Of a stretch of 64,000 bases of DNA, positions 1-64,000 are shown one piece after another. A program made the position numbers and the translations under genes. Under the pieces are notes generated by a model. The model did no database searches. It saw only the letters and a list, made by a program, of their open reading frames with translations, and had not been told where the DNA came from. Positions within the stretch are counted from its first letter, which is position 1, and each line of letters starts with the position of its first letter. The DNA lies in NCBI GenBank assembly GCA_022447225.1, contig JAKVAZ010000014.1, positions 62,001 through 126,000 on the forward strand, read 5' to 3'. This DNA comes from Fuerstiella sp. GTDB lineage: Bacteria; Planctomycetota; Planctomycetia; Planctomycetales; Planctomycetaceae.

Positions 1-185
1 GCTCCTGCCCGATGTCCCGCGCATGACCCTTTGATCGATGGTCAGTGTGATCCCGGACCATCATAAAACTGTACTGAAATTCCGTCCCATTCTTCCTGGA
101 AATCTGAATTTCAGGGTGTTTGACCGGCATCAGCCTGTCTCAGAATGTTAGGGGCAAATTATGACTCCTGCAGGACGCAGTCTGC

Positions 186-2402
186 ATGGTACTGTACAAT
201 TCGGGTCAGGAATGCAGCAACCAAATCTTCAGTGATCACACTGTCCATCGGCTGATTTCAATTTCCCAGGTCTGGAAACATTTTGTGAATCTGATCGACG
301 TATTTGAGCGTCTCGCTCCAGGTAACATCGTGACAACTGCCGGTGTTGGCTATCGTGACGGAGTTCCGGCTCAGGAAACAGACGCAGGCTGGCCGTTGGG
401 AGTGGTTCGCCGCGCCGACGGAGATCTGATTGTCTGTGACTACCACGCCCATCGGCTGTGGCGCATCGACCGAAACGGGATTCTTCATTCGTTTGCCGGT
501 GACGGTGTTCCGGGAAAGGATGGTGATGGCGGACCGGCGAGCGAAGCGAGGTTCCGTAATCCACACGATCTGACCCAGGATCAAAGCGGCAACCTCTATC
601 TGTCGGATCTGGGAAACCGAACGATCCGACGGATCGATGCTGTTACGGGAATCATTACACTGGTGGCCGGAAACGGCCGGTCAGCCCGAGGAGGCGACGG
701 TGGACCGGCCGTGCAAGCGGAACTCGACTGCACCTCCGGTGTGGCGGTCGATCAGCAGGGAAATGTCTATCTTTCAGACGAATGGGCCTGCAACGTTCGT
801 CGGATTGACGTACACACGGGGATCATCGAGACCTGGGCTGGTCTCAATGCCCGCCACTATCCTTCAGAACAACCCGGCAGTCGGCCGGCAGCGGGACCCG
901 GACACAGCCTGATGGGTTACCACGGTGACGGTGGACCAGCCAGCGAAGCCGCATTTTATCATCCCGAACATCTGGCGTTCGACTCAAAGGGCAATCTGTA
1001 TGTCTGCGACAATTCGAACGATCGAATCCGCAGGATCGACGGTGATACGGGCATTGTCACCACGGTTCTTGGTAACGGTCAGCGTGCCTCCAACGGAGAT
1101 GGCGGACCAGCCGACCAGGCCAGTGTGTTGATGCCTGACGCGATCTGCCTGGACGTGCACGATAATCTTTACGTTGGCGAAAAGTATGGATTTCGGGTGC
1201 GCAAGGTGGAAGCTTCGACAGGCATCGTCCGAACGCTGGTTGGCAATGGTGTGCCCGGATTTGGCGAAGAAGGGCTCCACGGATCGCGGACGACGTGTAA
1301 CTCATGCGAAGCAGGTATCTGGGCCGATCCGGATGGTAGTGTTTACTGGGGCGACTGCAGCGGAAGGCTACGCCGCTACGATGGTACGACGGGGATTGTG
1401 ACCACCGTCTTTGGCGGCACCAGTGTTCATGACGGCGAGCAGGCTGCGAGTGCTTTTCTGTGCGGTCCCGGTGGATTGTCACTGGGACCGGATGGTCACC
1501 TGTACGTTGCAGATGTGTGGAATCAGCGTATTCGTTCCATTGATCTCAGCACGGGCATCATCCGAACTGTGGCGGGAAACGGGGCCCGAGCTTATGGAGG
1601 CGACGGCGGGTCGGCGAAGGACGCTTTTCTTGGCAACCCGCACGATGTGTCGGTCGATTCCACGGGTTGTGTTGTCATCGCTGACACACGCCACGGCCAT
1701 GTGCGTCGTGTGGACCGTGCAGGAATGATTCACGGTGTGGCGGGTGCCGCTTTTCAGTGGGACAGAGGTGACGGCGGACCTGCCAACAGTGCCTGCCTGG
1801 TTCAGGTCCTGTGCGTGGCACATGACAAGCATGACAATATCTACATCGGGGATGCGGGGGTCGGCCGTATTCGTCGGGTTGACCGGCAGTCGGGAACGAT
1901 TAGCACCGTTGCCGGTTGTGGCCTGCCTGGATACACCGGTGATCATGGACCGGCTACAGAAGCCAGGATCGGTCGACCGACGGCCATTCGATTCGACGGA
2001 GACGGCAATCTGTATTTTACCGATGAGGCATATCACGTTGTGCGCAAGGTCGATCCCGACGGACGAATCAGCACCGTGATTGGCTGTGGTCAGCCGGGAT
2101 TTTCAGCGGACGGAACACCTGCTTCAGGCGCGAGACTCCATTGTCCTTTCGGCCTCGCAGTGACGTCCGATGCGACGATCTATGTGTCGGACTCGTACAA
2201 CCACCGAGTGCGCACAATCGCCCCGGACAGCACACTCAGAACAGTGGCCGGATGTGATGTTCCCGGGGATCGCGGTGACGGTGGTCCTGCGTCATCCGCT
2301 TCGCTTAACGAACCGCACGGACTGTGTCTGTTCGGTGACAACGTCCTGCTGATCAGCGATCGCAACAATAACCGCATAAAAGTAATCAAACTCGACCGGT
2401 GA
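186..2402 (+). CDS. NHL-repeat beta-propeller protein
   Basis: The 738-residue product is almost entirely NHL-type beta-propeller repeats. From about residue 45 a roughly 55-residue unit recurs: a GDGGPA motif, a buried 'P..L..D..GN.Y..D' strand, an 'R.RRID' strand and 'TGII.T.AGNG'. About a dozen units are present, enough for two propellers. NHL propellers bind proteins, RNA or carbohydrate, and no catalytic domain is attached. The ATG at 186 gives an N-terminus without a clear signal peptide, so the true start may lie nearer the first repeat, and cell location is unknown. Such proteins are abundant in planctomycetes. It stands alone, with a broken cupin gene downstream. Confidence 0.8.
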   Translation: MVLYNSGQECSNQIFSDHTVHRLISISQVWKHFVNLIDVFERLAPGNIVTTAGVGYRDGVPAQETDAGWPLGVVRRADGDLIVCDYHAHRLWRIDRNGILHSFAGDGVPGKDGDGGPASEARFRNPHDLTQDQSGNLYLSDLGNRTIRRIDAVTGIITLVAGNGRSARGGDGGPAVQAELDCTSGVAVDQQGNVYLSDEWACNVRRIDVHTGIIETWAGLNARHYPSEQPGSRPAAGPGHSLMGYHGDGGPASEAAFYHPEHLAFDSKGNLYVCDNSNDRIRRIDGDTGIVTTVLGNGQRASNGDGGPADQASVLMPDAICLDVHDNLYVGEKYGFRVRKVEASTGIVRTLVGNGVPGFGEEGLHGSRTTCNSCEAGIWADPDGSVYWGDCSGRLRRYDGTTGIVTTVFGGTSVHDGEQAASAFLCGPGGLSLGPDGHLYVADVWNQRIRSIDLSTGIIRTVAGNGARAYGGDGGSAKDAFLGNPHDVSVDSTGCVVIADTRHGHVRRVDRAGMIHGVAGAAFQWDRGDGGPANSACLVQVLCVAHDKHDNIYIGDAGVGRIRRVDRQSGTISTVAGCGLPGYTGDHGPATEARIGRPTAIRFDGDGNLYFTDEAYHVVRKVDPDGRISTVIGCGQPGFSADGTPASGARLHCPFGLAVTSDATIYVSDSYNHRVRTIAPDSTLRTVAGCDVPGDRGDGGPASSASLNEPHGLCLFGDNVLLISDRNNNRIKVIKLDR

Positions 2403-2449
2403 GGACCGAATCACTCTGGTCAAACCCAGAAGCCGTTGCTGTGACCATT

Positions 2450-2809
2450 ATGTCTTTTCACAAGTCCACCGAGTGGACAGGCGGTCTTCCGGGTTAGTTT
2501 GGGTACCGGGATCTCGGTATAGTTGAAGCGACTCAGGGTAAAGTTCCGGCACACGTCATTCGGGCCGTCGGGGCCTGCAGCGGGCCCGACGGTGATCATA
2601 CCCACGATGTTGAGGTTCAGCTGAATTACGTGCTGCGAGGCTGGATTCGTATTGAACTGGAGGATGTGGGTGAAGTCCGTTTTGGGGCCGGTGACAGCTG
2701 GAACCAGAAACCAAATATTAAACGCGAAGTCCTTAAGTTTTCGGATGATTTCGAGGTCCCTGAGATTTGTATGCCGGCTGAATTGCAGACCAGGGATGCC
2801 GAACGCTGA
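2450..2809 (+). pseudogene. Cupin-domain protein interrupted by one in-frame TAG
   Basis: Reading from ATG 2450 gives 15 codons, then TAG at 2495-2497, then 103 further codons in the same frame to TGA 2807-2809. The downstream part begins FGYRDLGI and continues with an AHVIRA strand, a DHTHDVE metal-site-like segment, LNYVLRGW, a GEVRFGAGD turn, and an ending in EICMPAEL. This is the layout of a small stand-alone cupin with a full beta barrel. Apart from the single amber codon the frame is open, so this is a recent nonsense mutation, a sequencing error or, less likely, a readthrough gene. No good in-frame start codon lies just after the TAG. It sits between the NHL gene and the PQQ gene on the same strand. 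Confidence 0.65.
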
Positions 2810-3008
2810 CTCACATTCGGCAGTGATCTTCAGTCACTCCGGGAGACAAAGTTACCAGGCTGAGTCCGCATGTGAAGTGTTTTTTGAGTTGGCTGTGATG
2901 AACATTTCAGCGAGTTACTTTGCATCTGCCGCTGTGAATGACATGATGAACTATTTGCTTCAGACGGTATCGGCCAGTTGAGAGTCACTCCAATCGGAGA
3001 TTAACGCT

Positions 3009-6000
3009 ATGCGCTTGTTTTCATCTGCTCTTAGTCTGTTGTTCGCCTGTGCGCTGATTATTCAGAATGGTATCGCTCAGGAAGCGTCCCGACTGATCGA
3101 ACGTGCACAGCAGCAACGCGGGCTGTGCTGCGTACTTGGAGCCGGGGACGGGATGCTGCCACTGGCCCTCGCGCGAAGCAGCCAAATGCTGATTCATGTC
3201 CGCGATTCCAGTATAGATGCTGTCGAACAAATTCGGCGGCAGGCCGATGCCGCAGGCTTTTCAATCCAGCGTGTGGTGGCAGAGAAGGGCGATCCTGGTG
3301 CGCTCCCTCATGCCGACAACACACTCGACCTGCTGATTTCGAATCAGCCCGATGTTTTGGACGCTCTGGAAATCAGTGACGTCTTTCGGGCCCTGCGACC
3401 GGAAGGGGTGGCAATTCTGGGAGGTACGGATGCTGCCGACGCACTGCGGGCGTTTACGGCTGATGTCGAAGGCGCACAGTTGTGGTCAGACTCACACGGT
3501 GACTGGGTGCAGTTTTCCAAACCTGTTCCGGCAGGTCTCGACGAGTGGTCGCACTGGGAGAAATCTCCCGACAACAATCCGGTCTCACAGGATGCACATA
3601 TCAAGGCGCCGTACATGACACAGTTCATGGCCAAGCCCTGGTATATCGGAATGCCGGCGGTGACCACCGCGGCCGGAGGCAGGACATTTCTGGCCATGGG
3701 GCATATCGCGCACCACAAGCGTGAATGGGGTGCGCTCAATCGCCTGATCGCGCGGAATGGATACAACGGTATGGTGCTTTGGGAACGTCAGCTGCCCGAA
3801 GACTATCTTGTCCATCGTTCCGCATTTGTGGCAACGAAGGAAACCTTCTACATGATGAACGGTGATCATTGTCTGCTGCTCGATGCCAGGACCGGGGAGG
3901 AACGAGACCGGATTCAAATCAAGGGAGTTCCGGGGGACTGGAAATGGATGGCTCTCAGCAACGGGATTCTGTATGTACTGGCCGGTGCTCCCGGGGACGG
4001 TGTGGAACTGGTCAGGGGCACACGGGCCTTCGGTGGCTGGAGCTGGGCGGACCTCAGCAAAGGCTACTATGGAAAGCGAATCCCGCACGGTTTCGGTGAC
4101 GTGCTGGTGGCGTATGATCCTGAACACAAAGCCGTGCTGTGGCAACACAATGAGGAATCTTTGATTGATTCCCGGGGGCTGGCCATCCGGGATGGTCAGT
4201 TCTATCTGTACTGCCCCGATCGACACTTTCGAGCACTCGACAGTGAGACCGGCGAAGTCCGCTGGACCAACGGCGAAGAAGAGATGCTGGCTCTGATTGA
4301 GCAGCCAGGCAAGGGACTCACTTCGACACCCGGCTGGCGGACGCAGACGCTGGTGGTGGCGACCCCGGAATCACTCATCGTACAGGGACAGACCCGAATG
4401 AATGTGGTCGGGCTCTCCACCGACGACGGTTCGCTGCTCTGGCACAAACCCAAGGTGACCAACAATCCCAATGCGATTTACGTTGATAACAAAGTCATTG
4501 TGGGAATCGGAGAACGCGGCCGGCATTTGGTGATCGATCCCAGAACTGGTGATGTGGAGAACTACCTCAGCCTTGTGAAGGTGGCATGCACGCGTCTCAC
4601 GGCCAGCACCGATTCGTTTTTCGCACGCGGCGAAGGAATGACTCGATTCGATCGTGTGAGTGGAGCTGTTCAGATCGACGGTGCTGTGCGGCCTGCCTGC
4701 AATGACGGCGTTATTCCTGCCCACGGCCTGATCTATCTGGGGCCCTGGGCCTGTGACTGTAATCTGGCACTGATTGGCAATGTGGCGAGGTGTTCAGCGG
4801 GTGATTTTCGGTTTGACTACAAGGCACGGGACGAGGAACGCCTGGAGGTTGCCCGGAACGCGGACACTGTCCAGGCTTTTGAGATCCACGACGGCGACTG
4901 GCCGATGTATCGCAGCAACCTGCATCGCTCTGCTGCAGCAACGGTTGCGGTGCAAAAAGCCGGACGTCTGAACTGGCATCACCAGCCGGACCGGGCGTTT
5001 GTCCCCAGTGACCTCAGCGCAGCCGGTGGACTGGTTTTTGTGGGGGGTGAAGACGGCAAAGTTCGCGCGATCGACGGGGAAACCGGAAAAGTACGCTGGT
5101 CGTATCAGACAGCAGGTCCCGTGAAGTACCCACCGTCGTTGTGGGACGGCCGGGCTTATGCGGGAAGTGCCGACGGGTTTGCGTATTGCCTTGAAGCGGC
5201 CACCGGTCGACTGCTGTGGCGTTTCCGCGCGGCACCGGTCGAACGCCACATCATGATTTATGATTCACTGAGTTCCACCTGGCCGGTCAATACCGGAGTG
5301 CTGGTGCATGACGGTGTCGCGTATTTCGGTGCCGGAATCGTAGACCACGACGGTACATTCATTTACGCCGTTGATGCAGGCACCGGTCAGATGATCTGGG
5401 AAAATACCACGTCCGGACATCTCAATCCGGACCTCCGCAAAGGGGTCAGTGTCCAGGGAAATCTAACCATTCTGGATGACATGCTGGTGATGGCCGGAGG
5501 CAATGTGGTCTCGCCGGCGCGGTTCGATCTGAAGAGCGGGAAGTGCCTGGAATCGCCTCGCAAGCAGGGAAATCCCCAGGCAAATGGTGGCAAGTTTGTC
5601 GGTGTGTTTGGTGATAACACGTTGGTCGCCGGCGGCCGTATTCTTTACTCCTCGCCCAGAAACGTTTCCACCAAAGGGGCATTTGCAGTCTGGTCGGCTG
5701 ATGGTGAGTCCATGCGGCTGAACTACGGAGGTATTCCTCCGGCGTGGAATGATGAAGCCCTGGCTGTGGCCAACTACAAGTACGGCAGAATCACGAGTCT
5801 GAGTGTGAACACGCTGGCAGAAAAAATACACGAAGGACTGGATGCGGAGTCCCGAAAGAAAAGGCCCCGTGCTCGAAACCTTGTGAGTTCTCTGTCGACC
5901 CGCGGAAATGTTCGCTGGCAGTCAAACCTGGGTGATTCCAGCGAATTTGAATCACTGTCCGTTGCGCTGGCCTCCAATGCGGTGGTCGCAGTCGCGAGAT

Positions 6001-6182
6001 ACCAAAATCGCCACCGTGCGGTGCCTCAATTTTTCCTGACAGGACTCAACTCAGAAGACGGTGAACAAATGTTCCAGATGGAACTCCCGGCCGAACCACT
6101 GCCCGGCGGACTGCTTGTTGACCGAAACGGCCACGTCATGGTTGCCATGCTCGACGGGGGAGTTGTCTGTTTCGGACCGTAA
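3009..6182 (+). CDS. Secreted PQQ-like beta-propeller protein with N-terminal methyltransferase-like domain
   Basis: This 1057-residue protein has a clear signal peptide (residues 1-23, cleavage after IAQ). Residues about 30-165 look like a class I methyltransferase fold: VLGAGDGMLP glycine loop, a DNTLDLLI strand and a 'RALRPEGVAILGG' strand. Two blocks of PQQ-like propeller repeats follow, with typical turns such as LDARTGEERD, DGETGKVRWSY and EAATGRLLWRF. The methyltransferase-like part carries a secretion signal, so it may no longer use S-adenosylmethionine. The propeller is probably a periplasmic scaffold or binding module; quinoprotein enzyme activity is not shown. The ATG at 3009 follows a GGAG at 2995-2998. 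Confidence 0.8.
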   Translation: MRLFSSALSLLFACALIIQNGIAQEASRLIERAQQQRGLCCVLGAGDGMLPLALARSSQMLIHVRDSSIDAVEQIRRQADAAGFSIQRVVAEKGDPGALPHADNTLDLLISNQPDVLDALEISDVFRALRPEGVAILGGTDAADALRAFTADVEGAQLWSDSHGDWVQFSKPVPAGLDEWSHWEKSPDNNPVSQDAHIKAPYMTQFMAKPWYIGMPAVTTAAGGRTFLAMGHIAHHKREWGALNRLIARNGYNGMVLWERQLPEDYLVHRSAFVATKETFYMMNGDHCLLLDARTGEERDRIQIKGVPGDWKWMALSNGILYVLAGAPGDGVELVRGTRAFGGWSWADLSKGYYGKRIPHGFGDVLVAYDPEHKAVLWQHNEESLIDSRGLAIRDGQFYLYCPDRHFRALDSETGEVRWTNGEEEMLALIEQPGKGLTSTPGWRTQTLVVATPESLIVQGQTRMNVVGLSTDDGSLLWHKPKVTNNPNAIYVDNKVIVGIGERGRHLVIDPRTGDVENYLSLVKVACTRLTASTDSFFARGEGMTRFDRVSGAVQIDGAVRPACNDGVIPAHGLIYLGPWACDCNLALIGNVARCSAGDFRFDYKARDEERLEVARNADTVQAFEIHDGDWPMYRSNLHRSAAATVAVQKAGRLNWHHQPDRAFVPSDLSAAGGLVFVGGEDGKVRAIDGETGKVRWSYQTAGPVKYPPSLWDGRAYAGSADGFAYCLEAATGRLLWRFRAAPVERHIMIYDSLSSTWPVNTGVLVHDGVAYFGAGIVDHDGTFIYAVDAGTGQMIWENTTSGHLNPDLRKGVSVQGNLTILDDMLVMAGGNVVSPARFDLKSGKCLESPRKQGNPQANGGKFVGVFGDNTLVAGGRILYSSPRNVSTKGAFAVWSADGESMRLNYGGIPPAWNDEALAVANYKYGRITSLSVNTLAEKIHEGLDAESRKKRPRARNLVSSLSTRGNVRWQSNLGDSSEFESLSVALASNAVVAVARYQNRHRAVPQFFLTGLNSEDGEQMFQMELPAEPLPGGLLVDRNGHVMVAMLDGGVVCFGP

Positions 6183-6446
6183 AAATCCGCTGCGCCGGCG
6201 ACAATCGCTGTTGTGGTCGGGCTGTTCGTGTGCATCGAATGTTTGTTCCATTCACTTCCGGCACAGGGCGTTTATTGGATAACCCTGGATTCCGGGTCAG
6301 CGCCTGTATTCATCTGCACCCGGTTTCAGCAGATCTGATCCGAGAAACGTGGCGGAGACTCAAAAGTAGAGTGTGGGATTCCCGGAATCAGGTTGGCGGC
6401 AACGAACGTCGTCTGTGAAGTCGCACCGTGCTGTTGACAGCACTCG

Positions 6447-7736
6447 TCACACAGGTTTGAGTTCGAACCCGAATCCGGGGCGATTCGACGGTTGCATATA
6501 AACCCCCTCGGGACCTCGTGTCACTCCATTTTCCTCCTCAAATCGTTCGTAGACTTCTGCCGGGCCGCCGGGCCAGGGAAGGAACATCTCACACCACGGA
6601 GTGTTCTCGTTGCTGAACACAAAATGGGCGGCTCCACCTCGCCAGCCCCCGTGAGGAATCACAGGTGTGTTGCCGGCCCGGGCCAGTGCATCAATCCATC
6701 TCAATTCTGTCAGTCCGCCGCACCAACTCATGTCGGGCTGCCAGATGTCGGCGGCGTTGTGACGTGCCAGCAACTCAAAACCGTAGCGAGTGTATTCATG
6801 TTCGCCGGTTGCCATCCGTGTCGAATTGACCCGAGCGTTTAAACGTTCCATCCCCGCATAGTCGTCCGGCGTCAGGCACTCTTCCATCCAGTAAACCTGA
6901 TGTGGCCGGAGCCGTGCTGCCAGCTGTTCTGCGTATGATTCTGTCAGAGCCATCCAGCAGTCGATCATAATCCGGCCGTCAGGGCCAAGCAGTCTGCGGG
7001 CCCGTTCAACAAGCTGCTCGTTCTGATCCAGTCCGGCTTCTCCATCGGCCGGACCGTACGGAAGTGCGAGTTTAAGTTTCGTGAAACCGAACTCAACCGC
7101 CTGTTCGATGTTGTTGCCGGTGCAATATCCGGGCACACGCTCCCGATGCCCGCCGCCAAGCAGTCGATATACCGGCGTGTCAAGGGCTTTGCCGACGATG
7201 TCCCAGAGTGCATTATCAACAGCACTGATGGCATGTATGGCAAGCCCCTTGCGACCATAGTAGAGCGTCCCTCGCCACATAATGTCCCACAATCGCTCCA
7301 GCTGAAACGGATCCTCATCATGCAGCAGCCTGGCCAGATGACCTTCGGCCACAAAAGCTGCGCCCGGCCCTCCGTAGCCATACCCGGTGATCCCCCTGTT
7401 GGTTTCGACCACAACCGTTTCGGCACCGAGGTCTTCATGGAAAAACAGCGATCGCCTTGGTTTGAATCTTGGATAGATGGACAACGGACTCGCGACCTCG
7501 ACCTGCAGGGCATTCCACGATCCGACAGCCGGTTTGTAGGCAGGCCGCGGACGTTTGGGGACAAGCTTTGCAGCCCGAATGGATGTGATTTTGAGACCGC
7601 TCTTTTCCTTCAGAAAACTCAGAGGGGCTGGTTCCGGGAAACGGGTGACCGTATTTCCTGCCAATGTTCCGGTTTCGCTGCTGAGATACGCCAGCCCACC
7701 AGCGGCAGCGTTCCTGATGAAAGCACGACGATGCAT
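6447..7736 (-). CDS. Mandelate racemase/enolase-superfamily dehydratase, L-rhamnonate-dehydratase-like
   Basis: The 429-residue protein starts with a Tat-like leader (HRRAFIRNAAAGG). It then shows an N-terminal capping domain and a TIM barrel of the enolase superfamily. Probable magnesium ligands are Asp259 (MIDCW), Glu285 (WMEEC) and Glu312 (GEHEYT); His362 (PHGGW) would be the catalytic His. The GEHEYTRYGF segment and PHGG motif match the rhamnonate-dehydratase branch, which dehydrates sugar acids to 2-keto-3-deoxy acids. Exact substrate cannot be read from sequence. A zinc dehydrogenase diverges from it and an ACS-type transporter lies nearby, consistent with sugar-acid uptake and breakdown. 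The start has a purine-rich GGGAAGAG upstream. Confidence 0.8.
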   Translation of the reverse strand: MHRRAFIRNAAAGGLAYLSSETGTLAGNTVTRFPEPAPLSFLKEKSGLKITSIRAAKLVPKRPRPAYKPAVGSWNALQVEVASPLSIYPRFKPRRSLFFHEDLGAETVVVETNRGITGYGYGGPGAAFVAEGHLARLLHDEDPFQLERLWDIMWRGTLYYGRKGLAIHAISAVDNALWDIVGKALDTPVYRLLGGGHRERVPGYCTGNNIEQAVEFGFTKLKLALPYGPADGEAGLDQNEQLVERARRLLGPDGRIMIDCWMALTESYAEQLAARLRPHQVYWMEECLTPDDYAGMERLNARVNSTRMATGEHEYTRYGFELLARHNAADIWQPDMSWCGGLTELRWIDALARAGNTPVIPHGGWRGGAAHFVFSNENTPWCEMFLPWPGGPAEVYERFEEENGVTRGPEGVYMQPSNRPGFGFELKPV

Positions 7737-8012
7737 GTTGGTCTCTTCCCGGGAAAAGTTCTGAGCAGGATATCGCTGTATTCATCAACCGACTATCACG
7801 GCTGGTGCAGGAAACCACTCATTAACTCTCTCGACAGTGAGGTCCTGACAGGGCATCGTCGTAATGATGTTCGAGTAAATAATCCAGGCAGCTGATGCGA
7901 GTCGTCGGTTATGCGAAAGAAAAAATGTTGATGTTGAGGATCGTTCCGGCTGTGAACGCGGGGCACCGTTCCGGTGTTGGCCGGACAGGAGTGTCACAGT
8001 AACAGGCCGTTC

Positions 8013-8049
8013 ACCGGCCTGCGAACATCTGAACGGCCGGCAGGCCGGT
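8013..8049. repeat. 10-bp inverted repeat in the divergent promoter region
   Basis: ACCGGCCTGC (8013-8022) and GCAGGCCGGT (8040-8049) are perfect inverted arms around a 17-nt loop. They lie in the 385-bp region between the divergent dehydratase and dehydrogenase genes. It could be a transcript hairpin or a regulator site. There is no U-run, so it does not look like an intrinsic terminator. Confidence 0.4.
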
Positions 8050-8121
8050 TCGCGTGTTTCAAATTCGTTCTGTTCTGTCCATACTGTCCTTTCTGATCAG
8101 GCACCTGTCCGGCAACCGTAT

Positions 8122-9180
8122 ATGGGAACAGAACGAATGACCACGATGAAGGCCGCCTTCTTCAACGGCAAAGGGACGATGGAAATTGCCGATGTGCCTC
8201 AACCTTTGCCCACTTCTGACGACGTCATTATCCGGGTTCGGGCAACCGGGATCTGCGGATCAGATCTGCTGATGAACAATGACAAAACAGAACCTGATGT
8301 TGTTCCCTTCGGGCATGAGGTTTCGGGGGAAATTGTTGAGGTCGGTGGTGGTGTCGAAAAGTGTCTGGTGGGACAGCGGGTTGCCGTGGAGACGATTGGT
8401 CAGGGGCTGGCCTGTTTGCGCTGCTGGTACTGCAGGCACGGACAGTTCCGGCAGTGTCTTAACAAGGCGGAAAATGAAGGTGGTGGCTTTGCTCAGTACA
8501 TGAAACGCCGCGCCGTGGGGTGCTATGTGCTGCCGGAGCAGCTTTCATGGGAGGAAGGCGCCTTTGTCGAACCGCTGGCGGTTGCCGTCCACAGTGTGCG
8601 CCGGGGACAGATGCGGGGTGGTGAGACCGTTGTCGTACTTGGATCCGGCAGCATTGGTCTCACCGCAATCGTGTCCGCGCGTGCACTCGGAGCCGGTCAG
8701 ATTCTGGCAACCGCCAGGCATGAGCAGCAGGCGGAGTCCGCCCGGGGTCTTGGAGCAGATCAGGTGCTGCCGGCCGACGGTGAGGCTTTGCGGGCGGCTG
8801 TCGAAGATGCCACCGACGGCCGCGGGGCAGATTTGACAATCGAGACGGTGGGAGGTCTGACGGGGACCACACTGGAGCAGGCCATTGAGGTGACGCGTAT
8901 GCAGGGACGCATCGTGGTGCTCGGTGGATTTCGGAGACCAATCACTCTGGACTGGCTGCCCCCGCTGCTGAAGGAGCAGTCGATCATTTTCTCGTCGTGT
9001 TACGGCATTCAGGACGGTCAGCACGACTACGAGCTGGCCATCAAGCTTCTGGAGTCCGGCAAGGCACCGCTGGCGCCGCTGGTGACCCACTCGTTTTCAC
9101 TTGAGGAGATTGATCGAGGTTTTCAGACGGCATACGATAAGAAGACCGGTTCGATCAAGGTGCAGATCGTACAGACATGA
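8122..9180 (+). CDS. Zinc-dependent medium-chain alcohol/polyol dehydrogenase
   Basis: The 352-residue protein is a typical medium-chain dehydrogenase/reductase. Catalytic zinc ligands lie in TGICGSD and PFGHEVSG. The structural zinc lobe is the four-cysteine run CLRCWYCRHGQFRQC. A Rossmann motif VLGSGSIG lies in the second half. The family oxidises secondary alcohols of sugars, polyols or threonine with NAD(P). Three starts are possible: ATG 8122, 8137 or 8146. The last gives the family-typical MKAAFF beginning, and the first is kept here only because it is the longest. Its position between the dehydratase and the sugar-acid transporter suggests a carbohydrate-acid or polyol substrate, which is inference. 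Confidence 0.85.
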   Translation: MGTERMTTMKAAFFNGKGTMEIADVPQPLPTSDDVIIRVRATGICGSDLLMNNDKTEPDVVPFGHEVSGEIVEVGGGVEKCLVGQRVAVETIGQGLACLRCWYCRHGQFRQCLNKAENEGGGFAQYMKRRAVGCYVLPEQLSWEEGAFVEPLAVAVHSVRRGQMRGGETVVVLGSGSIGLTAIVSARALGAGQILATARHEQQAESARGLGADQVLPADGEALRAAVEDATDGRGADLTIETVGGLTGTTLEQAIEVTRMQGRIVVLGGFRRPITLDWLPPLLKEQSIIFSSCYGIQDGQHDYELAIKLLESGKAPLAPLVTHSFSLEEIDRGFQTAYDKKTGSIKVQIVQT

Positions 9181-9223
9181 GGCCGCTGTTGCTGAACAGA
9201 CTCCGGCTGCAGACGACGATTGA

Positions 9224-10618
9224 TCAGGTTTGACCGGTCGTTGCGGAGGTTGACACTGTCTCATCGACAACAACCAGGCGGCGGGTGCAGTCGACCATCA
9301 ACCAGCAGGTTGTCGTCAGTAAATAGACTGCGGCAACAAAGTAGAACAGCCCATTGAAACCGTAATTGGTCTTCACCCATGCCATAATCGGTCCGGCTGC
9401 GAACAGGCCGGTCGCACCAACTGTGTTGACCATCCCGAACACCCGACCGGCGGCGGGGCCTCCGATGTCGGTGACGGTTCCCCACCAGGTGGGCTGACTC
9501 ATGTCGCTGAAGAATTTACACAGGAACAGCACTCCCATGATCACCCGGCCGTCGTCGAACAGCAGGCTGGAACAGATCAGCGCCGCAGCGACCACCTTGC
9601 AGCTGCCGGCAATTAATCTCCGGGCCCATCGTCTGTTACCAATGACCCGGATCAGTACGTCATTGAGAATCCCCCCGCACAGGCCTCCCAGGGCACCACC
9701 AAACAGCGGCAGGCTGGCAAACAATCCCATTTCTGTCGGGCTGAATCCTTTGGCCTGCACCAGGAAAGTTGGCATCCAAAAGACAAACAGGTTGTCGGCG
9801 AAGGTGCTGAAGAACGATGCACCGAAGAAGGCAGCCATATTACGAATGTTGCCGGCGGACCAGTCCCACCGCAGGGGAAGGTTCGATGTGACCACCGGTT
9901 CGTCCGCTTCGATCAATGAGGCTTCAGCTTCGTTAACACGAGGATGCCGGCGAGGCGAATTGCGAAACAACACAGCAAATACGACGGCAAAAATGATTCC
10001 ACCGCCGGCGGTGACCAGCAATGCTGTTTGCCAGGTCAGCTGACACCAGCCCATCAGCAGCATGCCGATGATCAGTGATGAGCAGGCACCGCCGGCCCGA
10101 CCGGCGAACGACGAAATGAACCCCTGCTGAGTCGTGCGTGTGGCTCGGGGAATCCAGGTCTGAGTGATCTTGCCCAGACAGGGGTAACAGGGTGCCTGGG
10201 CCAGTCCCATCGCCAGTCGAATGGTCGCCAGACCGTACAATGTGGACATCACGGCCGGTGCCGCTGTGACTACCGACCACAGAACAGCGCTGGCAGGAAT
10301 AACAAGATGCGGCCCCATCAGGTCACCCGCCAGCCCTCCCGGGAACTGTCCCAGCGAGTAGGTGATTCCGATCAGGCCATCCAGCCACCCCATTTGCTCT
10401 TCGGTGACCACGCCGTCTTCCAGCATGTACGGTTTGATCACGCCCCAGGAATATCGATGGACATAATTGATGTAGCTGGCGAGTGAGGCCAGTCCAAAAA
10501 TTAACCAGCGCACATTGGTCGGCTGATCGGCGTCGATTTTGTCACCTGATGAAACGAGGTCTGGTGTCGATGACATAAATTGACTCGTTGGGTCCGTATT
10601 GATCGCGGGTCGATCCAC
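9224..10618 (-). CDS. MFS transporter, anion:cation symporter (sugar-acid type)
   Basis: The 464-residue protein has about 12 hydrophobic segments starting with NVRWLIFGLASLASYINYVHRYSW. The helix 1-3 region has the layout of the ACS family, including 'Y.LGQFPGGLAGD' and a GLAQAPCYPCLGK helix. ACS members import hexuronates, galactonate, glucarate or related anions by proton symport. The GTG at 10616-10618 gives the longest form; ATG 10576 (MSSTPDLV) is equally possible and would shorten the soluble N-terminus by 14 residues. Its position beside the dehydratase and dehydrogenase suggests it supplies their substrate. Confidence 0.85.
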   Translation of the reverse strand: MDRPAINTDPTSQFMSSTPDLVSSGDKIDADQPTNVRWLIFGLASLASYINYVHRYSWGVIKPYMLEDGVVTEEQMGWLDGLIGITYSLGQFPGGLAGDLMGPHLVIPASAVLWSVVTAAPAVMSTLYGLATIRLAMGLAQAPCYPCLGKITQTWIPRATRTTQQGFISSFAGRAGGACSSLIIGMLLMGWCQLTWQTALLVTAGGGIIFAVVFAVLFRNSPRRHPRVNEAEASLIEADEPVVTSNLPLRWDWSAGNIRNMAAFFGASFFSTFADNLFVFWMPTFLVQAKGFSPTEMGLFASLPLFGGALGGLCGGILNDVLIRVIGNRRWARRLIAGSCKVVAAALICSSLLFDDGRVIMGVLFLCKFFSDMSQPTWWGTVTDIGGPAAGRVFGMVNTVGATGLFAAGPIMAWVKTNYGFNGLFYFVAAVYLLTTTCWLMVDCTRRLVVVDETVSTSATTGQT

Positions 10619-11178
10619 TGATGAATCAGCAGTTTGTTCCGCCAGTGGGAACCGTTCTGACCGGCCACGTGTTTTTCGGTCCGCGTGCGAAATGTTTATG
10701 AAATATCAATTCTGCATTTTGACAAGTTAACTTGCAATCCTGTGAGGCGTGGAGCAATAACGCACAAATCTCTCAGGAAGACGAACCGCAGTTGCAGCAG
10801 TTGCGGACGGTCAACAGGTTTTAGCACCACGCATGGTGACAGTAACTCCAGGCCTGTTTGACACGCACATCGCCTTGAAAATTTGTCGTTTGGCAACTTT
10901 CAAAATTTCGCATACCGGTATTAGCCAATGACGGTGATTCTTAGCTGGCTTTGGAACCTGGCAAATTAGATGAAATGACTGAGCCTCCGGGACTCATGAA
11001 CAACAAGTCGCGCCGGTTCGGATTGTTGATTCCGAACACAGCTGAAGTTACGTTGAGGTCGAAGTAGTCAAACCGTCTGCGTTCTGCCCGCAGCGTTCAG
11101 GATCTCCCCCGGTTTTATGCTGTCCTGTTCGCAGACTATGTCAGCCCACCAAATATAAGGCCCCACAATGTCACGCGT
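10619..11178. other. Non-coding stretch, nothing recognised
   Basis: About 560 bp upstream of the MFS gene with no convincing gene. Candidate frames are short, and their translations show no motif. It probably contains the MFS promoter. Confidence 0.4.
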
Positions 11179-11403
11179 TTGTGGAATATTAAGTATGAGT
11201 TTTGCGTGGCGATTTGCGGCGGCTGCGCAGAGAATTCAGGTTACTTGTTCGACCAGCTGGCAGTTTCGTCCAGTCCGGCACAGTTTCGCTCAAGGTTTTC
11301 AGGTTTGCAAAGTGAGTCCATTGAATTGTCAGGATTTCACATCCAATGCCAAAGTGACGGGTGTTTCGCATCGGGTCACTGTCGGTTCCGTGTTTACGAA
11401 TGA
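11179..11403 (+). pseudogene. Truncated paralogue of the FGE-fold lipoprotein N-terminus
   Basis: The frame from 11179 begins TTG-TGG (start codon apparently lost) and reads a leader with KYEF and a CGGCA segment. It then gives LFDQLAVSSSPAQFRSRF and GLQS. This aligns with residues about 50-75 of the intact lipoprotein at 14500 (LFDQLAISSSPADFLSKF, VIQS). Similarity stops soon after, the HEAT-like and FGE parts are missing, and the frame ends at 11403. It is best read as a remnant of a duplication. The 300 bp after it, up to the LRR gene, hold nothing clear. Confidence 0.6.
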
Positions 11404-11711
11404 CTGGAAACAGTTCACGTCGCTGCAGATTCCAGCAGGTGTAAATTTGTCATTTATGTGTGCGGCGTTGTTCATTTCCACCGTTTCTCCGGGGCTAACC
11501 CTGGCCTCTCTCGAAAGAAACAGAGACAATGTTGACGACACGTTTTCGATATTGCCTGGCTCCTGAAGGCCCGCGGTGGTTCCCGGATGACACGACCTGT
11601 TTTTTGAGCAAAGTCATAATCAGCGGCCAGGTGGATTGTTACGAACGATCGGAAACGGAGAATTATGGATCGAATACACCAAACAAACACACCGGTTACG
11701 GGGGCCATGTA

Positions 11712-12587
11712 ATGAACGCCAGCTCGGCAGGTTTTTTCATTTCTTTGACATTACTGATTTTCGCAGGTTGTGATTCATCGATTCAAACACCGTCATCGAC
11801 TGAAACACCGGGCATAGCTGAAACACCGACGGCAGGTGAAGAATCGACGGCAGACCCAACACCGTCATCGCCTGAAACACCGGCCATAGCTGAAACACCA
11901 TCGGTAGTTGAACAACCGAACGCAGAGGAAGAAGCTATGGCTGTGATTGAAGCTTTGGGAGGTGTGGTCATCCAGCGGGAGGGAGTCGCCAACGACTGCA
12001 ACTTTTCCTATGCGCAGATCGCTGATGCGGATCTGGAGCACATCAAGGAGCTTACCCGGCTCCAAAGCCTCGGCCTGACCGCGACACCGATTACGGATGC
12101 CGGGCTGGAACATCTTAACGGACTCACCGGTCTGAAGAGTCTTCATCTCTCCTTCACGTCGATTACTGATGCGGGTCTGGAACACCTCACCGGACTCACC
12201 GGCCTGACAGAACTCCGCCTCAACAACACGGTGATTACGGATGCCGGGCTGGAGCACATCAGCGGGCTCACCCGACTCCAAAGCCTCGGCCTGACTGCGA
12301 CACAGATCACGAATGCCGGACTGGAACATCTCAACGGACTGACCAGTCTGAAGATTCTCTACCTGTCCTTCACTCCGATTACCGACGCGGGTCTGGAACA
12401 CCTGACCGGACTCACCAGCCTGGAGTCACTTCACCTCGGCAGGACGTCGGTTACCGGCGCGGGTCTGGAACACCTCAAACGACTCACCGGTCTGAAGGAT
12501 GTCTACCTCGATCGCAGTCGGTTCACCGACGCAGGGCTGGAAGAACTGAGTACAGCGCTGCCTGCCTGTACTGTCCATGCGAACTGA
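11712..12587 (+). CDS. Leucine-rich-repeat lipoprotein
   Basis: From ATG 11712 the 291-residue product has a lipoprotein signal ending in FAGC (Cys20). A Pro/Thr/Glu-rich linker of imperfect ETP..AETP repeats follows (residues 25-70). Then come seven 24-residue leucine-rich repeats and a partial eighth, of the form 'DAGLEHL.GLT.L..L.L..T.IT'. This is the small-bacterial LRR subtype common in planctomycetes. It should be membrane-anchored outside the cytoplasm and act as a protein-binding surface; no partner can be named. The open frame extends upstream to 11529, but those 61 residues carry no signal, so the internal ATG was chosen. Repeat units are very similar in DNA, hinting at repeat-number variation. 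Confidence 0.8.
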   Translation: MNASSAGFFISLTLLIFAGCDSSIQTPSSTETPGIAETPTAGEESTADPTPSSPETPAIAETPSVVEQPNAEEEAMAVIEALGGVVIQREGVANDCNFSYAQIADADLEHIKELTRLQSLGLTATPITDAGLEHLNGLTGLKSLHLSFTSITDAGLEHLTGLTGLTELRLNNTVITDAGLEHISGLTRLQSLGLTATQITNAGLEHLNGLTSLKILYLSFTPITDAGLEHLTGLTSLESLHLGRTSVTGAGLEHLKRLTGLKDVYLDRSRFTDAGLEELSTALPACTVHAN

Positions 12588-12659
12588 ACCGGCGGATTCG
12601 TCCGGCAATCACGAATGCGCCACGGCCCGTGAAACGGTACACGTGAAAGCGACATCCAA

Positions 12660-13322
12660 TCAGGCATCAGAGTGGTTAATGCGAGGCTCCGGAATCACAA
12701 TTGCCGAATCGGACAGGGCAATTGGGCCAAACAACGCAAAGTAGTAACGAAACTGCAGCTTTTGCACACCAGGTTTGATGCCGACGTGCAGTTGCAGTCT
12801 TTGAGGACCGGTGTACTTGTCGATTTCTGTTTCACAGAACTTTCCGTCCTGGAATACTTTGTAGTCGTCAATACGGCATAGATCATCTTCCTCGTCCATA
12901 TCGTCCGGGGTCGCGTCCGGCCCGACCAGCAGCAGTTCTCTCGGTTCCCAGTGCGCGAATCCATCAGTACCCGCAGCCGGTGTAATGGTCACGTCCAGTT
13001 TATGCCAGATGAATTGTGTGACTTCCTCATGCAGATCCTGAAGATCTTCTTCCATGTCATCGTCTTCATCGAATTCTTCAGCATCGAATTCCGGCGGGGC
13101 GGCGGTGCTGACGTCATGCAGCGTAATCTGAGCGCCCGACAGGGTTTTGCTTTTCAGTTTAAAAGGGCCCAGGAAGGCCCGATGCAGGATGAACGGTACG
13201 ATCCACGCGAGACTGAAAACCGCTCCCACAATACAGATGACTCCAACCCACCACGGCAGAAACTTAAATACCAGAAACACGGCTGCGAGAGACACGGCGA
13301 TCAACAGCACGAATTTGTTCAT
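12660..13322 (-). CDS. Membrane-anchored protein of unknown function
   Basis: ATG 13320-13322 has GGAG seven bases upstream and gives 220 residues. Two hydrophobic segments at the N-terminus (FVLLIAVSLAAVFLVF and WWVGVICIVGAVFSLAWIVPFIL) form a membrane hairpin. A soluble domain follows with a strongly acidic stretch (EFDAEEFDEDDDMEED) and later strands such as HKLDVTITP and LQLHVGIKPGVQKLQF. The longer open frame to 13451 adds residues without RBS support. I do not recognise the family. It is convergent with the LRR gene. Confidence 0.65.
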   Translation of the reverse strand: MNKFVLLIAVSLAAVFLVFKFLPWWVGVICIVGAVFSLAWIVPFILHRAFLGPFKLKSKTLSGAQITLHDVSTAAPPEFDAEEFDEDDDMEEDLQDLHEEVTQFIWHKLDVTITPAAGTDGFAHWEPRELLLVGPDATPDDMDEEDDLCRIDDYKVFQDGKFCETEIDKYTGPQRLQLHVGIKPGVQKLQFRYYFALFGPIALSDSAIVIPEPRINHSDA

Positions 13323-14499
13323 CAATGATCTCCAGAGTGGTGATTGAGTCCTGTTCGATTCCGCAGGCTGATTGTGATCTGCGGGGTGAAATTTGTGATC
13401 ATGCAGGGGGTATGATTCAAAGCAACCGTCGCAGGCGGTCCGTACCGTCACCGGCTACAGACAGCTCATCCCGTCAAACGTTTTTGGTGTGACGAATTGT
13501 GACAGGGCCGCAGTACTACATAATTCGTGCCAAACGTCGAACAGCCGCCAAAAGCAGTCGCCAACGGGCCTCGTGTTGGATTTGTTCTTCTGCAGTGCAG
13601 CAATTCGAAACAGGCCTTCAGCTTAGGTGTGCCAAATTGCACCAGCAAACGGGCAGTCGCTGGACACCATTTGACGCTCACCCCAAAGCTGTGGTCCGGG
13701 ACTAGATTGAACATCGCCGCGGTCAGAAACCGATGTCTTTCAGCAGCCTGGCCTTTGTTGGCAGGCCGGCGTTCCCACAGCAGTCGACAGACTGTTTTTG
13801 CGGGGTCGACCCTGTTTGGATTCAGCAAGTTCAATGGTTGTCAAACCGTGGATTCCGCCGTTCCCTCTGTAGGCCAAATTCAACGTGCACCGGGTACCAC
13901 AGACAGCATTCTGCACCGCCCGACTGCTCGAAGGGAAAGGGCGGTAAGCACGGAGGCAGACGTCCCTCAAATTTCTGTCCGATTCACTGGCGTGTTCTCT
14001 GAAGAACAGAGGGTGCTGCTGTATCATGCGAAGTGAATTGCCGTGGGCACGGTGTTATGCTGAGCGGTCGCGTGTTTACTTTGCTGAGCATCCTCGCCAC
14101 AGTCATTGCTCCTTTGGTGGGAAATTATTGATATCTGATTCCGACGCCTCTGACGATCCTTCCTTATCTCTGCAGCAGCAGAGTGATGTCACAGGCGATC
14201 GCTTTGAAGCTGATTGAATCCAGCATGGACATCAAGCAGATGATCGCTTGGTTTGAAGCCGAACGTTCGACCCTGACCATGACGGATCATTCGCACATTG
14301 CCAATCTGCCGGGTGTGGGGATCACGAAGCACGGCACTTCCTGCTTTATGCTGAAACGTTGCAAATCGGCTGAAATGGCAGCATGGAACCGAAGGGGCTG
14401 TGAAATTCATAAAAAACAAACAATGGTCAGACTGTGATTGGTCCTCAGAATGAGCTGATCACCGATTGTATGTCTGGTCACCAGATTAAAGGGATCAAA
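13323..14499. other. 1.2-kb gap with no supported gene
   Basis: Several overlapping frames on both strands (for example 13527-14036 plus, 13466-13834 minus, 14183-14437 plus) are open. None shows a recognisable domain, a signal peptide or a convincing RBS, and they contradict each other. The region may hold decayed coding DNA. Confidence 0.4.
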
Positions 14500-16038
14500 A
14501 TGTGGCGTGAGTATGAAATCCTGTGTCTGAGCCTTTGGGTGGTGAGTTGCTGTGGTTGCGCCCAGGATCAAGCCGATTCGGGAACGCCTCCGGAACCGAA
14601 AGCAGTGAACTCACAGAAGGTGGTACCTCAGGAAATCCCGGTCGCGACTGTTGAAGACTTGTTTGATCAGCTGGCAATTTCGTCGAGTCCTGCCGATTTT
14701 CTGTCAAAATTCACCGTGATACAAAGCGATCACGGTGATGCGGCCGTACGTCTGGCGGAACAGGAACTTGCTCAGCCGATTAAGAGCGATGTCAGTCCGG
14801 AAGAATCCGAAGTATTGGTTCGTCGTCAGGCCAATGCGGCAATCCTGCTGTTGAAACTGGATAAGCCACAGTCGGTGTGGCCTTTGCTGAAACAGAGTCC
14901 GGATCCCGGTCTCCGCAGTTCTATTATCAATTGGCTGGGCCCGCGGGGAGGTGATGTGCAGACTGTCATCTCCCGCTATGAACAGGAATCGGAAGTGAGC
15001 GTCCGGCGTGCGCTGCTGCTTTGTCTGGGGGAGTTTGAGTTATCGGATTCGGCTCGTCAGCCACTGATCGACAAACTGCTGGATGTTTACAGGAACGATC
15101 CGGAAGCGGGTGTTCATGCAGCGGCCGAATGGCTGCTGCGTCGGTGGTATGCGGCGGAACAACTGGTGATGATTGATGAAGAGCTTGCTCAGACCGGTGG
15201 ACAATTTTTGACGGTCGATGACAACGCCCGCGACTGGTTTATCAATGGCCAGGGGCAGACGTTTGCCGCGCTTGATGGCGGTGAATTTCAGATGGGATCT
15301 GCGGAAACGGAAGCTCACCATCAAGAAGATGAAAATTTGCACCGTCGTGTGATTGAAGGTCGATTTGCGATAGGTGTGAAAGAAGTGACGTTCGCCCAGT
15401 GGCGCACGTTCAGCAGTCAGGCGGGTCTGACGGATGATGAGTCTGTCAGTGGCAGCGATGACTCACCGGTGGTGAATGTAACCTGGTTTCAGGCCGTCCA
15501 TTACTGCAACTGGCTAAGCGAGCGGGAAGGGATTCCAGAGGATCAGTGGTGTTACGAAGCGAATGCTGACGGTGTTTACGGTCCGGGAATGAAATCTCAT
15601 GATAATTTTTGGGAGCGGGGCGGTTACCGCTTACCGACGGAGTCGGAATGGGAATATGCGTGTCGAGCGGGTTCAGTGACCAGTTATAACTACGGCAATA
15701 CGAACGACCTGTTGTCGAGGTATGCCTGGCACGGGGAGATTAGTGGAGATTATCCCCATCCTGTGGGTCTGCTGAAGCCGAACGACTTTGGTCTGTTCGA
15801 TATGCATGGGAATGTGTTGGAGTGGTGCTCGGACTGGTATGGTGAATATCCGGACGAAGTTGTCCGTGATCGCAAGGGACCTTTGCAGGGTTCGGACCGG
15901 GTGCTCCGGGGTGGCAGCTGGATCAGCAACGCCAGGTATTGCCGTTCAGCGTTCCGCATCTACTATGCGCCGGTCAACCGTTACATCAACCTGGGCTTTC
16001 GTGTGTGTCTGAGTCCGTCGGGGGCCGGAGGCCGGTAA
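14500..16038 (+). CDS. Lipoprotein with HEAT-like repeats and an FGE-sulfatase (C-type-lectin-like) domain
   Basis: From ATG 14500 the 512-residue protein has a lipoprotein signal (lipobox at Cys17 or Cys20). Residues about 70-230 are helical repeats resembling HEAT. Residues about 265-512 are an FGE-sulfatase domain: GGEFQMGSAE, VTFAQWRTF, 'VVNVTWFQAVHYCNWLS', YRLPTESEWEYACRAG, GLFDMHGNVLEWCSDWYGE, RVLRGGSW, and the C-terminal LGFRVCLSPSGAGG. Most bacterial proteins of this class are binding folds rather than true formylglycine-generating enzymes. The 3' 124 bases align with the DGR template at 26327-26450 without gaps. In the inner part (26333-26428), 15 differences fall on template adenines and 7 on other bases, as if this were an old DGR target that has since drifted. 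Confidence 0.8.
   Translation: MWREYEILCLSLWVVSCCGCAQDQADSGTPPEPKAVNSQKVVPQEIPVATVEDLFDQLAISSSPADFLSKFTVIQSDHGDAAVRLAEQELAQPIKSDVSPEESEVLVRRQANAAILLLKLDKPQSVWPLLKQSPDPGLRSSIINWLGPRGGDVQTVISRYEQESEVSVRRALLLCLGEFELSDSARQPLIDKLLDVYRNDPEAGVHAAAEWLLRRWYAAEQLVMIDEELAQTGGQFLTVDDNARDWFINGQGQTFAALDGGEFQMGSAETEAHHQEDENLHRRVIEGRFAIGVKEVTFAQWRTFSSQAGLTDDESVSGSDDSPVVNVTWFQAVHYCNWLSEREGIPEDQWCYEANADGVYGPGMKSHDNFWERGGYRLPTESEWEYACRAGSVTSYNYGNTNDLLSRYAWHGEISGDYPHPVGLLKPNDFGLFDMHGNVLEWCSDWYGEYPDEVVRDRKGPLQGSDRVLRGGSWISNARYCRSAFRIYYAPVNRYINLGFRVCLSPSGAGGR
15889..16017 (+). repeat. Degenerate VR-like segment in the FGE lipoprotein
   Basis: This stretch pairs base for base with the template repeat (offset 10438). 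The Asn-AAC codons of the template appear here as ATC, AGC, TTC, TAC, TAT or GTC, while the framework (GGSW, CRSA, LGF) is kept. Unlike the true VR it also carries several silent non-adenine changes and an eroded 3' end. It is therefore probably not an efficient acceptor for this template today. Confidence 0.5.
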
Positions 16039-17284
16039 GGGCAATGGCACAGAAGTATCGCGACCAGCGTAGCCAGTCTCTCGCGTTTTCTTTCAATCTC
16101 AGGCTCCGCCCTCCCTCAGTCCCAGGTTCCGGCCAGACATTGCCAGTTCTGGAAGCGGTGCGTGGATCGTTTCATCACTGAGGAACATTGGTTGTCACGG
16201 TGAGCAGGGAAACAGAGCTTTCCGGGCCGGCGCTCCGCAGTCGGAGCTGCGGAAAGAGATCACCAATCGAATAGTTTGACTGTTACCGACTCATGTGTTT
16301 TGCAGCTGGATGGAAAACAGCCCAAAAGGTGACTCGAAAGTATGACCTGAAGACAATGGAAGAACAATTCGTCAAAGCGAAGCCCGAACGGTCTGAATTG
16401 GCCTGGCATGCCTCTCATCAAACAGTGACTTGTCCGGATAAACACAGCTCATCAGTCAAACCGCTGGTACAAGATAGCCGAGGCGGGACTCGAACCCGCA
16501 CGCCCTTTACGGACCCGGGATTTTAAGTCCACCCATACTGTCTGACCAGTGTCCGGCGAGTGTCGGAACACTGGTTTTTGACGCGTGTGATTGATGCAGG
16601 AAACTGCGCCAAATGGCTGCTGCATCCAGTGCGAGGTGACACTTTAGGTGACACCTCGCCTGGGATCGGCAGGTCGAGATGTCAAAACATGATCTGGATG
16701 AGATCCGCTAAGCCATCGGGTTTTGCTGAACGAGCGTGGGAACATTCAGCAGCTTCAAGTTGCGCAGCATGAACTGCAGGCAGCCGACGTGAGCAGGCTG
16801 TCGCTGGGACGTGCAATGGATCCTCAGTCAGTTGTACCTCGCCGCACGCAAGGGGGGCCTTGACCCCCATCGCGGTGCCACATGTATTTAGGCAGGCCTC
16901 TGAGTTTTTTCCCGGCCCAAAGCTTGTTGTGATTTAGGGCAACAGGTCATACTCAGTCGCAGAATATGGTTTCCCGGGTAACGCAGGTCGAGCGAGAGCA
17001 TGGCCAAAGATCACGACAAAAGTCCTCGCGATCAAACCAGTATCGCAGGAGCCGCGGAGTGGCTTAGCCACGGGCCTGTAGACTGAGCGTCGATGCGATG
17101 ACCATCGACGTCCACGCACCAACCGGCGATTTCCCGATCACGTTCGGTTCAGATGATTCGCAGTATGACACAAACCACGATGTAGCGCATCCGCGTGTTG
17201 AGTGACGATCGGTTGGTGAGTGAGTTATGATCGCGTAGTGATACTTAAAGAACGTGCCGATTTGTGAAGCGAGGCTGCGGTGCT
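16039..17284. other. 1.2-kb gap with a tRNA fragment only
   Basis: No protein gene is supported here. It contains the tRNA-Leu 3' half at 16475-16531. It also has a small perfect inverted repeat (GCGAGGTG at 16631-16638 with CACCTCGC at 16652-16659). The first 100 bases weakly resemble the DNA after the DGR target gene. Confidence 0.45.
16475..16531 (-). tRNA. tRNA-Leu(TAA) 3' half (partial or pseudo-tRNA)
   Basis: Read on the minus strand this gives the anticodon loop CTTAAAA (anticodon TAA), the 3' side of the anticodon stem, a long variable arm, a perfect T arm around GGGTTCGAGTCCC, and the acceptor 3' strand CCTCGGC followed by TA. The 5' half does not complete the molecule: the D arm is poor, the anticodon stem 5' strand mismatches, and only about five acceptor pairs can form. 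A clean 3' half starting near the anticodon is what tRNA-targeting integrases leave, so it may mark an old attachment site. Confidence 0.5.
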
Positions 17285-18379
17285 ATGTCGGAAACAAAAC
17301 CACGCATTCAAAAATGGACGCCGGTGTGTCTGATCATTCTGGTCGCAATCGCTGTCTGGCTGGTTCGCAGCGAAGGTGAGAAAAACCGCAAGGCCTTCGA
17401 GAAAGCGAGCACCGATCTGAAACAGGAAATCCGAGACGCTCCCGGCAGGTCCGTGAAAGCGGCTGCGAAGGAAGTGGTTCGCTTGCCGGGACAAATTTTG
17501 GACGAAATCCGAGACGGCGTCCTGGATGACTCTTCATCCGCAGAGACCGATGCGAAGGGCGACCCGACATTCGACGATAAGGTTGATTCGGAGACCAGGC
17601 AGCGTGATGCAAGTGACTTTGTTTCAGATGTTTTCAAGCTGGGCCAAACAATTACCAAGACGGTCGACAACGTTGGGCAGGAAGTCCTGGCATTAAGCGT
17701 CGAAGATGAGAAGCGGATCGGTGGTCAGTTGCACGACCTCATTCGCAAACAGCACAAGGTGTTGAGGTCGGACGGCCAGGCAACTCAATTGAACCGACTG
17801 GCAAAACCGTTGCTGCAGAGCTGTAAGCGTCCGGGCATTGATTACACGTTCACCGTACTGGATTCACCCGAAATCAATGCATTCTCGCACGTGGGCGGTT
17901 ACGTCTACGTCAACACAGGATTGCTGGAGTTCGTGGGGGGAGATGTGGAACTTGAGTTTGTGCTGGGGCACGAAATCGCGCATGTCGAACTAAAGCACTG
18001 TACGCGCAACCTGACATATGCGGCCCGCGCGTCGGAACTGGCGGGAGAATTGGGCGAAACGTTGGTTCAGATCGCGTACCATCTGGTTGCCGTGGGGTAT
18101 TCGGAGGACCAGGAATTTGCAGCCGACAAGTGGGCCTTTCGGCAAATGATCGCATTGGGACGTGATCAGGATAAGGCCCTGGCTCTGCCTCGCCGGTTTG
18201 CAGAGAAGGAGAAGCGGGAGGGACGCAGCAAAGAACGGCCCAGGTCGCGGGCTCCTGCCGATACCGTCGTCCAGGAAATCGACAATCACTTCCGGACTCA
18301 TCCTGCCGCCGCCGAACGACTGCGGCGGTTGAAAGGGCTGAACGTCACGTCTGATGGACGTCGCGACGGTAGAGAATAG
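17285..18379 (+). CDS. Membrane-anchored M48-family zinc metalloprotease
   Basis: ATG 17285 gives 364 residues. One N-terminal transmembrane helix (VCLIILVAIAVWLV) is followed by a charged linker and an M48 peptidase domain. The zinc site HEIAH begins at His229, and the third-ligand helix is the EFAADKWAF segment. 'NAFSHVGGYVYVNTGLLEF' is the usual M48 strand-turn. M48 proteins (HtpX/BepA/LoiP-like) degrade misfolded or envelope proteins, and this one should face the periplasm or equivalent compartment. Its 3' end overlaps the convergent FHA-ABC gene by 35 bases. A role in that envelope system is only suggested by position. Confidence 0.85.
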   Translation: MSETKPRIQKWTPVCLIILVAIAVWLVRSEGEKNRKAFEKASTDLKQEIRDAPGRSVKAAAKEVVRLPGQILDEIRDGVLDDSSSAETDAKGDPTFDDKVDSETRQRDASDFVSDVFKLGQTITKTVDNVGQEVLALSVEDEKRIGGQLHDLIRKQHKVLRSDGQATQLNRLAKPLLQSCKRPGIDYTFTVLDSPEINAFSHVGGYVYVNTGLLEFVGGDVELEFVLGHEIAHVELKHCTRNLTYAARASELAGELGETLVQIAYHLVAVGYSEDQEFAADKWAFRQMIALGRDQDKALALPRRFAEKEKREGRSKERPRSRAPADTVVQEIDNHFRTHPAAAERLRRLKGLNVTSDGRRDGRE

Positions 18380-20981
18380 CGCCCGTGGCATAGAGCGTGA
18401 CGCATAGCATGGTCAGTAGCACCACGATCCCGGCAAAGATGCTGGTGCGTCCGTCTTCTTCGGGGAAGGACGTCTCCGCCATGTCCTGTTCTTTGTTGCC
18501 TTCGACGTTCCCTGGAACTATCGGCTTCGTCCAGGAGATTCTCTGATCGGATTCGATGAGCAGTACGCTCTCGAATGCCCATCGAGAGGGCATCATATAT
18601 GACGCGATTTTCATCATTGTGCTCGTCTGGTGCAGGGGCATCAGGACACCACCGAGCATGACCATGGGCAGGAGGATCAACGGGAGAATTGCGACGGCAG
18701 CTTCTGACGTGCGGACCAGTGCCGAAACCAACAGCCCGATCGACAGGCCGACCAGCGACACTAATACCAGGATGAACAGCATGCCCAGCCCGGAGCCTTC
18801 CAGGCCGTTGCCCCAGTGAACGATGCCCAGCAGGCAGATGCACTGGACCACGCACAGGGAGCCCAGAACCGCGAACTTCGAACCGATGTATGGCACGATC
18901 CGCAGGTTGACCATCCGCTCGCGATGATAGATGGCCCACTCCGCAACAATTTCGCGAATGGAGTTAGAGCAACCAAACCAGAGTGCTGACAGGGAAAGCA
19001 GAAACACTGTGGTGGTGGAGGCCTTGGCTACGCTTAGCCAATTCCCGTCGTCCATCGCCTTGCTCGACTCGCGCCCGAAGATCTGCCAGATCAAGATCGC
19101 GATGATTGGTGCCTGCGCGAGGAGAATGAGCGTATTGGCCCTGTCCTTCATCTTGATGGCCAGGCAGCGCAGAACGAGCGGCCGCCACTGGATTGATGGA
19201 CGTTGAGTGGTCGGGCCGGTTTGAGTCGAGTGCTCTTGAATGACGGCGGATCTACGGCGCCGTTTCGACACGAATTCCTTTTGATAATCCGATCCGGAGT
19301 ACTTCTGCACCCAGTCGTCTGTCTGACCACGCGCCAGTCCCCGCAGCACCTCGTCAGGTCCTGGGAACATTCCGGGAATCAGGTCGGACACTCCATCTGG
19401 ATTGAAAAATTTAACGGAGTCAGGATAGGCCGGTCCGTAGTAAGCCATCTGTCCTGGCTGCCTCGACTCCTGGTCCCTGGAAACGACGACCAGGTTATCA
19501 AGCAGTTGAAAGATCTCCAGACTGGGCTGGTGGATCGTAAGCAAAATCGTTTTTCCGGAATCTGCCAAGTTGCGAAGGACCTTCATAACGCTCAGCGCAT
19601 CTTCGGAGGAAAGTCCCGACGTCGGTTCGTCGAGAAACAAAAGTGATGGGTCGGTCAACAGCTCCATGGCGAGATTGACTCGCTTGCGCTGGCCGCCACT
19701 GATGCCTTTTTTTTCGGGCGAACCGATCAGTACGTTGTGCGTGTGTTCAATGTCCAGATCGGCCAGTACCTTCTTGATCCGGTTATGAATTTCACGATCT
19801 CGAAAATCAGGTGGCAGCCGCAGGCGGGCCGTGAAATACAGAGCCTCGGCAACGGTCAGATCCGAGTGGATGATGTCGTCCTGCGGCACATACCCAATCT
19901 GACCGCGGAACTGGCTGTAATTGCGATAGAGATCCTCGCCGTTCAAGAGGATGTTCCCATTGCTGGGTGGCGTATAACCGTTCATGGCCTTCATCAGGGT
20001 CGTTTTTCCTGCCCCGCTGGGACCCATTAAACCGGTGAACTCCGATGGGTTTATTGTCAGTGAAATCTTGTCAAGTAACCGAAAGCCGGGAACATCGATG
20101 GCAATCGATCGTGCCTCCAGGGTCAGGTCGCCACGAAAATCACGCTTTTTCAGAGATCCGTCCGCGGTCAACACAAAACTGAAGCTGCCTAACGAAATTG
20201 TGTCTCCCGGATTGACCGGGGCTGATCCGTCGATTGCTAGGCCATTGACGAACGTGCCATTCGTGGAATCCAGGTCTTCCACAATGATTGACGAACCCGT
20301 CCGAATCATGCGCGCGTGCTTCCCCGAGATCATGGGAAAGTCCAGAACCTGATCGCAATCTGACGAGCGACCAAAGGTCATCTCTCGGCCACTGAAGGAA
20401 ATTGCCTTCGACGATCCTGACGTTGATTCTTTCGAATCGGCAGTCGCAAGTTGGGATCCGCGTGGATCGGGCAATGACCGCCCCAAGAGTTCGCTGGCCT
20501 GAACCGCGTGTGAACCGAAAAAGACCATGTCTGTCGGCGAAAGCGGCGAACGTTCGATGTGATTGTCTGGTGTTCCAATTCCCGTGCCGTTGGTCGAGCC
20601 CAGGTCTTCGATGACGAGAGAATCTCCACTCAGGATGATCTGTGCGTGATAAGAAGAAACCGCCGAACGAGCGATTACCACGTCGTTATCCGGCGCGCGG
20701 CCAATACGAATGATCTGCGTCCTAACAGCGCCCGTATCCTGGTCCGCGTCCGGCCAGGGCATCGGGACGTTCTGGCCCAGCGTGATACGATCCGATCGCT
20801 TGACTGAAACCGATGTTGTCACCTGGATCCTGTTGACGAACGTACCGTTCGCCGAGCCCAGGTCTTCGATCAGAAATCCGTCACCGACTTGTCGCAAACG
20901 GCAATGCTGACGGGAAACAACGGGGGCCTCGACTACGACATCGCAGTCCGCAGAACTGCCAATGATCCATTCGCGGTCCAT
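18345..20981 (-). CDS. Triple-FHA ABC transporter (ABCG-like half transporter)
   Basis: From ATG 20981 the protein has about 878 residues. Three FHA domains lie at roughly 5-60, 88-160 and 190-275. Each has the phosphothreonine-binding pattern: 'G(R/S)..D.D', 'S..HA', and 'DL.S.NGT'. An ABC ATPase follows (about 290-530): Walker A GPSGAGKT, signature SGGQRKR, Walker B LLFLDEPTSGL. Six or so membrane helices fill the last 270 residues, as in ABCG/White-type exporters. FHA domains read Thr phosphorylated by Hanks-type kinases, and the divergent neighbour is such a kinase. The pairing suggests phospho-controlled export or membrane remodelling. TTG 20987 would add two residues. Confidence 0.88.
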   Translation of the reverse strand: MDREWIIGSSADCDVVVEAPVVSRQHCRLRQVGDGFLIEDLGSANGTFVNRIQVTTSVSVKRSDRITLGQNVPMPWPDADQDTGAVRTQIIRIGRAPDNDVVIARSAVSSYHAQIILSGDSLVIEDLGSTNGTGIGTPDNHIERSPLSPTDMVFFGSHAVQASELLGRSLPDPRGSQLATADSKESTSGSSKAISFSGREMTFGRSSDCDQVLDFPMISGKHARMIRTGSSIIVEDLDSTNGTFVNGLAIDGSAPVNPGDTISLGSFSFVLTADGSLKKRDFRGDLTLEARSIAIDVPGFRLLDKISLTINPSEFTGLMGPSGAGKTTLMKAMNGYTPPSNGNILLNGEDLYRNYSQFRGQIGYVPQDDIIHSDLTVAEALYFTARLRLPPDFRDREIHNRIKKVLADLDIEHTHNVLIGSPEKKGISGGQRKRVNLAMELLTDPSLLFLDEPTSGLSSEDALSVMKVLRNLADSGKTILLTIHQPSLEIFQLLDNLVVVSRDQESRQPGQMAYYGPAYPDSVKFFNPDGVSDLIPGMFPGPDEVLRGLARGQTDDWVQKYSGSDYQKEFVSKRRRRSAVIQEHSTQTGPTTQRPSIQWRPLVLRCLAIKMKDRANTLILLAQAPIIAILIWQIFGRESSKAMDDGNWLSVAKASTTTVFLLSLSALWFGCSNSIREIVAEWAIYHRERMVNLRIVPYIGSKFAVLGSLCVVQCICLLGIVHWGNGLEGSGLGMLFILVLVSLVGLSIGLLVSALVRTSEAAVAILPLILLPMVMLGGVLMPLHQTSTMMKIASYMMPSRWAFESVLLIESDQRISWTKPIVPGNVEGNKEQDMAETSFPEEDGRTSIFAGIVVLLTMLCVTLYATGAILYRRDVHQT

Positions 20982-21008
20982 CGTCAACGTTCTTTATGAG
21001 AGTAAGAG

Positions 21009-21051
21009 ACACAAACGTCTTGTGTGGCATTTGGTAATTCTGACGAGAATT
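21009..21051. promoter_or_regulatory. Two palindromes in the kinase/FHA-ABC divergent promoter
   Basis: The 188-bp divergent gap contains ACACAA-5 nt-TTGTGT (21009-21025) and AATTCT-4 nt-AGAATT (21036-21051), both perfect inverted repeats ten bases apart. Such paired dyads are operator-like and would let one regulator control both genes. No sigma-factor box can be assigned with confidence. Confidence 0.35.
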
Positions 21052-21169
21052 CGGCGGTTACAAAAGGTATACGGGCTGGATTTCGGATTCATAGACGAAC
21101 GCCAGATTGTCCGAACGCTGTGGCGTGAGTATGCTGAGTGGATACACGATTGTTAAGTCGAGGATCTGC

Positions 21170-24100
21170 ATGTCGTCCCAGGACGCTCACGGCTGGATCG
21201 GCCAGACGCTGGCCGAGCGTTATCACGTCACCGAGAAACTCGGTGCCGGAGGCATGGGGACCGTCTACAAGGCCAGCGACATACGGTTGGTCACCGACGT
21301 GGTCATCAAAGTCCCGCACCCGATGATGATCAGGGATGCCGAGTTTGCCGCTCGTTTTCACCTGGAGATCCGCTCACTGGTCAAGCTGTCGCACCCGAAC
21401 ATCGTCAAGGCGCTGGACGTTGGTGTGCATGACGGTTTGCCGTTTGCGGTGATGCAGTACCTTTCCGGGGGCAGCCTGGAAGATCGCGTCCGTCCCTGCC
21501 GCCCGGCGGAGGTCGCGGCCTGGTTACCCGACGTAGCGGCTGCGTTGGATTTTCTGCACTCGGAAGGTCTGGTCCACCGGGACATCAAACCCGACAACAT
21601 TCTGTTCGATGCGTCGGGTCGCGCGTACCTAGGCGATTTCGGCATCGCCAAGGTGCTGGCCGAGAGTGAGGAGTCGGACGCGAAGCGGCTGACCGGCACC
21701 GGGACCCTGATCGGTACGGCGGAATACATGGCGCCGGAGATGCTGATTCCATCGGCCTATCAGGAAGCGTACAACGAACGAATTGATCAGTACTCGTTGG
21801 GAGTGACCGTGTATGAGCAGTTGTCGGGTCGTCCGCCGTTTCGTGGAAATACGATGGCGGAGGTGGTCGTACTTTTGGCGACAAAGCCGGCCACGCTGCT
21901 GCACAATCGGAATTCCGACATTCCGGAGTTGGTATCCCGTGTGGTGGGTCGGTCGTTATTCAAGAAGCCGGATCGTCGTTACGCGAGCTGTCTGGCGTTT
22001 TCAGAATCGTTTGCATCGGCTGTAAGCGGGGAAGCGGAGCCGGCCGTGGGAAAACCATCGTCCCCCCGTCGCAAGACGGATGCTCCGGCTGCGGCCAGGC
22101 GGCAAGCGACGCAGTTTGAGCGGCCGGGCAAGTCTGTTGCGCGTCCACGCACCCCGACGGTTCCGGAATCGTCACCACCTCCCGTGCGGCAGTCAACCGT
22201 GCGTGAGGCTGCCGTGCGGCGTACTCTTGCGGAAACACAGCCAGAACGTGGAGAGACCATCCGGGAGAAGCGGCCGCCAGCAGTTGAGGAGTCTGTCAAA
22301 GCACCATTACAGAAAAACTGGTCGTCGCGCAACAAAGTGGTTCTCTGGTTGGTTGGCGGTGTGATCTGCTTAAGTGTACCGGTCCTCGCCATTCTGATCG
22401 GCTTTGTTTTCGGGAACGTGCATCCGAATGGTCCCAACGACTCGAGCCCGGTAGTCACTTCCGACCAGCAAACGGATCAGGACGCCGAGAGGAAACGCCT
22501 GGCAGATCAGGACGCCGCGAGGAAACGCGAGGCAGATCAGCAATCCGAGAAAGCAGCCGCCGTATTGGTACCGAACCCCGATCCGCCCGCTGTGTTGTCT
22601 CAGGTTCCGACTTCGACATCGCCAGAGGTCGAGAACTCCATACCAGAGATGGAGAACTCCATCGGCATGGAGTTGAAGCTTCTTCTTGGTGGAACATTCA
22701 TGATGGGCGAAGGTGGTGCTGCCCATCAGGTGATATTAACGAAGCCGTTTTATCTTGGTGTGTACGAGGTAACCCAGACGCAATATGAGCGGGTGATGGG
22801 TAACAACCCGAGTAAATTCAAGGGGCAAAGCAATCCTGTGGAGCAAGTGTCTTGGGATGACGCGGTAGAGTTCTGCCGCAAGTTGTCCTCGTTGCCTGGG
22901 GAAAAGTCAGCTGGTCGCGTGTATCGATTGCCGACAGAAGCAGAATGGGAATACGCCTGCCGTGCGGGGACGACGACGGCATACAGTTTTGGCGACAACC
23001 AGAGTCATCTGACCGAATACGGTTGGTTTAGAGAGAACTCGGGGAGAACCACGCATGCGGTTGGCAAAAAGAAACCAAACCCATGGGGTTTGTTCGATAT
23101 GCACGGCAACGTTTATGAGTGGTGTCAGGATCGATACGGGACTTATCCGGATGGGCCAGTGACAGATCCCATGGTCCCCGCGTCTGGCTCGACGGCCGTG
23201 CGACGGGGCGGAGGCTGGTCCTACTATGCGTCCGCTTGTAGTTCGTCTTACCGTATCAGTAACTGGCCGGACAAACGGCCCTCCGCCCTGGGCTTCCGCG
23301 TGGTCCTGAGTCCGGCTGCACAGGAGCATACTGGTGCAATGAGTTCTCGCAGGAGTACGTCCCACTCGAGTTCCCATGTGGGTGCTTATGGACACCCGGC
23401 TGTGGCGACTCAGGTGAAATTTACCGGACAGCCAGGAATGGTTATTGGCTGGAAAGTGTCCGACGGCTGGGCCAATGACCAGTTGATCTCCGGAAGTCGC
23501 TTCGATTTTCCGCAAAATGCAGTCTACCAGCTGAAGTTCACTGGCTTCTCCATGGAGGGCTACGAGGGACTCCAGTTGTACCCAACACTTGAAGTTCGTG
23601 GCACAGATCCGAACACTCGGGAATACCTCGAACACAGCGTTGTACCGGTTGAAGTCACCGAAGAAGATCTGGAACACGTCATCCATAACAATATGGTGAC
23701 AAAGGTCATCTATCTACCGGATCCAAAACATCAGTCCCGAGCGATTGCCGCTGTGGAAACATTGATTTCCACCAGGCTCGCCCCAGGCATCGACCCGGTT
23801 CAACAGGCTGAACGCATGGGCTCCATTCTGGTTGTGCTGCGATTCGGCAACAAGGATTTGGAAATGCCAACGGCCGTGATGGCTGCAAACGGCACTTTTG
23901 CGACCGAGGATAGCGGCGATACGGGCGCCGAGAGGAAACGGCTGGCAGATCAGGACACTTCCGACCAGCAAACGGATCCCGTAAAGACGAATTCCATCGG
24001 TATGCAGTTGAAGTTTCTTCCTGGTGGGACATTTAGTATGGGATCAGATTCAGGAGACAGTGATGAACGTCTTCATCAGGTGACTCTCACGCAGCCGTTT

Positions 24101-24688
24101 TACATGGGCGTCTCCGAAGTAACGCAGGAGCAGTACGAGCGGGTGATGGGCACCAACCCAAGTCACTTCAAAGGTGCAAAGCATCCAGTTGAGCAGGTGA
24201 GTTGGGATGACGCGGTGTCGTTCTGCCGGATGTTGTCCTCGTTGCCTGCGGAAAAGTCTGCGGGTCGAGTGTATCGATTACCGACGGAGGCAGAATGGGA
24301 ATACGCATGCCGAGCGGGAACGACCACGGAATACAGTTTCAGTGACCGTGATTCGCGATTGGACGAATACGCGTGGTTTGCAGACAACTCTGGTAAGACG
24401 ACCCATCCGGTTGGTCGACAGCGCGCGAATGGTTGGGGCTTGTACGACATGCATGGGAACGTGTGGGAGTGGTGTAGTGACTGGTACGGGGAATACCCAA
24501 GTGGCTCTGTGAGGAATCCCAGCGGACCGTCTTCGGGCTCGTTCCGGGTGTTCCGGGGCGGTTGCTGGTTCTACGCCGCCAGGAATTGCCGGTCGGCGAA
24601 CCGCGACAACAGCGCGCCGGACGACCGCTACCGCGACCTGGGCTTCCGCTTGGTCCTGAGTCCGTCCGCCGCCGGAGGCGCGAGATGA
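21170..24688 (+). CDS. Transmembrane Ser/Thr receptor kinase with two FGE-fold ectodomains; DGR target
   Basis: ATG 21170 follows GAGGATCTGC; an open frame continues up to 21107, and the residue numbers below count from 21107. A Hanks-type kinase occupies about 39-305: glycine loop GAGGMGTV, VAIK-like VVIKV, HRDIKPDN, GDFG and GTAEYMAPE. A Pro/Arg-rich juxtamembrane linker (310-405) leads to one transmembrane helix (409-436) with basic residues on the kinase side. FGE-fold domain 1 spans 515-737. An unrecognised beta-rich domain spans about 765-925. FGE-fold domain 2 spans 963-1193. Two similar coiled ERKRLADQD linkers precede the FGE domains. Residues 1144-1185 are encoded by the DGR variable repeat, so the surface of the last ectodomain is hypervariable. 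The last gene-specific residues are AAGGAR. Confidence 0.92.
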   Translation: MSSQDAHGWIGQTLAERYHVTEKLGAGGMGTVYKASDIRLVTDVVIKVPHPMMIRDAEFAARFHLEIRSLVKLSHPNIVKALDVGVHDGLPFAVMQYLSGGSLEDRVRPCRPAEVAAWLPDVAAALDFLHSEGLVHRDIKPDNILFDASGRAYLGDFGIAKVLAESEESDAKRLTGTGTLIGTAEYMAPEMLIPSAYQEAYNERIDQYSLGVTVYEQLSGRPPFRGNTMAEVVVLLATKPATLLHNRNSDIPELVSRVVGRSLFKKPDRRYASCLAFSESFASAVSGEAEPAVGKPSSPRRKTDAPAAARRQATQFERPGKSVARPRTPTVPESSPPPVRQSTVREAAVRRTLAETQPERGETIREKRPPAVEESVKAPLQKNWSSRNKVVLWLVGGVICLSVPVLAILIGFVFGNVHPNGPNDSSPVVTSDQQTDQDAERKRLADQDAARKREADQQSEKAAAVLVPNPDPPAVLSQVPTSTSPEVENSIPEMENSIGMELKLLLGGTFMMGEGGAAHQVILTKPFYLGVYEVTQTQYERVMGNNPSKFKGQSNPVEQVSWDDAVEFCRKLSSLPGEKSAGRVYRLPTEAEWEYACRAGTTTAYSFGDNQSHLTEYGWFRENSGRTTHAVGKKKPNPWGLFDMHGNVYEWCQDRYGTYPDGPVTDPMVPASGSTAVRRGGGWSYYASACSSSYRISNWPDKRPSALGFRVVLSPAAQEHTGAMSSRRSTSHSSSHVGAYGHPAVATQVKFTGQPGMVIGWKVSDGWANDQLISGSRFDFPQNAVYQLKFTGFSMEGYEGLQLYPTLEVRGTDPNTREYLEHSVVPVEVTEEDLEHVIHNNMVTKVIYLPDPKHQSRAIAAVETLISTRLAPGIDPVQQAERMGSILVVLRFGNKDLEMPTAVMAANGTFATEDSGDTGAERKRLADQDTSDQQTDPVKTNSIGMQLKFLPGGTFSMGSDSGDSDERLHQVTLTQPFYMGVSEVTQEQYERVMGTNPSHFKGAKHPVEQVSWDDAVSFCRMLSSLPAEKSAGRVYRLPTEAEWEYACRAGTTTEYSFSDRDSRLDEYAWFADNSGKTTHPVGRQRANGWGLYDMHGNVWEWCSDWYGEYPSGSVRNPSGPSSGSFRVFRGGCWFYAARNCRSANRDNSAPDDRYRDLGFRLVLSPSAAGGAR
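23288..23314 (+). repeat. IMH-like copy at the end of FGE domain 1
   Basis: These 27 bases match the end of the VR (24638-24664) at 26 positions. The DNA before them has diverged widely from the template, including many non-adenine changes. It is best explained by internal duplication of the FGE domain that kept the conserved LGFR strand. Confidence 0.45.
24536..24661 (+). repeat. DGR variable repeat (VR)
   Basis: The VR aligns with the TR at 26327 with a constant offset of 1791 and no gaps. In 124 bases there are 17 differences; all 17 are at template adenines (9 A to T, 7 A to G, 1 A to C) and none are at the 92 other bases. Changed codons give Phe, Phe, Cys, Phe, Tyr, Ala, Asp, Ser, Ala, Asp, Tyr, Arg and Asp in place of template Asn, Ser or Thr. 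The unmutated 3' 22 bases are identical in both copies and would be the initiation-of-mutagenic-homing region. Confidence 0.96.
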
Positions 24689-24726
24689 GCGGAGCGTGCG
24701 ACGTAAGCCCGGAGGGAGCAAGGCGG

Positions 24727-24745
24727 AGCCGCGACCGCCGCGGCT
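24727..24745. promoter_or_regulatory. GC-rich hairpin downstream of the VR
   Basis: AGCCGCG (24727-24733) and CGCGGCT (24739-24745) form a perfect 7-bp GC-rich stem with a 5-nt loop, 66 bases after the VR. In the Bordetella phage DGR a similar stem-loop just after the VR promotes homing. The larger spacing here makes the role uncertain. Confidence 0.4.
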
Positions 24746-24854
24746 GGAGTGTACGTGTAGCCACAGTTTCCGGCGACGAGCGCAGCGAGGCGCTGGCGTT
24801 TGATTTTGTGGGGCGCAAGCATTTCATGATCCGTCCTGCGATCCGGACAGCCTG

Positions 24855-25352
24855 ATGGCCTTACGTTTTTTCACGATTCCAGTTCAGGCAGACGATGATG
24901 CAGCTCAGGAGCTGAACTCGTTTCTGAACGCTCATAAAGTGTTATCAGTGGAACGGCACTTCGTTGACCAGGGTGTGAACTCCTTTTGGGCCATCTGTGT
25001 TGATTTCTTCGCAGGCGAATCGAAAAAGTCTCCAGTGGCGTCGCGGGGGCGAAGTCAGGTCGACTACAAAGAAATCCTGTCGTCCGATGAATTCACCGTG
25101 TTTTCGGAACTGCGACGAATTCGTAAAGCGATCTCGCAGAAAGAAGCAGTTCCGGTGTATGCCATTTTTACGAATGAGCAGCTCGCTCAGATGGTGCAGC
25201 GACGCTGTCGGTCAAAAACAGCGTTGCTGAACATCGAGGGAATCGGAGAGGGACGCGTTGAAAAGTATGGCAGTCAGATTCTTGAAGTTCTTTGCGTTCA
25301 ATTAAGTCCGGACGATGAAACGAACGAGCCAGCTGTTTCCACAGATACCTAA
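24855..25352 (+). CDS. DGR accessory protein with HRDC domain
   Basis: The 165-residue product begins MALRFFTIPVQ and has an N-terminal module (FLNAHKVLSVERHF, NSFWAICVDF) of the type found beside DGR reverse transcriptases. A C-terminal HRDC domain follows (about 75-150: SELRRIRKAISQ, VPVYAIFTNEQLAQM, LLNIEGIGEGRVEKYG). HRDC folds bind nucleic acid. In DGRs such proteins stand in for Avd, which binds template RNA and RT for cDNA priming. No Avd gene is present here. The 3' end overlaps the RT gene by 38 bases, so the two are probably translationally coupled. Confidence 0.88.
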   Translation: MALRFFTIPVQADDDAAQELNSFLNAHKVLSVERHFVDQGVNSFWAICVDFFAGESKKSPVASRGRSQVDYKEILSSDEFTVFSELRRIRKAISQKEAVPVYAIFTNEQLAQMVQRRCRSKTALLNIEGIGEGRVEKYGSQILEVLCVQLSPDDETNEPAVSTDT

Positions 25353-26355
25353 AAGAAACAACCTGCGGCTCGCATTCTATCGTGCGGCTCGCGGAAAACG
25401 CGATCGCTCTGTCGTTCGTCAGTTCGCAAAGAAACTGGACAGAAACCTTGAGAACATGTCGGAACAATTGCTCGCCGGCGTCGTTCCCGTTGGACAGTAC
25501 CGGCAGTTTGTGATTCGCGATCCGAAAGAGCGCGTGATCACTGCTCCCTGTTTTTCGGAACGCGTTCTGCATCACGCGATTATCAATATCTGCGAGCCGT
25601 ACTTCGAACGATGGCTGATCAAAGACACGTATGCCTGCCGCCGAGGCAAAGGTCGCGAAGCCGCAATAAACAGAGCGAGTGTGTTTTCCCGCAGGCACCG
25701 TTGGTTTTCACAGTTGGATGTCAGGAAATATTTTGACAACATTTCGCATCAGCGACTGCTGTGCCTGCTGCGCCGACGATTCAAAGACCTTCCACTGCTG
25801 GCCCTGATGCGACGCATCATTGTCGCATTTCGCGGGGAATCCGGGCGTGGATTACCAATTGGCAGTTTGACATCACAGCATTTTGCCAACCTGTATCTGG
25901 GGCACGTTGACCGGTATGCCAAAGAACAACTGCAACTGCCAGGTTATGTGCGATACATGGATGACATGGTCTTGTGGCACGATGATCGAAAACAACTGGA
26001 ACGGATCACACAGAAATGCACGCAATACCTGAAGGAAAATCTGGATTTGGATGTCAAGCCGCCGATCCTGAACCGTACTGACTTTGGAATCAATTTTCTG
26101 GGCTGCCGAGTGTTTCCGACGCACACGATTCTCAGCCGTCGCAGCAGGATTCGCTGGCGGCGAAAGCTACAAGACGTGCAACGCCAGTGGGCACAGGGAT
26201 TGATCAGTGAACACGGGCTGCAACAACGCCTCAACTCTCTGACGGCCTTCGGTGTCGCCGCAAATACGCAGAGTTGGCATTTCCGTTCAACAGTGTTAGA
26301 ACAGTTTCAGGTGGACGATCATGAAAGGCTCGAACCGGGTGAACCGGGGCGGTAG
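25315..26355 (+). CDS. DGR reverse transcriptase
   Basis: The 346-residue protein carries the RT domains in order. Motif 3 is DVRKYFDNI, with a catalytic Asp at 135. IGSLTSQ at 182-188 is the DGR hallmark, replacing the QG motif of retroviral and group II RTs. The catalytic YMDD lies at 214-217, followed by the LGCRVF strand near 263. There is no maturase or endonuclease domain, as expected for a DGR RT. ATG 25315 lies inside the accessory gene. The stop codon TAG at 26353-26355 lies inside the template repeat, so the last ten residues are encoded by TR DNA. The RT would copy TR RNA with adenine-specific misincorporation. Confidence 0.95.
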
Positions 26356-26452
26356 CTGGAACAACACCGCCAGGAATTGCCGGTCGGCGAACCGCAACAA
26401 CAACACGCCGGACAACCGCAACAACAACCTGGGCTTCCGCTTGGTCCTGAAT
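26327..26452 (+). repeat. DGR template repeat (TR)
   Basis: The TR contains repeated AAC codons (Asn) at the positions that vary in the VR, the usual design for maximal amino-acid change by adenine mutagenesis. Of 32 adenines in the 124-base core (26327-26450), 17 differ in the VR. The similarity may begin as early as 26324, because the preceding AAA is also changed. Adenine 26451 differs too, and the first non-adenine mismatch is at 26453. The first 29 bases overlap the RT gene. Confidence 0.96.
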
Positions 26453-26545
26453 TCCGCTGGAGTACGAAAGATTCGAGTTCCCGGACGGAACAGATCGGCC
26501 CTCTGTCTGGTTGGGCGAGTGCTTAATCAGCAAATCTCAAAGACG

Positions 26546-26603
26546 ACCGCCTGACGCTGGTAGCGGGTCAGATGACCTGTCGAACGTTTCAGGCGGTTTT
26601 TAT
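26546..26603 (+). terminator. Intrinsic terminator after the DGR template repeat
   Basis: ACCGCCTGA (26546-26554) pairs perfectly with TCAGGCGGT (26589-26597), followed at once by a T-run. The 34-nt loop can form a smaller stem. It would end the accessory-RT-TR transcript about 95 bases after the TR. Confidence 0.7.
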
Positions 26604-26748
26604 TGGGTGGACAGACCGATCCGCAACCACAGCGCCTGCAGTGCACACGCGACACCAGCCAGTGAACGATGAGACGGCCTGATCGCTCACGGCAGATGCT
26701 GGTTGAAACGAGTCTCTGGATGCGGCATGGTGCTGCACGAAGAGATGA

Positions 26749-27330
26749 TCAACTGGCCAGTACGGCCTGGTCGCCAAGGTTCGAACTGTTTGCCGGGATC
26801 AGTCTCCAACCCAGTCGTTGCGCTGCATTGAGCACGAGCTCTGGATCCTGCTCGATCAGCTTTTTCAGCTGCATGTCGACTAGGTTCTTCAAGTCGGCAT
26901 CAGACGTATTGTCCAGGGTCGCACGACGTTGCATGTCCTGTTCGCGTTGAAGTTCCCAGAGAAGTTCAAACAGACGTAACAGACGTGGAGAGGACTGTCC
27001 TCTGTTCACCAGATCATGGATTGCAGCGACCCACTTCTTCAGGAAGCTATCGAATCCACCCACGGCTTTGATGCCGAGCTGAAAGATACGACGTCGGCGT
27101 TGCTGGTCGCGGGTACTGCAGTACGCGGTAGCGAACTTCTGGATGACGAGCTGATCCTGCTGTTGGCGTTTCTTACGCCTTCGCAATCGCTCTCGCCTGA
27201 CATGACAGAAATTGCATACCGTCACTCTTTGCGGGCGGTCTCGATAGCGCCGCCGGAAGCTGGTTAGCGGTTTGAGCTCTGCGCACTCTGAACACAATTT
27301 GACAGGTTTTTCCGTGATTTTCCTCTTCAC
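26749..27330 (-). CDS. Basic zinc-finger-like protein of unknown function
   Basis: GTG 27330 has GGAGG nine bases upstream and gives 193 residues. An N-terminal CSEC...CNFC pair of CxxC knuckles spaced by an Arg-rich loop suggests a zinc ribbon. Residues about 45-70 (RRERLRRRKKRQQQ) are very basic. The rest is helical, with several Leu/Gln/Arg-rich segments. It may bind nucleic acid. A TTG at 27396 would add 22 residues. It faces the DGR terminator and lies at the possible left edge of the integrative element; membership of either is unproven. Confidence 0.6.
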   Translation of the reverse strand: MKRKITEKPVKLCSECAELKPLTSFRRRYRDRPQRVTVCNFCHVRRERLRRRKKRQQQDQLVIQKFATAYCSTRDQQRRRRIFQLGIKAVGGFDSFLKKWVAAIHDLVNRGQSSPRLLRLFELLWELQREQDMQRRATLDNTSDADLKNLVDMQLKKLIEQDPELVLNAAQRLGWRLIPANSSNLGDQAVLAS

Positions 27331-27500
27331 TATTTGACGCCTCCGTGCCAAATTTGGAGATCCTCTGTTGTTGACCCTAACTAGAGTCAGCAGCAAGAGT
27401 TAAAGTGTGTCATGAGGCCGATTATACCACTTATGGATACCGTGGTGATGGTCCGAAGTCGCGTTCTGATTCGTCCAATGCTTGAAGCGAGCAAATCAAT

Positions 27501-28427
27501 ATGGCAGGACTCAAGGAACTTGATGATCAGCTGGCTGATCTCTACGACTTTATTAGCGCAAAGATCTCTTATGAAGAATTGCGAGTTCGCGTTCGGCCTT
27601 TATTGGGCTCGCTTACGCACGATGACAGGGGAGGGCGAATTGATCAGTTTGGACAGAAACTGTTGTTTCCTCGCTGGCGTATGGATTTCCAAACCTACGG
27701 ACATGTTTTCACGGCACTGTTCGGTGACATTCGAGAGGATGGAATCACTCAACGCCTGTACCAGTTGTTTGTAGAACTGGTCCGGCTGGAATGTGAACCG
27801 CAGAGCGACGACTCTCAAGACAGCACCATATCTCGCGTTCAGGGAGCACTGCACAGATACCTGACGATTCGGGGATGTGGCCTATGTGCCTATCCTGGGC
27901 TGGGTGAATTCGTCCCTGTTCCTGTTGAAGGGGCACCCCCGTTGGCCCGGGGTTATATCCTGTCAGAAAATGGCCAAGAGTTTACCGAACACTCGCTTGG
28001 TACCACGGTGACTTTTGACGAAAACGATGTGCGAAATAACCTGGCCGGGAGGGCTGTAGAGAGTCTATTTTCGGATCTGTGTGGGGGTGTGAAAAACGTA
28101 GCACCTGACGAGTGCAATACAGTTAACGACTGGCCGCAACACTGCACCCATTCACAAAACTTTGGATATGTGAACTGGTACGGAACCAAATTCACATTCT
28201 CAGCGACACAGCAGGGCGTCGTGCAGCATCTCTGGCAGGCAAAGGTTGATGGCACGCACGTTGTTTCCGATGCCGATCTCTTGGAGGCATGTGGTAGTGA
28301 CGCAGGTCTATTGCGGGATGTATTTCGTTCACGAGGCGTATATCACCCAGCATGGAACACACTCATCGTTAAGGCTGGAGCTAGCAACCAGCGCAAATTG
28401 GCAGACGGAAAACTTGAAGAAATTTAA
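27501..28427 (+). CDS. Unrecognised protein with winged-helix-like C-terminus
   Basis: The 308-residue product has no family I can name. The N-terminal half is rich in helices (LADLYDFISAKISYEEL, ITQRLYQLFVELVRLE). The C-terminal part (FTFSATQQGVVQHLWQA, VSDADLLEACG, LLRDVFRS, WNTLIVKAG) has the pattern of a winged-helix domain seen at the ends of many mobile-element proteins. It could regulate or bind DNA in the adjacent element. It is followed directly by the 11-bp direct repeats at 28431. Confidence 0.6.
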   Translation: MAGLKELDDQLADLYDFISAKISYEELRVRVRPLLGSLTHDDRGGRIDQFGQKLLFPRWRMDFQTYGHVFTALFGDIREDGITQRLYQLFVELVRLECEPQSDDSQDSTISRVQGALHRYLTIRGCGLCAYPGLGEFVPVPVEGAPPLARGYILSENGQEFTEHSLGTTVTFDENDVRNNLAGRAVESLFSDLCGGVKNVAPDECNTVNDWPQHCTHSQNFGYVNWYGTKFTFSATQQGVVQHLWQAKVDGTHVVSDADLLEACGSDAGLLRDVFRSRGVYHPAWNTLIVKAGASNQRKLADGKLEEI

Positions 28428-28430
28428 AAA

Positions 28431-28470
28431 GCCACATCTGGGCCACATATGGGCCACATATGGGCCACAC
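28431..28470. repeat. 11-bp direct repeats, iteron-like
   Basis: The unit gccacatatgg occurs three times head to tail (the first copy with one change) plus a partial fourth. The 11-bp spacing is about one helical turn, and the repeats lie just upstream of the excisionase-like and primase-helicase genes. They may be protein-binding iterons or an integration-associated site. Confidence 0.5.
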
Positions 28471-28488
28471 TAGCCCCGGCATACTCCT

Positions 28489-28534
28489 TTCAGTGTCACG
28501 CTGATGCGTGATCAATCGTTCCCGCGACACTGAA
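28489..28534. promoter_or_regulatory. 9-bp inverted repeat before the excisionase-like gene
   Basis: TTCAGTGTC (28489-28497) and GACACTGAA (28526-28534) are perfect arms. The 28-nt centre contains the palindromes ACGC-TGAT-GCGT and TGATCA. It ends 13 bases before the next start codon, so it may be an operator or origin structure. Confidence 0.45.
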
Positions 28535-28547
28535 TATGGAGATTTGA

Positions 28548-28820
28548 ATGCTTAGCACGCTGCAACCGGTTGAGGCTGATGTTGCCTATCCGCTGCCCCT
28601 CTTTATGTCGATCACCGGACAAGGCCGAAACGCACTCGCACAGGCCCGCCGAGATGGCCTGACGATCCGCAAACGAGGAAACCGCAAATACGTCCTCGGA
28701 AGCGATTGGATCGAATTCCTGCAGTCACACGGAACCGTAGAAGAACACGCCTCTAAACAAAAAAAAACGCCCGCCGGTTCACAAGGCCGGCAGGGCGTTG
28801 AATACACAATTAACGGATAG
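28548..28820 (+). CDS. Small excisionase-like DNA-binding protein
   Basis: The 90-residue product resembles a small MerR/excisionase-type winged helix: 'FMSITGQGRNALAQARRDGLTIRKRGNRKYVLGSDWIEFL' has the recognition helix and basic wing of such proteins. A Lys-rich tail follows. ATG 28548 has GGAG seven bases upstream. Seven bases separate it from the primase-helicase gene, so they form an operon. It would serve as excisionase or repressor of the element. Confidence 0.6.
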   Translation: MLSTLQPVEADVAYPLPLFMSITGQGRNALAQARRDGLTIRKRGNRKYVLGSDWIEFLQSHGTVEEHASKQKKTPAGSQGRQGVEYTING

Positions 28821-28826
28821 TTAACT

Positions 28827-31073
28827 ATGAACATGTTATTAAATGAGTACCCGAACGACAAAGAAGAAACGCGGCAACACGCGCGAGGCCAATGGTGCAA
28901 CATCCTGTGGGATGTGTGCGGGCTGACTAATGAACAGCTGGATCCGAAAGTGCATGGGCCGTGCCCCAAATGCGGAGGCAAAGACCGATTCCGGGCGTTC
29001 GACGATGTGGCTGAAAGCGGCGGCGTCTTGTGCAACCAGTGCCACGACAAGCGGAACGCAGACGGTTTTTCGACCATAGAATGGATGCTGGACTGTACCT
29101 TTCCTGAAGCCTTAGAGCGGGTCGATGATTGGCTGAGTGGTGGCGGTGGCAATAGAAAAACATTGCCGGCAAATGCCGGTAAATTGCAGAAGAGCCATAA
29201 ATCGAAAACCGCCCACGACGATGTTGAGCGGGCCATTTCCGCAACAGCATGGAGCCTCGAGCAGAATCACCTGATTACTACGCAACGGGCACCTGATGCT
29301 CTCTGGGAATACACGGGTAGGGAAGGTGAGCCGATTGGATATGTTTTGCGATGGGATACTCAGAACGGCAAAGAAATTCGGCAGGTAAGCCGCACTGACA
29401 CTGGCTGGGTGTGCGGAGCGATGAATGAACCCCGACCGCTGTATGGCTTGAGAGATCTGGTCGCGGCGGAAACGGTGTATGTCTGTGAGGGCGAAAAAGC
29501 AGCAGACGCTGCTCGGTTGCTGGGATTAGCTGCTACGACGTCCAGCCAGGGTTCTGCATCACCGCAAAAATCGGACTGGTCGGTACTAAGTGGTAAACAT
29601 GTGGTGTTGCTTCCCGATCACGACGAGGCGGGGAAAAAGTACGCATCCCAAGTCGCGAAGTTGATCCGCGAACAGGCAGCTCACACAGTCGTGGAAATCA
29701 AATGTCTATCCGACGACTGGCCTGACATTCCGGTTGGTGGCGACCTTCATAACTGGTGCGAGCACTATCACACGGAAGGACTGGATGTACCAGCGATACT
29801 TGAGCGTCTGAAAGCCATTGAATCCAGACCTTCCACAGAAGGCGAAAGCGGCAGCGAAGTCACACGAGTCCTAAGGTTTGCCGGAGTAGACGTTGCGGAT
29901 CATTGGCACCTTATCAATGAGCCGACGAAGTGGCTGGTGGATGACATTTTCTCATGCGGTCAACCGACCATCGTTGGGGCTAAGCAGAAGTCACTTAAGA
30001 CAACTCTAATGGCTGACCTCTGTGTCGCTCTCGCAACTGGTCGTTCTTGGCTGGGGGAATTCACTGTACCACTGCAACGGCGTGTGCTGTTAATCACAGG
30101 GGAGGCTTCTCTCAAGTCAGCTTTGAAGAAGCTTGGCAAGGCAGCTGGCTCCGGGTGTGGTCCGGAACAGCTTAAGCACTGGATCAGGGTTGAAGCTGCA
30201 AACTTCCCAACATTGCCCCGTCAGCCAGATTGTGATGCCGTGGCGGCGGCTATTGTGGAACATGACATCGACGTCGTTATTCTGGACCCGCTTTACATGG
30301 GCCTGGAGGGCTTGAATACCGCCAATCTCACCGAGGTTGGTCCGGCAATGCGACGATTCATGGCCGCGTGCCGACCAGCTGAAGTCGTTATCTGCCACCA
30401 CGTAAAAAAAACTGCCAGTTTTGACGACGCTCCCAATCTCGAGGACCTAAGCCAAGCCGGCATCGCTGAATTCGCTGGCAACTACTGGTTGATGGGCCGG
30501 ATGGGTGAATACCAAGGCGAAGGCATTCATAACATAGCGATCCGCGCAGGCGGTCGAGACGATCAGTTCCACCTTCTACAAATGAATTTTAACGAGATCT
30601 TGTGGCAAGCAGATTTTGTGGACCTCCAGGAACACCGAGAAAAACGAATAGCCGACAGACAAACAAAAAAACACGAAGCTGAAGCCAAGATCCATCACGC
30701 CAAAGTCGAGCGTGCCCGAGCACGCATTACTTCCATTATGCGGAACCACAAGACTCCGCGATCTAAGAGGAATATCGAAGACCTTAGAGGTGAAGTCCCG
30801 CAACTGGCGTTTCGTGAGGCCTTCGCAGACATGGTTACGGAAAAAACCATCGCGATTCACCCGTACCGCGACGTTCAGCGTCGGCTTGTGCAAGGCGGCT
30901 ATCTGCTTGCTGAGTACGGCGACGAGTACGAGAAGGAATTCGCCGAATCTGAATCAGTCGAATCTGAATCAGTCGAATCTGAATCAGTCGAATCTGAATC
31001 AGCGACTAACGACACTGAACAGGAAGACGGTAAGCCAAAAGAGTGTGAGGAACCTGAGGAGGATACTCGTTGA
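28827..31073 (+). CDS. Mobile-element primase-helicase
   Basis: The 748-residue protein combines replication modules. An N-terminal zinc-binding primase domain lies near residues 40-75 (CPKCGGKDRF...CNQCH). A TOPRIM-like domain follows near 210-290 (VYVCEGEKAADAARLLG, VVLLPDHDEAGKKY). Next comes a RepA/AAA-type helicase near 370-600, with P-loop GAKQKSLKTT, RVLLITGEAS and Walker B VVILDPLYMG. This is the primase-helicase layout of satellite phages and integrative plasmids. The C-terminus is a low-complexity ESESV tail. It should initiate autonomous replication of the element, probably from the repeats just upstream. Confidence 0.82.
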   Translation: MNMLLNEYPNDKEETRQHARGQWCNILWDVCGLTNEQLDPKVHGPCPKCGGKDRFRAFDDVAESGGVLCNQCHDKRNADGFSTIEWMLDCTFPEALERVDDWLSGGGGNRKTLPANAGKLQKSHKSKTAHDDVERAISATAWSLEQNHLITTQRAPDALWEYTGREGEPIGYVLRWDTQNGKEIRQVSRTDTGWVCGAMNEPRPLYGLRDLVAAETVYVCEGEKAADAARLLGLAATTSSQGSASPQKSDWSVLSGKHVVLLPDHDEAGKKYASQVAKLIREQAAHTVVEIKCLSDDWPDIPVGGDLHNWCEHYHTEGLDVPAILERLKAIESRPSTEGESGSEVTRVLRFAGVDVADHWHLINEPTKWLVDDIFSCGQPTIVGAKQKSLKTTLMADLCVALATGRSWLGEFTVPLQRRVLLITGEASLKSALKKLGKAAGSGCGPEQLKHWIRVEAANFPTLPRQPDCDAVAAAIVEHDIDVVILDPLYMGLEGLNTANLTEVGPAMRRFMAACRPAEVVICHHVKKTASFDDAPNLEDLSQAGIAEFAGNYWLMGRMGEYQGEGIHNIAIRAGGRDDQFHLLQMNFNEILWQADFVDLQEHREKRIADRQTKKHEAEAKIHHAKVERARARITSIMRNHKTPRSKRNIEDLRGEVPQLAFREAFADMVTEKTIAIHPYRDVQRRLVQGGYLLAEYGDEYEKEFAESESVESESVESESVESESATNDTEQEDGKPKECEEPEEDTR
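30945..31002 (+). repeat. 15-bp tandem repeat in the primase-helicase gene
   Basis: gaatctgaatcagtc occurs almost four times in a row, encoding ESESV units at the acidic C-terminus. The length is a multiple of three, so slippage would change repeat number without a frameshift. Confidence 0.8.
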
Positions 31074-31111
31074 TGCTCGTTAACGAGGACCAACGAACAT
31101 CTATTCGGAAG

Positions 31112-31168
31112 GAGGTGTGTGTGTGTTGTTTTCCCCTTTAGGGGGAAACAACGACAAACACATACCTC
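31112..31168. promoter_or_regulatory. Long RNA hairpin after the primase-helicase gene
   Basis: A 12-bp stem (31125-31136 with 31141-31152, one G-U pair, TTTA loop) is extended by GAGGT (31112-31116) and ACCTC (31164-31168) with a GT-rich imperfect middle. No U-run follows on the plus strand. It may be an attenuator, a processing site or a packaging signal of the element. Confidence 0.5.
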
Positions 31169-31214
31169 ATGTACATACGGCATCTTTGCAAGGGTTACAG
31201 AAACGGAGAGTTAA

Positions 31215-31334
31215 ATGGCAGAATCAAGTGAGGTGAACTCGATCCGAGGGTTAAAACGAAAGAAACATACTCTGGTCGGGCATGACGGACGCACAGCTGG
31301 CGAACTCACGGTGGAAGATCATGTGGCTGATTGA
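31215..31334 (+). CDS. Small basic protein, 39 residues
   Basis: ATG 31215 follows GGAGAG nine bases upstream. The product MAESSEVNSIRG... contains a central LKRKKHTL basic patch and an acidic end. It lies between the primase-helicase and the terminase-like gene in the same direction. No family is recognised; short length keeps confidence low. Confidence 0.35.
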   Translation: MAESSEVNSIRGLKRKKHTLVGHDGRTAGELTVEDHVAD

Positions 31335-31469
31335 ATAGGCAAAAGGTCGTTCAGCAGTCGTTACTAAGCTTCAGGGAGGGGTAAGGGGGCAAAAAGTTAC
31401 AAGCCATCCCTTCACAGAACCCCAATCCTAACGCGCACAAAAAAATCGATTTTTGAAAGCAGAGATGAC

Positions 31470-31814
31470 ATGAACCCCGAGGACATTGGGCATCTGGATC
31501 CTGGTACGGCTGAGTGGTACACCGACATTGCTGAGATGTATCAGCTGTCAACCGTCAAACTGCGGACGCTGTTGGTTGCGGCAGAGGCATTTGATCGGTC
31601 GCAGCAGTGTCGTCGAGAGGTTGAAGCGGCTGGGCTGATGGTTCTTGATCGCTACGGCCAAAGCAAAGTTCATCCCGCATCAGACGCTGAGAAGTCAGCA
31701 AAGAGTCTCTACCTGGCCGCCTTGAAATCACTCGACCTGGACAACGTCCCTGAGCCAGTGACTAGAGGGCCGGCGCACAAATACCTGTCGAAGAGCGCGG
31801 TTGCAATCGAATAG
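31470..31814 (+). CDS. P27-like phage terminase small subunit
   Basis: The 114-residue product matches the P27 small-terminase pattern: YQLSTVKLRTLLVAAEAFDRSQQCRREVEAAGLMVLDRYGQSKVHPASDAEK, with the 'RYGQ.K.HPA' turn typical of the family. Small terminases select DNA for packaging. A stand-alone copy without large terminase, portal or capsid genes is what phage satellites use to redirect a helper phage's packaging. The final KSAVAIE codons are repeated in degenerate form at 32269. Confidence 0.75.
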   Translation: MNPEDIGHLDPGTAEWYTDIAEMYQLSTVKLRTLLVAAEAFDRSQQCRREVEAAGLMVLDRYGQSKVHPASDAEKSAKSLYLAALKSLDLDNVPEPVTRGPAHKYLSKSAVAIE

Positions 31815-31817
31815 TTT
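31800..31817 (+). repeat. 18-bp direct repeat, copy 1
   Basis: gttgcaatcgaatagttt recurs exactly at 32269-32286. This copy spans the last codons and stop of the small-terminase gene. Confidence 0.6.
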
Positions 31818-31857
31818 GCGGCAAAGACTCCCAGTGTAATGGCGCTCTTTTAGGTGA

Positions 31858-31882
31858 ACCGCCAGGTGCGTTGCCTGGCGGT
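31858..31882. promoter_or_regulatory. 9-bp perfect hairpin after the terminase-like gene
   Basis: ACCGCCAGG (31858-31866) and CCTGGCGGT (31874-31882) surround a 7-nt loop. It lies 44 bases after the stop codon. Without a U-run it is a weak terminator candidate. Confidence 0.45.
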
Positions 31883-31982
31883 GTTCCACGGGGTTCATAT
31901 GACAGACGCTTTTGAATTGTTAATTGGGATTAACAAATTCCGTGGGAAATAAACTACTTCGCTACAGCAGTTCAATGTGTCA

Positions 31983-32159
31983 CTACAAGAGGAATAAAGC
32001 CCCTAAAAAAAACACGACAATAAAGATAAGAACGATGCAACCAAGGGCTACTGCTTCATCCTCTTCACCTGGCCAAGTTATTCCGCCGCCACAATGTGGG
32101 CATGTTTTGCCGCCTTGGCCAATCCCGTTTCCACAGTGCGGACATGGTGTCAGAGCCAT
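31983..32159 (-). CDS. Small double zinc-ribbon membrane protein
   Basis: ATG 32159 gives 58 residues: two CPHCG knuckles (CPHCGNG and CPHCGGG), a short acidic linker, and a strongly hydrophobic C-terminal helix (ALGCIVLIFIVVFFLGALFLL). This is the layout of tiny zinc-ribbon tail-anchored proteins. A longer open frame extends to 32396 but lacks a plausible N-terminus. It is the only minus-strand gene of the element between the terminase and the integrase. Confidence 0.6.
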   Translation of the reverse strand: MALTPCPHCGNGIGQGGKTCPHCGGGITWPGEEDEAVALGCIVLIFIVVFFLGALFLL

Positions 32160-32268
32160 TTCATTGAACCTTCGGTAGTGGATGAAATTTATGACTGACT
32201 CCGAGTCTATAAACCAGAGCTCCTGCTTCAACTGTTGTATGTGTGAATACAAGTGCAGGATCGCGTCA

Positions 32269-32286
32269 GTTGCAATCGAATAGTTT
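32269..32286 (+). repeat. 18-bp direct repeat, copy 2
   Basis: Exact copy of 31800-31817. The preceding 20 bases are also partly similar and encode a SVAIE-stop ending in the same frame, suggesting a remnant of a duplicated terminase gene end. Confidence 0.55.
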
Positions 32287-32452
32287 TTTGGGAACATACA
32301 GATCCTTAAATCTAGTGTGAAAAATTTGAACTCTCCCGTCCCGCGTGGACGGTTAAACGCTGCTGCTATGTGTTGCATGTCCGGAAACGGCTGCACGGTT
32401 TACTAGAACCGAAGGACGCTAAGGCCGCAGCGTTTTTGCGTGGAGTTTTTCA

Positions 32453-33595
32453 ATGGCTAAGCGAGCTAAAAACGAAGGCACGATTTTTTGTCGCAAATCT
32501 GACGGACGCTGGGTAGGCCGAATCCAGATCGGCGTTGATGCCGTCACAGGAAACAAGAAGCGGAAAGTCGTCTACGGCAAGACAGAACAAGAAGTCGTTG
32601 GCAAACTGGCGGCACTCAGGATGCAGTCTGGCAAGGCGATAGACTTTGAACGTCAGAAGGATTCGCTGGCGGCATTTCTCTCATGGTGGCTGGAATACGA
32701 AGTGAAGCCGAATCGGGCTGGCAAGACTTATCTGGAATATGAACTTGCCGTCAGGCTCTACATCGTGCCGTTCATTGGCGGAATAAAACTTGCCAGACTG
32801 AACGTCAGGGATATCAGTCAGTGGATGGCGGCTATGTCTCGAAAGAAGTTCACGAACAACATGCGGAAGCGGGCATTGCGTGTCTGTCGCGCGGCACTCA
32901 ACCGAGGCATCAAACTACAGTGTGTGGACAGCAATCCCGCCAATGCGGTTGATATGCCAAAGGTTCGAAAGCGTGAAATCAGGCCACTCGAAGTCAGTGA
33001 ATGCAATTCGCTGTTTGCTGCCTGTAAAGATCATCGATTAGGTGATGCAATCATCGTGGCAGCGACTACGGGACTCAGAAAGGGTGAAGTCCTGGCATTA
33101 AAGTGGGCTGCCGTGAATCTGTCAGAAGGTGTTCTGGTAGTCCGTGAGACGTTGGAAGAGGTTGCTGGAGGATTGCGAACGAAGGCTCCGAAGACGGCAG
33201 CAGGGAGGCGAGTCGTAACGCTGGGAGCCATTGCTGTCGAAGCACTAAAGCGCCGTCGTAAGAAAGCACTGGCAGACGGCATGGAGCCGTCAGAGATCCC
33301 GTTGGTATTTCCGACAACGACTGGCACCCTACAGCGGCCATCAAACTTCGATCGCAGAGTCTGGCATCCTATTCGGGAAGCCGCTGGAATTTCGGACGAC
33401 TTCACGTTCCATGATCTGCGACACACTCAGGCAAGCCTGATGATTGCGGCTGGCGTGCCGATGAAGATCGTCCAGGAACGACTAGGGCACAGTGATTACA
33501 CCTTAACAGCGAATACCTACAGCCATCTGATGAAGGGGGCGCAGGCAGAGGCTGCTGAAAAGGTGGATCGGCTGTTTGTAAATGTACCTGTTTGA
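32453..33595 (+). CDS. Tyrosine recombinase / integrase
   Basis: The 380-residue protein has an N-terminal arm-binding domain (GTIFCRKSDGRWVGRIQIG), a SAM-like core-binding domain (about 65-150), and a catalytic domain with the expected residues: Arg in ATTGLRKGEVLAL, HDLRHTQASLM box, and the tyrosine in ANTYSHLM. It ends 80 bases from the 3' end of tRNA-Arg, the classical position for an integrase acting on a tRNA gene. It should integrate and excise the element at 27-33.7 kb. The matching left attachment copy was not found by eye. Confidence 0.92.
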   Translation: MAKRAKNEGTIFCRKSDGRWVGRIQIGVDAVTGNKKRKVVYGKTEQEVVGKLAALRMQSGKAIDFERQKDSLAAFLSWWLEYEVKPNRAGKTYLEYELAVRLYIVPFIGGIKLARLNVRDISQWMAAMSRKKFTNNMRKRALRVCRAALNRGIKLQCVDSNPANAVDMPKVRKREIRPLEVSECNSLFAACKDHRLGDAIIVAATTGLRKGEVLALKWAAVNLSEGVLVVRETLEEVAGGLRTKAPKTAAGRRVVTLGAIAVEALKRRRKKALADGMEPSEIPLVFPTTTGTLQRPSNFDRRVWHPIREAAGISDDFTFHDLRHTQASLMIAAGVPMKIVQERLGHSDYTLTANTYSHLMKGAQAEAAEKVDRLFVNVPV

Positions 33596-33674
33596 ATCCG
33601 CCAAGGTACATTTTTGAGGTACACAGCAGACCGTTCGAGAATACACACAGTTGTTTCACCAATGAAAAAACAAA

Positions 33675-33748
33675 TACGCCCGGCAGGATTCGAACCTGCG
33701 ACCTACGGTTTAGAAGACCGTTGCTCTATCCAGCTGAGCTACGGGCGC
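33675..33748 (-). tRNA. tRNA-Arg (anticodon TCT)
   Basis: The 74-nt minus-strand sequence folds into a full cloverleaf: acceptor GCGCCCG/CGGGCGT, D arm with GCTCAGCTGGATAGAGC, anticodon stem ACGGT/ACCGT with loop CTTCTAA, and T arm with GGTTCGAATCC. CCA is not encoded. It is the probable integration target of the neighbouring integrase. Confidence 0.95.
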
Positions 33749-33905
33749 TTGATGTTTTCGTCTGTGTTTTGTCGTTTCGACGTCTGTCGTAAAACTTTGG
33801 ACATCGGCCCCACGAAAGCAGTGATATCCAGAGGCGGATTATGTCAACCGCCACAAAAAACAGCAAACACAAGCTGAACAGGCCGTGAAAAGACGGCTCC
33901 AGCAC

Positions 33906-35579
33906 TCACTGCCCCCGGGCAGCCGCGGGTGGTGCCAGTCCTTCAATCTCAAACAACCGGGATTCCTGGGTGTGCAGGTCGACGGTGACCACACGGTTAT
34001 TGTTGGTGTCGGCGATGTACAGCGTTTGTCCGTGAACCGCGAGGCCGGCCGGTTCGTGGAGTTGCAGGGGCGAGATACCGGGGCCGGCGGACCTGTCGCC
34101 AGCGAGTGTGCTGCAGGTGCGAGTGATTGGATTGACCAGTTTGATTTTGTGGTTGTAGGTATCGGCGATGTAGATCGAGTTGGCATGGAACGCCACGCCA
34201 ATCGGGTGCTGCAGTCGGACGCGGCTGCCTCGTCCATCCCGGTCGCCGAACGCAAACAGGCTTTTGAATTGAGGCAGTCCGGAGGTCCCCACCAGCGTGG
34301 TGACACGGTTCTGCGGTGGCAGTGATACGGCTCTCAGTGAACTGCCTTCGCTGTCGACGACGAACAGGTTCCGACCGTCAGTCGCCAGCCCGCTTGGCTG
34401 GGCATGAGCCGCCATGGTCCGCTGACCGTCCTGAATGTCTTCGACCCCGGTTCCCGAGAAGACTCCGATCCCGCTGCCGGCCAGGTCGAGTACTGCGATC
34501 TGGTGTGTGCCGGCCATCGCGATGAAGAGCTTAGAACCGATCAATGCCAGGTCCCAGGGGTTGGACAGCGCATACTGACGCGGCGTCGTGCTGTATCGAG
34601 TCAGTGTCTCATAGCTGGGCAGCATCCGGCCGGTTCCGGCGAGCGTGGTCACCTGGCCGGTAGACACATCGGCCGCGCGGACGAGATGGTTCAGATTGTC
34701 GGCGATGTAAAGCGTGTTGCCGGAAAGCACCATACCCTGAGGATCGCGGAAGCTGGACGTACTAAAGTCACCGTCAATCTGTCCGGCCAGGCCTGAACCG
34801 ATCGTGTCCAGCAGCTTGCCGTCGAACCCGGCGATCACGATCCGGTGGTGGCCACTGTCGGCGATATACACCCGTTCGTTGTCAGCATCGACGATCACCT
34901 TGCCGGGAAACAACAACGGAGTTGGTTTAAGACGACTGCGATCCAGTTCGAAACGGATCGGCTGCTCGTTGAGTGTTCCCTTGTTGCGGTGGATCTGGAT
35001 GATCCGGGCGATATCCCGGTCGATTGCTTCGAACGGGGTCTCGCCACTTTGCCAGGACCACACCATCCCCTCGGGGTCGACCAGGAACAGCGTTGGCCAG
35101 CGGTTGACGTTCCAGCGTCGCCAGACGGCCTGGCGGCCGTCGTTGAGTACCGGATGGCTGATCTCATATCGCAGCACTGCCCGGCGAATGTTCTCGAGAT
35201 CACGTTCGGTGCGGAATTTTGCCGAGTGTACTCCGATTACCACCAGTTCGTTTGGATACTTTTCTTCAAGCTGTTTAAGTGTCGGCAGGATGTGCATGCA
35301 GTTGATGCAGCAGTAGGTCCAGAAGTCGAGCAGCACGACCTTACCGCGCAGGGCCCGCATACTCAGCGGCTGCGAGGTATTGATCCAGCCCATCCCTCCC
35401 GAAAGTGACGGGGCGGCGAACTGTTTCTGGACCGCGATCGCCTGGCGACCGGTCAGCAACAGACCGACCATCACCATGAGTACGACGGCCAGACGACAAT
35501 TTCGCTTGATTGGCACGGCTGGAAATTCCCACACGGGTTCACAGTCTGTCCGATGTGATTCCCGACATACGACAGCCAT
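33906..35579 (-). CDS. Thioredoxin-like and NHL-propeller fusion protein
   Basis: The 557-residue protein has a hydrophobic export signal (LAVVLMVMVGLLLTG). A TlpA-like thioredoxin domain follows (about 60-200) with the active-site-like CCINC in DFWTYCCINCMHILP, and then an NHL propeller (about 215-550). This is the domain order of animal NHLRC2 and its bacterial relatives, which also carry CCINC. The protein should act outside the cytoplasm in thiol chemistry or as a sensor. Upstream is a gap of 120 bp to the next gene on the same strand. Confidence 0.85.
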   Translation of the reverse strand: MAVVCRESHRTDCEPVWEFPAVPIKRNCRLAVVLMVMVGLLLTGRQAIAVQKQFAAPSLSGGMGWINTSQPLSMRALRGKVVLLDFWTYCCINCMHILPTLKQLEEKYPNELVVIGVHSAKFRTERDLENIRRAVLRYEISHPVLNDGRQAVWRRWNVNRWPTLFLVDPEGMVWSWQSGETPFEAIDRDIARIIQIHRNKGTLNEQPIRFELDRSRLKPTPLLFPGKVIVDADNERVYIADSGHHRIVIAGFDGKLLDTIGSGLAGQIDGDFSTSSFRDPQGMVLSGNTLYIADNLNHLVRAADVSTGQVTTLAGTGRMLPSYETLTRYSTTPRQYALSNPWDLALIGSKLFIAMAGTHQIAVLDLAGSGIGVFSGTGVEDIQDGQRTMAAHAQPSGLATDGRNLFVVDSEGSSLRAVSLPPQNRVTTLVGTSGLPQFKSLFAFGDRDGRGSRVRLQHPIGVAFHANSIYIADTYNHKIKLVNPITRTCSTLAGDRSAGPGISPLQLHEPAGLAVHGQTLYIADTNNNRVVTVDLHTQESRLFEIEGLAPPAAARGQ

Positions 35580-35699
35580 TGAGGAACAGTCACTCCGGAC
35601 GTCTTAATTATATCCGGGTTGTGATACCCGACAATTGACTTAATTGGATCCGAGTCGCGGATTCCCATCCGCGCTGACAGCGGCAACGCAACCGTTTGC

Positions 35700-38219
35700 C
35701 TAGTTGCGAGCATGTTGAGACGCATCTCCCACACGATAACGAACATTCAGTTCGGGTGTTTCCAGGCGGCGGTTTCCCTGCATCATCGAATCCAGACAGC
35801 GTTCCAGCATTCCACTGACCAGTAACGTGCGTTCAATCGGATAAGGTGCTTTGCCCGTGGCAAACATCTCTTCGATGTTCGATGCCAGACAGGCGGAATA
35901 ATGCACATTGGGTCCGGGACTCCGCAGGAACTGTGTGGCCACGATTCCGGCCGGGCCTTTCAGTTTTGCCGCGAACAGAAAATCACCCACCGCGCCATTC
36001 AGCCACAGCAGCGTTGTTCTGAGACCGTCGTTCCGGTCAATGATGTAGGCACGCGGCTTTTCCACAATTTCCGGTAACACGCCGCTGCGGAGCAGATCCT
36101 GGGGCCGTGCATCTTTGAGCGTGATCCCTTTCAGTTCATCACTGCACGACAAAGCGGCTTCAAGAATTTGTGCGGACCAGCGACCTTCTTCGGCAGCACG
36201 CCACACATCGTCCCCCTGCAGCAGTTGCACCGATTTGACACCCGATTCACCACCTTTACGACGCTCGACCATCGACTGCAGCCCTTCCAGTGCATGGAAA
36301 TCGTGTGCATCAGAACTTCCGGCTCCGGCCATCACAACTTCTTCGATCTCTGCACTAGGCGGGATTTCCAGTTCAGGCAGTCTCCAGGTGAAAGGAATCG
36401 AGGAACCGGCCAGCATCGGAAAGTTGAGACGTTTTGATGCATCCACCATCCGTTGTGCTTTCCGGAAGTCATACGAAAGATGTTTGTCGTTAAAGACCGG
36501 GACAGCACGGTTGTCCTGCTCGAAGACAGAAACAATCTCTTCAAACCATTCGTAACGTGGATACAGCTTCTGCCCTTTTTCGTTGGACGGATAACGACCG
36601 TGCTCACCGATCAGCAGGACACCATCCACCGCCAGTTCCGAGCCGCCGCAGCGCAGGGCTTCAGCAATCGTCGGATGCACCTCAAAGCCAAACTGTTCAG
36701 CGCGTGTGGCGCTCAAGTCGCCTTTGGGATGCTGATCCACCCACAGCGACACCACGTCCATATCGGGGTAATGCCATTCACCGTGCATTGGATAACCCAC
36801 CTGGAACCGGTCGGTGATATGCTGAGAGTGGGAAAGATAAGTCCAGATTGTGGTGATAACCGCAATACGTTTGCGCGGGGAGCACGAAACGTCGACCCGT
36901 GGGCGTTTCAGGTCGACCGGTGCCGGATTGGGACTGGTCTGGAACGTCGATTGATGTTCAGGCTGATAGCGCACGTTCAGGTGTGGCGTGGTCAGTCGAC
37001 GCTGGTTTTGATGCAGGGATGTCACACCCGCTTCGGTCAGTCCCGTGGTCAGCAGTGTGCGTTCCACCGGATACGGAGACTTGCCTGTCAGGAACAGGGT
37101 TTCGGTGTGATGCACTAAAGGACTGAAGGTATTCACAACCTCGCGCGGGTGAACGTACATCAGCGTCGATATTGGTTTGGGCTGGTCCCTGAGTCGGGCG
37201 GCGACGGTGATGTCCTGCACAATGCCTTCCACCAGCATGATGGTGGCTTTCAGTCCGTCAGCGTACTCGTATCGATACGCGATCGGATCGGCGACCTGTC
37301 CCTTCATCTCGTCCACTGTTGGCAGGTGATGATTGAATCCCTTCCGGGTGGGCATCAGTTCCAGGCTGCGGCACAGACAGGCCTGGACCAGTTCGGGATC
37401 CCATCCGCCGGCGTCCCAGGAACCCGCCTGCATGGCGTCCCAGAATTTGTCTCCACGGATCGCCTGGAGGGCCACCACACCGGTCTCTCCGCCTTTGCGA
37501 CGTTCGACCAGACTTTGCACAGCTTCGAGGGAATGGATGTCGTAACCATCCGGTCCGCCGACACCGACACTGACGACTTCTTCCACTTCACAGCCCAGCG
37601 GCAGATCAACCGAAGGCAGTCGTGTGGTCACCGGTAATGAGGATCCGGCCATGAGCGCGAATCCCATTCGGTCTGCCGTATCGACCATGTCTTTGGCCTG
37701 GTCCCAGCTCCACGACAGATGTTTATCGTTGAACACGGGCGCCGTTCGGCCACTGTGTTCGAAGACATCCACAATGCGTCGAAAGAATTCATAGCGAGGG
37801 TAAAGCGTCTGTCCCATTTCGTTTTTGGGGTAGTCGCCGTGTTCGGCGATCAGCAGCACGCCGTCGACTGCCATTTCTTCACCGCCCAGGGTGAGTGCTT
37901 CTTCGATGGACGGATAGATTTTGAGTTGAGGGAACTCCTGTGCCCGCGCCTGACTCAGGTCATTTTCCGGCTGCTGATCCACGTACAGTGATACCAGATC
38001 GACCGGAGGAAGATGGTGCTGGTTATTCCAGCCGTAGCCCATCAGATAACGATCAAGAATATGTTGTGCGTGAGAGTAACGACGGTACTCGGTCACCACT
38101 GCGGCGATCCGCGGGCGTGTCCGGAAGGAGCCCGCATGCAGAGACGGTGCGATCAGCGCAGCCGGGATGGAATGCAGAACCTGCCGACGTGACCACTGGC
38201 CAGAGATGGAGTCGGTCAT
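35700..38219 (-). CDS. Secreted protein with two tandem homologous halves, function unknown
   Basis: The 839-residue protein starts with a Tat-like leader (SRRQVLHSIPAALIAPS). It consists of two clearly related halves of about 390 residues. Matched segments include YSHAQHI/LSHSQHI, DLVSLYVDQQP/DVVSLWVDQHP, 'VDGVLLI.EHG.YP.NE.GQ.LYPRYE', 'PVFNDKHLS', SLVERRKGGE/SMVERRKGGE and 'APYPIERTLL'. The conserved EHG, DKH and ERRKGGE positions could be an active site, but no family function is known to me. The tandem form suggests an intramolecular dimer. Confidence 0.75.
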   Translation of the reverse strand: MTDSISGQWSRRQVLHSIPAALIAPSLHAGSFRTRPRIAAVVTEYRRYSHAQHILDRYLMGYGWNNQHHLPPVDLVSLYVDQQPENDLSQARAQEFPQLKIYPSIEEALTLGGEEMAVDGVLLIAEHGDYPKNEMGQTLYPRYEFFRRIVDVFEHSGRTAPVFNDKHLSWSWDQAKDMVDTADRMGFALMAGSSLPVTTRLPSVDLPLGCEVEEVVSVGVGGPDGYDIHSLEAVQSLVERRKGGETGVVALQAIRGDKFWDAMQAGSWDAGGWDPELVQACLCRSLELMPTRKGFNHHLPTVDEMKGQVADPIAYRYEYADGLKATIMLVEGIVQDITVAARLRDQPKPISTLMYVHPREVVNTFSPLVHHTETLFLTGKSPYPVERTLLTTGLTEAGVTSLHQNQRRLTTPHLNVRYQPEHQSTFQTSPNPAPVDLKRPRVDVSCSPRKRIAVITTIWTYLSHSQHITDRFQVGYPMHGEWHYPDMDVVSLWVDQHPKGDLSATRAEQFGFEVHPTIAEALRCGGSELAVDGVLLIGEHGRYPSNEKGQKLYPRYEWFEEIVSVFEQDNRAVPVFNDKHLSYDFRKAQRMVDASKRLNFPMLAGSSIPFTWRLPELEIPPSAEIEEVVMAGAGSSDAHDFHALEGLQSMVERRKGGESGVKSVQLLQGDDVWRAAEEGRWSAQILEAALSCSDELKGITLKDARPQDLLRSGVLPEIVEKPRAYIIDRNDGLRTTLLWLNGAVGDFLFAAKLKGPAGIVATQFLRSPGPNVHYSACLASNIEEMFATGKAPYPIERTLLVSGMLERCLDSMMQGNRRLETPELNVRYRVGDASQHARN

Positions 38220-38653
38220 ACGAGTGTTGCCTTATTGATGAACAGGAACCTGTTTTACACCGTCACCAAACGGATCCGAAATAGGATTACCGATCATTGT
38301 GGCAGATTCGCTGCGGCGGTGTAGCGCAGTGGGGCAGGGCAGTGGAGTTTTGGTCGACGTTGTTCCGGCTTCAATGGGGCCGGTGACCTCCCGCCGTTTC
38401 GGGTGAACGACGTGTCATTCAGCGTGTCTTCGCTGTGTGAACGTGGCCGAATCTGTACCAAACTCAAATTCTGAGCCCTTTATTCTGAAAATCACATCTT
38501 CTGCCTGAAAATTCAGAACGGTATAAGTCCGATATCGCCCTGGTCGCGTTCCGATCCATGGCAAGGTCTTCGAAACAAAGAAGCTGAACACCTGCAGGCA
38601 TCGATGTCTGCCTGAGCTTCTGTTTGACGAACGCGACGCCAAAGGAGGATACC
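38220..38653. other. Divergent intergenic region
   Basis: A 434-bp gap between divergent genes; it must hold both promoters. No other feature was recognised. Confidence 0.4.
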
Positions 38654-39883
38654 GTGGTTGTGAAAAATATCGCTGGGTCGACACAGAACCGCAGCCCATT
38701 CGGCATCGGCTGTCTCACCGTGTTCCTGTTGATGTTCGTTTTGGGCTTCGGTGGGTTTGGCGGATGGGGTGTCTACCAGCAGTTTCGAGTTCGCCAGTTT
38801 CTGCCGGTCGAGGGTGAGGTGACGCTTTCCGATGTTGGCGTTAACAGGAGTACCGAGGGAACGACGTTCTACCCGGACATCCACTTCCGCTACACAGTGG
38901 ACGGCCAAACACATGATACCGGCCGGTACAGGATTATGGTGATTAGCTCAAGTGGTCGAAGCGGCAAGCAGGAGGTCGTCCGTCGCTATCCCGTGGGTTC
39001 AAAAGTTCGGGCATGGTACGACCCGAACAAACCCGATGTGGCCGTGATCGATAATTCGTTCAGCTTCTTTCCTGCCATTTTTCTGACTATTGGTGTGATC
39101 GTGCTGGGATTCATCATCGGCCTGTGGGTGTGGCGCATGAAAGGCGGGCGACTGCGTCTGGAGAGTTCCGCTTCAGAACAATGGATGAATTTACTGTCAG
39201 AACACCAGACAGACGTGACGCCGGAACCGCGGGGTCACCATGTGCCGCTGAAGCCGTATGGACCGGGTCCGTACGTGAGTTCCTTTGGACAAAGAGTCAT
39301 GTTCTGCGCAGGATGGAACGCCGTCATCTGGACCATCGCACTACTGTGCTGGTTTTTATTTGAAACCAATGAAGTGCCATGGTGGTCGTGGCTGGTGATC
39401 GTTCTGTTCCTTGTGATCGGCATGTATCTGATTATCAGGACGATCATGATGGGCATGGCCAGGATGAAGTTGTCCGAACCCACGCTGACCGCATCAGTCC
39501 ATCCCCTTCGCCCCGACGAGTCGTTCCGGGTGCACTATCGGCAGTCGGCAAAACAATCGGTTTATGTCGAACGTGTTACCGTCAAACTGGTCTGTCGCAA
39601 GTGGGTTGCGTCTGACACCGATGACTGCGATCCCCATATGGAAAGTGACGACCTGTACGAATCCGAACATGAGGTTGCCCGCGACATCCAGGTTGATTCC
39701 CATCACCCGATTGATGCCACGCTGGATCTGCACATTCCCGAAGACGCTGTGGACACAAATTATGCGAGGTACAACCAAATCAGCTGGTTGCTTGAAGTCT
39801 GTGTCGCCGCTGTGAGCTGGCCCGACTACACCGAAACCTTTGAACTGAAGGTCGAATCGGAAGAGCCGGTACAGGTTGCGTAG
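38654..39883 (+). CDS. DUF3592-domain membrane protein
   Basis: GTG 38654 with GGAGG five bases upstream was chosen over ATG 38624; it gives 409 residues. An N-terminal transmembrane helix precedes a DUF3592 domain (VEGEVTLSDVGV, YPDIHFRYTVDG, YPVGSKVRAWYDPNKPDVAVI). A second helix follows, then two more helices (about 225-280) and a C-terminal beta domain (TASVHPLRPDESFRVHYRQ). The function of DUF3592 is unknown; it is common in membrane proteins of planctomycetes. Confidence 0.8.
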   Translation: MVVKNIAGSTQNRSPFGIGCLTVFLLMFVLGFGGFGGWGVYQQFRVRQFLPVEGEVTLSDVGVNRSTEGTTFYPDIHFRYTVDGQTHDTGRYRIMVISSSGRSGKQEVVRRYPVGSKVRAWYDPNKPDVAVIDNSFSFFPAIFLTIGVIVLGFIIGLWVWRMKGGRLRLESSASEQWMNLLSEHQTDVTPEPRGHHVPLKPYGPGPYVSSFGQRVMFCAGWNAVIWTIALLCWFLFETNEVPWWSWLVIVLFLVIGMYLIIRTIMMGMARMKLSEPTLTASVHPLRPDESFRVHYRQSAKQSVYVERVTVKLVCRKWVASDTDDCDPHMESDDLYESEHEVARDIQVDSHHPIDATLDLHIPEDAVDTNYARYNQISWLLEVCVAAVSWPDYTETFELKVESEEPVQVA

Positions 39884-40089
39884 TGCCGGCCGTCTCTGCT
39901 CTCTTTCCGGTGCGGGCCTGTCGAGCTGCTCGCAGGTGGTCCTGTCGTTTTTCTCGAACGTCTTCCGTCAGTCGATTCATTTTTCGATCAAGGAATCTGT
40001 TCCATGAATAGTCCTGCAGGGGGGTAATGCGTACTATGTTGGATGGTTGAGTGCCCGTGAACTGCTGTACGTGAAGGAACAGGCAACTC

Positions 40090-40533
40090 ATGTGGATTCT
40101 ACAGAACGTTCTGATCGTGGTTGGCTCGGTCGCTGTAGGCACGTTGTTGGGAGTCATCACGGTCTGGGTGATGATTTACAGTTTCCTGATCACTTCGCGG
40201 ACGGATCCTACAGGAACGACGATGAGTCTCTGGTTCGGGGGGCTGTTTTTTGGGGTTCCGCTCGGAGCAATTGCGGGTCTTATCGGCAGCATCTACGGCG
40301 TTCGCTCCCAATGCCGGCGCGACACCTGGAGCCGTGTTGTGTGGGTCGGAATTCTGTTCGGCCTGTTGATGAGTGTTACCAGTCTTACGCAAAGCATTCA
40401 GGTATTCAAAAATCTGTCACACGGTTATGGCTGGTTAGGGAATACATATTTCAAAATCGCATGCGGCACCGTGGGCGGGATACTGGCGGCTGCAGGACAG
40501 GCCATCTACAGACTCAAAAAGAAGGCTCGTTGA
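40090..40533 (+). CDS. Small four-helix membrane protein
   Basis: The 147-residue product has about four transmembrane segments (VLIVVGSVAVGTLLGVITVWVMI, LFFGVPLGAIAGLIGSIYGV, VVWVGILFGLLMSVTSL, IACGTVGGILAAAGQAIY) and a basic C-terminus. No domain is recognised. The GC-rich gap before it (39884-40089) has no gene. Confidence 0.6.
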   Translation: MWILQNVLIVVGSVAVGTLLGVITVWVMIYSFLITSRTDPTGTTMSLWFGGLFFGVPLGAIAGLIGSIYGVRSQCRRDTWSRVVWVGILFGLLMSVTSLTQSIQVFKNLSHGYGWLGNTYFKIACGTVGGILAAAGQAIYRLKKKAR

Positions 40534-40843
40534 CGATCCGATGTTTCCAGGCTGATCATTCCGGTTCGTATACGAATTTTTGCAAAACCGCGGAAGACTG
40601 CTGACGAAGTTCCTGTTCTGTTGTTGCTTAGCGGGTGACCGTTTTTCGCTCCTCTGTCTCGCGGTTGTCCTGCTCTCTGCCGGTATCAATGCCAACCTGC
40701 GTGTTCCTGTTTTCCTGCGTGACCAGGCTGCATCACAATGGGTTGGACTGGAAAGAGATCATTCACAGGGAAACAGGTTCTTCGAATCCTGGAATACTTC
40801 GTGCGCTGACCTCATCTTCATCATTGGGACGCTGCAGAAACTT
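40534..40843. other. Gap with nothing recognised
   Basis: About 310 bp between convergent genes with only short unsupported frames. Confidence 0.4.
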
Positions 40844-41083
40844 CTAGTTTTGATCATCAGGATACTGCAGAAAATTCGACCTTAGATACCGCCACAACTT
40901 CTTTCCTGCTGCCGGTAATACCCACAGAATACCAAGGCCCAAACAGAAAATGGCGTAACCCATCCCGTCCGAAACCTCATAAGAGGCCCATCCTGAGCAC
41001 ACGGCAATCATCACCATCAAAACCAGAGACACGATGGACCAAACACTTCTGATTGTCATCTCAAAATAGAACCATTTGTTCAT
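40844..41083 (-). CDS. Small two-helix membrane protein
   Basis: ATG 41083 (MNKWFYFEM) gives 79 residues with two hydrophobic helices (VWSIVSLVLMVMIAVCSGWA and MGYAIFCLGLGILWVLPA) and a charged tail. An upstream ATG at 41107 adds eight residues. Function unknown. Confidence 0.55.
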   Translation of the reverse strand: MNKWFYFEMTIRSVWSIVSLVLMVMIAVCSGWASYEVSDGMGYAIFCLGLGILWVLPAAGKKLWRYLRSNFLQYPDDQN

Positions 41084-41557
41084 TTGGCACTCCACTCGTT
41101 CAATCACGAATTGTTGGCTCTGCGAACTTGCTGGTACGGCAATTTAAAATTGAAGACAAAGACCTGAAAGGCACACGAGTAAGATTCATTTGTGAAGGTG
41201 TGCCGGGATTCAGAATCGGGTCCAACCATGATTCCCCGGAAGGAGATCCGCCATGACGGATCCGGCAGAAACACTGTCAGTATCCTGCATGATATTGATT
41301 TAGACCAGATCACCATCCGTTTTGAGATTGAGTTGTACGGAAAGAAATCCAGACACATACCGGTCGATAACACTCTGGTGTTGTCCATGACGTTTCTCAA
41401 CTGTAAGGGCACTCAAGCCGTTGTTGACAGCGACCGAACTGTGATCTTCGGTTTAAGCGGTCGGAGTACCTCCACCTGTTTCATACAAGTCGCACCCGAA
41501 ATGTCAGTGATTTCATCAGGTTCCACAGTACGTGGGTTCGCAATCGTGCGTTCACTG

Positions 41558-41686
41558 TCAGAAATGACGAAATTTCAGCGAACAGTTCGGGCACTCGATG
41601 TCTGCGGCCGGAAACGTCCTGCGTTGTCCACATCGTGGGCAACGCATTTCAATGAACCATGTCCTTTGAGTCCTGGAAAAATTCAT
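41558..41686 (-). CDS. Possible tiny zinc-ribbon protein
   Basis: A 42-residue frame on the minus strand ends with two zinc knuckles: RCPRCGQR and ECPNCSLKF, spaced 14 residues apart. It lies just after the amidohydrolase gene on the same strand. The length is close to noise, but paired CPxC motifs are unlikely by chance. The rest of the 41084-41712 gap shows no gene. Confidence 0.35.
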   Translation of the reverse strand: MNFSRTQRTWFIEMRCPRCGQRRTFPAADIECPNCSLKFRHF

Positions 41687-41712
41687 GTGCTGCCGGGACA
41701 ACTGACCGACGA

Positions 41713-42861
41713 CTAAATTCTAATGACACGACCGCTTCTGACTACAAGTGCTGCAGTCCAGAGTGTGCCCGGGCAGGATTGCCGGTTAACCTGGCCGAAT
41801 GGCCCGGTGTGACTGTCCTGAAGCACGGTAAGGTCCGCCGCAGCATTGGTTCGCAGCACTCCGGAGTCGTTGAGTTTCAGCAGGCGGGCCGGTGTGCTGG
41901 TGACGGCAGCAAACACTTTGTTCTCCGGCATACCGGCGGCGAGCAGTTCAGACATCACCAGCGGCAGATCATGTCGCATCGTCTGACCGATATGGAAATG
42001 TTGCAGATCTGTCGAGATGGTGTTCGGCAGGAAGTCGTCTGCGATGGCTGTCTGAGCCACATCAAAGTCAAAGGCTTCAGTGGCGTGTCCGACGTCAAAC
42101 AGAATTCCACGCTCGCGAGCCTCATGAACACACGGCAGTACCTTGCCGTTCTGCACGATGCAGTGAGGCTGGCTGCGAAAACAGTACGTTACGATGTCGC
42201 CCGCCCGCAGCCGGCTAAGCTGCTGTTCCAGCGACCAGTCTTCCGGACGCCGCATGCCGAACAGCAGCGGAAGTCCGGCTCGCTCAGCCACTTCAATCCC
42301 GCGGCTCATCACTTCGCGAGGGTCGGCATCACCGCAGGCGTAATGGCTCACGTTAACGGCCACAGCGGGAATGATTTCGCGATATCGGTCAATTGCCTGG
42401 ACACAGGCGTCGACGTCGGCGTCGTCCAGTTTCTCAAAGCAGCCCTGTGATGTCGATTCGCCGATGCGCGACAGATTGATGGCCAGCAGAACTCTGGTTT
42501 TTGAGGTTGAAATTGTCTCCGCGACGTACTGGTCGATCGTGGACGCTCCGGCGTCTCCCTGAGACAACACGGTTGTGGTTCCATACGGGACGATATGCTG
42601 GTCCGGTGAAACGCCAAAAACCGATCCGGAGTTCGCCGGGTGCGCGTGCAGGTCGATGAGGCCCGGAAGCAAGATTCCGTCAGGGAAGTCGAACGAGCAA
42701 CGGGCGGTGGTCGGATCGAGGTTGGGTGTGTGAGATTGTTCGACGGCAGCAATCCGATCACCACGGACCGCCACATGTCCGGGGCCATCGATGCCGGATT
42801 GCGGACACACGATACGACCCGCACGGATGATCACGTCGAAAGACGAGCTGGACAGTTGCAC
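41713..42861 (-). CDS. Amidohydrolase-superfamily protein
   Basis: GTG 42861 gives 382 residues with the usual small beta sandwich (VIIRAGRIVCP) and TIM barrel. The first metal motif is DLHAHP (PGLIDLHAHPA). Later metal positions are probably His in VNVSHYACGD, GHATEAFDF and DLQHFH. The C-terminal TPARLLKLNDSGVLRTNAAADLTVL is typical of dihydroorotase/adenine-deaminase-like members. It hydrolyses some cyclic amide or N-acyl substrate; the exact one cannot be read. Confidence 0.82.
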   Translation of the reverse strand: MQLSSSSFDVIIRAGRIVCPQSGIDGPGHVAVRGDRIAAVEQSHTPNLDPTTARCSFDFPDGILLPGLIDLHAHPANSGSVFGVSPDQHIVPYGTTTVLSQGDAGASTIDQYVAETISTSKTRVLLAINLSRIGESTSQGCFEKLDDADVDACVQAIDRYREIIPAVAVNVSHYACGDADPREVMSRGIEVAERAGLPLLFGMRRPEDWSLEQQLSRLRAGDIVTYCFRSQPHCIVQNGKVLPCVHEARERGILFDVGHATEAFDFDVAQTAIADDFLPNTISTDLQHFHIGQTMRHDLPLVMSELLAAGMPENKVFAAVTSTPARLLKLNDSGVLRTNAAADLTVLQDSHTGPFGQVNRQSCPGTLWTAALVVRSGRVIRI

Positions 42862-44009
42862 GGCAGATCTCTGTGAGTCGGACTCAGAATAATCGGTGAA
42901 CGTGTTGTATGTTCCATGCAGGAAACATCCAGCGATTCATTCCATCTCAAGTGACTTCACGCAGAGTGTAACTAGGTGTCGTTTTTAGATGTTTTTCATC
43001 AAGCAGGCTGGATGATGGCGAATCAGCGTCCCGGGAAACCGGCCCCAAGCGACTGTTGCCGGCAAGTCTCCGCGTGCTGTTCTGGAAAACAACGGAGTCT
43101 GTGGTTTTGGAGGAGCTGACTGATCTGTAAACAAACAACCTGAGAATTGACCGTACGAATCCGGGTCACTCCGAACAGTTTGAGTGTCGCTAACTATCAT
43201 TTTATGGCACCGAGTACACTCTGCCGCCAAAACGTCACGAGGGACCTGATCAGGCTTTAGCACTCAACTCATATCTGTTTCATGTTCTTAGCGTTCGCCG
43301 AGTTTTTGACCGCCGCAGGACATGTCAAATGTTGAGGTCCTGCTACTACAGCCCCCCCCACTGACCACGCCGCCGTGCCGGGTTTCTGTGCGAATATGCT
43401 GAAAGAATTATCAGGGATTCTGTGAATACGACTGTCCCTGCTGCACTGAATTTCCGGGAAAAGTAATCGTGAATCTGGCATTGTTTGTTATTGAAGGAAA
43501 AATCAGATTTGCTCTCGACGTGTGAAATTTTGTATGGGATTAGTCCGTGTCTCAATGTCATTTGGTGTGATATTTTTGGTAGAGACCGGCAAGTTTGGCC
43601 AAGATTTGAATCTGTCTGTGGGTGAGGCGTTGCGGAATGAAGAACGAGGCAGCAAAGATCGCACCGTGCTGAATGTTGTTTCGTGATTTTGTGAATAACA
43701 CACAGGTTTCGCCTACGACTTTTGCAAGCTGCACCCGGACCATATTTCGCTAAATATCAACAGATATTTACCCCGTTTACAGGCTGAGCACAGTGTTCGG
43801 AATGGATTTTGCATTCCGATGATATCCTGATTTGTTAATGTTCTTTCGGTTATTCGGTACCAGGTGCGTTTCGTGAGGACGGTTCGGTTTCCTGCATAAC
43901 TCTGTTTCTCATTTGACTTGGTACCCAAAGCTCCGAAGACTACATCGAGTCTTTTCATGTGACCGAATGTACAACACATTCAGCCCTTCCCAAGGATCGG
44001 TTGATTGAT
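42862..44009. other. 1.1-kb AT-richer gap, nothing recognised
   Basis: No convincing gene. Frames on the minus strand (for example 42985-43263, with one CTRCH) are unsupported. The DNA from about 43200 is visibly richer in A and T than its neighbours and must include the promoter of the response-regulator fusion. Confidence 0.4.
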
Positions 44010-44930
44010 ATGACCCATATCATTGTCGTCGACGACGCCCTCACTGACAGAACACTGGTCACTGGTCTTTTGAATAGTGAGTTCACATGTGACGTACAGA
44101 CCGCTGAAAACGGTGAAGCTGCGCTCGGTTACATTGATGCACGCAGGCCCGACATCGTGCTGACGGATCTGAAGATGCCTGGAATGGGCGGACTTGAGTT
44201 GTTGCGGTCAATCAAGGAAGACCATCCGATGATTCCTGTTGTGGTGATGACAGGGTACGACAGTGAACAAATCGTCACAGATGTCATGAAGGCGGGAGCA
44301 GCAGACTACGTTACCAAACGTCGACTGGCCGAAGACCTGCCACGCACTGTTGAACGCATCATCTTCGCAAAACAGAACTCGATGGTTTCGCCTGAGTTGG
44401 TGCATGGCATCGCTACGGAAACCGGCTCTCGTCTTTTTTCAAAGTCGATCTATGATCACCCCATTGTCGACATCGATGGCAATCAAACGTCTTTGAAAAA
44501 GTACAAGGGAAAGGTTCTGCTCATTGTGAACGTGGCTTCTCGTTGCGGCTTTACGTGCCAGTACAGGGGGCTGGAAAAAATTCACCAAAAATATCGTGGC
44601 CGCGGTCTGGTGGTCTGCGGTTTTCCGTGTAATCAGTTTGGTGGACAGGAACCCGGGACCGAACAGGAGATCAAAGAGTTTTGCTCCGTCAAATACGGAG
44701 TTACTTTTCCGGTGTTCTCAAAGATTTTTGTGAACGGACCGGATCGACATTCGGTTTATGAAACATTGGTCGGAAAAGACTCACCCGTCAGGGGGTCAGT
44801 GAACTGGAACTTTACCAAGATCCTTGTGGGGCGAAACGGAATACCTCTGGCCCGTTTTGGACCGTGGACCTTTCCTGCTTTCGGCAAACTGCGCAGGGCC
44901 ATTGAACAGGCATTAGAGGGATCAGAGTGA
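44010..44930 (+). CDS. Response-regulator receiver domain fused to glutathione peroxidase
   Basis: ATG 44010 (AAGGA upstream) gives 306 residues. Residues 1-115 are a CheY-like receiver: acidic pair Asp8-Asp9, phosphoacceptor Asp53 in VLTDLKMPG, MTGY switch Thr and Lys103. Residues about 145-300 are a full glutathione peroxidase: Cys179 in NVASRCGFT as the peroxidatic residue, FPCNQFGGQEPG with Gln213, and WNF with Trp266 and Asn267. Both halves keep their catalytic residues. Glutathione peroxidases reduce peroxides with thioredoxin or glutathione. Phosphorylation control of a peroxidase is unusual and is inferred only from the fusion. No histidine kinase is adjacent. Confidence 0.88.
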   Translation: MTHIIVVDDALTDRTLVTGLLNSEFTCDVQTAENGEAALGYIDARRPDIVLTDLKMPGMGGLELLRSIKEDHPMIPVVVMTGYDSEQIVTDVMKAGAADYVTKRRLAEDLPRTVERIIFAKQNSMVSPELVHGIATETGSRLFSKSIYDHPIVDIDGNQTSLKKYKGKVLLIVNVASRCGFTCQYRGLEKIHQKYRGRGLVVCGFPCNQFGGQEPGTEQEIKEFCSVKYGVTFPVFSKIFVNGPDRHSVYETLVGKDSPVRGSVNWNFTKILVGRNGIPLARFGPWTFPAFGKLRRAIEQALEGSE

Positions 44931-45098
44931 CAGGTATTGCTGTTCGCTGAACAGCAACGCTGCCCCGGTTCTTTTCCCTTCGGATGGTGAATTCCTTCCA
45001 AATTCCATTTGCTTCGGTGGTCAGATCCTGACGGGCTGATTCATTGTACAATGCCTGTGTGTGTCTTTGATCTTGTCAACAAGGTTGGAAGTTGCTGG

Positions 45099-45830
45099 AT
45101 GAACCAGATTCGCGTTGCTCTGATTCAGTTCGACGCCGCGCCGGAAGCGGTAGAAACAAACCTGGATAAAATGACGGCCCTTGCACGCGAAGCCGCCAGC
45201 AGAAAGGCGCGGTGGATCATGTTCCACGAAGGGACCGTCAGCGACTACACTCCGCAGTTGGCCGATTTCGCCGAGCATCTGCCGGACGGCCGTTCCACAA
45301 AGTTGATGCGGAATCTGGCGGCAGAGCTCGACTGCTACATTAACTTTGGGATTTCTGAGACGGATGGCGAGCGGTATTTCATGTCCCAGGTCTTTGTGGG
45401 GCCGGCCGGGTTGATCTACTGCTACCGCAAGACATGGCTCTGGCTGGAATCCGATGACCGCGGGTACAGAAACGAGTGGGCACGTTACGATCCCGGCACT
45501 GGGCCGGAGCTGTTCGAGTTCGATGGCCTCCGGGCCACCTGCTTCATCTGCGCCGACGGTGAGTCCCCACGCTGCCTGGAACGTGTCAGGCTCATGAAAC
45601 CGGACGTGGTTTTCTATCCCAACAATCGACGGACACTGCCTGAATTCGATGTCCTCGGGCAGGACGTTCGTGCCGTTGGAGCACCCATGCTGGTCACGAA
45701 CCGCATCGGTATGTCCTGGGTGAACTACACCACCGGTGGGTGTGTTGTGTACTCAGCCGACGGTGAGGTGCTGGCTAAAGCCAACCGCGAGGGACGCGAG
45801 GAAATCCTGATTCACGACCTTGATGTGTAG
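45099..45830 (+). CDS. Carbon-nitrogen hydrolase (nitrilase family)
   Basis: ATG 45099 gives 243 residues. The catalytic triad is visible: Glu in MFHEGTVSDY, Lys in YRKTWLW and Cys in CFICADGESPR. The fold begins with QIRVALIQFDAAPEAVETN. Members hydrolyse amides, N-carbamoyl compounds or nitriles. The open frame continues upstream to 45009 without a plausible leader. It is an isolated gene, so the substrate is unknown. Confidence 0.85.
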   Translation: MNQIRVALIQFDAAPEAVETNLDKMTALAREAASRKARWIMFHEGTVSDYTPQLADFAEHLPDGRSTKLMRNLAAELDCYINFGISETDGERYFMSQVFVGPAGLIYCYRKTWLWLESDDRGYRNEWARYDPGTGPELFEFDGLRATCFICADGESPRCLERVRLMKPDVVFYPNNRRTLPEFDVLGQDVRAVGAPMLVTNRIGMSWVNYTTGGCVVYSADGEVLAKANREGREEILIHDLDV

Positions 45831-45872
45831 ATCTTCTTAAGTCGGATGATGTGATGCCATTCGCCGTCGGAA

Positions 45873-47432
45873 TCAGGACTCACCGTTCGTTTCGGCTGGT
45901 GCCTTTGTCCAGATTGTCAGGTTTTGGAGACTAGCGGTGGAGCGACGGGGTACGATCCAGCTTAGCCCGTAGCCAAGCGCAAGCAGGAAGAAGTGCGGCA
46001 GCACGCCAATCCAGAACGCGTCCGGCAGTTGTCCGGCAATGTCGGGAAACGTACGGATGCCCCATTCGGTCGTCAGAACCGTCCACACAGCCACCAGCAG
46101 GACAGCAGACACCGTGGCAACCAGGGCTGCCCTGGAGCCCACTCGGACCGTCATGAATCCCAGCAGAAACAGGCTCAACAGGCCCGCCGTCACAATCGGG
46201 TAGACGAGTGTCTGGACATTCATCAGGGTTTCGGTCCGCATAAAGTGAATGGTCAGTGCCACGCCGACCATAATCATCGAAAACAGGATAGAGAACAGTC
46301 GGCCAATCAGGAGCAAGTGCCGCGAGTCTGTTCGGGAACGCCGAAATGGTCGGTAAATGTCGTTGGTGAGTATTGCTGCCGAAGCGTTGATGTTGGAATC
46401 GAGTGTTGACATGGCAGCCGCCAGCATCCCTGTCAGTACAAATCCGGCAACACCAGCAGGTATCTGCGTGAGTATGAAATAGGGAAAGATTTCTTCCGGT
46501 TTGGCGCCGTCCAGCGCGTCAGTGGGAAAGTGCTTGTAAAAAACGTAGAGAGCGGTTCCCACGAAGCTGAAGTAGACCCATGCCGGAATCGACATCGCGG
46601 TTCCCAGCAGGAACCCGCGCCGAGCTTCTTGATCGGTCTTCACGGCAAGATACCGCTGGACCATGGTCTGGTCGGTGCACAGGAATTGCAGAAACGAAAA
46701 TTGATAAGTCAGGATGATCACCCATACTGTCTTTTCGTCGAAGCGAAAAGCCGTGCTGCCGACGGCCAGTTTTCCGTCGGCCCAGGCCTCGCTGAATATC
46801 CCGCTGAGTCCTCCGGGAACCATATTGGCGATGATCGGTGTGCAGATCAGGCCGCCGGCAATCAGTGCGAAACCCTGCAGGCAATCCGTGTAAATCACCG
46901 CCTGCAGGCCTCCGGCGATTGTGTAGATGGCCACGATAACGCCCAGTCCGCAAATCACGTACGTCAGGTCGAAGCCGCTCATTCTCTGGAATGGCAGGCT
47001 CACTGCGTACAGGATAATCCCGGTGCCAAATCCGTGATAAAACAGAAAAGCAGTCGCACCGTAAAGCCGCGCCCACGAACCGAAACGCCGCTCCAGATAT
47101 TCGTAGGCCGTGCGGATATGTCCGCGGCGAAAGAAGGGCATAAAAATCCGATACGTGATCACCGCCGGAATCACATACAGCACGCTGGCCGGGACGAACC
47201 GCCAGTCGTCTTTAAATGTTGCTCCGGGAATGGCCAGGAAGGTCATTGAGCTGATGGTGGTCGCCATGATTGAAAATCCGACGACCCACCCCGGCATTCT
47301 GCGGTCGGCAAGAAAATAGCTGTCGGCTGATCGAGTTCGGCGTGCGCAGTAGACTCCAATGATGACCATGATGCCAAGATTGATGGCAATCACGACCAGG
47401 TCCTGCCAGCGCGCCAGAGGTTCGGTGACCAT
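45873..47432 (-). CDS. Sodium:solute symporter (SSS family)
   Basis: The 519-residue protein has about 13 hydrophobic helices and SSS landmarks: SADSYFLADRRMPGWVVGFSIMATTISS near the first sodium-site helix, 'AGGLQAVIYTDCLQG' and 'GMLAAAMSTLDSNINASAAILTNDIY'. The family imports sugars, amino acids, nucleosides or organic acids with sodium. The ribokinase and nucleoside-hydrolase genes follow upstream on the same strand after a 404-bp gap. Transport of a nucleoside or pentose is therefore plausible but not shown. Confidence 0.88.
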   Translation of the reverse strand: MVTEPLARWQDLVVIAINLGIMVIIGVYCARRTRSADSYFLADRRMPGWVVGFSIMATTISSMTFLAIPGATFKDDWRFVPASVLYVIPAVITYRIFMPFFRRGHIRTAYEYLERRFGSWARLYGATAFLFYHGFGTGIILYAVSLPFQRMSGFDLTYVICGLGVIVAIYTIAGGLQAVIYTDCLQGFALIAGGLICTPIIANMVPGGLSGIFSEAWADGKLAVGSTAFRFDEKTVWVIILTYQFSFLQFLCTDQTMVQRYLAVKTDQEARRGFLLGTAMSIPAWVYFSFVGTALYVFYKHFPTDALDGAKPEEIFPYFILTQIPAGVAGFVLTGMLAAAMSTLDSNINASAAILTNDIYRPFRRSRTDSRHLLLIGRLFSILFSMIMVGVALTIHFMRTETLMNVQTLVYPIVTAGLLSLFLLGFMTVRVGSRAALVATVSAVLLVAVWTVLTTEWGIRTFPDIAGQLPDAFWIGVLPHFFLLALGYGLSWIVPRRSTASLQNLTIWTKAPAETNGES

Positions 47433-47836
47433 GAGGGATCTGCGTGATTCGGGCTGAAAACAGCCGATGTTTTAATCGGAACTCGCAGCAGAGTTCTGCC
47501 GCTGCTTACGCTGGATGCCTGTTCAAACCGGAGATGTTACGTACCAGGCATTCCGTGCCTGCCGACAACCTGAAGACGGCGGCTCTCCTGTCATCAGGCA
47601 ATTGGTTTCCCGGCTCAAAAGAGACCAAATTGCCCGTAGGTGCAGTTGCAAACCAGCTTTGTTCTCCAATGAAAACCGACGGCCAGTAACACCGCTGTAA
47701 TCGGTCGTTCCACAGCTGTCAAGGGGCGCCGTCTGTCTCAGGCCGCGGACAACGCTGACGTCTGTTGCTCAGCGGATTTGAACCACACGGGAAAATTCGA
47801 GTCACGGTCCGTATGGAAACCGCTGGATTTGCGCTG
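47433..47836. other. Intergenic gap, nothing recognised
   Basis: About 400 bp between ribokinase and symporter genes, both on the minus strand. No terminator-like hairpin with U-run was found. Confidence 0.4.
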
Positions 47837-48763
47837 TCATTGTTTCAGGAATGCGTCGATTTCGGCTCTTGTCGGCATGCCCGGCTGAGCACCTTCACGT
47901 GAGGCGGCCAATGCTCCCGCCACATTCGCAAAACGGACTGCTTCCCGAAATTCTGTGCCCTCCGCCCAGCAGACTGCCAATGCTCCGGCAAACGCATCAC
48001 CGGCTGCGGTTGTATCCACTGCCGTGACCTCAAAGGGATTGACCAGGCACGATGAGTGACCGTCGAACAGCACCGCGCCGCAGTCACCCAGGGTGATGAC
48101 AACGTGTCCTGCACCGCGTTGACGAAGTTTGTCGGCCGCGGCTGCAGCCTGTTCAATCGTTTCTACCGGGCCGCCGGAAAGCATTGCAGCTTCTGATTCA
48201 TTGGGACACAGGACATCAACATTGAATAAATCGTCCGGAAATTTCTGTGGGACAGGAGCCGGATCCAGAATCACAGGCACACCGGCATCACGGGCCGTCT
48301 GAATGGCCGTCAAAACAGTGTCCATGGGGATTTCAAGCTGCAGCAGCACAACGTCCGCTGCGGCAATGATGTTCCGGAATGTCCGAATATCATCCACACT
48401 CAGCCGTTCGTTTGCCCCAGGCACCACCATGATGGAATTTTGGCCACTTTGTTCCACGGCCACGATTGCCAGGCCGCTGGGACAGTTGGCTGTGGTTTGA
48501 ACGGTATCGCAGCGGATTTGTTCCTCGGTCAGATTAGTGAGCAGACGATTGGCGAAAACATCGTCTCCCACGCGGCCAAGCAGAGTGACGTGGCCGCCGG
48601 CGCGGGCAGCTGCTACCGCCTGATTTGCGCCCTTCCCCCCACATATCTCGGCGGAGGATTTGGCTAGAATGGTCTCGCCAGGACGTGCCAGAGAATCACA
48701 GCGCACCACCAGATCCATATTGATTGAGCCAATCACAGCGATGTTCGGACCGGCTGAAGTCAT
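47837..48763 (-). CDS. rbsK: Ribokinase (PfkB family)
   Basis: The 308-residue protein begins NIAVIGSINMDLVVRCDSLARPGET, the ribokinase N-terminus, and has GGKGANQAVAAARAG, the PfkB signature 1. The C-terminal signature is VDTTAAGDAFAGALAV with the catalytic Asp, and the ATP loop is ITLGDCGAVLF. It phosphorylates D-ribose at O5. Its ATG directly abuts the TAG stop of the nucleoside hydrolase (TAGATG), so the two are translationally coupled: the hydrolase frees ribose and this kinase uses it. Confidence 0.85.
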   Translation of the reverse strand: MTSAGPNIAVIGSINMDLVVRCDSLARPGETILAKSSAEICGGKGANQAVAAARAGGHVTLLGRVGDDVFANRLLTNLTEEQIRCDTVQTTANCPSGLAIVAVEQSGQNSIMVVPGANERLSVDDIRTFRNIIAAADVVLLQLEIPMDTVLTAIQTARDAGVPVILDPAPVPQKFPDDLFNVDVLCPNESEAAMLSGGPVETIEQAAAAADKLRQRGAGHVVITLGDCGAVLFDGHSSCLVNPFEVTAVDTTAAGDAFAGALAVCWAEGTEFREAVRFANVAGALAASREGAQPGMPTRAEIDAFLKQ

Positions 48764-49837
48764 CTAACGGGAGGACCTGGAGGAGTGAATTTCGGATAGT
48801 TTGGTCTGTGGAGGCTGACTGGCCAGCAGGGTCAGCGTGGCAATCGTTCGGGCCTTTCGGTCCTGACGAATTTTCAAATATCGATCGCGACCGTCATCGG
48901 CCGGTTCGAATGTTGTCAGGCCGTCGTTTTGAATCATTACACGGCCTGGCTCGCTGATATCGAAATAGTCGCGTTCCGGACGCACGGCATACAGCACCGA
49001 TGTCAGATCCCAGGTGGGGCGGTCATCAGGATGCGGACTGTAAGCAACACAGGCATCTGCCAGTGGATGATGGGTTACGTAGCGATAGTCTTCCCGAATA
49101 CTTTGATGCGGATACGGCAGATTCAGGCCGATTTCAAAGCCGCTCCACACGATTGGTACCGGCCAGGATTCGCAGAGTTGCTTTGCGGCCGGAAGATCGG
49201 TCACAACATTGTATTCCCGGTGGTCCTGCAGCCTGCCGTCCCCGTCCGGGATCTGCTGAAATGCTCCGGCCATGATTGACAGAAGACGTGCTTTTTTTCT
49301 AACCAGTTCTGTGCCGTTTAGTGGACTAAACGAATCTGCCGGTGACGACAACAGACCGGCAAGGTTAGTGGAAAACCCAACCTGCACGATCACCACGGAA
49401 CCATCCTCCGCTGACGCCAGCACGCTGCGAAGGACATCCACCGCATCGGGCGCATCGCTGCCCGACTGCAAATTGTGTGGATAGCGCAGACGGTTCCCGT
49501 CGACCCTGTTTGCAAGGTCATTGAACGTTCCTTCGTCATTTGTGATCCCGCTGTGACAGACGCCGATCGGGATGTTGCCGCGACCGTAGAACGTGTTGAC
49601 GCTGTCGGTAAAAGGGGCCGCCAGTTCATGATCTTTGGTGATGGTCACTGCCAGCAACCGGCATTCTCCCCGGGACTGCAGCGCATGGATTATGCCCAGT
49701 GCCAGGACATCGTCGTAATCGTTGCCGATATCGGTATCAAAGATCAGCGGGACGGGTTTGTGGGGTTCCTTGCCGGACACATCGTTCACCAGACACAGGG
49801 CAAAAATCGTCAAAGCAGCGACAGAAAATTGCAGCAT
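48764..49837 (-). CDS. Secreted nucleoside-hydrolase-like protein
   Basis: The 357-residue protein has a signal peptide (MLQFSVAALTIFALCLVNDVSG). The nucleoside-hydrolase calcium-site motif follows at the mature N-terminus: FDTDIGNDYDDVLAL. Later IVQVGFSTNLAGLL, SIMAGAFQQ, EYNVVTDLPAAK and a GFEIG segment match the IunH fold. These enzymes cleave the N-glycosidic bond of ribonucleosides. The export signal implies action outside the cytoplasm, with ribose then taken up and phosphorylated by the coupled ribokinase. A variant specificity is possible, since family sub-motifs are only partly kept. Confidence 0.8.
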   Translation of the reverse strand: MLQFSVAALTIFALCLVNDVSGKEPHKPVPLIFDTDIGNDYDDVLALGIIHALQSRGECRLLAVTITKDHELAAPFTDSVNTFYGRGNIPIGVCHSGITNDEGTFNDLANRVDGNRLRYPHNLQSGSDAPDAVDVLRSVLASAEDGSVVIVQVGFSTNLAGLLSSPADSFSPLNGTELVRKKARLLSIMAGAFQQIPDGDGRLQDHREYNVVTDLPAAKQLCESWPVPIVWSGFEIGLNLPYPHQSIREDYRYVTHHPLADACVAYSPHPDDRPTWDLTSVLYAVRPERDYFDISEPGRVMIQNDGLTTFEPADDGRDRYLKIRQDRKARTIATLTLLASQPPQTKLSEIHSSRSSR

Positions 49838-50179
49838 AAAACAAACCTTCCGGATCGAACAACAGCCTGTGAGCCGGCATTATCGCTGAAGTCGCTTCCG
49901 TGGTGAAGCATTCACATCCCACAGCCGCGCCCCTCGTTCCTTTGAGCAGAATCAACGCGTATGAACGTGACTTACATTTCTCTTTTTATGTTTTCCGGTT
50001 TGCGAAAGAGTTCTTTGGTATTCGTCGGACGTGGTTCGGAATGTTCCTGATGAGGTTTCTTCGGAACGTCCTGAGAAATCTGAGGCCGTTGGTGTCAGAA
50101 TTGTACCAGTCGGGTCTGACAACGATACACTTCCTGTTTTGCTCTGAACATCTCGTACTCCTGGAACTCCTGCTACGCC
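49838..50179. other. Divergent promoter region, nothing recognised
   Basis: A 342-bp gap between divergent genes. Open frames here lack any motif. Confidence 0.4.
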
Positions 50180-50761
50180 ATGATTCCTCCTCACGTCTGG
50201 TTCATTCCGGTTCCCGAACTGTTCTGGTCAGAGTACTCCGAATCGCCGTTTTCTCAATGCGTCGACTGCGGGGGTGAACTGCAGACATGTGATTTCTATC
50301 TTCTGCAGAAGTCTTATGTAGGGACGGAACCGGTCTTTGAATTTGCGATCTGCAATACGTGCCGAGCGAACATGAGTTCCCGGTGTTCCGAAGAAACGAA
50401 TCGAGCCGTTCAGGCCTTTCTGCAGGAGTATCTCCGACGTCGGGAAATCGAATTCGAAGAATGTACTGGGATGCATGACGTGCTGCACAAATGTGTCGAG
50501 CAGTGCATCATTTGCAGCCGGCTGCGTGCCGAGTGCCATCGTTATACGATCGGCGGATTGTGCAGTGAACGGAACCTGGTTGTGCAGCAGGGACCACAAA
50601 CACAGTCTCCGCTGATGATCTGTCACGACTGTGAAGCGTCGATGTCAGAATTGATATCGAAACAGACACGCGATACCTGGGACCGTTTCGTCGAGGAAAA
50701 TTTCGACGGGCCGCCGGGGGTAGGGCTGGAAGTGCCCGGTGGAACGCCGGTATTGATTTAA
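50180..50761 (+). CDS. Cysteine-rich protein of unknown function
   Basis: The 193-residue product contains several CxxC pairs: CVDCGG, CNTC, CIIC and CHDC. They are arranged as two similar blocks (a 'QCVDCGG...CNTCRANMS' block and a 'QCIICSRL...CHDCEASMS' block), each resembling a zinc-binding unit. It is soluble and acidic. I do not recognise the family. Its stop is eight bases before the end of the convergent neighbour. Confidence 0.65.
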   Translation: MIPPHVWFIPVPELFWSEYSESPFSQCVDCGGELQTCDFYLLQKSYVGTEPVFEFAICNTCRANMSSRCSEETNRAVQAFLQEYLRRREIEFEECTGMHDVLHKCVEQCIICSRLRAECHRYTIGGLCSERNLVVQQGPQTQSPLMICHDCEASMSELISKQTRDTWDRFVEENFDGPPGVGLEVPGGTPVLI

Positions 50762-50769
50762 AGTTCGTT

Positions 50770-52635
50770 TCAGGGTTCCCGAATGAACTGCGCGGCGTAG
50801 CTGCGCACGTGCTGGCCGTTGAGCACGTGCACGGTTCTCAGCCGGTCGACTGTTGCAGATCCAAACCGATTCAGCGGAACATGGATGATTTTCTTTCCGC
50901 TGCGTTTGGCCAGTCGCCGCCAGCCTGCACCGGGAGCCAGATGACTCAACAGAGCGATATGAGATTCGTTGCTGTAATGCACGGCCGCTGCGATGAGACG
51001 TTCTTCCAGTGTATCGGTGAAGTCGAACTGAGGATCGCGAAATACGTCCGGGACCGGGCGCGGCGGAAACAGAAACAGACAGCCTCCGTAACGGGCAACG
51101 GCGACACCCGGACCAATGTGCTCCTGACTGAAGTCTGTGGCGAACAGTGACAGGGTGGATTCGTCATGATGTTCCGCCTGCCACGTGATACGCCACGGAT
51201 AGTCCCGTGGGTCTGCAGGAGAATCAAACAGCATGACCACGCAGTCCAGGTTTCCACGGGCCGGTGGGTACTCCCGAATATAGAGTTCCCCGGTGTGCCA
51301 GTTGCGCAGAGTCTCTCGAATGTCGAGCCCGTCTTTAATGCTGGAGGTGAATTTTTCGGTGCGGGCCAGATCGTTACCCAGCAGGGTCAGGGCGACGTCC
51401 TTAACGTGTGTTCGGAATCGTTCAATCGCAACGTCTTCGGGTGGCCAGCTGCATTGTCCGAACGGGTTCCATGACTTTTTCCACCGGATCTTTCTGCGTT
51501 TGTCCGGACGCGCTTTCAGCCGGCATGATCTCCAGTTCACCGGATGTCCCGGCAGACGACTGACGGTCGACACCACATCGCCGTCCGGCAGCCGGATCCG
51601 ATCGACTCCAAACTGCACCGTTGGCGTTTCGTCGGCGGCATCGAACGCATAATCACGAGCGGTTTCGGCCAGGTGGATCGCGTACTGATCACCGGCGGTC
51701 TGCCGGGCAGCGAGTACCAGGGTATAGAGATCCGGAGTGAAACGCCGTTCCAACAGTGACAGATTGCGAATGTACTTCAGGCACACGCCAAGCAACTGTG
51801 GTGTGATCGGACGTGCCCGGCTGCCGAACTCCTGCTGATATCGGTCCCGTGACGCCAGCAACAGTGTTTTGACTCCATCGATCGACAGGTTTTCATCGTC
51901 GTCCAGAGTTCTGCGGGCATGTTCGTACAGTCCGGTGATGAACGGCAGCTCACCCAGCATGAACAGCAGAGTCTCAGGCTGAACCGAATAAATCCGGGCC
52001 GGATGTAATGGCTCATGAGGATCCGGGGGACGATCAACAACGGTCTGAAAGGCATCGCGTATCCATGGCCACTCGCGCATTCCGCAAACCAGCAGAATGG
52101 AATCGTATGATTTGGTCAGACGATGCAGTTCGTTGGCCATCCAGTGAATACGTGCTGTCTGAGACCCCTCCTGCGGAGGAGCGAGCGCGGGCAGAACGGC
52201 GGCGGCGAAACGTTCCACAGCCACTTGTTTGAGTGCGTAAGCGTCCGGCAGAGTGTCGGCTGCGGGCTGGTAGTCGTCGTCCTCAATGTCAATGAACGAA
52301 CGGGGGATGTGTTCCTGAGCGGCAATTCGCAGGGCAGCGATCACGGGCTGACATGGATCAATCGGTACATAGGTGGCGGCACCATCGCTGTCAGTCCGGT
52401 CGTGATCATGCGGATCCGGCCCGGACCGCGGCTGAACCACGGCGCTGACAGCCGGCAGCTGTTCCACTCCGAATTCAACTTCCGCTTGAAACGACGGTGG
52501 CAGAGGGACGGCCAGGTGGTCGAACTGATGATTAAGCATCAGACGCCGCACCTCGATAGCAAAGTCGCCGCTGCCGTGAATCACAGGCAGGACGGTGATC
52601 TTTGATCCCAGTTGAAGGACGCTGGACACGAACAT
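50770..52635 (-). CDS. Large protein of unknown function
   Basis: ATG 52635 (MFVSSVLQLG) gives 621 residues; GTG 52671 would add twelve. The N-terminal third has alternating strands and helices (VLPVIHGSGDFAIEVRRLML, RSFIDIEDDDYQ, SILLVCGMREWPWI). This loosely recalls TraB/ChaN-type folds, a resemblance I would not rely on. The C-terminal half is rich in Trp and Arg (WKKSWNPFGQCSWPPED), with later SHLAPGAGWRRLAKRSG. No signal peptide or membrane segment is evident. Confidence 0.6.
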   Translation of the reverse strand: MFVSSVLQLGSKITVLPVIHGSGDFAIEVRRLMLNHQFDHLAVPLPPSFQAEVEFGVEQLPAVSAVVQPRSGPDPHDHDRTDSDGAATYVPIDPCQPVIAALRIAAQEHIPRSFIDIEDDDYQPAADTLPDAYALKQVAVERFAAAVLPALAPPQEGSQTARIHWMANELHRLTKSYDSILLVCGMREWPWIRDAFQTVVDRPPDPHEPLHPARIYSVQPETLLFMLGELPFITGLYEHARRTLDDDENLSIDGVKTLLLASRDRYQQEFGSRARPITPQLLGVCLKYIRNLSLLERRFTPDLYTLVLAARQTAGDQYAIHLAETARDYAFDAADETPTVQFGVDRIRLPDGDVVSTVSRLPGHPVNWRSCRLKARPDKRRKIRWKKSWNPFGQCSWPPEDVAIERFRTHVKDVALTLLGNDLARTEKFTSSIKDGLDIRETLRNWHTGELYIREYPPARGNLDCVVMLFDSPADPRDYPWRITWQAEHHDESTLSLFATDFSQEHIGPGVAVARYGGCLFLFPPRPVPDVFRDPQFDFTDTLEERLIAAAVHYSNESHIALLSHLAPGAGWRRLAKRSGKKIIHVPLNRFGSATVDRLRTVHVLNGQHVRSYAAQFIREP

Positions 52636-52994
52636 CACTCTGAACAAACCGAAACGACCGGGGCGGATCACGATGATCTCACCATCTCTGCGGGGAGGGT
52701 GCCCATTGTCGGGAGTAATCGGGCACTGACCAGTCCGGATGTCCGGGATGAAGTACGAAAGCGGAAAACAGATGCCGGACGGGCATTCTGTTTCGGTAAA
52801 CTTTTTGCAGATGAATCAGATTCAGCGGCCGATGCGGGCTTTGGTCTGCACGGTTTGAGGCATCGGCTTGTTCGGGTATTCTGGAATCAGGGCCCCTGAC
52901 TTCTTACTTGTTCGCAATGATTCAGGACCGACTGATCGTACTTTTCAGCTCCATTGTTTTTGACGGCTGCAGGTGTTGTGCCGCACAGGTACGT
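52636..52994. other. Divergent gap
   Basis: About 360 bp between divergent genes. An in-frame extension of the next gene reaches 52908 but looks non-coding. Confidence 0.4.
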
Positions 52995-54476
52995 ATGAAA
53001 CGTAAATGTGTGAACGGCCTGCTCTGCACTGCGCGCCGCACGGTGCTCGCTCAGGATTGTCTGCGGTTTCTTACTGCCGTTGTACTCTGGATGATTGCGA
53101 CCCCAAATGCCGACGCCGTCCGTCCCGGAAGCCTCAGTTCAGCCCCGGAATTCCACACTGTTGAAGTGACAGTGAGCGATGAAGATGGTCACCCTTTGTC
53201 CGGTGCCAGAGTTTCTCCTTGTCTTGTGATGTCAAAGACGGGTGTCCAGGACTGGGATGATGCCCGCTGGGGACCTGTTCCGGTTCAGGAGTCGGATGAT
53301 GACGGAAAAGTGAGGATTCGTGTCCCGCAGTCCGCCGGTCCGCAGCGAATCAGCAGGATCCACTGGGCCGTAAGTCATGAAGACTACGTGGCCCTGGTCG
53401 TCAAATCGGATGCTGCTCAGCGGAATCTGGCCTGCCGGCTGAAGAAAGGACGGAGAATCGCGGTTTCCGTGATTGATGGTCTGACAGGCCGGCCGCTGCG
53501 ATCCGGCCTGTTTGCAGTCCTGAGCGGTTTCGGGGCTCTGGATCACTGGAACCACATGCAAAGCGGGGTTCTTGTTTCGGATGGTGTGGCCATCAATCGT
53601 CGTATACTGCGAATCATTCATCTTCAGTCGGACAGGCCTGCTCGTTTTAGTGCCGCAATCGATCTCAGCAAATACGATGATCAGCCGCGAATTCTGGTGC
53701 GGAACGTCGAAATTCACCCCGGAACTCGTGTTGAGGGGCAACTGGATGACCAGGTGTCGCGCCCGGTTCGAGACGGGATTGTCAGTGCGTTTGTGGTAAA
53801 CGGTCGCAACGAATGGCACGACATGGCCGGCATCCGTGAAGACGGAACATTTATGATTGATTCGGTACCCCGCGGCGAGATTCTGCAGCTGACAGCGTCC
53901 TGTACCGGCTGGGTTTCTTCTGACCCTACCCTGGCCGAACTTGAGACCGTGGGAATGAAAGAACAGGCCTCCCGACTGCAGCGATCACGTGTTTATCCGC
54001 AGGTAGTGCGTCTGGATCGGGATGTGGTGCAACCCACGATCCGAATGGAACCGGCCACCACATGTCGCGTGACTGTGCTTGAGACCAGCGGGGCTCCGGT
54101 TGAGGGAGCTCGAGTCCGGCTGATTCCTTATCAGGGATCATTTGAAGGCCGTTCCCATGTGTTCGGCCACGGCGAAAGCAGCAGACGACGACTGCTGTCC
54201 GGCTCCGTCAGCCTGTCGATTCAGCGACGCATTGAACTGGGGATCGAGCGAGACCGGAAGAGTCACTATATCTCCCTGACCGGTGCCGATGGTGTCACAG
54301 AAGTCAGGTCGCTTCCCGGTGGTCCTGCGGGCAGTCCGGCGATGACCAGTTTTGTCGTCACGCATCCGGATTACTTTGGGGCCAGCCGCGGAGGGTTGGG
54401 GGATCAGGGGAGCTCTCGTGCTCCCCTGTACAGCGGGCAAACAGCTCGTGTCACCGTCCGTATGAAAAAGAAATGA
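52995..54476 (+). CDS. Secreted protein with carboxypeptidase-regulatory-like domains
   Basis: ATG 52995 gives 493 residues with a signal peptide (FLTAVVLWMIATPNADA). Repeated beta-sandwich modules follow: 'FHTVEVTVSDEDGHPLSGARVSP' near the mature N-terminus, 'RRIAVSVIDGLTGRPLRSG', 'GTRVEGQLDDQVSRPVRDG' and 'TTCRVTVLETSGAPVEGARVRL'. These are carboxypeptidase-D regulatory-like folds used as cell-surface or secreted binding modules. No catalytic domain is present. Confidence 0.75.
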   Translation: MKRKCVNGLLCTARRTVLAQDCLRFLTAVVLWMIATPNADAVRPGSLSSAPEFHTVEVTVSDEDGHPLSGARVSPCLVMSKTGVQDWDDARWGPVPVQESDDDGKVRIRVPQSAGPQRISRIHWAVSHEDYVALVVKSDAAQRNLACRLKKGRRIAVSVIDGLTGRPLRSGLFAVLSGFGALDHWNHMQSGVLVSDGVAINRRILRIIHLQSDRPARFSAAIDLSKYDDQPRILVRNVEIHPGTRVEGQLDDQVSRPVRDGIVSAFVVNGRNEWHDMAGIREDGTFMIDSVPRGEILQLTASCTGWVSSDPTLAELETVGMKEQASRLQRSRVYPQVVRLDRDVVQPTIRMEPATTCRVTVLETSGAPVEGARVRLIPYQGSFEGRSHVFGHGESSRRRLLSGSVSLSIQRRIELGIERDRKSHYISLTGADGVTEVRSLPGGPAGSPAMTSFVVTHPDYFGASRGGLGDQGSSRAPLYSGQTARVTVRMKKK

Positions 54477-54602
54477 ACGGCATATGTCGCTGACCTTAAC
54501 TGGTACGGTCGCCGTGAAATCATCAGGAAAGGCAGGCCGCAGACGTCAGTTAAGCCACACCAACTCACCTGCCGGGGACATCAGCTGTTTGCCGGCATCT
54601 GA

Positions 54603-56030
54603 TCAGAGGATCTGCTCGAGGACCCGGCCTTCAATAAGTGTCAGACGTTCCTGACGGCCTTCATGCAGGTATGTGAGTTCTTCCTGCTCCAGACCGAGTT
54701 GATGCAGAATCGTAGTGTGGATATCACGGAAGTGGCAGCGGTCTTCGACCGCATGCATACCGATGGCGTCGGTGGCTCCCAGTACCTGACCACCTTTGAT
54801 GCCGCCGCCCGCCATCCACATAGTGAATCCAACATTGTGGTGATCACGACCTTTGCGCCCCTGTGCTTCCGGTGACCGGCCGAACTCACCTCCCCACAGG
54901 ATCAGCGTGGTTTCCAGCAGACCGCGACGGTGCAGATCGGTAAGCAAAGCCGCAACCGGCTGATCAGTCTGGGCCGCCATCCGCAGGTGGTTTTCTTCAA
55001 TGTCATTGTGGGCGTCCCACTGCAGATTGCCAGGGCCGCCACCCGAAACGACAACAGTAAAACGTACTCCCTGTTCCACCAGACGCCGTGCCAGTAAGCA
55101 GCGTCGTCCGTAGTCGTCCGTTGGTTCGACACCCACGCCGTACAACTCCAGAGTTTCCTTTGTCTCGCCGGAAAGATCGAAGACTTCGGGTGCCTGTGTC
55201 TGCATGCGAAACGCCAGATCATACGCGCGAATTCGTGCTGCTAATTCATCGTCTCCCGGGTTTGTATCAGCCTGATTGAGTTGGCGGATCAGATTCACGG
55301 TCTTGCGGCGTCGCGATGAAGTGACCCCTGGCGGTCTTTCCAGGTTGCGCACGGGTGATGCACCTGAACCAAACATCGTTGGTTGATAGGTGGCCGGCAA
55401 AAACCCGTTGGCGTACATCGGCTGACCTGCCTCGAGCGCACCATCGGGATCGGGCATCACCACGTAAGCGGGCAGCGATTCACTTTCCGATCCCAGGCCA
55501 TACAGTCCCCACGATCCCATCGCCGGAAAACCGGGAAATGTCCGTCCGCTGAACAATTCATATTGTGCCGCCGAATGCACGACTTTGTCTCCGTAACAAC
55601 CTCGCAGTACAGCGATGTCATCGATACAGCGTGCGGTGTAAGGGAACAGATCCGAAACCTCAATTCCGCTTTCACCGTGCTGCCGGAATCTCCTCTTCGA
55701 ACCAAGTAGCCGGGCGTCTTTTCTGATCCGCTGGTACTTCGCTTCCTGAAATTCGGCCGGGCGCGTTTGTCCGTCAAGTTTGTTCAGCAGTGGCTTGGGA
55801 TCAAATGTTTCAATCTGACTCGGCCCGCCGGACATGAACAAAAAAATGACCGACGTTGCCCTGGGAGCAAAATGGGACGGTTTTGCCGACAGCGGGTTGG
55901 TTCCGCCGGCCTGCACCTGCTCTGCTTCCAGCATCGTCGCCAGTGCGACAGAACCGAATCCGCAATATGAATCCCGCAGGAATTCCCGCCGACCGGAATC
56001 AAGTCTGTTCTCAGACACGTTTAACAACAC
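54603..56030 (-). CDS. DUF1501 (planctomycete sulfatase-like) protein
   Basis: The 475-residue protein has a Tat-like leader (GRREFLRDSYCGFGSVALATML). The DUF1501 hallmarks follow: HFAPRATSVIFLFMSGGPSQIETFDPKP, 'VVHSAAQYELFSGRTFPGFPAMGSW', 'GVRFTVVVSGG', 'WDAHNDIEENH' and 'LILWGGEFGRSPEAQGRKGRDHHN'. DUF1501 belongs to the alkaline-phosphatase/sulfatase fold but its activity is unknown. The GTG start has AAGGAAG upstream. Only 48 bases separate it from the DUF1549/1553 gene upstream, forming the standard planctomycete pair. Confidence 0.9.
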   Translation of the reverse strand: MLLNVSENRLDSGRREFLRDSYCGFGSVALATMLEAEQVQAGGTNPLSAKPSHFAPRATSVIFLFMSGGPSQIETFDPKPLLNKLDGQTRPAEFQEAKYQRIRKDARLLGSKRRFRQHGESGIEVSDLFPYTARCIDDIAVLRGCYGDKVVHSAAQYELFSGRTFPGFPAMGSWGLYGLGSESESLPAYVVMPDPDGALEAGQPMYANGFLPATYQPTMFGSGASPVRNLERPPGVTSSRRRKTVNLIRQLNQADTNPGDDELAARIRAYDLAFRMQTQAPEVFDLSGETKETLELYGVGVEPTDDYGRRCLLARRLVEQGVRFTVVVSGGGPGNLQWDAHNDIEENHLRMAAQTDQPVAALLTDLHRRGLLETTLILWGGEFGRSPEAQGRKGRDHHNVGFTMWMAGGGIKGGQVLGATDAIGMHAVEDRCHFRDIHTTILHQLGLEQEELTYLHEGRQERLTLIEGRVLEQIL

Positions 56031-56078
56031 ACACTTCCTTCAATACGGCGCAGTAAACAGGCCGGTTTTGAGTTCCCG

Positions 56079-58178
56079 TCAATCGACGTATAAAAAACCG
56101 TTCAGACTGAACATTGCTAACGCAAATTCTTCGAGTGGTTCCGTTTTCAGAAATTTCGCAGCCACTGCTTCCTGTTGTTCGGTGGGAGGACATCCGGTTG
56201 TGATCAGAAATGCCAGCTGAATCCGGTCAGCGATGTTGTCACCGGCTTCGATTCGCAGTCGTTCGGCAAATGCTGCTGATAGTTCATTGGATAATTTGCC
56301 GTTGAGCATCTCCAGAGCCTGTGGCGCATGCGTACTGGCAACCCGGGTTCCGCAACTGGTCTGCAGGTCAGGCTGATCGAAGACTTCAAGAAACGGCAGA
56401 CGCAGGTTACGTTTGGCGACCAGATAAATTGACCGACGATCGTGCTGACTGGAATCTTCAGTGACCTGCCACTGTGTGGGTTTGTACAGCAAATCGATCA
56501 TCTCCTGTTCGACCGGAACCATGATGCCGGGGCCTCCGATCTGACGATTCAATCGATTTGAGACAGCCAGCATGGCGTCCCGAATTTCTTCTGCTTCCAG
56601 ACGTCGCCGACGAAAACGCCATAACAGACGATTTTGTGCATCGATGGTTTTGGCGTGATGTTCCGCCGGATGAATTGAGGATTGCTGATAAGTACTGCTC
56701 ATTAATATCAGTCGATGGATGGACTTGACGCTCCATCCTTCACTAACAAATCGTTCGGCCAGAAAGTCGAGAAGTTCCGGATGGCTGGGTTCGGCTCCGT
56801 TGAACCCGAAGTCATTTACGGTGGAGACGATGCCTCGACCAAAGTGATAATGCCAGATTCGATTGACCATCACTCGAGCAGGCAGCGGATGGGCGGGGGC
56901 AGTGATCCAGTCGGCAAGTCCTGACCGGGGACGCGACACGTCCGACGGATACACTGATTCATCGACACGGCTAACAATTCCCAGTGTTCGCATCCCTACA
57001 GGAACACCTTTTTTAAATTCGTCTCCGGCTTCCAGTAAATGAATCACAGTTTGACCGGCGAAGTCATTCTTCACGCTGAATAGTGTCGGCAGTTGCGCTG
57101 GCAACTGAGTCCGCAGTTGCTTCAGCTCTTGATTGAGCCTGTCACGATCCTGTTCATCCGCTGCTTCGATTGCTGCGTTCAGGCGCTCGAGTTCCTGTTC
57201 CACCTGTTTGGTTTTTTCCTGCCATCGATTTCGAGCGGGTTCGTCGGCCAGCGGAATGTCTGCGTCATGAGTCGCTGCCATGAATGCCTGCAGCTGATAA
57301 TACTCCTTTTGACGGATCGGATCGTACATATGGTCGTGACACCGCGCGCAACCCAGTGTTAATCCCAGAAATGTTGTTCCCACAATATTTGTCATTTCAG
57401 TCAGGACTTCGTTGCGGCTGAAAGCGACTTCGGGATTGCCGGCGTTGCGCCGGATGGGGCCAAGCCGGTGAAATCCCGCGGCAATCTGCGCTGTTCGCCG
57501 GCCGGTTTCGTCTGCGGCAGAGAACTTCATTTCGTCGCCGGCCAGCTGTTCTGTGATGAACCGGTTGTAGGGTTTGTCGGCGTTGAAGGCGTCAATCACA
57601 TAGTCGCGGAATCTCCAGGCATCGGCGTGATGGCGGTCGTATTCAAAGCCTTCCGTTTCTGCAAATCGGACCACATCCAGCCAGTGTTGTCCCCATCTCT
57701 CCCCGTATTCCGGACGGGTGAGTAATTCATCGACCAGGTTCTCATAAGCACCGGGGGATTCGTCGTGGACAAATTGACGTACCGCACGTGCGGTGGGGGG
57801 AAGCCCGGTGAGGTCAAAGGAGATACGACGAATCAATGTTCGCCGGTCAGCCGGAGGTGCCGGCCGCAGTCCGATCACTTTGAGCTGTCGCAGAACGAAT
57901 GAATCAATCGGACTGCGAATCCAGTTCCTGTCAGATTCGTCTGAAAACATCGGAGCAACGGGTTTCGATCGTTTCACGAAGGACCAGTGGTTCCGTTCTG
58001 ATACGCTGTACTCATCGGTTGAACGGTTTGCACTGTCTGTCGGGAGTGCCCCGTCTGCGGCGGCTGTACAGATGCCGACTAAACAGAGAGAGGAAAACGC
58101 GAGCAATTCGAAAACACGGGACACACGAGATCTCTCAGCAGAGGGCAGGATGTGAAAAAAATACAGATCACACAGCAT
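56079..58178 (-). CDS. DUF1549/DUF1553 protein without cytochrome domain
   Basis: The 699-residue protein has a signal-like N-terminus (FELLAFSSLCLVGICTAAADG). DUF1549 follows (about 85-290: RRISFDLTGLPPT, YGERWGQHWLDVVRFAETEGFEYD). DUF1553 occupies the end (about 410-670: HPLPARVMVNRIWHYHFGRGIVSTVNDFG, LLWRFRRRRLEAEEIRDAML). A CxxCH-like CARCHDH lies in the middle, but the usual N-terminal PSCyt1 haem domain is absent. It forms an operon with the DUF1501 gene. The molecular role of these pairs is unknown. Confidence 0.88.
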   Translation of the reverse strand: MLCDLYFFHILPSAERSRVSRVFELLAFSSLCLVGICTAAADGALPTDSANRSTDEYSVSERNHWSFVKRSKPVAPMFSDESDRNWIRSPIDSFVLRQLKVIGLRPAPPADRRTLIRRISFDLTGLPPTARAVRQFVHDESPGAYENLVDELLTRPEYGERWGQHWLDVVRFAETEGFEYDRHHADAWRFRDYVIDAFNADKPYNRFITEQLAGDEMKFSAADETGRRTAQIAAGFHRLGPIRRNAGNPEVAFSRNEVLTEMTNIVGTTFLGLTLGCARCHDHMYDPIRQKEYYQLQAFMAATHDADIPLADEPARNRWQEKTKQVEQELERLNAAIEAADEQDRDRLNQELKQLRTQLPAQLPTLFSVKNDFAGQTVIHLLEAGDEFKKGVPVGMRTLGIVSRVDESVYPSDVSRPRSGLADWITAPAHPLPARVMVNRIWHYHFGRGIVSTVNDFGFNGAEPSHPELLDFLAERFVSEGWSVKSIHRLILMSSTYQQSSIHPAEHHAKTIDAQNRLLWRFRRRRLEAEEIRDAMLAVSNRLNRQIGGPGIMVPVEQEMIDLLYKPTQWQVTEDSSQHDRRSIYLVAKRNLRLPFLEVFDQPDLQTSCGTRVASTHAPQALEMLNGKLSNELSAAFAERLRIEAGDNIADRIQLAFLITTGCPPTEQQEAVAAKFLKTEPLEEFALAMFSLNGFLYVD

Positions 58179-58324
58179 TGATTTTAGCGATCCATACCGC
58201 AGGTGGCCAACGGTGTTTTAATCATCTTGGGGTTATTCAGATGACGCGGCTGACGACCGTGTCGGCTGAAACGGGTCCTGCCGGACACTTGTCCACAGAT
58301 ACAAACCCCGGAGTTATACATATC

Positions 58325-59269
58325 TTAGCTCGAGGGACGGGGACGACGGATGCCGAGATCATCCAGTAAAGGTGCGAATCGCCTGTAGCAAAGTCGGGCA
58401 GTTGCTTCCGGATCATAGCCTGGTTTGTTGTGCACCATTGCGCTGACTTCCACTCCAACAAAGCCACTGAAGTGCGCGTTCTTCAGAATGGAAAACAGTT
58501 CGACGTAGTTGGTCTGACCATCTCCTGGCAGTAGATACTCATATTTTTCGGGAGTTCCCCTGCTGTCTTTAATCTGGAGGTGATGGGCAATCGGCAGTAA
58601 CTGTTTTAAGCTGTTGGCCAAAGTTAACCCTTCCAGGAACAGATGACTGTAGTCATAAACAATCTTCAGCCAGCGACTGCCAACCTGACGATGAAGCCAG
58701 ACGGCCCGATCGGCATCGTGCACGGCCTGTGCCACGTGTGGCTTAAAGCAGACCACAGTCCTGGTTGACTCACCGATTTTTGCAAAATCTGAAATCTGCT
58801 TTGCAAGCCGGTGCTTTGACTGTTCCCACTCTGCAACAGTGCCTCCGGTGGTGGACTGCACGGAAGGCGGACTTGAAGGTGAAAGATCATGAGCAAGTTC
58901 GGTTGCGTGTTTCAGTTTTTGAAGATTAATACGGTGTTGCTCATCGGTTCCCAGACAACTCAGGTTTTCCAGAAGTGAAGGCACGGTCAGCCGAAGATCG
59001 GCCAATTGTTGTCGAATTTCAGACCGATGCTGTTTCGTCAGCAGGCCTGGCTGCGTTGGCCATCCCGGCATCAATGCCAGTTCGATGCCGTCGTAGCCGA
59101 TTTTAGCACAGACGCCAAGCGCCCTGGCAGTGGTCAGGCTCTTCATCCCGTAAGTTCCGAATGCAAACCCGATGTTCGAAGCACCGACTTCCCCGTCGGC
59201 TCGGACTTTACGAAGCACACACGAAGCGGCGGCCGCGTTTAAAAAACAACGTCGATTGAATTGGGTCAT
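58325..59269 (-). CDS. Sugar-phosphate isomerase/epimerase-like TIM barrel, secreted
   Basis: ATG 59269 gives 314 residues with a Tat-like leader (NRRCFLNAAAAS). An AP-endonuclease-2/xylose-isomerase-like barrel follows: IGFAFGTYGMKSL, ALGVCAKIGYDGIELALMPGW, VVCFKPHVAQAVHDADRAVWL, LKIVYDYSHLFLEG, HHLQIKDSRG and FVGVEVSAMV. His/Asp/Glu metal positions are visible in the last strands. The family isomerises or epimerises sugars such as inosose or tagatose. The longer frame to 59410 adds residues before the leader and was not used. Confidence 0.8.
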   Translation of the reverse strand: MTQFNRRCFLNAAAASCVLRKVRADGEVGASNIGFAFGTYGMKSLTTARALGVCAKIGYDGIELALMPGWPTQPGLLTKQHRSEIRQQLADLRLTVPSLLENLSCLGTDEQHRINLQKLKHATELAHDLSPSSPPSVQSTTGGTVAEWEQSKHRLAKQISDFAKIGESTRTVVCFKPHVAQAVHDADRAVWLHRQVGSRWLKIVYDYSHLFLEGLTLANSLKQLLPIAHHLQIKDSRGTPEKYEYLLPGDGQTNYVELFSILKNAHFSGFVGVEVSAMVHNKPGYDPEATARLCYRRFAPLLDDLGIRRPRPSS

Positions 59270-59785
59270 ACGGTCTGTCCTGTGGAGGAGCACAAGGTCG
59301 ACTGGTCCTGGCATGTCCTGCCCGACCCCGTTGCTGTACATCCTACGACTGTACAAACCGTCGTCCAACGATTGGGTTTCGGGTTTTTCTGTGGTTCTTT
59401 GCGCCGGCATGTCCAGCCAGGTTCCCCATATTTGGTGAGCAGCTGTTTAAGAACAACTCGTTGCTTCGGACAATCACCACGTTTGGCTGAACCCGCGGTG
59501 ATTCGGATTCGTGATGGCTGGAAGGTCGGTGTCCCGGTGTTATCTCGTGGTACGTCTGAGCGGGCCGTCCTGCAGCAGTGATTGTGGTGGAACCGTTTGT
59601 CGCCACTTGTGCATTCCGGCGTCGGGACAGTAATCTGCAGCAATCCGGTCAGACTAAGAAATTCGTTGCGCAACTGTCCATTACGAAATTGTGGGGGACA
59701 CCCGGTCTGTCTGTGAGTGAGATGCAATCGACTGGTGGTCTGTACGAGGACGCATCGGAGTCGTGTGACACAGGGGGAATTCCAA
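59270..59785. other. Divergent intergenic region
   Basis: About 516 bp between divergent genes, containing both promoters. Nothing else was recognised. Confidence 0.4.
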
Positions 59786-62620
59786 ATGAGGCGTCCGGGA
59801 ATGATGAACCTGATTGCTGTGGTCCTGACCATGATGACCGGCCATCTTTTTGCCGCAGATGATTATGTGGATTTCGGCCGTGATATTCTGCCAATCCTGG
59901 CTGAACACTGCAGTGAATGTCACGGTGCAGATCTGAGAGAATCCGGACTGCGAATTGATGATCCCGACAACCTGCTGCAGGGTGGTGATCACGGTCGAGC
60001 AGCGGTCGTTCCCGGAGATCCGGACAAAAGTTTCCTGTTGCAGCTGGTTCGTGGTGACAGACCGGACCTGCGGATGCCTCCTGAAGGAGATCTGCTGTCT
60101 GCTAAGCAAATCGATGTTCTGGAGCGGTGGATTCGCGAGGGTGCAGAATTTAATCATCTGCCGGACAGTCACCAGCCTGCCGGACTTGATCACTGGTCAT
60201 TTCAGCCGTTGGCCAGACCTGATGTGCCTGGTGACCATTCATCGGGCGTGAATCCCATTGACGCATTTATTCGGCGCAGGCTGGCTGAATCCGATTTGCA
60301 GCTGTCCGCTGCGGCCACTCGACGCACACTGATTCGTCGAGTCACGCTGGATCTGACAGGTCTGCCGCCTTCGCCTGCTGATGTTGAAGCTTTTGTGAAA
60401 TCAGGACCGGAGGCTCGTGCCGCTTATGAACGCCTCGTTGACACTTTGCTGAAATCACCACGATACGGAGAGCGGTGGGCCCAGCACTGGCTGGACGTCG
60501 TTCGCTGGGCGGAAACCGTGGGATTTGAAACCAATTTTCCGCGATCAAATGCCTGGCCGTATCGCGACTGGGTGATTTCCTCGCTGAATGAAGACAAGCC
60601 TTACAACACATTTCTGTTTGAACAAATCGCAGGTGACACGGTTGGACAGGATGCAGCACTTGGTTTTCTGGTGGCCGGACCGGCGAACCTGCCGGGCCAG
60701 ATCGGTCGGGACGAGGAAGCCATGAGACAGGCTCGTCAGGACGAACTGGACGAAGTGATTCGCACGGTCAGTCAGAGCATCTTTGGACTCACACTGGATT
60801 GTGCTCGCTGCCACAGCCACAAATTCGATCCACTGACACAGCGTGATTATTATGCGATGCAGGCCGTGTTCGCGGGACTGCATTATGGAGATCGACGATG
60901 GAGAGGAACTCAAAACGACGAATGGACAAATCGGGTTCCTGAAGTTCAGCGACAACTGGACGAGTTGCAGACCCGGCTGGAGTCGCTGCGAGTTCGGCAT
61001 CAGTTGGAACATCCTCAGAAGAATGTTCACACGGATTTGTTTGAGGCCGTTGATGCGCGGTCCGTTCGAATGCGAATCCATGCGACCGGAAACGGCGGTC
61101 CGGCTTCACTTTATGAAATTGAAGTCTGGGCTGCAGTTGACCAGTCCGGTCAACGTACGAATGTTGCCCTGGCCAGCAGCGGCAGCACACCGTCTGCTTC
61201 CAGTTTTGCCCTGGCCAATCAAACCCGTCATTTCGACAACCTTGTTGATGGTTCGATTGATCAGCGTCAGGCGTTTCCGTGGGTTTCAGCGTCCGGGGGA
61301 CCGGCATGGATTCAGGTCGATTTTCCTCACCCTGTTCGAATTGACAGCGTGACGTGGCATCGCGGGGCGACCCTTCCAGCTGATTACGACATCGACATTC
61401 TGCCACTGAATAGTGATGAATGGACAGTGGTTGCTGATTCCCGCAGTCGCCTGCCACGTTCCGATGACACACGTCAGGCCGAAGATATACGCCTCAGCGG
61501 ACCGGACACAGAAGCTGTGAAACAGATCATCGCACTCACAGGTGCCATTCGCGATACACAACAGCAGTTCAACAGACTGTCTGCCGGACCGCAGGTCTAT
61601 GCTGCGAGGTTTCTGGCCGAACCGAATCCCACCTGGCTGCTGCGTCGGGGCGACCCCATGCAGCGAGTGGACATTGTTGAACCTGCGGTACCCACGGTTT
61701 TGCAACGTGCTCTCAAGTCAGCAGGCATGGCGCGTGGTGGCGGAGGGCACATCATTCCGGTCAGTGTGTCAAAGACATCTGAACGGGACCGGCGGCTGGT
61801 CCTTGCCGCGCACGTTACACGTTCGGACCATCCGTTGACGGCCCGGGTGATCGTCAATCGAATCTGGCAGCATCACTTCGGCACCGGAATTGTCGATTCT
61901 CCGTCCGACTTTGGCAGGATGGGATCCAAGCCCACACACCCCGAACTGCTGGACTGGCTGGCATCGGATTTTGTGGAACACGGCTGGTCTGTTAAGCGGC
62001 TTCATCGGCAAATAGTGACATCGCAAACGTATCAGCAGTCCAGTCGTCCGCGGGCCGAGGCATTGCGTGTTGACGCGGGGGCGCGACTGCTGTGGAGATT
62101 TCCGCCAAGGCGTCTGGAAGCTGAGGCCATTCGTGACACGATGTTAAGTGTCAGTGGCCGGCTGAATCTGAAAATGGGCGGCCCTGGATTCGATTTCTTC
62201 AATCAGCGGGGCGGACTTTCGGATTATATCCCCAGGGAAACATTTGATGAATCCGGATGGCGTCGCATGGTTTACGCTCACAAAATCCGCATGCAGGCGA
62301 TCGACATTTTTGGCACCTTCGACTGCCCGGACGCCGGGCAGATGACACCTCAGCGCACTCGGTCGATCACACCTCTGCAGTCGCTCAGTCTGATGAACAG
62401 TCCTTTTGCCAACCGGCATGCCGAGTTCTTTGCTCAACGCGTTCGGGACGAAGCCGGTCCGGAGATCTTAGCTCAGATTGACCACAGCTTTCTGATCGCA
62501 CTGTCTCGGCGGCCGTCCGATGGTGAGCGCCGGCACATGATGCAGCTGGCACAGTTTCACGGACTGCAGCAGGTTTGCCGAGTATTGTTCAATACCAGTG
62601 AATTTCTGTTTCTTCGGTAA
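59786..62620 (+). CDS. Planctomycete cytochrome c (PSCyt1) - DUF1549 - discoidin-like - DUF1553 protein
   Basis: ATG 59786 (AGGGGGAA upstream) gives 944 residues with a signal peptide (MNLIAVVLTMMTGHLFAA). An N-terminal cytochrome-c-like domain has one haem site CSECH and a distal-ligand-like 'DLRMPPEGDLL'. DUF1549 follows (RRVTLDLTGLPPSPADVEAF, YGERWAQHWLDVVRWAETVGFETN), with an internal CARCHSHKFDP. Residues about 445-560 resemble an F5/8-type discoidin domain (SLYEIEVWAAV, AWIQVDFPHPVRIDSVTWHRG). DUF1553 forms the end. The protein is a large secreted putative redox or polysaccharide-acting enzyme of unknown reaction. No DUF1501 gene follows it. Confidence 0.9.
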   Translation: MRRPGMMNLIAVVLTMMTGHLFAADDYVDFGRDILPILAEHCSECHGADLRESGLRIDDPDNLLQGGDHGRAAVVPGDPDKSFLLQLVRGDRPDLRMPPEGDLLSAKQIDVLERWIREGAEFNHLPDSHQPAGLDHWSFQPLARPDVPGDHSSGVNPIDAFIRRRLAESDLQLSAAATRRTLIRRVTLDLTGLPPSPADVEAFVKSGPEARAAYERLVDTLLKSPRYGERWAQHWLDVVRWAETVGFETNFPRSNAWPYRDWVISSLNEDKPYNTFLFEQIAGDTVGQDAALGFLVAGPANLPGQIGRDEEAMRQARQDELDEVIRTVSQSIFGLTLDCARCHSHKFDPLTQRDYYAMQAVFAGLHYGDRRWRGTQNDEWTNRVPEVQRQLDELQTRLESLRVRHQLEHPQKNVHTDLFEAVDARSVRMRIHATGNGGPASLYEIEVWAAVDQSGQRTNVALASSGSTPSASSFALANQTRHFDNLVDGSIDQRQAFPWVSASGGPAWIQVDFPHPVRIDSVTWHRGATLPADYDIDILPLNSDEWTVVADSRSRLPRSDDTRQAEDIRLSGPDTEAVKQIIALTGAIRDTQQQFNRLSAGPQVYAARFLAEPNPTWLLRRGDPMQRVDIVEPAVPTVLQRALKSAGMARGGGGHIIPVSVSKTSERDRRLVLAAHVTRSDHPLTARVIVNRIWQHHFGTGIVDSPSDFGRMGSKPTHPELLDWLASDFVEHGWSVKRLHRQIVTSQTYQQSSRPRAEALRVDAGARLLWRFPPRRLEAEAIRDTMLSVSGRLNLKMGGPGFDFFNQRGGLSDYIPRETFDESGWRRMVYAHKIRMQAIDIFGTFDCPDAGQMTPQRTRSITPLQSLSLMNSPFANRHAEFFAQRVRDEAGPEILAQIDHSFLIALSRRPSDGERRHMMQLAQFHGLQQVCRVLFNTSEFLFLR

Positions 62621-62641
62621 ATTCTCTGCTCTCTGTCCGAT

Positions 62642-63619
62642 TCACGGAAGCAGCACCGTTGCCCCGGTCGTCTTTCGGTTTTCCAGATCACGATGAGCCT
62701 GTGCCGCCTCCTGCAGGGCATACGTCTGATTGATTTCGATCCTGACGGCGCCGCTCTCAACAACGGAAAATAATTCATCGGCGTTGGTTGTCAGCTGTTC
62801 GCGGGTCGCGGTGTAAGTTGCCAGGGTTGGGCGGGTAAGAAACAACGAACCGTGAGATGTCAGTTCGTGGACAGCCAAAGGAGGGACCGAACCCGACGAC
62901 TGTCCGAACGTGACCATCAAACCGAGCGGCCGCAGGCAGGCGAGGGAGTTGTCAAACGTATCGCGTCCAACCGAATCGTAGACGACCGGTACCCCCTCAC
63001 CATTTGTCAGTTCGCGGACTCGATCGACAAAGTTTTCTTCACCGTACAGGATCGGGTGATCGCAGCCGTGTGAACTGGCCAGGTCTGCTTTTTCCGGTGT
63101 GCTGACTGTTCCGATTACTGTGGCGCCCAGGTGTTTTGCCCATTGACAGACCAGCAGTCCGACTCCGCCCGCCGCGGCGTGTATCAGGATTGTGTCACCT
63201 GACTTGACCGGATAGCAGCGTCGGATCAGATAATGTGTGGTGAGTCCCTTGAGCATCAACGCTGCGCCCTGCCGGTCATCGACGCCGTTTGGCAGTTTGA
63301 CGAGGCGTGCAGCGGGCATGATCCGCTCTTCGGCGTAGCTGCCGATTGGTCCACCGGCATAGGCGACGCGGTCGCCAATCTGCAGGTCGTGCACATCTTC
63401 TCCGGTTTCTTCAACAATACCTGCCCCTTCCACGCCGATTGCCGTTGGCAGCGAATCGACGGGATACAGTCCGGTACGGTGGTACGTATCGATGAAGTTG
63501 AGTCCCACCGCCGTTTGTCGCAAACGGATCTCACCGGCAGCCGGACTGGCGACTTCGACGTCTTCCCAGCGTAAGACTTCAGGGCCGCCTGTTTCGTGGA
63601 TTCGGATTGCTTTGCTCAT
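62642..63619 (-). CDS. NADPH:quinone oxidoreductase (Qor-type MDR)
   Basis: The 325-residue protein is a zinc-free medium-chain reductase: AIRIHETGGPEVLRWEDVEV at the start, VGLNFIDTYHRTGLYP, the long signature 'DTILIHAAAGGVGLLVCQWAKHLGATVIGTVST' with the nucleotide loop, and VVYDSVGRDTFDNSL. Members reduce quinones or other enones with NADPH. It converges on the cytochrome gene 21 bases away. Confidence 0.88.
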   Translation of the reverse strand: MSKAIRIHETGGPEVLRWEDVEVASPAAGEIRLRQTAVGLNFIDTYHRTGLYPVDSLPTAIGVEGAGIVEETGEDVHDLQIGDRVAYAGGPIGSYAEERIMPAARLVKLPNGVDDRQGAALMLKGLTTHYLIRRCYPVKSGDTILIHAAAGGVGLLVCQWAKHLGATVIGTVSTPEKADLASSHGCDHPILYGEENFVDRVRELTNGEGVPVVYDSVGRDTFDNSLACLRPLGLMVTFGQSSGSVPPLAVHELTSHGSLFLTRPTLATYTATREQLTTNADELFSVVESGAVRIEINQTYALQEAAQAHRDLENRKTTGATVLLP

Positions 63620-64000
63620 TGGTTATCTGGTCGATGTTTGAGGATATGCAGTGCTGAGTGGCTGAACGTGCCAGGTCTGGCCGGCATTTTGAGGCCCTGT
63701 GCTGCCTGTCTGAATTCCGGGTGTGTGACCGGTCGGCTTCATTCGATCGGAAACAATTGTTGACCGTCCTGCACGAAAGAGCAACACAGACCGTCGGCGG
63801 CGGGGCCGCTCCGGTCCGACTGTATCTGACGTGCTGATGAGGTCACGGAGTTGCCAGACGCCCGTGCGCCTGGCTGCCGGATGTGTGACCACGTTGCTGT
63901 TGTCGGACATCGTGTTCACAGTGACTGAACAGAATTAATCCGTTATCCGAATCGATTCAGTGCGAACCGTGCAATTGGCCAGGGAGTGGATCCTTCGACC
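63620..64000. other. Window end, nothing recognised
   Basis: About 380 bp without a supported gene. A minus-strand frame at 63623-63919 lacks any domain or leader. Confidence 0.4.

Follow-up and report, generated by a model that had tools for sequence, protein, structure and literature searches.

Gene content of the locus

The stretch analyzed here (the window) spans 64,000 nucleotides of contig 14 in a Fuerstiella genome of 5.43 Mb; within it, a lipoprotein gene (LIP) lies ten kilobases upstream of a DGR (Table 1). The open frame of LIP starts with a GTG at 14434, and translation more likely begins with the ATG at 14500, since this yields a signal peptide; the lipobox was judged by eye. The C-terminal domain of the predicted protein matched Pfam PF03781 (E 2.6e-49), and the HEAT repeats were weak (PF13646, HEAT_2, 8.5e-5, under the family's own cut-off). 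The top solved relative of LIP was TvpA (2y3c, E 1.2e-35), the variable protein of the Treponema denticola DGR, with catalytic FGEs following far behind (E 6e-19). Catalytic formylglycine-generating enzymes (FGEs) carry two active-site cysteines in a C-terminal motif. In LIP this motif reads RGGSWISNARYCRSAFR and contains one Cys, and in the FGE-like gene L001 of the same genome it reads RGGSFMCSEQYC, with both. With a single catalytic cysteine in place of two, the FGE domain of LIP is predicted to be a binding fold and not an enzyme. Homologues of LIP found in other genomes came in bulk from planctomycetes.

The DGR contains a reverse transcriptase (RT) with a YMDD motif beside the template (TR), an FGE-domain gene whose VR differs from TR at adenines only, and an HRDC-domain accessory gene. 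Relatives of the RT were 36–55% identical to it. The element looks intact, and live or recently live, since mismatches between the VR of its kinase and TR were confined to TR adenines; we therefore refer to this kinase as the live target.

Table 1. Positions of LIP, the DGR and related features; coordinates refer to the window unless another contig is named.
Feature	Position	Strand	Description
Lipoprotein gene (LIP)	14500..16038	+	Lipobox-like N-terminus (VVSC), HEAT repeats, C-terminal FGE-sulfatase domain
Putative drifted (fossil) VR in LIP	15888..16012	+	Ungapped alignment to TR; wobble retention P 0.0003
3′ flank CTGAGTCCGTCGGGGGCCGGAGGCCG	16009..16034	+	Mostly beyond TR; common to LIP, live target and paralogue
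DGR, whole	21107-26450		Kinase with two FGE domains, HRDC-domain gene, RT, TR
Live DGR target, Ser/Thr kinase with two FGE domains	21107..24688	+	Pfam Pkinase 2.4e-44; FGE-sulfatase twice
Matching segment of first FGE domain of kinase	23190..23314	+	Mismatches to TR: 22/33 A, 22/92 non-A
Live VR in second FGE domain of kinase	24535..24659	+	Mismatches to TR: 18/33 A, 0/92 non-A
HRDC-domain accessory gene	24849..25319	+	PF00570, E 1.2e-18
DGR reverse transcriptase	25315..26355	+	YMDD motif; PF00078, E 9.2e-17
TR	26326..26450	+	Overlaps RT 3′ end; sole TR-like copy in genome
LIP paralogue (L086, L008)	G000 contig 1, 29952-31184	minus	64% identity to LIP, residue 105 onward

Similarity of the LIP 3′ end to the template

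The 3′ end of LIP aligned to TR without gaps, as originally predicted; whole-genome searches, run either way, recovered the match at 79% identity over 113 nt (E 5e-21). Among 12 TRs tested, that of the genome itself fitted LIP best, and none of the 11 foreign ones was a better match. Within 15889–15998, LIP differed from TR at 15 of 31 template adenines and at 8 of 79 other positions, one more of the latter than first counted (15 and 7). Six of these eight non-adenine differences were silent, in line with their earlier description as mostly silent; the remaining two were ACC>AAC and the wobble base of AAC>TAT. Over 15889–16012, the counts rose to 15 of 32 adenines and 14 of 92 other positions, with the six extra non-adenine differences all located in the last 14 nt, that is, in the 3′ homing segment (IMH), which had been called eroded. 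The similarity had been drawn 5 nt too far, to 16017, whereas the end of TR at 26450 corresponds to 16012 in LIP. Thus, mismatches in LIP are not confined to adenines, and its homing segment is not near-identical to that of TR.

Adenine bias in FGE genes at large

The original prediction took the adenine bias of these differences as a sign of past diversification. We compared LIP with a control set of 55 FGE C-termini whose genomes gave no RT match in a first search. This set is not perfectly clean, as candidate DGR-type RTs turned up in a few of the genomes when a more sensitive search was run later; removing six control loci of the genomes concerned left the codon-identity comparison unchanged. 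The odds ratio of adenine bias against TR had a median of 3.6 among the controls, and 20% of them reached the value of LIP (5.1). When control FGE genes were compared pairwise, with TR uninvolved, they differed at 71% of TR-adenine columns vs 44% of the others. The bias was also present in all gaplessly aligning FGE paralogues of the genome, including a distant one (26/33 adenine and 43/92 non-adenine differences from TR), and LIP showed 12 template-adenine mismatches vs 15.0 expected at its non-adenine divergence. Adenine bias against TR is therefore a general property of FGE C-termini, since the columns occupied by template adenines are variable family-wide; in LIP it does not exceed that of FGE genes at large, and it cannot serve as proof of DGR origin. 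Identity to TR was similarly uninformative: 44 of the 55 controls were more than 50% identical to it, so the threshold of at least 50% nucleotide identity by which remote targets were defined in a cyanobacterial survey (PMC7517822) is unusable for FGE targets. The resemblance of LIP to TR is nevertheless far beyond chance, although its adenine bias alone is ordinary for FGE genes.

These comparisons favor ordinary paralogy, in which LIP would be a plain FGE-family protein owing both its similarity to TR and its adenine bias to ancestry and family-variable columns. This explanation predicts neither of the two codon patterns described below, and we consider it unlikely.

Codon signatures of probable past writing

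Error-prone copying by a DGR alters adenines only, so that a replaced AAC codon retains its C. In LIP, 12 of 14 codons were reachable from TR by adenine changes, and 11 of the 12 replaced template-adenine codons kept the third base of TR, where 4.9 were expected from the gene's own codon usage (P 0.0003; P 0.0025 with the pooled usage of neighboring genes), in a test that was conceived after the data were seen. Wobble bases other than C were also kept (AAT>TAT and ACG>GCG). The live VR retained 10 of 10 (P 0.0002). In addition, codons for Phe, Tyr, His, Asn, Asp, Cys and Ile ended in C in 10 of 13 cases in the LIP segment vs 43 of 118 in the remainder of LIP (P 0.006), and no other run of 13 two-fold or Ile codons in LIP had more than 7. 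Most of the 55 controls gave unremarkable wobble P values, and three passed at 0.001. These three (L091 in G090, L092 in G012 and L095 in G083) are homologues of the LIP body with a VR-like wobble signature; none of their genomes has a clear DGR-type RT, and the three may be relics too, as candidate fossil targets. The matching segment in the first FGE domain of the kinase, with a wobble P of 0.012, is a possible older relic.

The second pattern concerns synonymous identity. LIP and the live target share 46% amino acid identity in their bodies, and at shared residues the same codon was used in 29 of 76 cases (0.38) in the FGE body and in 15 of 23 (0.65) in the VR (P 0.02). For a paralogue of LIP on another contig, the step against the live target was from 26/70 (0.37) to 19/22 (0.86; P 5e-5). 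Identity thus rises at the VR boundary in LIP, and most strongly in the paralogue, which ordinary paralogy does not predict, as it does not predict the retained wobble bases. Conserved LIP codons matched TR in only 10 of 17 cases, vs 0.40 in the controls (P 0.09), which tells against past writing.

Paralogue, 3′ flank and relatives

The open frame of the paralogue lacks the first ~105 residues of LIP. Its C-terminus matched TR at 82%, with 13/33 adenine and 10/92 non-adenine differences, and passed the wobble test at 0.01. It has drifted too, because two of its codons, AGG and CGA, cannot be derived from TR by adenine changes alone. By these sequence features, the paralogue C-terminus is a putative further drifted VR, overlooked in the original prediction, so that the genome would hold two such relics.

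LIP, the paralogue and the live target have a 3′ flank in common, and the pattern GAGTCCGTCNGNNGCCGGAGGC occurred only in these three among 332 loci. In the paralogue the shared flank extends past the stop codon, and this was the only convincing genome-wide match of that flank. A possible short inverted repeat (GGCC-GGA-GGCC) was noted by eye in the LIP flank, where another fold was preferred; we propose no conserved stem-loop downstream of the three genes, since their folds disagree. The motif GGCGGAGCCGCGAC, noted 3′ of the live VR, had one match in the window, which is the chance level.

Because the shared flank lies outside TR, plain sharing of the gene end contributes to the resemblance. 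The flank could even be read as if the gene end were the source, with TR and VR captured from the end of a LIP-like gene and later enriched in adenine, LIP itself never having been a target. Such a reversal of direction leaves the excess of C-ending codons at exactly these positions of LIP unexplained, and homologous DGRs with similar TRs occur in many genera, which makes TR older than the LIP of this genome. We regard it as quite improbable.

Homologues of the LIP body include VR-bearing targets with adenine-dominated mismatches beside their own RT and TR, at two loci in G058 and one genome further (G051); the homologue in G057 is probably a DGR target as well. Two genomes of the same genus yielded no LIP orthologue, the top match being another FGE gene (40% identical) in one and nothing in the other, and a search for synteny through the neighboring ABC gene gave no matches in the same genus. 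As a separate observation, a HEAT-FGE gene in G047 (L221; contig 57, 5026-5154, minus strand) resembles VRs in its C-ending codons and shares the VCLSPS tail of LIP; the TR of the DGR in that genome (L074) was examined as its template and did not match.

Origin of the LIP 3′ end

We conclude, with a probability of about 0.7, that LIP ends in a fossil VR, once a remote target of the DGR in the window or of its direct ancestor. The claim that this or a related DGR diversified the segment in the past is thus probably right, on the grounds of wobble retention, synonymous identity, the 3′ flank and the relatives; the adenine-bias argument originally given for it is not diagnostic, as the same bias is seen in paralogues and in genomes that look DGR-free. 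In the history we propose, the RT would have made error-prone copies of TR, the errors falling on adenines, and the resulting cDNA would then have replaced the 3′ end of the FGE-domain lipoprotein gene, setting residues on the presumed ligand-binding face of a TvpA-like fold. Copying into LIP would later have stopped, with a loss of homing marked by the six changes in the 3′ segment, and silent changes would have built up alongside those in the homing segment while the fold stayed under purifying selection. The paralogue, which is full-length at this end, would share the same history.

It is very improbable that LIP is still a functional, rarely written remote target, served by the TR of this genome or by one missing from the assembly: it is well established that remote targets can share one RT and TR (PMC4891356, PMC7517822) and the assembly is 97% complete (33 contigs), but the fourteen non-adenine differences argue against recent copying from the genome's TR, and genome searches found neither another TR-like copy nor a further DGR-type RT adjoining one. 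Likewise, no second DGR was found in the genome as a writer of LIP; with the other RT match, a 593 aa frame on contig C7, these searches found no TR-like sequence. A LIP that was once written and is now presumably inactive therefore remains our preferred reading.

It is possible, and we put it forward tentatively on the strength of the three homologues L091, L092 and L095, that HEAT-FGE proteins of this group have become DGR targets on repeated occasions and were frozen afterward. If so, DGR-free genomes would hold a legible record of hypermutation in the form of C-ending codons at former template-adenine positions. Adenine bias against TR and nucleotide identity thresholds fail to identify old DGR targets in FGE genes; better tests are wobble retention at replaced codons and a step in synonymous identity at the VR edge. 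Both could allow fossil targets to be cataloged and the turnover of DGR targets to be measured in planctomycete-like genomes.

Comparison with known systems

A fossil target, as LIP probably is, belongs to a kind already known from other bacteria, for example T. denticola. There, up to seven FGE-type targets, mostly predicted lipoproteins, depend on a single RT and TR, and the accessory gene is an HRDC gene overlapping the RT; some targets are "suspicious" in having excessive VR mutations, and others are leftovers in DGR-less strains (PMC4891356). The present system resembles this TvpA-type DGR in its FGE/C-type-lectin targets, lipoprotein signals, HRDC gene overlapping the RT, and remote and drifted targets (PMC4891356). 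It differs in belonging to another phylum, in having a kinase with two FGE domains as the adjacent live target, and in the HEAT repeats that stand between the signal peptide and the FGE domain of LIP. The combination of kinase and C-type-lectin targets with dispersed paralogues carrying TR-like 3′ ends recalls the remote variable proteins of cyanobacteria (PMC7517822). In Thiohalocapsa PB-PSB1, a single genome likewise combines complete loci with decayed DGR parts and has FGE-domain targets; however, it is the machinery that decays there, whereas here a drifted target stands without machinery of its own (PMC10907252).

Possible mobile sequences nearby

Beside the DGR, the region 28827–33748 looks like an integrated element, with a primase/ATPase-like gene, a tyrosine integrase and an end that adjoins tRNA-Arg (33675-33748, minus strand); a repeat of this tRNA end was not found within the window. 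Just downstream of LIP, ARAGORN detected no intact tRNA at 16478-16540 on the minus strand, and the sequence there resembles the 3′ half of tRNA-Leu. This fragment is possibly the scar of an integrated element.

Follow-up and report, generated by a model that had tools for sequence, protein, structure and literature searches.

A complete diversity-generating retroelement (DGR) is directed at the C-terminal tip of a receptor-like Ser/Thr kinase encoded in the window (the whole stretch of 64,000 nucleotides that was analyzed). The best overall explanation, and one that we hold to be probable, is a cellular DGR that acts on a receptor-type, single-pass Ser/Thr kinase and rewrites its ligand site. 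The features on which this reading is based are collected in Table 1.

Table 1. Coordinates of the DGR, its targets in the window and the divergent FHA-domain neighbor.
Feature	Position	Strand	Remarks
Second target, HEAT-FGE protein	14434..16038	+	lipobox-like N-terminus (VVSC)
VR2	15889..16012	+	looks older; adenines account for 15 of the 29 TR mismatches (p 5e-4)
Divergent neighbor: three FHA domains, ABC ATPase and ABC-2 membrane domain	18345..20987	-	candidate phospho-reader/output
DGR target, kinase-TM-FGE1-middle-FGE2 protein	21107..24688	+	1193 aa from TTG; 1172 aa from the alternative ATG, 21170
Hanks-type Ser/Thr kinase domain	21221..21985	+	residues 39-293; motifs VIK, HRDIKPDN and DFG intact
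Single predicted membrane helix	22337..22411	+	residues 411-435; hydrophobicity; 4 K/R before, 0 after (20 residues each)
FGE1 ectodomain	22652..23335	+	FGE-sulfatase Pfam match
Middle domain	23351..23902	+	residues 749-932; ~90% identity to part of a 409-aa lipoprotein, contig C1
FGE2 (C-type-lectin-fold) domain with VR	23987..24685	+	AF2 pLDDT 92.9; best PDB match TvpA 2y3c
Variable region VR1	24536..24659	+	codons 1144-1185; all 17 differences fall on TR adenines; final 24 nt = TR (IMH-like)
DGR accessory protein, HRDC domain	24855..25352	+	PF00570, 1e-18
DGR-type reverse transcriptase (RT)	25315..26355	+	IGSLTSQ and YMDD motifs
Template region (TR)	26327..26450	+	overlaps 3' end of RT gene; 32 adenines, 12 AAC codons

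The DGR and Its Template and Variable Regions

The DGR is complete, comprising a TR/VR pair, a DGR-type RT, an HRDC accessory protein and an IMH-like block. Comparison of VR1 with the TR over 124 bp revealed 17 mismatches, all of them at template adenines (nine A>T, seven A>G and one A>C; hypergeometric p 1.6e-12), and no changes at the 92 non-adenine positions. Since non-adenine differences are absent, we infer from this one VR/TR pair that VR1 homed recently. The sequence-only reading had placed the variable region at residues 1144-1185 of the kinase and proposed that a DGR diversifies this tip; both points are confirmed, the 42 codons at the C-terminal end being the VR. The residue numbers of that reading fit the TTG-initiated form and its start coordinate, 21170, the ATG-initiated form, a harmless mix.

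Of the 41 TR codons, 12 are AAC; 18 are mutable, none of which can be converted to a stop, and the mutable codons allow ~1.5e18 protein variants of VR1. HRDC proteins have been reported as DGR accessories (PMC4891356, PMC10053308). An RT of the same type adjoins at least 10 other TR/VR pairs, and homologous RTs on plasmids are annotated beside avd. Possible hairpins are found at the same place 3' of the VRs (CGCC-GGA-GGCG for VR1 and GGCC-GGA-GGCC for VR2 and VR3), each of which, taken singly, is no better than those of shuffled sequences (p 0.28-0.54). Two candidates were dropped: the C-terminal end of FGE1 as a second VR, which is ~65% identical to the TR and has no adenine bias, and a viral origin of the DGR, no viral contig encoding a close relative of the RT.

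The same TR has further targets. In addition to VR2 in the window, VR3 is located on contig C1, in a protein similar to the HEAT-FGE protein of VR2, and 13 of its 23 differences to the TR are at adenines. Because of their many non-adenine differences (14 in VR2 and 10 in VR3), both look like older, dormant targets. The targets of this lineage are diverse (HEAT-FGE lipoproteins and kinases), so they need not have a function in common.

Domains of the Target Protein

That the kinase gene is the DGR target and that its product has the architecture listed in Table 1 is, in our view, nearly certain. In a Pfam search, the kinase domain matched Pkinase (PF00069, 2e-44), and two FGE-sulfatase stretches were found (7e-95). 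The sequence-only reading of an intact Hanks-type kinase followed by two FGE-fold domains with an unnamed domain between them thus agrees with the search, in which the middle domain had no Pfam match. An AF2 model of the middle domain built from the single sequence was poor (pLDDT 42.5). PknB is the best solved relative of the kinase domain. Identity as a PASTA-type PknB/Stk1 kinase was ruled out, as the target scores 259 bits with the NF033483 model, below the cut-off of 450, and its ectodomain is of the FGE fold.

FGE2 was modeled by AF2 with 65 relatives (pTM 0.90). The best PDB match of the model, TvpA of Treponema denticola, was aligned with Z 34.4 and rmsd 1.8 over 227 residues at 41% identity, and the VRs of the two proteins (residues 285-329 in TvpA; PMC6328139) align in register and without gaps. 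As modeled, FGE2 is an FGE-subtype C-type-lectin-fold (CLec) domain, a TvpA-like DGR variable domain. All solved DGR proteins of the CLec fold display their variable residues at the surface, where these make up the binding site (PMC6328139). By homology with TvpA and TaqVP, the variable residues of FGE2 would therefore lie on an exposed ligand face. The hypervariable ligand surface postulated earlier is upheld to the extent that the VR coincides with the stretch from which TvpA builds its exposed ligand site, exposure in FGE2 itself being predicted by homology.

The FGE catalytic cysteine pair (C336/C341 in the human enzyme) is incomplete in FGE2: Cys 1161 occupies the C341 position and Tyr 1156, whose codon is DGR-variable, the C336 position. 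In FGE1, the first catalytic cysteine position is likewise a Tyr. Since the first catalytic cysteine is replaced by Tyr in both domains, neither is expected from its sequence to act as a formylglycine-generating enzyme.

Predicted Membrane Topology

The 25-residue hydrophobic helix is preceded by a basic, proline-rich linker, and the charge asymmetry around it (Table 1) is as expected from the earlier claim of one membrane helix with basic residues on the kinase side. The middle domain is shared with a lipoprotein encoded on contig C1, whose N-terminus, MRFKILALGALTVVSMGCAG, is a lipoprotein signal peptide. Judged by sequence, the middle domain is native outside the cytoplasm and was captured between FGE1 and FGE2. 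In the topology prediction, the helix, the charge asymmetry and the lipoprotein-derived middle domain all agree (kinase in, sensor out). Since the charge asymmetry is accompanied by a domain common to an exported lipoprotein of the same genome, export of the ectodomain is predicted with high confidence.

Anchored by one pass through the inner membrane of a cell that also has an outer membrane, the protein would expose its ectodomain to the periplasm, which is therefore a more probable location than the extracellular space. Of the extracellular tip proposed in the sequence-only reading, the export beyond the cytoplasm is supported, and the extracellular location is less likely than a periplasmic one. 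Recognition of phage, prey or kin, as proposed in that reading, is a conceivable role. With a periplasmic tip, direct sensing of prey or surface ligands becomes less obvious.

FHA-Domain Neighbors and Genomic Setting

The FHA exporter gene is located 120-183 bp from the kinase gene and is transcribed divergently. The genome of the window contains 18 FHA genes (20 matches, three of them in the exporter gene), and the chance that a kinase gene and an FHA gene are adjacent is below 1% (two neighbors, ~4,700 genes assumed). In genome G036, two DGR kinases are separated by three FHA genes, one of which also encodes a trypsin-like domain and another an Hsp70 domain. In M. tuberculosis, PknF modulates an FHA-domain ABC exporter, Rv1747 (PMC3908365). 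Because FHA genes adjoin kinase loci in both the window and G036, and given the PknF-Rv1747 precedent, FHA-read phosphorylation is the likely output. That the triple-FHA ABC exporter itself is the output of the kinase is a possibility that we consider rather doubtful; the pairing may be coincidental, since the exporter gene is divergent, is not in the kinase operon and is absent from both congeners.

Among the neighbors at positions 17264-32396, which include an M48 peptidase, the FHA-ABC protein, a primase-helicase, a terminase small subunit and several unmatched ORFs, no MoxR, vWA, NACHT or STAND gene was found. A classical defense system was also dropped as a candidate: the PADLOC matches mirror generic kinase, RT and HRDC folds, and the neighbors have no matches.

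A 56-bp tRNA-Leu fragment at 16475-16530 suggests a genomic island that starts there and holds the kinase and the DGR. In both congeners examined, neither close relatives of the RT or the FHA exporter nor a full-length kinase target were found. To the right of the DGR, a satellite-like element (primase-helicase, terminase small subunit, c4-2 RNA and integrase) abuts tRNA-Arg. An exact 77-bp overlap of contig ends was found and congener synteny was compared; the contig may have been wrongly joined near 30.6 kb, which leaves the DGR itself unaffected. On these grounds, the wrong join was judged more likely than a 95-kb genomic island with its end at tRNA-Arg 33675, and the latter was rejected.

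DGR Targets in the Same Family

Named relatives of both the FGE domains and the kinases lead us to infer that the family is planctomycete. A close RT is present in 10 of 150 genomes of the family, the window's own included. The DGR targets of these relatives, which include other genera, have the same FGE tip and a varied front, which is NACHT (L100), caspase (L120), EcoRII-N-like (L117) or kinase-TM (L101, L103 and L121); the L101 and L121 kinases are diverged, with FGD in place of HRD. G036 encodes a pair of kinase-TM-FGE paralogs (L141, 2595-4997 and 11910-14315), both of which match one TR, with 14 of 15 differences at template adenines in VR-a and 19 of 26 in VR-b; the accessory protein of this DGR is bAvd. 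In the kinase tree, where the window kinase was entered as a cut locus (L129), it forms a 100/100 clade with both G036 kinases, and L101 and L121 form a separate clade. An intact kinase with an FGE tip is conserved in three proteins of two genera.

As judged from these sequences, kinase-TM-FGE proteins recur as DGR targets, with at least two separate recruitments. Since kinase-FGE proteins with no detected DGR are also common (about half of the complete ones have a helix between the two parts), the DGR probably adopted an existing kinase-FGE layout. The predicted helix is also found in related DGR kinases.

Proposed Mechanism and Rival Explanations

We propose that the RT and its HRDC partner copy the TR, randomize its adenines and replace the VR, so that the outermost FGE/C-type-lectin domain could vary over the full repertoire computed above with its fold kept. 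In the ectodomain, which is predicted to face the periplasm, a ligand on the variable face would alter kinase activity; we think it reasonably probable that the kinase is ligand-regulated. Phosphothreonine would then be read by FHA partners, in the first place perhaps by the divergent exporter, as with PknF and Rv1747. Since NACHT, caspase and nuclease-like proteins are diversified by sister DGRs of the family, the protein would most likely serve as a periplasmic sensor, diversified in advance, for threats or molecules that change. Whether threats are sensed, rather than nutrients or adhesion, is a close call, and we lean slightly against it. Somewhat more tentative is the general picture of a family of receptor kinases with a DGR-randomized periplasmic ligand site and FHA phosphothreonine output, serving as anticipatory sensors and recruited repeatedly within a single planctomycete family.

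One rival explanation is a conflict-system antigen sensor, in which a periplasmic invader molecule would trigger growth arrest or death through the kinase and an FHA relay. Such a role has been hypothesized in print for DGRs of this kind (PMC10907252, PMC7159879), and the NACHT-FGE, caspase-FGE and EcoRII-N-FGE targets of the family's homologous DGRs, together with the FHA-trypsin and Hsp70-FHA genes between the G036 DGR kinases, are consistent with it. However, no effector or known defense gene is adjacent in the window, and the PADLOC kinase matches reflect the kinase fold only, with none among the neighbors. We regard this explanation as unlikely, though not far-fetched.

The diversified FGE domain could also be mainly a binding or adhesion module (for a surface, matrix or self), with the kinase as a secondary feedback domain. 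In a global survey, most cellular DGR targets were membrane-anchored and had adhesion and carbohydrate-binding domains (PMC8144416); the HEAT-FGE targets of the same DGR have no kinase, and TvpA, which is nearest in fold, is a variable protein with one domain (PMC6328139). Yet the kinase is intact and conserved together with the FGE tip, other kinases were recruited separately, and an inner-membrane anchor would not put an adhesin on the cell surface; we give this explanation little credence.

It is improbable that the DGR is a relic that no longer diversifies its target. The non-adenine differences of VR2 and VR3 and the absence of the DGR from both congeners examined would fit a relic, but VR1, with none in 124 bp, points to recent homing, the RT motifs are intact, with no stops, and the TR codons cannot mutate to stops. 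Cytoplasmic FGE domains that choose kinase substrates, an alternative modeled on the CLec substrate selection proposed for cyanobacteria, where most DGR variable proteins are predicted to be cytosolic (PMC7517822), are very improbable given the strong helix that separates the kinase from FGE and has positive-inside charges, the helix in related DGR kinases and the ~90% identity of the middle domain to an exported lipoprotein.

If the preferred explanation, a DGR-rewritten receptor kinase, is true, a bacterium varies the sensing end of a membrane receptor ahead of the ligand, with a kinase read-out and a candidate downstream reader. With the variable binding site, membrane and enzyme in one protein, what cellular DGRs sense would become testable by ordinary biochemistry. 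The published link between kinases and DGRs, which concerns cyanobacterial proteins that are mostly cytosolic, would be widened to include receptor-type proteins, and the sister targets (NACHT, caspase and nuclease-like) suggest a common diversified sensing module with exchangeable outputs.

Comparison with Known Systems

DGR-diversified Ser/Thr kinases have been published (cyanobacteria, Thiohalocapsa; PMC7517822, PMC10907252), and the sensor logic is not new. FGE-type DGR targets and tandem FGE proteins were also described earlier (PMC3521204). In the literature searched, no paper was found on a planctomycete TM kinase as a DGR target or on an FHA link.

TvpA and the HRDC-type DGR of T. denticola (2y3c; PMC4891356) share with the window the FGE-subtype CLec domain, the VR at the same C-terminal segment and an HRDC accessory gene overlapping the RT gene. 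Unlike the window's target, TvpA has neither a kinase nor a TM receptor layout.

PknF is not known to be linked to a DGR. PknF-Rv1747 and the window's pair have in common a Hanks-type kinase gene beside that of an FHA-domain ABC exporter (PMC3908365); the former is a two-gene operon, whereas the window genes are divergent.

In Thiohalocapsa PB-PSB1, DGR targets include a kinase-bearing protein, and periplasmic sensing has been proposed for some (PNAS 2024, PMC10907252). There and in other multicellular bacteria, as in the window, DGR-diversified CLec/FGE tips are found on signaling proteins, including one with a protein-kinase domain, and both periplasmic and cytoplasmic sensors have been proposed. 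Those targets, however, belong to MoxR-vWA or STAND NTPase systems, none of which adjoins the DGR of the window.

In cyanobacteria, the commonest DGR targets are Ser/Thr kinase-CLec proteins, for which ligand gating or substrate choice was proposed (BMC Genomics 2020, PMC7517822). Like the window's target, these have an N-terminal Hanks-type kinase and a C-terminal DGR variable C-type-lectin domain, with remote paralogous targets and a proposed signaling role. They are mostly predicted to be cytosolic, few having a TM segment, whereas the window's target has a TM receptor layout; in this comparison, the tandem FGE domains, the captured lipoprotein domain, the HRDC accessory protein, the planctomycete family and the FHA partners are found in the window alone. 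Kinases diversified in this way are known mainly from cyanobacteria and are usually intracellular, and the receptor-type layout of the window's kinase is a notable variant of them.

Variable FGE Domains and Their Surroundings in the Fuerstiella Genome

Since a 273-nt stretch common to the two FGE domains of the kinase target (FGE1, window positions 22724-22996; FGE2, 24074-24346) shows 80% DNA identity, the two copies appear to be the product of recent duplication or gene conversion. Over the VR segment, FGE1 and FGE2 are only 65% alike. Truncated kinase-like remnants lie directly upstream of both HEAT-FGE genes, the VR2-bearing one (remnant at window 14183-14437) and the VR3-bearing one (L108, contig C1, minus strand).

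A GGA loop closed by a short stem of G and C lies 3′ of VR1, VR2, VR3 and the VRs of the related locus L100, at a near-equal distance from the VR. The stems, individually not significant, differ from one another by compensatory changes.

Putative Mobile Elements and the Contig Join

The 56 bp at window 16475-16530 are identical to the 3′ part of the tRNA-Leu(taa) of a congener and probably represent an attachment-site remnant; therefore, the kinase and the DGR may belong to a genomic island. In the assembly, no intact copy was found.

Genes of a phage-satellite-like kind occupy window 26700-33750, to the right of the DGR (see table). A 67-bp attachment copy is present on contig C13, and the congener genome G001 has an empty site. 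An exact 77-bp overlap of window 30612-30688 with the end of C13, together with congener synteny, suggests that contig C14 is misjoined here, between two satellite-like elements.

DGR Targets in Related Genomes

In four DGR targets of relatives, an EcoRII-N-like, NACHT or caspase domain is N-terminal to the variable FGE tip. L117 also encodes (12457-16365) a single 1302-aa protein with two FGE domains and one VR in each; both VRs match one TR, with 17 of 17 and 18 of 18 differences at A.

Coordinates of satellite-like genes and of DGR targets in relatives
Feature	Location	Coordinates	Remark
Primase-helicase	window	28827-31073	
Terminase small subunit	window	31470-31814	
c4-2 RNA	window	32357-32435	
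Tyrosine integrase	window	32453-33595	adjoins tRNA-Arg
tRNA-Arg	window	33675-33748	
DGR target	L117	18354-19661	EcoRII-N-like/NACHT/caspase-FGE set
DGR target	L100	5286-8123	same set
DGR target	L120	7197-9062	same set
DGR target	L064	6705-8663	same set

At locus L141 (G036:C135, 2595-14315), genes for a DGR kinase, a two-FHA protein, FHA-trypsin, Hsp70-FHA, a MotA/ExbB-like protein, a second DGR kinase, bAvd and RT, followed by the TR, are arranged in this order, all on the same strand, in what looks like a complete signalling system.
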